From IMG/VR virus record IMGVR_UViG_3300025141_007551, positions 1 through 25,981 of that record: a stretch of 25,981 nt of DNA; one strand, 5' to 3'. Source of the DNA: a virus. The stretch's first letter is position 1; every line of letters starts with the position of its first letter. Position numbers and translations under genes: made by a program. A model generated the notes under the pieces. It had not been told where the DNA came from. It searched no databases and was given only the letters and a program-made list of their open reading frames with translations. Below, piece by piece: positions 1 to 25,981 of the stretch.

Positions 1-1
1 T

Positions 2-277
2 GACGTTGGGGTTAGCGGAGAGGGTAACGCATATATTGATGCGCTAAACATCCCTGCGACTCCTGCTGTAAAGTTTGAGGTTTCCACTTCCCGTGGAGGA
101 GCGCAAACACTTTCTTATGTTGCAGCAGGAAGCGGCAATGTGGACTCTGACGGGGTTCCTTTTCTGAATGCTGGAGACGTTCCAGTAGTCCAACCAACTG
201 CCAGTGTGACAAGTGGTCCGAGTTTATTTTTCTATATGCGACTTGCCCCTGTTGCGGGCAAAGACGTTTTTGCTTAA
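2..277 (+). CDS. Partial phage virion structural protein (3' end only)
   Basis: An open frame runs from the left edge of the window to a TAA at 275-277, giving the last 91 residues of a protein whose start lies outside. The visible part is rich in Gly, Ala, Val, Thr and Ser with alternating hydrophobic residues, as in beta-rich capsid decoration or capsid-type proteins. It ends in FFYMRLAPVAGKDVFA. The next gene starts 12 bases later behind an AAAGGAG ribosome site and also ends with a PVAG-containing strand, so the two may be related virion proteins (weak inference). The position just upstream of neck and tail genes fits a head protein. The exact role cannot be read from this fragment. Confidence 0.75.
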   Translation, partial: DVGVSGEGNAYIDALNIPATPAVKFEVSTSRGGAQTLSYVAAGSGNVDSDGVPFLNAGDVPVVQPTASVTSGPSLFFYMRLAPVAGKDVFA

Positions 278-289
278 AGGAGCAATAAA

Positions 290-793
290 ATGGCTAATGA
301 TTCTATGAGAACAGGACCTCGAGGGTCCAGTGACCAAGCTGCTTATGTGGCACCTACAGCTTTTGCGCTTTGCCAAGGCCCTACTGGGGCTAAGGATGGG
401 ACGCTTTATTTTACAAAAGTAGACAATGCTGGGCTTGGATTTCCAGTCCTTTCGTCTATGGGGACTACATGGGAAATTGTGGAAATCCGAATCAATATCG
501 TGACTGCGTTTACTTCAGCAGATTGCGTAATTGACATTGGTTACCTTCATGAAGACGGGCCTGACGCTGATGCTTTTGTGGATGGGTACGTTACTGGTAG
601 CGCAACATCTGGCGTTGATGAGTATGTTGTTCCTCTTAATGGAACTGATGCAACAATGCAGTTTGGCGGGGCGACTGGTCGGGTTCTTCAATTGACGAAT
701 GATCCTGGCAGCACTGTCAACTCAGGTAATGGTCGGTACACTTGTACTGTTTTTGCCAAGCCTGTAGCTGGACCACGGTTCACTAACGCATAA
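290..793 (+). CDS. Small beta-rich virion structural protein
   Basis: This 167-residue protein is acidic and rich in Gly, Asp, Thr and Val, with no membrane segment or signal peptide. Alternating hydrophobic stretches near residues 60-85 and 140-160 suggest a beta-sandwich. The C-terminus reads CTVFAKPVAGPRFTNA and resembles the end of the preceding partial protein (PVAG followed by F). The ATG at 290 has AAAGGAG eight bases upstream, which supports the start. It lies between a likely head protein and the neck genes, so a decoration, head-fibre or minor capsid role is reasonable. I do not recognise a named family. Confidence 0.75.
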   Translation: MANDSMRTGPRGSSDQAAYVAPTAFALCQGPTGAKDGTLYFTKVDNAGLGFPVLSSMGTTWEIVEIRINIVTAFTSADCVIDIGYLHEDGPDADAFVDGYVTGSATSGVDEYVVPLNGTDATMQFGGATGRVLQLTNDPGSTVNSGNGRYTCTVFAKPVAGPRFTNA

Positions 794-801
794 AGGTGAC
801 T

Positions 802-1407
802 ATGCTTCCGATGATGGAAAACCGGGATGATCTAATTCGTCAAGAGTTAGATTTTTTCCGGCACCTTGTAGCCACTAGCGATGCCGGACCCCACAAAGAG
901 TGGGAGACACGCGCTAATGGGTTAGATGGCTTATTGCCTGACGAGGAGTTTTATCTACGTTTTGTGGAGAAGAACTTCGACGGAGTTCAGTTAAATCGTT
1001 GGGTTGTATTCGGGCAAAAGCCAAATAACGAGAGATACCGGGGGAAAAAGCCCATCTTCACCATTATGACCGTTGAGGTTCCTGGTGAGGCTGGGTCCTT
1101 CGGGATCCCTGCTGAAGTCCATCTGGATTCGTTGCGTGTATTGATTCTCGACTGGCGCGAGGGTCGTCACGCAGCTATTCAGCGGATGGAAGAGATGAAA
1201 GAGAAAGAAGATGAGGCAAACATGAAGAATGCCTTAAATGAAGCGGACGATCGAATTAACGACATCTTCTGGATTTGGAAAAGAGCTTCAGGCGAGAACA
1301 TGGATTTTTGCTTAGGCGAAGATGGTTCAGGGCCAAACCACGGTGGTAAATACTTTGGGTCAGCGTTTGACCGAAATAAAACCACCTCTAGCATTATTAT
1401 ACCGTAA
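802..1407 (+). CDS. Unknown protein in the head-tail gene cluster
   Basis: I chose the ATG at 802 because AAAGG lies five bases upstream. A GTG at 796 would add two residues but overlaps that ribosome site and has none of its own. The 201-residue protein is mostly charged. A first half with mixed helix and strand (for example NRWVVFGQKP and PIFTIMTVEVP) is followed by a long charged helix at about residues 110-150, likely a coiled coil, and a Gly/Asn-rich tail ending in SSIIIP. No motif is recognised. It overlaps the next gene by one base (TAATG). Its place between head and adaptor genes suggests a virion or assembly protein (inference). Confidence 0.75.
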   Translation: MLPMMENRDDLIRQELDFFRHLVATSDAGPHKEWETRANGLDGLLPDEEFYLRFVEKNFDGVQLNRWVVFGQKPNNERYRGKKPIFTIMTVEVPGEAGSFGIPAEVHLDSLRVLILDWREGRHAAIQRMEEMKEKEDEANMKNALNEADDRINDIFWIWKRASGENMDFCLGEDGSGPNHGGKYFGSAFDRNKTTSSIIIP

Positions 1408-2180
1408 TGAATGTAGAAAACGCTGTACGCCGACTCAATGGATATTTGCAACGCCGTGGGAAGGTGGACGGCTCTGGTGGTTGGACTGAGCAATACCTAC
1501 TAGATCTTCTCTCTGATGCAAACCTAGATATGTACCACCGGGTAGTAAACTACGGCCCGGAGATATTTCAGATTACAGACAGGTTCACTTACGATGCGAA
1601 TGCAAATGAAGTAGACCTAAACGTAAAACTGTCTGGTTTGCCTATGGCAATTTGGTACGCGGGTCTTCTAGGTAAAGACGAAGACATTAGCGTAAACAAT
1701 ACCCCTGCACAGCTTAATATGCCCCGTAGAACGAATATGGAGTCTACCGGGTTTACAAGCGCCGTTAACTCAAGCACGAGCCTACAAGGAGCAACCTCCA
1801 TAGATTCGTTGATTGACATCCCTAGCTTTAGTTTTGGCGGTGGCGGTACCGTGCAGGCGTTCTTTATGGGCAAGAAGTTCTCTATTCGACCCATACCAAA
1901 GAAAGAAGTTTATGTTTATATGCGGTGGACTCCTGATCAGCTTCCTGACCTAATAGATAAGGACCAGGAGCTATTGGGTGGGTTTTTGCCCCAGTTCCAT
2001 TCTGCAATTGTGTACAAGGCTGCAATCCAAGCTAAAAGCGCAAAGGGTGAAGACATTTCACAATTATCTGCGCTGTATCAAGAAGTGCTTGGGGAGTACG
2101 ACTCAAACCTAAAGATGGGTTGTCGTCAGCGTCAGCGCCAGCAGCCACAACAAAGAGATTCAATGCGATGGGAGTACTAA
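1407..2180 (+). CDS. Head-tail adaptor (neck) protein, putative
   Basis: The 257-residue product begins with a helical segment (VRRLNGYLQRRG, then WTEQYLLDLLSDANLDMYHR). A beta-rich middle with a Gly-rich turn (FGGGGTV) and a C-terminal helical hairpin (FLPQFHSAIVYKAAIQAKSA, then LYQEVLGEYDSNLKMG) follow. Helices at both ends around a strand-rich centre, with a P-x-F/H-x(2-3)-IVY-like helix, are common in phage adaptor proteins that bind below the portal (family knowledge; a match by eye). The end is Gln/Arg-rich (QRQRQQPQQR). There is no clear ribosome site, so translation probably couples to the upstream gene through the TAATG overlap. The next gene starts directly after its stop. It could be another neck component. 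Confidence 0.6.
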   Translation: MNVENAVRRLNGYLQRRGKVDGSGGWTEQYLLDLLSDANLDMYHRVVNYGPEIFQITDRFTYDANANEVDLNVKLSGLPMAIWYAGLLGKDEDISVNNTPAQLNMPRRTNMESTGFTSAVNSSTSLQGATSIDSLIDIPSFSFGGGGTVQAFFMGKKFSIRPIPKKEVYVYMRWTPDQLPDLIDKDQELLGGFLPQFHSAIVYKAAIQAKSAKGEDISQLSALYQEVLGEYDSNLKMGCRQRQRQQPQQRDSMRWEY

Positions 2181-4346
2181 ATGAGGCCATCATCGCCAGT
2201 TATCGCGGAGTACAAGCCTCCCTTTAAAGGGATGGATACGCGGGAAGTTACTGCCCCAGATGCTCCAGATCTCCTTCTTAATGTAGACATCTCAGACCGG
2301 GGAATGTATCGAGAGCGCCCAGGCGTTCGCCCGTTTGCAGACCCTGCAAGCTCTTTGTCTGGGTCCCCTGCAGCGACTGATTTTCGGTGCCAGGGGCTAT
2401 TTACATACATGCTAGAAGATGAGTTATTTTTATTTTCTATACTTGGCAGTAAATCTGAAAACCGTGTTTATTTAATTGTATTTGGAGAGGGTGGAGAAGC
2501 TCGAGCTTGGTATCAATTAACTGGACCGTACTCTGAGACTCGAAGTCCGCACCCAACGGTTGTTGATGGTGTGTCGATTCCTCCCTTTTCTGAGGGCTAT
2601 TTCCCAAAATCTCAGTACAACTTTGTTGCAGCAGGTCGGTTTGTTTATTTCTGCAATGGCATTGGGGCTTTGTGGGAAGTGGAGATATTGAAGCCTAGCA
2701 ATCAGGTGGTCACCCATTTGTTAAATCGAGGTGATAACTTTAAGGTTCGTTCCAATGTGTTGGAGAGCGGGAACTTTCCTTTAGTTATGTCGTACATACT
2801 TAGCGATTTAAAGCCGACCACGTTTTCCTACTTTTTTGATCAAATTGTTATTTCAGGCTTTAAAAGAACTTACAGTTGCGCGTTAAGCTTTGATGTTCCT
2901 TCTCAGGCTGACAAGATTCATATTTCAAATCCCCCGGAAGAGACCCTTAACTTGCAGAGAAACCGAGTGAATATTGACGCTAGTTCAATTTTGGTTTCTG
3001 AGCCTGCTCTTTGGAGAAGTTTTCCTGTTACAGACCCCGGTGGTTTTTACTGGGTCTTTAATGAAGATGTTACTGCCACGGTGGGGGTTGGGACAAACCT
3101 GGTGGTCTTTGGAGATCAAAATGTTTATAAAATAATTAATCACGGTAGCAACAGTCCAAAACGAGTACGCATTGCAGAGCTTTCATTAGTGGGCTCTCGA
3201 GCGTTTTGCTACTTTAAAGATTACTTGTTTTTTGTGGCAACTGATGGCTGCTACATGACAGACGGAAATACGATAAATAAAATATCGTATGAAATGGATG
3301 GGCTTTGGTTTAGCAGAACTCGTCCAAGCATTACTCGAGCTAACGAAAAGAAGCTCCAGGCTAGCAACATTGGGTATCCATTTTTTGTGAATTCAAATGC
3401 GATGGATCGAGCCATTTGTATTAACGACAAACGAAAGCAACAGATTATGCTTAGTTTGCCAGCAAATGATTCTCCTAAAAACAATATGGTCTGGATATTT
3501 AATTATGCAGACATGCTTGAAGGAGCGGGGCCTGGCAAATGGTCTATTTGGTGCTCTGGTGCCCAGCCGGAATACAGCGCAACCTCCCTTACTCCAGGGG
3601 CTTCTTTTGGTCCTTCTCCTCCGTCTAAACCAGCGGCTCCGACCAGTACAGGAACTAAGTATAATCTTCTTAACTGGACTAATATGACGGAGTATACCTA
3701 CAAGGGAAAACAGCGTGTTTTCTTTTCAAGCAGTCCGAGTGATGACGCAAGTGGGAATACAAAGCCAGATAAGATTTATGAACTTGGCGGAAGAGAGGAT
3801 GTGATTACTGCGGGGACTTACGAGGCAGACGGGTCTGAAGACGTAGTTGAGGTAAAGGGAGATGCGTTTCCTGTTTTAATTGGATTGGGCCGAGTTGGTC
3901 GAGTAGATTCAGACGGGAGAATTATTTGCACAGATATCGCTGTGCGGAGAAAGCAGCTTGGCTTAAATGTAGAAGATAACCCAAACGCCTCTTCCCTGTT
4001 GGCCACTGTTAGGTCTGAGGGAGAGGGTTTAAAGTTATTTGATGCTACTGAAACCGATGTAGAGTTTACAGACACAATAATTAACTCGCAGCAAGGGTTT
4101 AGCGAGAATACAAAGTCTGTGCTCAACGAGATGGTTTTAGGCGAGTCTCCTGCTGGCAGCAGCGCCCCTCTCCTTAGTTCTGAGTACGTTGAGGCGTATG
4201 CAAGGGTAAATGCCCCAGACGAGGACGGCAGGGCCGCTTATGTGGACTTGTATTCTATTAATACATCTGAGCCACACCGATTGGAGATTTCTGAGATTCG
4301 CGTACTTGGGAATGTAAAAGGTGGTTCCCAAAGAGAGCAATCATAA
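2181..4346 (+). CDS. Tail closure / beta-propeller tail protein, putative
   Basis: This 721-residue protein has GGAG six bases before its ATG, which directly abuts the stop of the adaptor gene. Near the start it carries MDTREVTAPDAPDLLLNVDI and then RERPGVRPFADP, an opening typical of podovirus tail proteins that read out their genome-end plug. Repeated blade-like strands follow, such as VVFGDQNVYKIINHG and CYFKDYLFFVATDGCYMTDG. This pattern resembles P22 gp10-type packaged-DNA stabilisation proteins and T7 gp12-type nozzle proteins (family knowledge; resemblance by eye). A Pro/Ser-rich linker lies near residues 470-490. Its location right after the adaptor fits a tail nozzle or plug. Which of the two families it belongs to is open. 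Confidence 0.6.
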   Translation: MRPSSPVIAEYKPPFKGMDTREVTAPDAPDLLLNVDISDRGMYRERPGVRPFADPASSLSGSPAATDFRCQGLFTYMLEDELFLFSILGSKSENRVYLIVFGEGGEARAWYQLTGPYSETRSPHPTVVDGVSIPPFSEGYFPKSQYNFVAAGRFVYFCNGIGALWEVEILKPSNQVVTHLLNRGDNFKVRSNVLESGNFPLVMSYILSDLKPTTFSYFFDQIVISGFKRTYSCALSFDVPSQADKIHISNPPEETLNLQRNRVNIDASSILVSEPALWRSFPVTDPGGFYWVFNEDVTATVGVGTNLVVFGDQNVYKIINHGSNSPKRVRIAELSLVGSRAFCYFKDYLFFVATDGCYMTDGNTINKISYEMDGLWFSRTRPSITRANEKKLQASNIGYPFFVNSNAMDRAICINDKRKQQIMLSLPANDSPKNNMVWIFNYADMLEGAGPGKWSIWCSGAQPEYSATSLTPGASFGPSPPSKPAAPTSTGTKYNLLNWTNMTEYTYKGKQRVFFSSSPSDDASGNTKPDKIYELGGREDVITAGTYEADGSEDVVEVKGDAFPVLIGLGRVGRVDSDGRIICTDIAVRRKQLGLNVEDNPNASSLLATVRSEGEGLKLFDATETDVEFTDTIINSQQGFSENTKSVLNEMVLGESPAGSSAPLLSSEYVEAYARVNAPDEDGRAAYVDLYSINTSEPHRLEISEIRVLGNVKGGSQREQS

Positions 4347-4355
4347 TCTATACTG
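4327..4355 (+). promoter_or_regulatory. Possible sigma-70-like promoter before the tail/fibre gene
   Basis: TTCCCA (4327-4332) and TATACT (4350-4355) are separated by 17 bases. They match the TTGACA and TATAAT consensus at four and five of six positions. The site straddles the end of the beta-propeller gene and the 29-base gap before the ATG at 4376. This is one of the few gaps in the left block. Such matches occur by chance, so the call is weak. Confidence 0.3.
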
Positions 4356-4375
4356 CGTAGGAACAAGAGGTTAAA

Positions 4376-5044
4376 ATGGGATACATCACGATTACCGGGG
4401 ATAGCGACGGAGATCTGCATAACGCAGCGATGCACAATTCCAAGTTTGGTGCAATTGCTAGCGTTTTAAATGGAAATGTTGACCACGATAACCTAGCGTA
4501 TCCAAATTCAGAGTTGGTACTTACTGCCACTGGGAAGCATATAGACACAGCCATGTTTACTCCAGGCTCTCCGGTAACTGGTCTCACGGCGACATACGCG
4601 GGCCTGTTGACTGGCTATCAATCTGTTGGAGCAACCGCTTCTTCCGGGGCAGCTTCTGCTGGGGCAGTTGTCACCGCAGACCATTACAATGTTTTAACGG
4701 GGAGCGTGGTTAAAATACCCGCTACGATGACCTTTAAGTCAAATCCAGTTATTGTGGTGGACAATAATCCTGATTTTAACTCAGGCCAAAATTTAACCTT
4801 TATTCTTCAGAGAACAGATGCTGCGGATGATATTTCTGCGTGGACAAATGTTGCTGCCGGGGTAACCCATTCGTGTTACCACGCCTCGTACTCTCAGACG
4901 ATTTTGACGCTTTCTAATGTCGCCAATGCGACTGTTAATGCAAATCATTACATTCGGTTGATTGTTCAAAACAATGCCACTGGGACTGCAACACCGCCAA
5001 CTGTTTCTCTTACCGTTCGACTTAGCACGCCGCACATTACTTAG
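4376..5044 (+). CDS. Tail or fibre-like structural protein
   Basis: The 222-residue product has AGAGG upstream of its ATG. Residues 32-40 read NGNVDHDNL, resembling the G-N-I/V-D-x-x-N-L motif that recurs near the start of phage tail-fibre and baseplate-associated proteins, where a short strand anchors the fibre to the virion (family knowledge; match by eye). The rest is rich in Ala, Thr, Ser and Val with beta-type alternation, and it ends in TPPTVSLTVRLSTPHIT. There are no long coiled-coil heptads, so it may be a short fibre, an adaptor for a fibre or a tail spike base. Host-receptor contact is an inference only. Confidence 0.55.
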   Translation: MGYITITGDSDGDLHNAAMHNSKFGAIASVLNGNVDHDNLAYPNSELVLTATGKHIDTAMFTPGSPVTGLTATYAGLLTGYQSVGATASSGAASAGAVVTADHYNVLTGSVVKIPATMTFKSNPVIVVDNNPDFNSGQNLTFILQRTDAADDISAWTNVAAGVTHSCYHASYSQTILTLSNVANATVNANHYIRLIVQNNATGTATPPTVSLTVRLSTPHIT

Positions 5045-5052
5045 GAGTTATT

Positions 5053-6705
5053 ATGGTAACCAAACTACCACTTCCAAAAGGACCCAGCAATCAGACTGGA
5101 ATGGGCGCAACTCCTGGTACTCAGCAGCGGGCAAAGAGAAACCTTGCTTCTGGCGGTGGGTATAACCCAAACATGCCTGTGGGCAGACAAATTGCCCAGC
5201 AGTCTGCGAGCAGCTACCAGCAAAGCAAAACGCCTGTTGGGATCCCAGGAATGACCCCTACGGCACCTTCTGTGCGAAAGCTTACGCCAGCCATGAAACA
5301 GCCACCGCAGGTCACTAGCGGGCAAGCTGCTACAGGGCGACCTGTTGTTACCAGCGGACAAGCTGCCACAGGACGGCCTGTTGTTACTCAGGGAGCGTTT
5401 GATCCCACAAGAGGATACAATGTGCTCGCAACCATGACGCCGCAGGAAATCTTGGAAACAAATAAAGCTCTTGGGATGTCCAACCTCACACAGCTAGAAC
5501 GCCCCAAGTCCTTGCTATTCTATGAATCTGACGAAAAGACAGAGGAAGAGGAGGCGATTGATGAGGCATTTGGGCAAGATGAGGAAGAGGAGGCAGCGGA
5601 AGAGGAGGCAGCGGAAGAGGAGACCGAGGAAACAGGAAAGGGAGTGCAGGCTGCTGCTGATGAGGTGTCTAAGGCATTAAAAGAGCTAGATGAGCTAGAG
5701 GTTAGTAATGAGGCGGGGTATGAGGCAAAAAGTGTAGAGGAAATGCAGGAGGGGCTTGATGCCGGTCTTCCCAGTTCGCCTGGGTCTCCAACGATTAAAA
5801 AGCCGGAAGTCCCTGAAACTCCAGATCCTTACGATGGCGTAGACCCTACACTTGGGACAGAGAACGTACAGGCGATTGAGGATTTTGTTAACAAGTATCT
5901 TGAAAAAAGTGGTGGCAATACCATTGGCCTCGACCAGGACAAAAAGAAACAAGCCATAGAGCTTCTTGACCAAAAATATGCAACACACTTGCAGCAAGTT
6001 CTTATGGGGTTAGATCGACAAGCCGCGATGGCAGGGACCTTTGGCTCTGCCGCCCATACCATGAACATCAATACTGCGATTTCGGGCTCCTTGCAGCAGA
6101 TGGCTTCTGAGTACATGAACTTAGAGGTAAAGGACATGGAGGCCGTTGAGGCTGATTACGCTCAAATGCTTGAAGAAATGAAGGGCGTAACTCAACAGTT
6201 TAAAGACCTTGAAACAATGGCCATGGATTTGGAAAAGTTAAACCAAATGGCTGCAGATCTAGGCATTAAGAACTTCACAGTGGCAATTCAGAAATTCATT
6301 GCTGAAGGGGATATTGCTGCCCTAGACCTTGAGAAATATGGCCTTGACCTGCAAAAATTTCAGGCGCTAGTTAATAAGTGGGGGCTCGAAGCTGACACCT
6401 ACACAAAGCTTTTAGCCCTAGAGCAAGATGGGGCAAAGCTTGAAAACGAATTGAATCAAGCGGGTCTGGGCATTGCCACTATGTTTGGTGATGATGTGGC
6501 CAATTACGTTAGCGGTCTTTTGGGAATGATTGAGACCCAGTACGAAGGAGAAGATGACCAGGGATACGGGGCTTCTATTATGGTGGCTCTTGGGATGGCG
6601 ATGTCAGATGTGGCAGGAGGGAAAGATTCGGATGAAGTTGCAGCGTGGCTGCTAGAGACTCTTGCTAAAATTGCGGCGGCTTTGGATACAGACCAACCAG
6701 GTTAG
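5053..6705 (+). CDS. Acidic helical virion-internal protein, putative (ejection protein candidate)
   Basis: The 550-residue protein has GGAG eight bases before its ATG. The N-terminal 85 residues are Gln/Pro/Ser-rich and look disordered. Residues 88-111 are two exact copies of a 12-residue unit (TSGQAATGRPVV). Residues about 162-196 are an extreme acidic run of Glu with Ala. From about residue 280 the protein is nearly all helix, with coiled-coil character and many Met and Gln residues (for example LEKYGLDLQKFQALVNKWGL). A final Gly/Ala-rich helical segment follows. It comes first in a run of three large proteins after the tail genes, where podoviruses commonly encode internal virion or ejection proteins (inference from position and composition). 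No enzyme motif is seen. Confidence 0.55.
   Translation: MVTKLPLPKGPSNQTGMGATPGTQQRAKRNLASGGGYNPNMPVGRQIAQQSASSYQQSKTPVGIPGMTPTAPSVRKLTPAMKQPPQVTSGQAATGRPVVTSGQAATGRPVVTQGAFDPTRGYNVLATMTPQEILETNKALGMSNLTQLERPKSLLFYESDEKTEEEEAIDEAFGQDEEEEAAEEEAAEEETEETGKGVQAAADEVSKALKELDELEVSNEAGYEAKSVEEMQEGLDAGLPSSPGSPTIKKPEVPETPDPYDGVDPTLGTENVQAIEDFVNKYLEKSGGNTIGLDQDKKKQAIELLDQKYATHLQQVLMGLDRQAAMAGTFGSAAHTMNINTAISGSLQQMASEYMNLEVKDMEAVEADYAQMLEEMKGVTQQFKDLETMAMDLEKLNQMAADLGIKNFTVAIQKFIAEGDIAALDLEKYGLDLQKFQALVNKWGLEADTYTKLLALEQDGAKLENELNQAGLGIATMFGDDVANYVSGLLGMIETQYEGEDDQGYGASIMVALGMAMSDVAGGKDSDEVAAWLLETLAKIAAALDTDQPG
5314..5385 (+). repeat. Two tandem 36-base units encoding TSGQAATGRPVV
   Basis: Units at 5314-5349 and 5350-5385 encode the same 12 residues. 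They differ at five positions, all third codon bases (ACT/ACC, GGG/GGA, GCT/GCC, GGG/GGA, CGA/CGG). Identical protein with only silent differences suggests an older duplication whose protein sequence has been kept. Confidence 0.9.
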
Positions 6706-6723
6706 TAGCATTGGAGGTTTAAA

Positions 6724-8445
6724 ATGGCCCGTTTTAGGGATCCAGGGGGAGACCCCAATGAAATTCGCGCTAGAGAGTTGGCCCACCAAAGAAGGTTGGC
6801 AAACCCTGGCTATCAACTGTTAAATGCAGGCCTTAGTACAATGGCCAAAACATTAGGCTCTTTGGCCGTAAATGCGGCAAGTTATGAGTGGTTTGGTGGC
6901 AAAGAAAAGACAGAGCTAGAGGCGAAGAAATTTGTAGAGTCAAATCGGCAATTTCAGCAGACGCATGACTTGGGCGTAAAGCAACACGAACATAATGTAA
7001 AAAAACAGCAGCACGCAAACGCAGCAGCCGCTGCGGAAATAGGGTCTAATGCCCTTACTAGAAATCTTTCCAACGTAGACTCCAGTGTAAGAAAAGCTGC
7101 GATGAGTTCTCACTTTGGCCCAAAAACAAAGATGGTAGACTATGAGCAAACACAAGAACCAAAGCCTGCTGTAAATGTGGTTCAAATTCCAGGCGGAGGG
7201 CCTGCGTATGAAGTGTCAGATCCCGAGACTTCTGATTTTGGTTATGAAGGAAAGCATTACAAAAATCTTGCAGAGGGTGAAGTTCCTCCAGGAAACGAAA
7301 TAACTCTTCCGCTTGAAAGAAAAATGGTCCAGCGAGAAGAGGCTATCGACTATTTTAAAGACCTGTCCCAAGAGCAGCGGCAGCAAGCAACGGCTCTTAG
7401 AGACCAGCTTAGTAATTTTGAGAAAGCCCTTGCTGCTCTTCCCCAAAGCCCTGCTCGAGATGCTTTAATTGCAGCCCATGCTTTAAAGCTTGGAATGGAC
7501 GCTGCTGCTGCAGACCAACTGCGGGCTAGGCTTGATGAAGGCAGATCTCTCGCCATTTCTGAGACATCTACTGCGATAGGAAAAGTGCCTACACCAACTA
7601 AAACGGGAGGCGGCTCTGGAGGTCGCGGAGCAGGAGGCAGAGCCAATGATGCAAAGAATCACGCTGCAGCCTATTTGCTTTATAAAGAGGCCATGAGCAA
7701 TCCAAATGTTGGTAGTTCACCGGGCATTATTGGCAACGCAACACCCGAGGAGCAACAAAAAGAGCTTGCAAGGCGAAAACAACGGGCCATAGATAGTGCA
7801 GCGGCTGCCAACAAAGGGAGAAGTTATCTTAAGATAGACCCAGAAAGCAAAATAGCAGCCCTTAGCAGATCTGATATATCTGCTTACAGAGTAACTCACG
7901 GTAGAGATTCTGGAGCAAATAAAGCAGATTACATGAATAAGCTTGAGGACCCCGCTACTGCAGACACCATACTCCCGAGAGTGATTAACAAGCTCAAGGG
8001 CTCGTATCTCAGTGCGGTACCCAATCAAGAAGACGTACAAATCATGCGAGATACTACGCAGCCTCATGACAAAAGAATTGCCGCCAGAGGCAGAGTCTAT
8101 GCTCAACTCAAAAAGAGTCCCAAGGCGATGATGGTGTTAAGAAATCAGGCGTGGGCGGTGCGGCAATCAACGAACAGAGATGCTCCTGAATGGGCAGCAC
8201 CAAAAGCCAAAGCGGAAACAGGTTATTGGGGAACGCTGGAAGGAAAAACGACATGGAATCGGCTCGGAACCGTAAAAGCCGGGGTTATGCCAGAGGGTAG
8301 GAACTCATCCGGCTTAATGAATGACATCAAAAAAGCACTAGACCCGCAGGGGAAAATAAACAGCGCCCAAATAAGCGCAGCTTTGGACAGAGGCGACTCG
8401 CTAGCGCAAATTCATGCAGAGTTGGTCCCCAAACCCGTGCGCTAA
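6724..8445 (+). CDS. Helical virion-internal protein, putative
   Basis: The 573-residue protein has a strong GGAGG before its ATG. The N-terminal 40 residues (ARELAHQRRLANPGYQLLNA, then GLSTMAKTLGSLAVNAA) form an amphipathic helix and a short hydrophobic stretch. Charged Gln- and Ala-rich helices follow at about residues 60-100 and 205-255, the latter with many Gln and Ala. A Gly/Arg linker (GGGSGGRGAGGRAND) lies near residues 297-312. The second half is basic and helical. It follows the acidic protein and precedes the giant protein by 14 bases, forming a trio like the internal or ejection proteins of podoviruses (position-based inference). No catalytic motif is recognised. Confidence 0.55.
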   Translation: MARFRDPGGDPNEIRARELAHQRRLANPGYQLLNAGLSTMAKTLGSLAVNAASYEWFGGKEKTELEAKKFVESNRQFQQTHDLGVKQHEHNVKKQQHANAAAAAEIGSNALTRNLSNVDSSVRKAAMSSHFGPKTKMVDYEQTQEPKPAVNVVQIPGGGPAYEVSDPETSDFGYEGKHYKNLAEGEVPPGNEITLPLERKMVQREEAIDYFKDLSQEQRQQATALRDQLSNFEKALAALPQSPARDALIAAHALKLGMDAAAADQLRARLDEGRSLAISETSTAIGKVPTPTKTGGGSGGRGAGGRANDAKNHAAAYLLYKEAMSNPNVGSSPGIIGNATPEEQQKELARRKQRAIDSAAAANKGRSYLKIDPESKIAALSRSDISAYRVTHGRDSGANKADYMNKLEDPATADTILPRVINKLKGSYLSAVPNQEDVQIMRDTTQPHDKRIAARGRVYAQLKKSPKAMMVLRNQAWAVRQSTNRDAPEWAAPKAKAETGYWGTLEGKTTWNRLGTVKAGVMPEGRNSSGLMNDIKKALDPQGKINSAQISAALDRGDSLAQIHAELVPKPVR

Positions 8446-8459
8446 GGAGTTAAATAGCA

Positions 8460-11400
8460 ATGGTTCAGTTTAACGAAACCCCCCTCACGGAAGAGGAAGA
8501 GGAGGAGTTGCGATTAATTAGAGCAGAGATGGCTGCACACCAGGCTGCTCAAGATTTGCCTGAGCCACAGCCTGTGGAGTATGTGCCAGAAAGCCCTCCA
8601 GTGGAGATGCCGGGTCCTCTTTCTGTCATAGACGCCTTTATAGAAGGGCCTGCCGAAAACCCTTATGAAGACACCCCAGAGTACCAATACCAAGCTGCCC
8701 CTTTACACGCATTCCAGGCTGAGCCAGAGCCGCTTCCAGAGCCCATACAGGCCCAGACTGGCGAGGCATTAGATGTAGTTCCCATTGACCAGGGTCCATC
8801 TATTTCGTATTTGCAGGACGGGACTAGTGAAGTAGACGAGTTTGTGGAAGCAGTTGAGGCCGGTCCAGTTGCCTTTAACCCAGATGTTCACATTCAAAAA
8901 AACAGCAATATTCCGTTTGTGCGGAGAATTGTAGACCCCAAGAAGTATCCTAAGAAATTTATTAGCCCAGAAGGGGAGTGGACAGACCATAGAACTTCAG
9001 ATGAGGACTTAGAGCTTACGCACCGATTGATGTACACGTCGCCAGAAAAGCCGATACACATTAACGGCAAAGAGGCGCATATTGTTTACCCTTCAATGCG
9101 GTATAATAATCCAACGAAAGGTTTGTATGAGGACAGAGATCCTTACACCGCAGTAGCTGAAGGGAATTACATTGAATTTGATTCAGCGGAAGATGCCAAG
9201 AAATTTGCGTCCACATGGAAGTCATCGTTTGCATGGCAGGCTGGGCAAAGCCGTGAGTTTGGGCCAACTCCAGTCCAAGAAGACCCCATATACCCAGGAC
9301 CATTTACGTCTCCTGATGCCGGGGCAGGATACTCAGACCCTTTCTTTGAGGATGATGTTAAGTCAGAGCGCCCCTCTACTGTAGTCAATAAAAGACGCTT
9401 TTATTTAGATGCGGGAGAAAGCCCAAACCCAAAGCTGAACTTAGCAAGACAAGTTATTGAGACTGTTTCATACGGGAGTGAAGTTGAGCGCCAGTTGGCC
9501 CTAGAGGCTATGGCTGCTGCCGCCGTAGAAGAAGCGTCCAATGCAAAAGAATCTGACCGGCCAAATGATGCAAAGTACGGCAAGGACCTGACGTCAATGC
9601 GTAATGCATTTCGGGCAATGGGTGATTTTAATTTTGTAGAAGCAGGCATCGATAGCTTTAATGCTCTCTTTTTTGAGCAAGGAGCCACCCCAGAGGCATC
9701 AGGCTCTACTATTTTAACAAAAGGCGGAATGCGAGTCCGCCCAAAAGGTGCTTACACGGATTCTCCAGAACTCGAAGGCCAAAAACGGGTTGAAGAAGGC
9801 CCAATTGCAGAAAATGAAACATATCAATCTCCCACGCTAGATGAGTATGCAGAAATGCTTCTCTCCAACTCTACGAGGGCATTTGACGCAGAAACAAGAA
9901 ACGAAGCATTTAAATATTTAAATAAGTATCTGGGAGCGCAGGAGCAAATAAAGCCACAGGACCTGTTTGTTCAGTCCGAAAACGTGACAGGCACTGGCGG
10001 AAAGCTTGCTACGCAGTTGCTTCAACTGACCACTCTTCTTCCAACAATCCCGGTTTCTGGCTTTTTGGCCGCTACCCAAGGGAGAGCTAGAAACAGAGGT
10101 GAGGTCACCGGAGATGTTAATTACGCAAACATACTTAATGCAGAGCAAGCAAACCAAGTAATTGATTTAAGAGGGGCGTCATTAAACGCAGACCCTAAAT
10201 CTGTAGAGGCGCAGAAAGTCCGAGTGTACGAAGATACCTTCGCGGTAATGAGAGACCCTAGTGTTGCGGCTGCTCGGACATCAGGAATGTTTGCCCTCTA
10301 TGCCCGTATAGGAGGGCGTTCCCACAACCCAAAGGAAGGCAGCTTTGAAACAGTTAAAATGATGCCTTCTGACATTGAATACATCCTAGATCCAAAGAAT
10401 TTAATCCCTTACCAAAAGGGCCTTTGGGAGCACATCAATAAAGTGTATTACGAGCGAGTTCCTGCAAAGCTCGCTGGCGCAGAATTTATGGAAGGCATTC
10501 CAGCCGAGCGAGTTCGTGCAGAGCTTGCTGGCTCAGAACTTATGGAAGCCAACATTGGAGTTCTGGACTCACCCCGCGAGCGGGCGCAAAAGGTAAAGAG
10601 CCGCCGAGCCGTGCAAGAATCAGCCCTTCGCGGGGCTTTCCCAAATTCCCCATACTGGAGCAAAGAGGCTATTTTTGAAAGGCTAAAACTTTCATCAGCT
10701 TTAAGTTGGGCAGACGCGATAGACCCAGATAATGCAGATAGCCTCTTCCTCCAAGGCTACCGCCCAATTAGGCCCCCCAAGGAAGGCTGGGCGATGCGAA
10801 AAGCCCAAGACGACGCCAAGGAAGAGTGGTTGAAGCACTACCGAGGCGAATCCGAGGTCGCTCCGTGGGAAGGGGCAGGTTCAAATTACCGTTCGGGCGT
10901 GAACCCGTGGTCGCTTAAAAATGAGCTTCGTGAGCATACTTACAGAAAAGCATTAGGAATTAGTTCAGAGCGAATTGGGGAGGCTGCGAAGGCTGGAGCC
11001 TTTGGACAGGCGTTCCAAAACGAAGCCGGGGTAATTATGGCCCAGGTGTTCACAGAAGTTGCCACCCGGCAACAAGCTTCTGAGTTTGATACAGTTGTTG
11101 GAGAGTATGCCCAACGAATGGCAGAGTCTATGAGCCCTGAGATGATGTGGCATGACTTTACCCTTTCTTTTGCAGGGGCGACTGGCATTGGAGACCCAAA
11201 GCTAGTAGCGGAAGGAAAAGAGTTTTGGAATAATTACCCGCTCTTTGGTGTCCTTAATGTCGCCATGGGGTCTGCTGGCATTTCAAAGCTTGCAGTAAAA
11301 CCCGCTATAAAGCATGGGGTTACCACAGTGGGTGCTGCGATAGAGGCAAGCCCTGCGCTTCAAAAAGTATCACAAGCCTTTGAATTATTTAAAGAGGGAG

Positions 11401-14400
11401 ATGTCGCTGGCGCTAAAGCTCTTTATGTAGAGGGGATGACTGAGTACAAAGCGCAGTACAAAACCGCAAAAGAAGTTCAAATGGAAGCGTTTAAAGACGC
11501 GGAGAAATTAGCAAGCAGCCCTATTAGCAGGAAAAAGGAAGCCGCTGCTAGTTTAGACAGTCCAGAGAATGTAATTCGCATTAGTGGGGATGACGTACAG
11601 CCCACAATAAACCAAAAGCGAAGAGAAGCCCAAGAGTTTGAGGCGAAAGCAGATGAGCTTGCAGAGGCAAATGATCCTACTGCGCGTGCGTATAGAGACA
11701 AGGCGCAGTTTGCTCGAGATGTGGCAGATGCTCTCGAGGTAGGCCTAAAAGAAGAGCTTCAAATAAAATCTCAGCAGGCCGGGGAATCCCCAAGAAGAAC
11801 TCCGCCTCCAGAAGAAGTCCAGAGAAGGGAAGAAATTGCTGCTGATATTAGTAATCGTGCTGCAAACAAAGACACGGTTGGTATTAGAAAGCTCAGAGAG
11901 GCCCTAAAGGCCTTTTGGAATACAGACCATCCCAACAATCACAAACTGCTTGCCCATCTCCGCACAGACGCAGAGGCAGCAAAAGATTACGCTCGGAGAA
12001 TAGCCTCTACTGGCGAAACAGATGTCAGGGTGTATCTTGAACTGCTTGGCGAGTCTGAGGCAGCTTTGATTCAAGACCTCGTGTATCGAGCAGAAAACGC
12101 TCCGGTCTCTAAGAATTTACGGACTGTCCTTGATGAGATGGCCGCAAAGAATAATACGACGCCAGAGGCTTTAATGGCGCAACAAAACCGCCTAAGCACT
12201 GCGGAGCAGCTTGCACATCGAGGGGAAAAGAACGCGGCTGTTTATGAGGCCCTTGGCATTTCAGATAATTACATAGATTACTTTGTAAACATGGCAGAGA
12301 GAAGAAGTGCCTCCAAAGCGTATGTCACCTCAAGAGTGTTTGGGGATGGCTTAGAGCTTACCATTAAAAATGCTCCACACAGGGGTCGCTTCCAGACTGG
12401 AATTATCGGTGCCGCGCAAGTTGCAAGAAGAAATCTTCTGGGAGAAAAGGCAGATGCTCTTGTGTCTGCGGCTTCAAAAAACACTCGTGCTGTTAACTAT
12501 GGGTTGGCAGTTGCTGAGTTTATGGAGAGGCCTTTTTCTTTTGCAAATATACCAAGCTGGTACTCAGACGTAGTTAATTACGGACTGCACCATCAGATTG
12601 CAAAGAACCACCAAAGCGGTTTTGGGAAATTTCTCGAGCACCTTTTTATGTATTCCGCCACAAACAGCAGTCTTTTGGGACGAGATGTCTACCATCAGAT
12701 ACAGCGAGCCGGTGGCGTTGAGCAATTGGCAAAGGCGGACATTGAGGCCGCTACAAAAGAATTGCTTGGGGGGGATTTTGATTTAAGGAATGCGGATGTT
12801 GCAAATGCTCTAAGGGAGCTTGGCATCTTTTCTGAGGAGTTTGGAACTGAAGGAGAGCTTTTGCAAGGCCTTACGACCTTGGCTGAAGATCAATTCCAGT
12901 TTGCGGCAGAGTTAATTCATCGCGGCCTTATTGGCGAAAAGATTGACGTCGGTGGCTTTTCCATTGACGTTGCTGACGTAATGCGCCTTCAGGTAAAGCG
13001 TAGGAAAGATAAGGACAGTCCTGGCGTTTGGGAAGACGCGATTGATGAGCGTGGGCGCATGGAAGAAATCAAAACCCGCAAGGGGGAGATAGACGCCACG
13101 CTTCAAGACCAACTGACCAAGAAAGAAATTGAAGACTCCGTTTCTTTAGACCCCAAAGATGTCGCAAAGATTGAAGACCTGCAACTGCGACTACAAAAAC
13201 AAAAAAGCCCAGAAGAGCTTGCAGCCCTTAAACAAGAACGTGATGCCCTTGTTGCTGAAGCGAAGGACATTAGGTCCATTACTCAACAAGATGCCCTTGA
13301 AGGCGTAGAGTCCATTCGATGGGTACCTGCTTTAGATGAAAATGGAAACCAAAGAACGTATGCCTCTATGGGTCCAAAAGAGCGGGAAATGCTTGCTGTG
13401 GCTAATAACACGGTGCAGGGAATATCTAGTAAGATCTTTTCCGTAGGAATGGATCTCATTCTTGGGCAGCAAGCTCTTGATATTTCAATTCAAAGCGCAC
13501 GGCCAAAGGGCGTCATTGTCAGGGACATGGACGTTGTTTCGACTCGCGGCACCTGGGACCGGAAAGAAGCGCCTAGTCGGAGAAAGAAATATAAGGTTCT
13601 CCGTGACTTTGGAGACACAAAGCAGGCCCAGGAAAGAGCGGCCCGTGTGGCGGCTGCTATTAACGAGCTAACCCATGGCAGAGAAATGCCGCAGGGAATA
13701 AGTGCGGCAGACCAGAAGTTTGTTCGGGCAACTGTAAAAGAGCTTGGGGAAAATGAAAAGGTTTCCACACAGACAAGGCAACAGTACGAAAATCATACCC
13801 GTGTTGTAGGAGAAAGCCCACTTAAATTCCAAGGGTACGAAGTCATTCCTCGTCTTGTTAACTATGTAAGCTCTTACTTCTTGAGAGAGGCTGAAGCTGG
13901 CCACATCACTAGGATTCTTGGGGACTATAAGAAATGGCTAGATGATGAGAAGGCAGGAAAGCCCTTCGAGGAAAGGCGCGGGATTAGCCCAGAGCAGTAC
14001 AAGGTTCAGGTTTCCGCTGTTGCTCAGAAATATCTGCAGCTATTCCCAGACCAGAAAAAGGTGCAGGAGTTTGTAGATAAAAAGAACGGAAAGGGTACGT
14101 TTAAAACCAACCCGGTAAAAGCTCTTGAAACACTAATGGATACGGCCAAGGAGACCCTTGATCAAAACGGCATTGTCATGCAGGGAGACGCACGGTTTTT
14201 TAAAACAAGACTGTGGGCGAAAGACCTTTCTTTTGAGCAGCAATTAGAAAGCCTTGCAAGCTACAGAGAGTCTGCGGCCAAAACATACGTGGGGCTGGTT
14301 CAAAGAAGAGAAGTTCTTCGACTCCAAACAATGCTCAGGGAAAATGGGCTTTTGGTGTCTGATTACGAATTAAACACCAACTCAGGTTTAAATCGAAATT

Positions 14401-16643
14401 CATACGTTAAAGGAGATGCAATTCCTCTGCCAAGAATGGCGGAATTTGGGCTGCTTTGGAAGAACCCGTTTGAGGTAAAGACAAAAGAGCTAAAGGTTGG
14501 CGATAAAACAGTTCGATACCAGCGACCAGGACTAAAAGATGCCGAGACCGTTCAAGCGGGTGGCGCTATGTCCGACTTCTACATTCACAAGAGTGTGGCG
14601 AGGTATTACGCACAGCAGCATGTGCTTGTAAAAGCCCAAGAAAGTGCGCTGGTTAAGATAAACAATATGTACAAGATTGGTGCTGTTGTAAACCCAATCA
14701 CAGGTACAATGGTCCGAAACTTAATTGGTATGTACACCTTCCAGTCTGTTGCTGCAGACATCCCGTTTCGAGGAACGTATTGGAGAAAGGTACATAATGA
14801 ATTGAAAAAGGTTCGGGCTGGGGACAAAAGCGCAGACCCTGTTATTCGACGAATGGTTGAAGAGGGCGTGCTTGGAAATCTAATTGTGGAGCTTGGGGAT
14901 TCAGGGGCGGCGAGAGCAGCCACGGAGTCTTTCCTTGTAGACGTTTTTGCAGGCAAAGACAACAAGGGCACTGTAGGGGAGTTTATGAACTCCTTGGACT
15001 CCACTGACCTTAATAACCGCGCTATGGGCAAGTTGCTGGATGGCCTTATGGGGTCAGATCAGGCATGGAATGGTCTGGCAGATAACATTAGTTTGATTAG
15101 AGCAACGGATGACGCCGCCCGTCCGGGGCAGATTCCAAAAAGGGAAAATCTTTTTGAGGTCCCTAGCATCCCTCGCGCAATTAGTGCTTCTCTCAAGAAG
15201 GGACGTCAGGCGTATGGATCCATCGATGACATTGGACGCGCATCGTATGCGTATGAGCTTGTGAAGAACCATAACTTCACAGTTCGAGATGCCGTAATCC
15301 GGGCAAACCAAGTTATGTTTGATTACCCAGATGTCAGCATGTTCACTGCAATGCTTCGGACGAATCCGTTTTCTTTTGGAATGCCTTTTATTGGCTACAC
15401 TGTTTGGGCAAATGAAGCGTTTGCAAATCTTTTGACCAAGCATACTCCTCGAGCATACATGATCGCAGGCGCTGCAAAGGCGCAGATTGCTGTGGTCGAG
15501 GCTATGCTTGGAACTCCTGACGCAACGCGAATGTTTGCCAGCACAGAGTATGACCCTGGAGCACTTCCTATGCCCGCGTATAAAATACAAAAGGCTAAAG
15601 GGTATGCAAAAAGAAGACTAAAGGGCAAAAGAGACGAATATGTTGGCGGCCCTGAGTTTATGAGAGGGGCTCAATTCAGCGCCTTCATGGATCCAAATGT
15701 GTGGCGTCGAATACAAATGGCTGAAACCAAGAGCATGGAAGACCTGTCCATGCTAGAAAAGCTTAAGTACACAGGGGCGGCGCTTTTAGGATCACAAGGG
15801 TTTACAGGAGAAGCCGCATCAAGCCTTTTCTTGCCATCTGTCAGAGACAACCCAAGGGCAAGCGACCTGGAGCAAATAAGCCGAGCCAAACTGTCCGTCA
15901 GACTGGACAACATTAAAGAAGACGGCTACGAGGATGCCAATGCAGTTGTCCCAGAAGCGGGAGACATCGCAACGCGCCGGTTCTGGCAAAACACGATAAA
16001 GCATCAGCCTTATTTCAACGCTGCCATCAGAGGCCTTGTTGGCATTTACAGTGCCGCAACAGGCGAGGACACCCTCGGGATGGGGGCTACCGGAAGAGAT
16101 GTCATTCAGAAGTTTCTGGGCATATCCACAACTCTCTATGACGAAAGATTTAAGTCTGTGCTGCAGGAAGAGGGCCGAGCAGAGCTTTCAAACTTAAAAG
16201 CGGCGTACAAAGGTTTGATTGAAATGGGCAAGCGCCTAGATATAGAGAATAGAGCCGGTGTTCGCAATGAGGCTCAGATAGAAATGGTTAATATTTATGC
16301 AAACCACGTCTACAACTCAATAAGCAAAATCAAAGGGAATAAAAACGCAGTAAAGGCTAGCCATCGAATTAAAGTCCAGGCCCATTTGGATAAGATGCAA
16401 GTGTACTTAAAGGCGCTTGTGTTGGGGCAGGATGTTAGCTTGGCTGAGTACGAAGCCAGCCCATTTGGAGGCCCAGAGTTTTCTCTTCCGTCTCCAGCGC
16501 CAACCTTTGATGATATGGATGTCGCCCCTCCGGCAAGGCAGGAGGATTTTGATGACATTGAATTTAACGACGAGGAACTAACTCCAGAAGAGGTAGAGGA
16601 ACTACGTCTGATTAAGGAGGAGTTGGGCATCGCCCCGCTGTAA
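8460..16643 (+). CDS. Giant 2727-aa virion-internal/ejected protein, putative
   Basis: A single uninterrupted frame. AGGAG lies ten bases before the ATG, a rather long spacing. Residues 1-150 are acidic and Pro-rich. A region near residues 200-270 with EFDSAEDAKKFASTWKS resembles a short domain seen in other large phage proteins. A hydrophobic stretch lies near residues 922-946 and a charged coiled coil near 1555-1605. Around 2078-2090 is NPITGTMVRNLIG, and around 2286-2320 are MFDYPDVSMF and NPFSFGMPFIGYTVW. The N-P-x(5)-R-N and F-D-Y...P-F pair recurs in giant phage and polyvalent proteins that travel with DNA into the host (family knowledge; match by eye). Its ends share a motif, described separately. 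Residues 665-700 hold a tandem repeat. I found no convincing RNA polymerase, protease or lytic transglycosylase motif. DNA ejection or a membrane channel is the likeliest role; injected effectors are possible. Confidence 0.6.
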   Translation: MVQFNETPLTEEEEEELRLIRAEMAAHQAAQDLPEPQPVEYVPESPPVEMPGPLSVIDAFIEGPAENPYEDTPEYQYQAAPLHAFQAEPEPLPEPIQAQTGEALDVVPIDQGPSISYLQDGTSEVDEFVEAVEAGPVAFNPDVHIQKNSNIPFVRRIVDPKKYPKKFISPEGEWTDHRTSDEDLELTHRLMYTSPEKPIHINGKEAHIVYPSMRYNNPTKGLYEDRDPYTAVAEGNYIEFDSAEDAKKFASTWKSSFAWQAGQSREFGPTPVQEDPIYPGPFTSPDAGAGYSDPFFEDDVKSERPSTVVNKRRFYLDAGESPNPKLNLARQVIETVSYGSEVERQLALEAMAAAAVEEASNAKESDRPNDAKYGKDLTSMRNAFRAMGDFNFVEAGIDSFNALFFEQGATPEASGSTILTKGGMRVRPKGAYTDSPELEGQKRVEEGPIAENETYQSPTLDEYAEMLLSNSTRAFDAETRNEAFKYLNKYLGAQEQIKPQDLFVQSENVTGTGGKLATQLLQLTTLLPTIPVSGFLAATQGRARNRGEVTGDVNYANILNAEQANQVIDLRGASLNADPKSVEAQKVRVYEDTFAVMRDPSVAAARTSGMFALYARIGGRSHNPKEGSFETVKMMPSDIEYILDPKNLIPYQKGLWEHINKVYYERVPAKLAGAEFMEGIPAERVRAELAGSELMEANIGVLDSPRERAQKVKSRRAVQESALRGAFPNSPYWSKEAIFERLKLSSALSWADAIDPDNADSLFLQGYRPIRPPKEGWAMRKAQDDAKEEWLKHYRGESEVAPWEGAGSNYRSGVNPWSLKNELREHTYRKALGISSERIGEAAKAGAFGQAFQNEAGVIMAQVFTEVATRQQASEFDTVVGEYAQRMAESMSPEMMWHDFTLSFAGATGIGDPKLVAEGKEFWNNYPLFGVLNVAMGSAGISKLAVKPAIKHGVTTVGAAIEASPALQKVSQAFELFKEGDVAGAKALYVEGMTEYKAQYKTAKEVQMEAFKDAEKLASSPISRKKEAAASLDSPENVIRISGDDVQPTINQKRREAQEFEAKADELAEANDPTARAYRDKAQFARDVADALEVGLKEELQIKSQQAGESPRRTPPPEEVQRREEIAADISNRAANKDTVGIRKLREALKAFWNTDHPNNHKLLAHLRTDAEAAKDYARRIASTGETDVRVYLELLGESEAALIQDLVYRAENAPVSKNLRTVLDEMAAKNNTTPEALMAQQNRLSTAEQLAHRGEKNAAVYEALGISDNYIDYFVNMAERRSASKAYVTSRVFGDGLELTIKNAPHRGRFQTGIIGAAQVARRNLLGEKADALVSAASKNTRAVNYGLAVAEFMERPFSFANIPSWYSDVVNYGLHHQIAKNHQSGFGKFLEHLFMYSATNSSLLGRDVYHQIQRAGGVEQLAKADIEAATKELLGGDFDLRNADVANALRELGIFSEEFGTEGELLQGLTTLAEDQFQFAAELIHRGLIGEKIDVGGFSIDVADVMRLQVKRRKDKDSPGVWEDAIDERGRMEEIKTRKGEIDATLQDQLTKKEIEDSVSLDPKDVAKIEDLQLRLQKQKSPEELAALKQERDALVAEAKDIRSITQQDALEGVESIRWVPALDENGNQRTYASMGPKEREMLAVANNTVQGISSKIFSVGMDLILGQQALDISIQSARPKGVIVRDMDVVSTRGTWDRKEAPSRRKKYKVLRDFGDTKQAQERAARVAAAINELTHGREMPQGISAADQKFVRATVKELGENEKVSTQTRQQYENHTRVVGESPLKFQGYEVIPRLVNYVSSYFLREAEAGHITRILGDYKKWLDDEKAGKPFEERRGISPEQYKVQVSAVAQKYLQLFPDQKKVQEFVDKKNGKGTFKTNPVKALETLMDTAKETLDQNGIVMQGDARFFKTRLWAKDLSFEQQLESLASYRESAAKTYVGLVQRREVLRLQTMLRENGLLVSDYELNTNSGLNRNSYVKGDAIPLPRMAEFGLLWKNPFEVKTKELKVGDKTVRYQRPGLKDAETVQAGGAMSDFYIHKSVARYYAQQHVLVKAQESALVKINNMYKIGAVVNPITGTMVRNLIGMYTFQSVAADIPFRGTYWRKVHNELKKVRAGDKSADPVIRRMVEEGVLGNLIVELGDSGAARAATESFLVDVFAGKDNKGTVGEFMNSLDSTDLNNRAMGKLLDGLMGSDQAWNGLADNISLIRATDDAARPGQIPKRENLFEVPSIPRAISASLKKGRQAYGSIDDIGRASYAYELVKNHNFTVRDAVIRANQVMFDYPDVSMFTAMLRTNPFSFGMPFIGYTVWANEAFANLLTKHTPRAYMIAGAAKAQIAVVEAMLGTPDATRMFASTEYDPGALPMPAYKIQKAKGYAKRRLKGKRDEYVGGPEFMRGAQFSAFMDPNVWRRIQMAETKSMEDLSMLEKLKYTGAALLGSQGFTGEAASSLFLPSVRDNPRASDLEQISRAKLSVRLDNIKEDGYEDANAVVPEAGDIATRRFWQNTIKHQPYFNAAIRGLVGIYSAATGEDTLGMGATGRDVIQKFLGISTTLYDERFKSVLQEEGRAELSNLKAAYKGLIEMGKRLDIENRAGVRNEAQIEMVNIYANHVYNSISKIKGNKNAVKASHRIKVQAHLDKMQVYLKALVLGQDVSLAEYEASPFGGPEFSLPSPAPTFDDMDVAPPARQEDFDDIEFNDEELTPEEVEELRLIKEELGIAPL
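8484..8528 (+). repeat. N-terminal copy of the terminal motif in the giant protein
   Basis: Codons 9-23 of the giant gene encode LTEEEEEELRLIRAEM. Eleven of the first 15 residues match the copy at codons 2707-2721 near its C-terminus. The DNA itself is less alike than the protein. An acidic, Pro-rich, apparently disordered segment follows. Confidence 0.75.
10452..10559 (+). repeat. Tandem 54-base repeat inside the giant gene
   Basis: Two in-frame 18-codon units lie at 10452-10505 and 10506-10559. They start ERVPAKLAGAEFME and ERVRAELAGSELME; ten of 18 residues match, all within the first 14. The unit is a short charged helix. The DNA runs are also alike (GAGCGAGTT opens both), which indicates a duplication event rather than convergence. 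Confidence 0.85.
16578..16622 (+). repeat. C-terminal copy of the terminal motif in the giant protein
   Basis: Codons 2707-2721 encode LTPEEVEELRLIKEEL, followed only by GIAPL and the stop. An acidic, Pro-containing stretch (APTFDDMDVAPPARQEDFDD) precedes it, mirroring the arrangement at the N-terminus. Confidence 0.75.
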
Positions 16644-16655
16644 AGTAATTAGCTA

Positions 16656-16683
16656 TTGAGCAATTAACCAATTGTGGTATACC
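16656..16683 (+). promoter_or_regulatory. Candidate extended -10 promoter for the small-gene and lysis run
   Basis: In the 62-base gap after the giant gene, TTGAGC (16656-16661) is followed after 16 bases by TATACC (16678-16683). The -10 is preceded by TGG, which supplies the TG of an extended -10 element. It lies 22 bases before the ATG at 16706 and points toward the genes that follow. A host sigma-70 promoter for this run is plausible. A phage polymerase or another start site cannot be excluded. Confidence 0.45.
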
Positions 16684-16705
16684 CTAGCAACAAAAGGAGA
16701 AAGTC

Positions 16706-16864
16706 ATGCCAGACTACGGAAAGGATTATAGCTTGCCTAAGTACTCTCACACTAAGTTGAAGAGCAGCGACAAGGCTAGCAGCACAAAGAGCCTGGACTC
16801 TAAGTCCAAATCCAAAAAGAATCACAACTCTTCCAAGAAGAGCGGGAAGAAGATGGGGTACTAA
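16706..16864 (+). CDS. Small Lys/Ser-rich basic protein (52 aa)
   Basis: AAAAGGAGA sits just upstream of the ATG, one of the best ribosome sites in the block, so this short frame is likely real. The product starts MPDYGKDYSLPKYSHTKLKS and continues as a nearly pure Lys/Ser/Asn stretch ending in SGKKMGY. It has no hydrophobic core and is probably disordered. The strong positive charge suggests binding to DNA or to an acidic protein partner, possibly as a virion-packaged small protein (inference). The next gene starts three bases after its stop. I recognise no family. Confidence 0.65.
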   Translation: MPDYGKDYSLPKYSHTKLKSSDKASSTKSLDSKSKSKKNHNSSKKSGKKMGY

Positions 16865-16867
16865 GCC

Positions 16868-17392
16868 ATGGCTGGTAATATCAGAGTACTTGTCTCCAAT
16901 CTTGGTGACGGGAATTGGGGCGTGACTGGCACGACATCAGCGGATTCAAATCTTCTTGATGACACTGCTGCGTCAACGACAAGCAAGTCTATCTTTTTCC
17001 CTCCCGCGTTTAACGCCAATGGGACACAGAACAAAAGCGTTGCCCCGACTGCCGGTGACTCAGATATGTCTCCACTGGCAGCCTCATCTAATTTTGTTGG
17101 ATGGACTTCCAAGACTCAATGGATGATCCAAGTAGTGACTACCAATATGGGTACGAGCGGCGGAACTCCAACTCTCACCGTGTCTGTTGTTCGGCCTACC
17201 GGGGTAGAAGAAGTTATAGTTGCAATAACTGCAACCGGGACTGAGAGTTACGGTGGGTTTGGAGATGAGGCTATTGTAGGTCCAGTCTCTTACTTTAAAT
17301 TTACTTCCAATACTACTGGCGGCTCCCCTAACCACCGTTGCTATGTTATTGGATGGAACTACGGAGATATTTCTGATGGGCTTGCGTCATAA
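16868..17392 (+). CDS. Beta-rich virion structural protein
   Basis: The 174-residue product begins MAGNIRVLVSNLGDGNWGVT. It is rich in Thr, Ser, Gly, Asn and Val with regular beta alternation (QWMIQVVTTNMG, TPTLTVSVVRPTGVEEVIVA). There is no membrane segment. The composition is like the small structural proteins at the left end of the window, and a decoration, head-fibre or tail-associated role is likely (inference). No good ribosome site precedes the ATG, so translation may depend on the 52-aa gene just upstream. The next gene overlaps its end by 17 bases. The family is not recognised. Confidence 0.7.
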   Translation: MAGNIRVLVSNLGDGNWGVTGTTSADSNLLDDTAASTTSKSIFFPPAFNANGTQNKSVAPTAGDSDMSPLAASSNFVGWTSKTQWMIQVVTTNMGTSGGTPTLTVSVVRPTGVEEVIVAITATGTESYGGFGDEAIVGPVSYFKFTSNTTGGSPNHRCYVIGWNYGDISDGLAS

Positions 17393-17606
17393 CGATTCTA
17401 AGAAAGTTACCCTTGTCATTGACGGATTGGATGAACTTGATGTTCGTCTTGATAACGCCGAGACAAAGTTTGATGAAATTGAAAAGAAAGTAGATGATGT
17501 CATCACTGTTATGGAGGGTCTTGTAAAAGACATTGCTGCACTAAAGAAGCCAGCAAAGAAAGCTCCAGCCAAAAAAGCCCCTGCAAAAAAGGCAGCCAAG
17601 AAATAA
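17376..17606 (+). CDS. Coiled-coil protein with histone-H1-like PAKK tail (76 aa)
   Basis: I chose the ATG at 17376 because GGAG lies nine bases upstream. An upstream ATG at 17343 would overlap the previous gene by 50 bases. The first 50 residues form a charged heptad helix (VTLVIDGLDELDVRLDNAET, then EIEKKVDDVITVMEGLVKD), a likely coiled-coil oligomer. The C-terminal 20 residues are only Lys, Ala and Pro in repeats (KKPAKKAPAKKAPAKKAAKK), like the tails of histone H1 and bacterial H1-like proteins, which bind DNA loosely (family knowledge). A DNA- or membrane-interacting accessory protein is likely. It precedes the lysis-type genes, but no lysis role is implied. Confidence 0.7.
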   Translation: MGLRHNDSKKVTLVIDGLDELDVRLDNAETKFDEIEKKVDDVITVMEGLVKDIAALKKPAKKAPAKKAPAKKAAKK

Positions 17607-17615
17607 TGGGGCAAC

Positions 17616-18494
17616 ATGCCAATCAAATACTCCCTCATCGCTCGCATCATCAGGGCCATTAAACGGGCCTTAGCCAAAAAGAATTATCCTAAATTCATTT
17701 TAACTGTATGGAAGAAGTCTCAACTCCATAAGGACTGGGCTTCTAGCATAGATGGGTTTGATGCGATCTCTGTAAAGGTCTTAGACGGCTCCTCTAAGTT
17801 TCAGCTACAAGAGGCTGCGTCAGTGCTTGTAGAGGCCGCACATCTAAATCTAGAGCATCACGGGTGGGGATTCCATTACTGTCTCACCAAAGAAAAAGCA
17901 AAAAAAGAGGCAACTGCAGCCGCAGACCTTTGTAAGAAATTAAATTTAGTTGGTTATCATTGGAATGCTGAAAAGCAATGGAATGCCTCTGAAGACCCCG
18001 AAGGCACTGCGATTGAGTTTGCAGAGCAGTTTAAATTATTGGCACCAAGAGTAAAATTATTCGCAAATTGCTTTTCATCGAAGGTCACATCGGAGATGAT
18101 GGAGGTGTTCGATTACTATGAGCCAATGATTTATGGAACTAGAATTTCTACAATTTCTAAGAAGTTTAAAAACAGGTGGAGTTCCCCGAGCATGCGTCCT
18201 GACCAGCGATGCGCTATGGTTGGTACCGGGAGAAAAAATCCACGTAATCCAAAGCAAGCCTGGGGGTATACTTACTCCACTGGCTCTGATTCTTCTGAAT
18301 CGGGACTTGATAAGCTTGTCAGAGACTACAAACCAGCATACTTAAATTACTTCAGAGCAGGAGTAATTGGTGGGGAGGACATAATGATGGAGTCAAACGA
18401 CATTAATCCTACCCTCTCGCAGCAAATTAAAGTAATAAAGAAGTCGATTAGAGATGAGCAAAGAACACTTCAACGGGATGGCCAGCGTGTCTAA
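17616..18494 (+). CDS. TIM-barrel glycoside hydrolase-like protein, endolysin candidate
   Basis: The 292-residue product has a basic amphipathic N-terminus (IARIIRAIKRALAKK) and then eight strands that can be laid out as a TIM barrel. They are near residues 26-31 (KFILTVW), 51-57 (ISVKVLDG), 84-89 (WGFHYC), 113-121 (GYHWNAEKQW), 146-152, 168-174 (YEPMIYG), 199-205 and 242-248 (YLNYFRAG). N117-A118-E119 at the end of strand 4 sits where GH25 lysozymes have the catalytic D-x-E, so E119 is the candidate acid, but Asn replaces Asp (inference). There is no signal peptide. Only a weak GGGGC precedes the start. Two membrane proteins follow, as in lysis cassettes. It could also be a tail-associated hydrolase. 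Confidence 0.5.
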   Translation: MPIKYSLIARIIRAIKRALAKKNYPKFILTVWKKSQLHKDWASSIDGFDAISVKVLDGSSKFQLQEAASVLVEAAHLNLEHHGWGFHYCLTKEKAKKEATAAADLCKKLNLVGYHWNAEKQWNASEDPEGTAIEFAEQFKLLAPRVKLFANCFSSKVTSEMMEVFDYYEPMIYGTRISTISKKFKNRWSSPSMRPDQRCAMVGTGRKNPRNPKQAWGYTYSTGSDSSESGLDKLVRDYKPAYLNYFRAGVIGGEDIMMESNDINPTLSQQIKVIKKSIRDEQRTLQRDGQRV

Positions 18495-18837
18495 CGACGA
18501 ATCAAATGTGCTGTTAAGGGAAATCCTTGATAACCAAAAAGAGGCCCTCGATTTAAATGGCCAACTTGTTTTGTTAAATGGGAAGATGGATAAGCTTATT
18601 GACTGCGTTGATAAAAAGATGCAGCCCTCGAGCACCGTCAATGCCATTCTTTCAAACACACACGCCCTTTCATCCATTGTATTTATTGTCCTTGTGGCTC
18701 TTTTTTTAGGGCTGGGGGATGGCATCATGGAGAGATGGCTTGGGCCTGGAGAGGTAACTGATGAAAGCATTGAAAAAATTATTCGAGTCCTTGAAAGGGC
18801 TTCTCAGCCACCTGCTAGCTCAACGCCCGCAGAGTAA
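18454..18837 (+). CDS. Single-pass membrane protein, holin-like candidate
   Basis: The 127-residue product has an acidic coiled-coil N-terminal part (LLREILDNQKEALDLNGQLV), one hydrophobic segment at about residues 71-88 (ALSSIVFIVLVALFLGLG) and a short, mostly acidic C-terminal tail. It overlaps the candidate endolysin gene by 41 bases. No clear ribosome site marks the ATG at 18454, and the ATG at 18478 (overlap 17 bases) is an alternative start. The size, the single membrane span and the place after an endolysin candidate fit a holin or other lysis membrane protein (inference). Typical holins have more hydrophobic sequence, so the role is open. Confidence 0.55.
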   Translation: MSKEHFNGMASVSNDESNVLLREILDNQKEALDLNGQLVLLNGKMDKLIDCVDKKMQPSSTVNAILSNTHALSSIVFIVLVALFLGLGDGIMERWLGPGEVTDESIEKIIRVLERASQPPASSTPAE

Positions 18838-19327
18838 GCCAGAGAAGAACCCAATGGCAGAGCTTCAGTTGTATCTCTGGGGGTTCTTTGCCGTGAGCCT
18901 TTTCCTTATTCTTGTTTTAAATACGTGTGGCTGCACGGAACAATCTAGGCGCATATTTAAAGAATCTGTGGTATCTGCCACCGATTGCGCTTTTCATACA
19001 TCGCTTGCGTGTGCGTCTCAAGCATCTGCTGGCTGTGAAAAACCCTCCAATGGGGAAGGTTATGGAGAATTTGGACAATGTTTAGTGAACCGTTCAGCCT
19101 CTTGCTCTGGTCGAGGATTGGGGCTTTGCCTTTTAAAAGGAATCGCAAATGTGCTCGGCTCGACTTCTGTGGCTGCTGGGGGTGCTGGCTGTGTCGGTAG
19201 CAACTCTTTGGAACAAGTTAAAGCTTGTGTTTCGGATGTTACTATAGAAACAGAAAGCGATGCCGTTCAAACTGTGGCATACTGCTATAGGCATGTATGT
19301 ATGGAAGGCCCTGGAACAGAGCCATAG
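18761..19327 (+). CDS. Membrane-anchored Cys-rich protein, spanin-like candidate
   Basis: GGAGAGG lies six bases before the ATG at 18761, inside the previous gene, giving a 77-base overlap. The 188-residue product has a basic N-terminus, one membrane segment at about residues 36-54 (LQLYLWGFFAVSLFLILVL) and then NTCGC. The outer part holds ten further cysteines, making 12 in all, many in short A/G-C contexts, which suggests disulfide bonds in an oxidising compartment. There is no canonical lipobox: the residues before the first Cys are LNT. Overlapping membrane proteins in a lysis region recall nested spanin genes (family knowledge), but spanins are not usually this Cys-rich. An envelope or exclusion role is an alternative. 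Confidence 0.55.
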   Translation: MKALKKLFESLKGLLSHLLAQRPQSKPEKNPMAELQLYLWGFFAVSLFLILVLNTCGCTEQSRRIFKESVVSATDCAFHTSLACASQASAGCEKPSNGEGYGEFGQCLVNRSASCSGRGLGLCLLKGIANVLGSTSVAAGGAGCVGSNSLEQVKACVSDVTIETESDAVQTVAYCYRHVCMEGPGTEP

Positions 19328-19337
19328 CGAGGAACGG

Positions 19338-19607
19338 ATGCCCACCAAGAAATCAAAAAGAAATTACAAGAAAGAGTATGCCAGGGACCATGCGTCTACT
19401 AAGGCCAAGAAAGCCCGAGCAAAAAGAAACGCTGCCAATAAGAAATTAAAACCCGGTAAAGGCAAAGAGGTAGACCACAAGAAGCCTCTGTCTAAGGGTG
19501 GCTCAAATAAAAAGAGCAACCTTCGAGTGGTGTCCCGCTCCACTAACCGGAAGAAAGCAGCAAGCACAGTAACTAAAAAACGCAAGACCACTCGAAAGAA
19601 AAAATAA
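19338..19607 (+). CDS. Small HNH-type endonuclease-like protein
   Basis: GAGG five bases before the ATG at 19338 supports this start over an in-frame ATG at 19260, which would overlap the previous gene. The 89-residue protein is extremely basic. Residues 46-73 read as an HNH core: D46-H47-x2-P50, then GGSN, N61-L62 and N70-R-K-K. This is the pattern of small zinc-less HNH nucleases in phages (family knowledge). The last histidine position is Asn, giving an H-N-N form. Such nucleases can nick DNA during packaging or replication, or may only bind DNA. It is the last gene of the plus block and ends eight bases before the stop of the convergent minus gene. Confidence 0.65.
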   Translation: MPTKKSKRNYKKEYARDHASTKAKKARAKRNAANKKLKPGKGKEVDHKKPLSKGGSNKKSNLRVVSRSTNRKKAASTVTKKRKTTRKKK

Positions 19608-19615
19608 AGGAACTA

Positions 19616-19870
19616 TCATTTAGATTCCATAATGTGCCTAGATAAAAGCTGCGTGGCTCCAATCAAGGCAAGACGGTCGGTGTTGTTCTTGTAAGACTCC
19701 TGGCAATGGACATCCCCATTGGACATTAAGGCCACAACACCCACGGACTGAATGCGCCCCTCCTCCGCATCAATTAATAATTCTTTTAATGTGCGAATTA
19801 AAACATCTCTTCGGTCTGTATAGTATAGTATATTATCACTACTACTATTATCATTAGTATTATATTCCAT
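19616..19870 (-). CDS. Small unknown phage protein (84 aa)
   Basis: AGGAG lies about six bases before the ATG at 19870, supporting the start. The first 16 residues are Asn/Ser/Asp-rich low complexity. A compact alpha-beta unit follows: a helix (RRDVLIRTLKELLIDAEEG), a strand pair (SVGVVALMSNGDVHC) and a final helix (DRLALIGATQLLSRHIM). This resembles short phage proteins of unknown function with a V-A-L-x2-x-G-x-V strand and an L-I-G-A helix. It is the last gene of the replication block and overlaps the upstream gene by 11 bases. Confidence 0.65.
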   Translation of the reverse strand: MEYNTNDNSSSDNILYYTDRRDVLIRTLKELLIDAEEGRIQSVGVVALMSNGDVHCQESYKNNTDRLALIGATQLLSRHIMESK

Positions 19871-20099
19871 TACTACTCCTATCCTTCAATGTAAGTAGTT
19901 TTAATTCCATGTGTTTTAATTCTATAGAGCGAAGGCGCAGGTCTTCTTTTGTGTCTATGTACCAGCCCTCTTCCTTAAAACCCATCGCATCTTTCCGCCG
20001 CTTCGCCTTCCTATACTTAGCAACCTTCTGCATCAGGTGAGTGAAGTCTGACTCAATGCCCCGACTAAGGCCCCTAACTTCCCGCTCAAGGCTCTGCAT
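19860..20099 (-). CDS. Unknown charged helical protein (79 aa)
   Basis: I chose the ATG at 20099, which overlaps the end of the RusA-like gene by 14 bases. An in-frame ATG at 20195 would add 32 Ser/Thr/Pro-rich residues but overlap by 110 bases. Neither start has a clear ribosome site. The product is nearly all charged helix (REVRGLSRGIESDFTHLMQK, KYRKAKRRKDAMGF) with a coiled-coil end (LRSIELKHMELKLLTLKD). A nucleic-acid-binding or structural accessory role is possible; the function is unknown. Confidence 0.55.
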   Translation of the reverse strand: MQSLEREVRGLSRGIESDFTHLMQKVAKYRKAKRRKDAMGFKEEGWYIDTKEDLRLRSIELKHMELKLLTLKDRSSNGI

Positions 20100-20604
20100 G
20101 GCACTCAGATATGGGTTGGTATGGGTGGATGCTGTCGAAGGCTCCTGTGGCCCTTCTACGGGCTTCGTCGATTTCGGACTCTTTGGAGTATGCATAGATA
20201 TGTACCTGTGGCTGGAGTTTATTTCTTACTGGCTTATGTCTTCTGAGGACAAGGGACTCGATGTCTTTGTCGTCTCCTGACTCGAACAAGACTCCTTGGT
20301 ATGCGTCGAGGAGGACTTTGACGGGTGCGTCGATGTCGCATCCTCCGGGTAGCGCGTACTCGACGACGACAATTGCGGAGCCTTTAATCGGAGTCCCGCT
20401 GACTTTGGAGTGGGTCTCGGCAGCCGCCATCCATTTTGTTTTTGCGCCATGAGCATATCTCCAGTGCTTGCTTCTTAATTTATTAGCAAGGGCCATCCTG
20501 AGTAGATAAAGAGGGTCCATCCTTCTCCACTTCTTTTTGTCAGACTCATCAGCCCCGTCTTTTTTAATTGGCATATGGGTGCCGTGTATTTCTACGTGAA
20601 TCAT
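20086..20604 (-). CDS. rusA: RusA-family Holliday junction resolvase
   Basis: I chose the ATG at 20604, which overlaps the stop of the upstream gene in an ATGA, giving 172 residues. A longer frame from 20658 exists but is Cys-rich and lacks support. Residues 90-112 read D90-I-D92-x3-K96-x3-D100 and then D111-D112. The E. coli RusA catalytic residues D70, D72, K76 and D91 (within D90-D91) have nearly the same spacing (family knowledge). The Asn usual after the second Asp is Ala here. RusA dimers cut Holliday junctions symmetrically. The protein is about 50 residues longer than E. coli RusA (120), with an extra 35-residue tail. With the nuclease, annealase and SSB upstream, it completes a recombination set. 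Confidence 0.8.
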   Translation of the reverse strand: MIHVEIHGTHMPIKKDGADESDKKKWRRMDPLYLLRMALANKLRSKHWRYAHGAKTKWMAAAETHSKVSGTPIKGSAIVVVEYALPGGCDIDAPVKVLLDAYQGVLFESGDDKDIESLVLRRHKPVRNKLQPQVHIYAYSKESEIDEARRRATGAFDSIHPYQPISECHAEP

Positions 20605-20831
20605 AATACCCTGTGAGCAACTGCAACCGCGCCCAATGCAAGCGCAGTCCAGTGCCATAGCTCTGGCTTAAAGAAGTGGTCGTATTCCTTAACATACTTT
20701 TTTTCAAAGTAATTAAGGCCCTTTAGTTTTTTTAATTCTCGGTGAGAACTGCCAAGCTTATACCTTTCAGCCATGTCCATGGCAGATAATCCCACAAAGA
20801 TAATTATTATTATTTCAATTGGATGAATCAT
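20601..20831 (-). CDS. Small membrane protein between helicase and resolvase genes (76 aa)
   Basis: I chose the ATG at 20831 because it overlaps the helicase stop in an ATGA. At its other end the stop overlaps the resolvase start the same way. An ATG at 20849 is an alternative. The product has a very hydrophobic N-terminal segment (HPIEIIIIIFVGLSAMDM), a basic aromatic middle (YFEKKYVKEYDHFFK) and a second hydrophobic segment (LWHWTALALGAVAVAHRVL), so two membrane passes are likely. Both coupled overlaps support that it is translated. A membrane protein inside a replication operon is unusual. A membrane anchor for replication or a host-interaction role is speculative. Confidence 0.6.
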   Translation of the reverse strand: MIHPIEIIIIIFVGLSAMDMAERYKLGSSHRELKKLKGLNYFEKKYVKEYDHFFKPELWHWTALALGAVAVAHRVL

Positions 20832-22174
20832 AATTCCGATATTAAGCATTGCGATGGTTCAAACTTATACTTAATCGCAACATTTTCTCCCTGTTTGCAC
20901 TTCTCGATATTTATTAGCAAGTCATTAAAGCGAGCCATTCTTTCTGCGTCTGAGTGACGAGGATCTCTAAATGGCCTGTATATTACGGCACCAACGTAGC
21001 ACTTTTGCTCTGCAGCACCAATCCATTCCGTGTGCCGGAGTCCAGGCATCGCAGGAAGTGGCTGGCTTTCCCACTCCCGGTTTAGCTGCGCCGTTAGCAT
21101 CAAGGGGACTTGCAGTCTATCTGCCTCCCTCTCCATCATAGCCCAGCAATACTCTAGCCAATCTCTGCGCGAGCGCGTGTTGCGAGCGTCCGCGTATATC
21201 GCCTGAAGATAATCTATCCAAATAACTTGGCACCCCTGCCTGACACAAAGGTCATTCATCACCCGCAGCACGTCTGTAAGACGACCACCCTTTGCATCTG
21301 CCAGGAATATATTGTCTAGGTAATCCTCTTCCGTGCTGTTCTCAATAGCAGCAGCCTCTCTATCGGTAAGCTGCTCAGAGTCTGGAGATGTCAGAACATT
21401 ATCCCTAATCTTTCCAAGGGGGACGCCAGAGACCTTAGACATCCACCGGGATGCCCATACAGACTTGGAGTCCTCCAGGCTTATGATGCCTACCCTGTGA
21501 CCTGCTTTGGCCTGGTGGTTGACAACCTGGGCCACCCATGAACTCTTCCCGTGGGATGTCCTTGCGGTCCATAGGTAAGTACACCCTGGGACAAGAGCAC
21601 CTATAATGTCGTCCATCTTTTTAAAGCCAGTGGTAATTAAAGCAGACGGATTATTAAATCTCTGGTGCCACATGTCGTGCATCATTCGTCTAACGGTGTT
21701 TGATTCGTGCTGCTCGGACATATGCAAGCTAACCACATCGCTTTGAATGTGATTAACTGTCTCTTCAGGTCCGTAAACACCTTGCTCTAGCTGGGCCATT
21801 CGGTCTGAGAACTTATCCTCGAGAAACCTCAGTGCGGCGTAATGCTCGAGGAGTTGGTGGAACCTTTCAGGAGCCGCTTTAATTGTAGGGTCTGACAAGT
21901 CTTTCCATACAGAGCGCACGTCCATGCTGGTGTTTCGAGAAAACTCTGCAGTTAATTCAAGCTCCTCGTAATCAAGTTTGTCCATCAAGGGGTCATCTGC
22001 TCCCCTTCGATTAATTGCTTGCTCCATCATCCTAAAAAGGGAGAGCAACTCTTTGTTTGCAATTAAGCTATGCGGTTGGTCTACAGAGTGTATATACCTA
22101 GGTGCCCTCAAGAGCGAAGCCAAGAAATAAAACTCTGTTTTCCATGTCACGTCTCCATTCATCTTTCTTGTCAT
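20828..22174 (-). CDS. dnaB: DnaB-type replicative DNA helicase
   Basis: The ATG at 22174 overlaps the stop of the upstream gene in an ATGA and has GGAA upstream. A TTG four codons earlier is less likely. The 448-residue protein has a helical N-terminal domain (about residues 1-165) and a RecA-like motor. Walker A is ARTSHGKSS at about residues 203-211, Walker B is VIWIDYLQ near residue 315, and LMLTAQLNREWE matches the sensor motif downstream (H3-like). This is the order found in hexameric DnaB helicases, which unwind the fork 5'-3' on the lagging strand (family knowledge). It sits directly after a winged-helix protein that could load it. The length is normal for the family. Confidence 0.9.
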   Translation of the reverse strand: MTRKMNGDVTWKTEFYFLASLLRAPRYIHSVDQPHSLIANKELLSLFRMMEQAINRRGADDPLMDKLDYEELELTAEFSRNTSMDVRSVWKDLSDPTIKAAPERFHQLLEHYAALRFLEDKFSDRMAQLEQGVYGPEETVNHIQSDVVSLHMSEQHESNTVRRMMHDMWHQRFNNPSALITTGFKKMDDIIGALVPGCTYLWTARTSHGKSSWVAQVVNHQAKAGHRVGIISLEDSKSVWASRWMSKVSGVPLGKIRDNVLTSPDSEQLTDREAAAIENSTEEDYLDNIFLADAKGGRLTDVLRVMNDLCVRQGCQVIWIDYLQAIYADARNTRSRRDWLEYCWAMMEREADRLQVPLMLTAQLNREWESQPLPAMPGLRHTEWIGAAEQKCYVGAVIYRPFRDPRHSDAERMARFNDLLINIEKCKQGENVAIKYKFEPSQCLISEL

Positions 22175-22782
22175 CGGAATTTCCAAGCTCGCTTTTGGTC
22201 CTGCTGGGCCAGTTGGGGGGCGGACTTAAAGAATACTTTGAATGCATAGCCCCATTGCTTAAAGCGTATGTCATCAAAGTATCTTTCCATCGCCACAAAA
22301 ATTTGGTCTTCAAGCGTTTGGTACAGTTGGTTCCAGTCTCCTAGCTCTTTCCAATAGTCAGAGCGGGAGCGGACGTACTTGTATTCGTTTTTCTTTTCAT
22401 ACAACTCGTCCCAGCGGCTCATCAAGTCTCTTATTGGGACTTCTTTGGGAGGCTCTACCCCATCGTCACCGACCATCATGTCGGCACACTTCGTCATGTC
22501 AATGAGCCACTCGCCTCTCTTGCCCTGGTGCTTATCCACACGAATAAGCTCGTGCTTGCACAGGTCCACGATGGCATTTTCTATTTGAGGACGAGAGGCA
22601 GAAAGGGTGGCTGCCAACGCTGCAGGTGAAACAAAAAAACACAAGGGAGCGATGGAGGCTTCCCCAATAGTTGTTTCAACTGGTGCAGCGAAGGCAGCCA
22701 GATGAGCAAGAACCCCAACGCGAAGGGGAGATGCAAATGCAGGATGCGTTCGTATCGTCTTTGAGTCAAGGATCAAGTTCAT
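22171..22782 (-). CDS. Winged-helix replication protein, candidate helicase loader or initiator
   Basis: The 203-residue product starts three bases after the SSB stop with no ribosome site, so reinitiation is likely. Residues about 10-95 fit a winged helix (LRVGVLAHLAAFAAP, VSPAALAATLSASRPQIENA, then IRVDKHQGKRGEWLID). The C-terminal half is helical and aromatic (YKYVRSRSDYWKELGDWNQL, then FVAMERYFDDIRFKQWGYAF). A winged-helix protein immediately before and overlapping a dnaB gene is typical of phage initiator or DnaD-like loader genes (family and context knowledge). Sequence alone does not tell a loader from an origin-binding initiator or a regulator. Confidence 0.55.
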   Translation of the reverse strand: MNLILDSKTIRTHPAFASPLRVGVLAHLAAFAAPVETTIGEASIAPLCFFVSPAALAATLSASRPQIENAIVDLCKHELIRVDKHQGKRGEWLIDMTKCADMMVGDDGVEPPKEVPIRDLMSRWDELYEKKNEYKYVRSRSDYWKELGDWNQLYQTLEDQIFVAMERYFDDIRFKQWGYAFKVFFKSAPQLAQQDQKRAWKFR

Positions 22783-22785
22783 AGG

Positions 22786-23397
22786 TTAAAACGGAATGTC
22801 TGAGTCATCACCAACACGACCATTAGGGGACCACCCCTCAACATCCTTAAAGATGTATAGAGTTCCGCCCTTGGCGGGGTCCTTTGGGTCTGCCCATGAG
22901 ACGCAGTATTCCTCTCCTTCTTTTCCGGCATAAGAAAAGCCGTCTGCTTCAGGTTTATCCCAGGAGATTTTATTTACGATATCCGTATAGGGAAAGGCAC
23001 TCCTACCGCCCTTCCCTCCGCTAAAACCCGAGCCTGGTGGCCCTCCTTGTGGTCCACTGGGCGCTGCAGATGGCTTCTCAGCACTGTCTGCACCTTGAGC
23101 AATCTTCGCAAAAGCGGAAGCGGTAAGAATCTTTTTATAAATCTTCTGACCATTCTTCTCGTAAGAATCCGTGCTGATGCGCCCTGTAGCAAACACTCGG
23201 TCACCCTCTTGCAAGGTAGACGCAATGTCAGCTAGGTCATTCCAGCATGTTACGTTGTGGTAAGTGCTAAAAGAATTATCTCCTCGCACCTGCTTTGTCT
23301 CCACCGATACGTTGGCGACAGAGCCGTTCTTTGTGGGGTTTACGCGAACAGGTTGGTTCACGGTCCCCAGGACGGTTGCTTCATTAATATCTCTCAT
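22786..23397 (-). CDS. ssb: Single-stranded DNA-binding protein (SSB)
   Basis: AAGGAG lies seven bases before the ATG at 23397, which shares a base with the previous stop. Residues 1-100 form an OB fold with the usual pattern: NEATVLGTVNQPVRV, the aromatic HNVTCWNDLADIA, then GDRVFATGRIST. A Gly/Pro-rich linker follows (about 105-133). The last seven residues are DDSDIPF, the acidic tip by which bacterial SSBs recruit partners such as helicases and recombination proteins (family knowledge). An extra 65-residue segment (about 134-196, with WDKP, YCVSWADP and IFKDVEGW) separates linker and tip, which is unusual. It would coat single strands made by the nuclease and helicase encoded beside it. 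Confidence 0.9.
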   Translation of the reverse strand: MRDINEATVLGTVNQPVRVNPTKNGSVANVSVETKQVRGDNSFSTYHNVTCWNDLADIASTLQEGDRVFATGRISTDSYEKNGQKIYKKILTASAFAKIAQGADSAEKPSAAPSGPQGGPPGSGFSGGKGGRSAFPYTDIVNKISWDKPEADGFSYAGKEGEEYCVSWADPKDPAKGGTLYIFKDVEGWSPNGRVGDDSDIPF

Positions 23398-23582
23398 TAG
23401 AGTTCTCCTTTCTCAAGCAGTAAAAGTTGCTCGCGAAGAGCCTTGTATTCTTTCCTGATTGCGACCGAAAGTGTTCTTGCTCGTTTGTTAGCCGACTTGT
23501 TTCCAGCCTCCGCATTCGCGACCTCCAGCATTAACGTCTCCGCAATAGAGACCAGCCCCAAAGCTTTATCCCGAAGCTTCAT
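23397..23582 (-). CDS. Histone H1-like (Hc1-type) short protein (61 aa)
   Basis: AAGGAGG lies five bases before the ATG at 23582, so this start is preferred over an ATG at 23609 that would overlap the upstream gene further. The product is a helical hairpin. Residues 24-39 read AEAGNKSANKRARTLS, which resembles the EKGNKAAAQRVRT-type core of chlamydial histone Hc1 (family knowledge; match recalled by eye). A second helix (AIRKEYKALREQLLLLEKGE) follows. Hc1 has a long Lys/Ala/Pro tail after this part; here the tail is missing and the protein stops. A DNA-compacting or nucleoid-type role is possible. Its stop overlaps the SSB start by one base. Confidence 0.6.
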   Translation of the reverse strand: MKLRDKALGLVSIAETLMLEVANAEAGNKSANKRARTLSVAIRKEYKALREQLLLLEKGEL

Positions 23583-23844
23583 AACCTCCTCCTTGTGTGC
23601 GTTGCACACTCCAAATTGTGTTGGGAAAAAAGTGCCAGTCTCTCCTAGCAGTCACACCACTCGAGGCAGGTGTCACCTTAGTCTTCCGGGTGGGGACGAC
23701 GCGAAACTCACCAGGGTAAATGAGTCCCCCCGCTTTCCAGCGAGTGCCGCATGGCCCTGACCATGCTCCCGGCTCCTCAATGCGTCCATTGAGCAGTGCC
23801 CCTGAATCGACGGAGAGCAACCCCCGTATCTTCTCAAAGACCAT
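23566..23844 (-). CDS. Unknown 92-aa protein in the recombination operon
   Basis: GGAGGT lies seven bases before the ATG at 23844, inside the end of the upstream gene (11-base overlap), and the stop overlaps the next gene by 17 bases. The product is Gly/Arg/Trp/Pro-rich (EEPGAWSGPCGTRWKAGGLI, YPGEFRVVPTRKTKVTP, then ARRDWHFFPNTIW). It has no membrane segment and no known motif. The strong ribosome site and the tight fit make a real gene likely, though the composition is unusual for a folded protein. Confidence 0.55.
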   Translation of the reverse strand: MVFEKIRGLLSVDSGALLNGRIEEPGAWSGPCGTRWKAGGLIYPGEFRVVPTRKTKVTPASSGVTARRDWHFFPNTIWSVQRTQGGGYEASG

Positions 23845-24904
23845 GAGTAATACCTCCGCCTGAATTGGTAGAGGAACTCCATTCTTGCCCTAGAGCAAAA
23901 ATTTTATCAACCGACTCTTTCGTTAAAGAGCCATTTTGATGCGCTGCAATTGCACTTTCATGCCCTGTGACTTCCCGCACAATGCGACTAATCACAAGCT
24001 GAGACATCCCAAAGGACCGCAACCTTTCAGAAACATCACGCCATACGACATGGTACTCCTGTTGAGTTAGGGGCAAGCTAGATGGAGTAGAAGGAGCAAC
24101 CCCTTCTTGCGCCATAGAGTACTTCGTGCCTCTCTTCTGACCTGTCCGAATCAAAACGCCAGAATCAACAAGCGGGTTAATCCGACCCAGGAAGGAAGCT
24201 GGCTCCCACCCCATGTGATTGCAGATGTCGCCCTTGCTTACAACGCCATTGGCAGTAATAAAGCGAATCAACTCATCATCCCCCTGGGCCTCAACCTTTT
24301 TTGGCGGTGCCTTTGGCTCAGGCGCTCGCGGCTCAGGTGCCCGTGGTTGCGGGGCCTTCGGCGCAGCGGCCTGTGGCGCTACAGGTTGAGGCGCTGGTGC
24401 TACAGGTGCTGGCGTTGGTGCAACCTCCTGCTTCACGCTGACTCGTTGTGACGGGTCGTTAAACGTATCCGCCTCTTCTGCTGAGTAGAAGCCATGAGAA
24501 GCAAATGCCAAAACGTCCAAAACGCCACGGTCAAACATTCTTTTCCATGCCATCGCCCAAGGGTATGGTAGACTCTTGTTGACGTTGTTGCAGTTGGCCT
24601 CACCAATGGCATATACCTTGCGGATGACCTTGCCGCTGGTTGTCATCAAGCGGAACTCCGCTCCAATCACTACTTCCGGCCCATGCATGCCACCTTCAGC
24701 AGCGTCACCCTTCTTTATCCAATCAATGTCAGACCGACCAGGGACGTGAATGACGTATCCTTCAGGGGTTTCCTGATATGCAATCTTCTGCACTGCAGAG
24801 TGAGTCAATACCCACTTGCGTGACTGGCGATGCTGCCACCAGTCCTTGTCCGGCTCGAGAACATAGTGCTCTGCAAGGCTCTTAAACAGTGTATCCCTAT
24901 CCAT
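23834..24904 (-). CDS. Single-strand annealing-type recombinase joined to a winged-helix domain
   Basis: GGAGGT sits six bases before the ATG at 24904, within the end of the nuclease gene (8-base overlap). In the 356-residue product, residues 1-150 resemble Rad52/Sak-type annealing proteins: GAEFRLMTTSGKVIRKVYAI, then GEANCNN and LPYPWAMAWKRMFDRGVLDV, a Y-P-x(2)-M-A-x-K-R-x(2)-D-R pattern, and YSAEEADTF (family resemblance by eye). Residues 161-204 are a Pro/Ala linker with APEPR-type repeats. Residues 208-265 fit a winged helix (LIRFITANGVVSKGDICNHM, then NPLVDSGVLIRTGQKRGTKY). The remainder is helical. It would pair single strands exposed by the adjacent nuclease. The fused winged helix suggests direct DNA or replication contact (inference). 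Confidence 0.6.
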   Translation of the reverse strand: MDRDTLFKSLAEHYVLEPDKDWWQHRQSRKWVLTHSAVQKIAYQETPEGYVIHVPGRSDIDWIKKGDAAEGGMHGPEVVIGAEFRLMTTSGKVIRKVYAIGEANCNNVNKSLPYPWAMAWKRMFDRGVLDVLAFASHGFYSAEEADTFNDPSQRVSVKQEVAPTPAPVAPAPQPVAPQAAAPKAPQPRAPEPRAPEPKAPPKKVEAQGDDELIRFITANGVVSKGDICNHMGWEPASFLGRINPLVDSGVLIRTGQKRGTKYSMAQEGVAPSTPSSLPLTQQEYHVVWRDVSERLRSFGMSQLVISRIVREVTGHESAIAAHQNGSLTKESVDKIFALGQEWSSSTNSGGGITHGL

Positions 24905-25769
24905 GAAGGACCTCCTTTAACTTAGGGTTACTAGGCTCAACCAATCCCTGACAGACGCTGTACCGTTGGCACCATCGAGTGGAGCAGCGAATGCCGTTCC
25001 ATACCATCCCGTCGTCCTTGTCAGGAATACCCGGAACTGTACTGTTTTGATGGTGCATCTCCACTTCATCGTACAGGTCCAGGTATACATCGACCTCCGT
25101 AGGGTCAATCTCAAATGGGGTAAAGTGAACTTTTGGAAGGTCAACCTTCTTGGGTCCATACCCCTTGGTGGGTCGCTCAATTGACAGGTATGCAATCAAA
25201 CCTCCACCGAATTCGTAATCTTCAAACACTAGGTCACGCACCTTCACTCCGTTAATAGCGGGGAAGTTCGAGTCCTTAATCACGCTCTCCGCGTATACAG
25301 CAACCTGGCGGACGTGCTCCTCTTTTGGCTTGCTGTGCTCAGGGTCGTAGATGCGGCCATACATGTATTGGCCAGCACTCTTGACGTCCATCACGTACCA
25401 CTTGCCAGCGGTAGCCACAGGCAGGTCATGGGGCACAACAACGATGCCGTCCATATGACCAAGGACCTTAAGACCCATGGGGGTCGTCGCCTCCACAGTC
25501 ATCTGCTGGCAGGTAACAGAAAGACCTGCCTCCTCCATCGCTGTAATGAGGCGGTCCTCTGTATCGTGACCCACATTAAAGCGGAACTGTGTTCCCCACA
25601 TCGCTTGGGGAGGGTCGCTCCATGGCTCACCATATTTGTGCATGGTCATATCCCGAATGCATCTACCTACCGCAGATGTTCGTGGGTAGTACCTGCCATC
25701 ACCACGTTCAACAGACTTGTTGTTTACGTGAGATAAGACCAAATCTGCCAGTTCAGTTCCATCGCTCAT
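24897..25769 (-). CDS. Cas4/RecB-like PD-(D/E)XK nuclease, probable Fe-S exonuclease
   Basis: The ATG at 25769 overlaps the stop of the upstream gene in an ATGA and has GAGG upstream; a longer frame from 25799 is less likely. The 290-residue protein shows the nuclease motifs in order: G67 to E71 (GHDTE), H105-x-D107 (LGHMDG), D128-x-K130 (VMDVKSAG) and Q155-x3-Y159 (RQVAVYA). Four cysteines, C37 (VGRC) and C262, C267, C273, match the split 4Fe-4S ligands of Cas4 and AddB-type nucleases (family knowledge). Such enzymes resect double-stranded ends. It lies directly before an annealing protein, the layout of phage Red-type systems. No CRISPR array is nearby, so a CRISPR role is not implied. Confidence 0.8.
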   Translation of the reverse strand: MSDGTELADLVLSHVNNKSVERGDGRYYPRTSAVGRCIRDMTMHKYGEPWSDPPQAMWGTQFRFNVGHDTEDRLITAMEEAGLSVTCQQMTVEATTPMGLKVLGHMDGIVVVPHDLPVATAGKWYVMDVKSAGQYMYGRIYDPEHSKPKEEHVRQVAVYAESVIKDSNFPAINGVKVRDLVFEDYEFGGGLIAYLSIERPTKGYGPKKVDLPKVHFTPFEIDPTEVDVYLDLYDEVEMHHQNSTVPGIPDKDDGMVWNGIRCSTRWCQRYSVCQGLVEPSNPKLKEVLHG

Positions 25770-25972
25770 ATCGACCTCAGTGCTTTTAAAGCTGTGCAAA
25801 GTAGCTGGTTAATCAAATCAGAAGGACCCCTATCATTCCTATGGCGAACCAAAGAATCCAACTGCTCCTTCTCCACATCCGACAGGTAGACAATAAACTT
25901 CGTCTTGTTTGTCCTGCCTCTCAAAGAATGCCGCTCCACTTTCTTCTCCGCCCCGGAAGTCTCTCCCTTCAC
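25766..25972 (-). CDS. Ribbon-helix-helix-like DNA-binding protein, possibly 5'-incomplete
   Basis: The visible 68 residues start at a GTG at 25972, but the frame stays open to the window edge, so the true start may lie outside. Residues 23-58 fit a ribbon-helix-helix fold: a strand (TKFIVYLSDVEKEQLDSLVR), a turn with HRNDRGPSDL and a helix (INQLLCTALKALRSI). CopG/Arc-type proteins bind operators as dimers (family knowledge). As the first visible gene of the replication operon it may regulate that operon (inference). Its stop overlaps the nuclease start. Confidence 0.6.
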   Translation of the reverse strand: MKGETSGAEKKVERHSLRGRTNKTKFIVYLSDVEKEQLDSLVRHRNDRGPSDLINQLLCTALKALRSI

Positions 25973-25981
25973 CTCACGGAC

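Follow-up and report, generated by a model that had tools for sequence, protein, structure and literature searches.

A candidate late lysis cassette encoding a glycosidase-like barrel with an N-x-E site and a cysteine-rich probable lipoprotein in an IMG/VR virus record

Genomic organisation of the P1-P2-P3 region

The stretch of DNA analysed here (hereafter the window) constitutes the whole of the 25,981-base IMG/VR virus record IMGVR_UViG_3300025141_007551. Three overlapping genes, named P1, P2 and P3 (Table 1), form the end of its forward late block, with P1 placed after the structural genes, and are located ahead of a strand switch at ~19.6 kb to the replication genes, where matches to a helicase, an SSB and a Cas4-type exonuclease were obtained. 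The closest relative of the window, L002, is sited in the 44.6-kb record G001, whose upstream genes encode a terminase, a portal and a major head protein. L002 aligns with window positions 792-16918 in blocks at 91-96% identity (and one 0.9 kb block at 85%), while identity amounts to 83% over positions 17428-19606 and 79% over the replication side.

Table 1. Positions of the genes, motifs and notable codons of the P1-P2-P3 region in the window
Feature	Position	Strand	Description
P1	17616..18494	+	292 aa; candidate cytoplasmic endolysin, predicted TIM-barrel, glycosidase-like; homologues in 10 of 13 related records
N117-A118-E119 codons	17964..17972	+	End of beta4 (residues 113-117 of the model); invariant in 11 of 11 members
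P2	18454..18837	+	127 aa; soluble N-terminal part and one hydrophobic segment; holin-like; homologues in 8 of 13 related records
P3	18761..19327	+	188 aa; probable lipoprotein rich in cysteines, with C58 as the putative lipidation site; homologues in 12 of 13 related records
P3 C58 codon	18932..18934	+	DNA identity to L002 collapses nearby; likeness to L004-L006 starts
P3 twin CX7CX7C	18986..19129	+	C76/C84/C92 and C107/C115/C123; located within predicted helices 60-91 and 101-132 or at their ends

Assuming the most upstream start codons, the P1/P2 and P2/P3 overlaps measure 41 and 77 bases, and these overlaps, the N117-A118-E119 motif and the 12 cysteines of P3 are all present as an earlier, sequence-only reading of this DNA had described them. 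Among the eight other contigs that carry the trio, the P2/P3 overlap varies from 77 bases (L002) to none (L014, with a 1-base gap), and is thus not essential, while the P1/P2 overlap is present in eight of the nine trios, the window included. Differences between the window and L002 are commonest at third codon positions (10/7/42 at the first, second and third positions of P1, 9/6/33 for P2 and 61/56/107 for P3), and the corresponding dN/dS values are 0.107, 0.085 and 0.155, to be read with the caveat that some bases are common to P2 and P3 and that dS of P3 is near saturation. The third-position excess, together with the low dN/dS values, indicates that P1, P2 and P3 all look like real genes under purifying selection.

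Conservation of the cassette among related records

Scans of viral contigs identified 13 other IMG/VR records with relatives of P1, P2 or P3, and record-wide searches of these 13 yielded the counts given in Table 1. The order P1-P2-P3 is kept in eight of them (G001-G007 and G013). Absences from the remaining records are soft, since these records may be fragments: in G008 (contig L015) the barrel constitutes the C-terminal part of a 977-aa protein and neither P2 nor P3 was found; G009 has a free-standing P1 and, ~9 kb off, a P3, with P2 not found; and G010 and G011 have P3 only. Three records (G009, G010 and G011) therefore contain P3 without adjoining P1-P2, its neighbours being other small late genes. 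In G010, P3 is situated ~2.3 kb from the contig end, by which P1-P2 may have been cut off.

In G012 (L032), an Amidase_2 endolysin (E 3.2e-8), which also displays a PG_binding_1 match below the cut-off, lies ahead of P3 at the usual position of P1-P2. A record-wide search of G012 found no barrel, and no Amidase_2 was found in the other 12 related records, including all ten that carry the barrel, nor in the window. Additionally, no PHROGs lysis match was obtained among the 27 window ORFs and ten G001 ORFs scanned, which leaves the phage with no other known endolysin.

Based on the cassette context, the amidase of L032 in the position of P1-P2 and the lipoprotein-like nature of P3, the best reading of the region is a late lysis module, comprising an endolysin (P1), a holin-like protein (P2) and an outer-membrane lipoprotein (P3) of a presumably Gram-negative host; we assign this reading a probability of roughly 0.55. 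Two sets of observations speak against it, namely the 977-aa fusion and the three records in which P3 lacks adjoining P1-P2. The fusion protein (L015:4003-6936, with the motif W-W-N-A-E) belongs to a larger phage in which a late sigma factor is encoded upstream of it (PHROG 234, E 2.4e-5), and the fusion suggests that the barrel acts as a virion lysin in that phage. The sequence-only reading had allowed that the genes might be virion components, an idea for which the fusion and the P3 genes beside other genes in three records provide the basis. In the form in which P1 would be a virion-associated lysin used at entry, with P2 and P3 as unrelated neighbours, this is quite unlikely: the position of P1 after the structural genes, and the fusion with its nearby late sigma factor gene, are consistent with such a role, but P1 is a free-standing protein of 280-294 aa in nine of the ten barrel-bearing related records, its overlap with P2 is retained in nearly all trios, a conventional amidase endolysin occupies its position in L032, and the ORF scans of the window and G001 returned no lysis match.

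The predicted fold of P1

Pfam and PHROGs searches with P1, P2 and P3 of the window produced only matches of E ~0.1 or worse, and the best match across the P1 family (PIF6, 0.017, in three of 11 members) was taken as chance. No match was obtained among INPHARED phages by tblastn with P1, P2, P3 and the L015 domain, and searches of PDB sequences and of GTDB genome contigs with P1 gave nothing useful; a GH25 hint from PDB sequences (PlyB, E 2.0, with the L015 protein) was too weak to use.

The AlphaFold2 model of P1, built with nine sequences (pLDDT 86.2, pTM 0.85), represents a (beta/alpha)8 barrel with strands at residues 26-31, 50-57, 80-86, 113-117, 147-151, 167-169, 198-202 and 242-247, helices between them and an extra strand at 211-215. 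The closest solved folds among the VIA-align matches listed are GH18-type barrels (Z 16.3-18.1 over 221-256 residues), such as 3co4 (Z 18.1, 243 residues aligned, rmsd 4.7) and the spore cortex-lytic SleL (4s3j_C; Z 17.2, 232 aligned, rmsd 3.3). Judged by their titles, 48 of the 50 matches listed are of GH18 type (chitinases and chitinase-like proteins, SleL, and others), and the other two are Cwp19 of C. difficile (5oq2_B; Z 16.7, 233 aligned, rmsd 3.2), a cell-wall enzyme. Foldseek also placed GH18 glycosidases first, with GH25 LytC as a partial match (163-168 alignment columns), and viral models named lysozyme gave partial structural matches. While GH18 glycosidase barrels are thus the nearest in fold, barrels of unrelated function (aldolase, tryptophan synthase) occur lower down in the Foldseek list, so that the fold alone is no proof of a glycosidase.

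P1 has in common with GH18 enzymes the near full-length (beta/alpha)8 barrel and a Glu at the end of beta4, and its invariant M171-x-Y173 at beta6 resembles the GH18 beta6 motif. However, identity to GH18 proteins is 7-12% among the matches listed, there is no Pfam match, and the beta4 sequence G-Y-H-W-N-A-E departs from the GH18 beta4 motif D-x-x-D-x-D-x-E, with N replacing the D before E. Cwp19 displays the highest identity to P1 among the VIA-align matches listed (16-17%), but no sequence-level match.

The sequence-only reading had regarded P1 as a GH25-like enzyme, an assignment that was not supported, as GH18 structures cover nearly the whole barrel and none of the 11 members has a GH25 Pfam match (in a search that asked for E up to 10, although HMMER filters drop most matches above ~0.1). 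The P1 profile scored 31.9 against nine GH25 domains, versus a maximum of 24.5 in 100 column shuffles, which represents a weak signal (25.6% probability) confined to the stretch that runs from beta2 up to the helix ahead of beta4; against eight GH18 domains it scored 19.5, within the shuffles (95% level 20.7). The domains compared were picked by eye for spread, and comprise nine of 30 listed GH25 hits and seven of 25 listed GH18 hits plus E. coli chiA. K54 and D57 of P1 align with K34 and E37 of the GH25 enzyme Cpl-1; an equivalence of N117/E119 to Cpl-1 D92/E94 was not borne out, the GH25 profile alignment being offset by two and placing N117 on E94. Furthermore, the P1 model contains helices (177-188 and 231-238) between its last strands, in contrast to GH25 enzymes (Cpl-1, LytC, PlyB), for which PMC7954357 gives a (beta-alpha)5(beta)3 fold, and P1 has N-x-E in place of D-x-E on beta4. 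On these grounds, P1 is treated here as its own family of glycosidase-like barrel, a member of neither GH18 nor GH25, which appears to be related in fold to GH18 and is possibly related to GH25.

The N-A-E site and the N-terminus of P1

Conservation of E119, on which the interpretation of P1 as a hydrolase had been made to depend, is complete: N117, A118 and E119 are invariant in all 11 members, as are D57, H82, H87, N151, M171, Y173, R206 and W216, and E119 is found at the end of beta4 in the model. It is very unlikely that P1 represents a catalytically dead barrel, e.g. a sugar-binding or scaffold protein that has lost the Asp of D-x-E. N does stand for D at the first motif position, and Asp-to-Asn changes are used to cripple GH18 enzymes. 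Additionally, the Asp of D-x-E is proposed as the acid in GH25 (PMC7954357), and N117 would be harmful if P1 employed this mechanism. Against a dead barrel, the N, the E and the other polar or aromatic residues are invariant among members that are 33-95% identical to the window protein, and GH85 enzymes with N-x-E are active. The description of N-A-E as an odd site is not supported, N-x-E not being odd by itself: Endo-A of GH85 works with N171-x-E173, the N171A mutation abolishing activity and E173 being positioned as the acid (PMC2646837). Because active GH85 enzymes also have N-x-E, the P1 site need not, by analogy, be broken. The motif, at the end of beta4 in the P1 model, is common to P1 and Endo-A, but the known substrates of the latter are N-glycans and not peptidoglycan, P1 has no GH85 Pfam match, and GH85 is absent among the structure matches listed.

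The basic amphipathic N-terminus attributed to P1 was recovered in the window and L002 (hydrophobic moment 0.65, matched by 3.7% of shuffles). Among the other eight free-standing P1 proteins, two (L006 and L039) stand at 3%, one at 7% and five at 26-62% of shuffles, and the feature appears to be no clear trait of the family.

P2 is a predicted holin-like membrane protein

P2 contains one hydrophobic segment at approximately residues 74-92 (by hydropathy), preceded by a soluble part in which L32, L34, G36-V39, N42 and K44-D46 are invariant in 9/9 members; the tail is short (10-11 residues) in L014 and L039. The flank on the N-terminal side of the segment is more positive than that on the C-terminal side in all nine members, which argues for the predicted N-in/C-out topology. 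This layout suits a holin or an XhlA-like holin partner, and not an i-spanin. XhlA, as encoded beside the endolysin in PBSX-type cassettes, combines a small, helical soluble part with a single TM segment at the C-terminus, and P2 has the same layout, but no XhlA match. A search of one open-access library found no literature joining holin, coiled-coil and endolysin for XhlA.

Two further small proteins were recorded in this context. The only XhlA match among ten window proteins scanned was that of the protein encoded at 17343-17606, which is sub-threshold (16.6 bits vs a cut-off of 34.7); this protein ends in a KKAPAKKA repeat run, and similar lysine-rich-tailed proteins were found by eye ahead of P1 in L002-L007. 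In L018, an ORF at 2375-2887 (minus strand), convergent with the P1 gene of that contig, has a P2-like layout, with a charged helical part ahead of a hydrophobic segment at the C-terminus, but no P2 match was found in that record.

P3 is a cysteine-rich probable lipoprotein

Ten of the 12 cysteines of the window P3 follow C58. An alignment of 12 family members shows ten invariant cysteines, while C144 is lacking in a single member. C58 is invariant and lies after the hydrophobic segment, with G, A or S as the preceding residue in 12/12 members; L, V or I occupies the -3 position in four of the 12, and I in L084, which is outside this set. The description of P3 as having no clear lipobox is literally correct for the window, where T-C-G precedes C58 and the -3 position (T) is poor, but some relatives have sequences closer to a lipobox (FAG, VAA and IVG before the cysteine in L014, L032 and L084, respectively). 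Thirty-four residues precede the most hydrophobic 19-residue stretch of the window protein, which is long for a signal peptide. Judging from the alignment, the lipobox is a trait of the family that is poorly developed in the window, and P3 is probably a lipoprotein with C58 as the lipidation candidate.

The twin CX7CX7C is found in 13/13 P3 members; when residues 59-188 of the window protein were shuffled 20,000 times, a pair of these motifs appeared in 45 shuffles. The P3 model (pLDDT 81.5, pTM 0.57) is fully helical, and the members of the pairs C76/C123, C84/C115 and C92/C107 are equidistant from the turn between its two helices, which suggests a disulfide-stapled hairpin with three staples, C76-C123, C84-C115 and C92-C107. 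Structural searches with this model yielded Foldseek matches of E 0.6 or worse and VIA scores of Z at most 6.5, within noise for helical models; a match of one P3 relative to SAA (0.015, Pfam/PHROGs) was taken as chance.

P3 resembles o-spanins (Rz1, T4 PseT.2) in being late and lipoprotein-like, in overlapping a membrane protein gene beside the endolysin, and in having cysteines in its exported part. It differs in the number of the latter, ten after C58 versus at most four periplasmic cysteines in o-spanins in a survey of 528 two-component spanins (PMC6139136); the earlier remark on standard spanins not being Cys-rich holds as a matter of degree. It also differs in its fully helical model and in that no i-spanin candidate was recognised in the window, which is a fragment, such that a partner may be located elsewhere. 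An arrangement in which P2 and P3 form an overlapped i-spanin/o-spanin pair is, all considered, unlikely: the 77-base overlap of a membrane protein gene with a lipoprotein-like gene is as seen in overlapped spanins (PMC6139136), but the conserved part of P2 precedes its TM segment and the charge distribution would place it in the cytoplasm in all nine members, the reverse of an i-spanin, P3 exceeds the cysteine maximum quoted above, and P2 was not found in four of the 12 related records with P3.

A family of proteins with an i-spanin-like layout, A10, was noted in L039 (2937-3371), L084 (1576-2007, minus strand) and G012; the first two are homologous proteins of 143-144 aa (64% identity) that combine a TM segment at the N-terminus with a tail rich in Pro and Glu. 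A10 was dropped as a partner of P3, being present in three of 13 records and not in the window, and once ~11 kb from P3. A scan of viral contigs with the A10 protein retrieved its own locus only.

Exchange of the P3 domain

Identity between the window and L002 is 95% for P1 and 91% for P2, versus 53% for the P3 domain. Conversely, the P3 domain of the window is 76% identical to that of L004 and 72% to that of L005, two phages with a P1 identity of just 58%. At the DNA level, identity to L002 starts to drop at ~18756, and falls to 25/60 bases in 18936-18995, just past the C58 codon, while bases 19056-19115 are identical (60/60) between the window and L004. These comparisons indicate that the P3 domain was exchanged between the window phage and L002, which are 91-96% identical over most structural genes. 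As the L002 domain is 43-53% identical to all others in a set of eight, L002 may be the recipient of a foreign P3 domain.

The exchange bears on a somewhat doubtful alternative, in which P3 would be a late outer-membrane superinfection-exclusion lipoprotein that blocks a receptor or DNA entry and has only the transcript in common with the lysis genes. Exchange of the exported domain of P3, and not of P1 or P2, would be expected under changing selection, and the records with P3 but no adjoining P1-P2 point in the same direction. On the other hand, P3-domain identity follows P1 identity overall (Spearman 0.82, eight phages) and not that of the variable protein encoded at 16868-17392, and the window and L002 diverge in further patches of the genome as well. 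P3 may have either a spanin-like or an exclusion role. Literature searches in one open-access library found neither a report joining a cysteine-rich lipoprotein to phage lysis nor one on a corresponding superinfection-exclusion lipoprotein.

The product of the 16868-17392 gene is a late protein of 174 aa. Its window and L002 versions are only 44% identical, although the flanking DNA on the left is ~96% identical; L002 and L005 have another allele in common (75%). A joint swap of this protein and P3 was dropped, as their identities are uncorrelated (Spearman -0.19, eight phages).

Proposed mode of action

The lysis interpretation advanced in the sequence-only reading is partly supported, by the lysis-type cassette, the glycosidase-like TIM barrel with its conserved E119 and the unusual Cys-rich envelope protein, though not in the GH25 identity of P1. 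Under the lysis-module reading, P1, made without a signal peptide, would collect in the cytoplasm until P2, through its soluble N-terminal part and single TM segment, forms or assists an inner-membrane hole. P1 would then act on peptidoglycan, cleaving its glycan strands through a retaining, N-acetyl-assisted mechanism, with E119 as the acid and N117 holding the acetamido group of the substrate, as in GH85. After export, P3 would receive a lipid at C58 and reach the outer membrane, on which its oxidised helical domain (the stapled hairpin plus C144, C156, C175 and C180) would act as the last step. A more specific and rather doubtful proposition is that P3 represents a new class of outer-membrane-breaching lipoprotein, a stapled hairpin that functions without a classical i-spanin and whose exchangeable domain is usable with either the N-x-E barrel or an amidase.

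If correct, the lysis-module reading would extend the phage lysins by a glycosidase family in which N-x-E occurs naturally. The cassette, whose three genes can be expressed in laboratory E. coli, would also allow outer-membrane breakage by phages of uncultivated hosts to be studied, the Cys content of P3 being outside the range reported for spanins.

Other genes of the late block

Upstream of the cassette, positions 8460-16643 encode a 2727-aa late protein with zero cysteines and no PHROGs match, which is probably a giant internal virion or ejection protein; some of the patches in which the window diverges from L002 fall within its gene. Downstream of P3, a lysine-rich small HNH-type protein is encoded at 19260-19607 (Pfam HNH, E 9.1e-5; PHROG 4590, E 1.3e-14).
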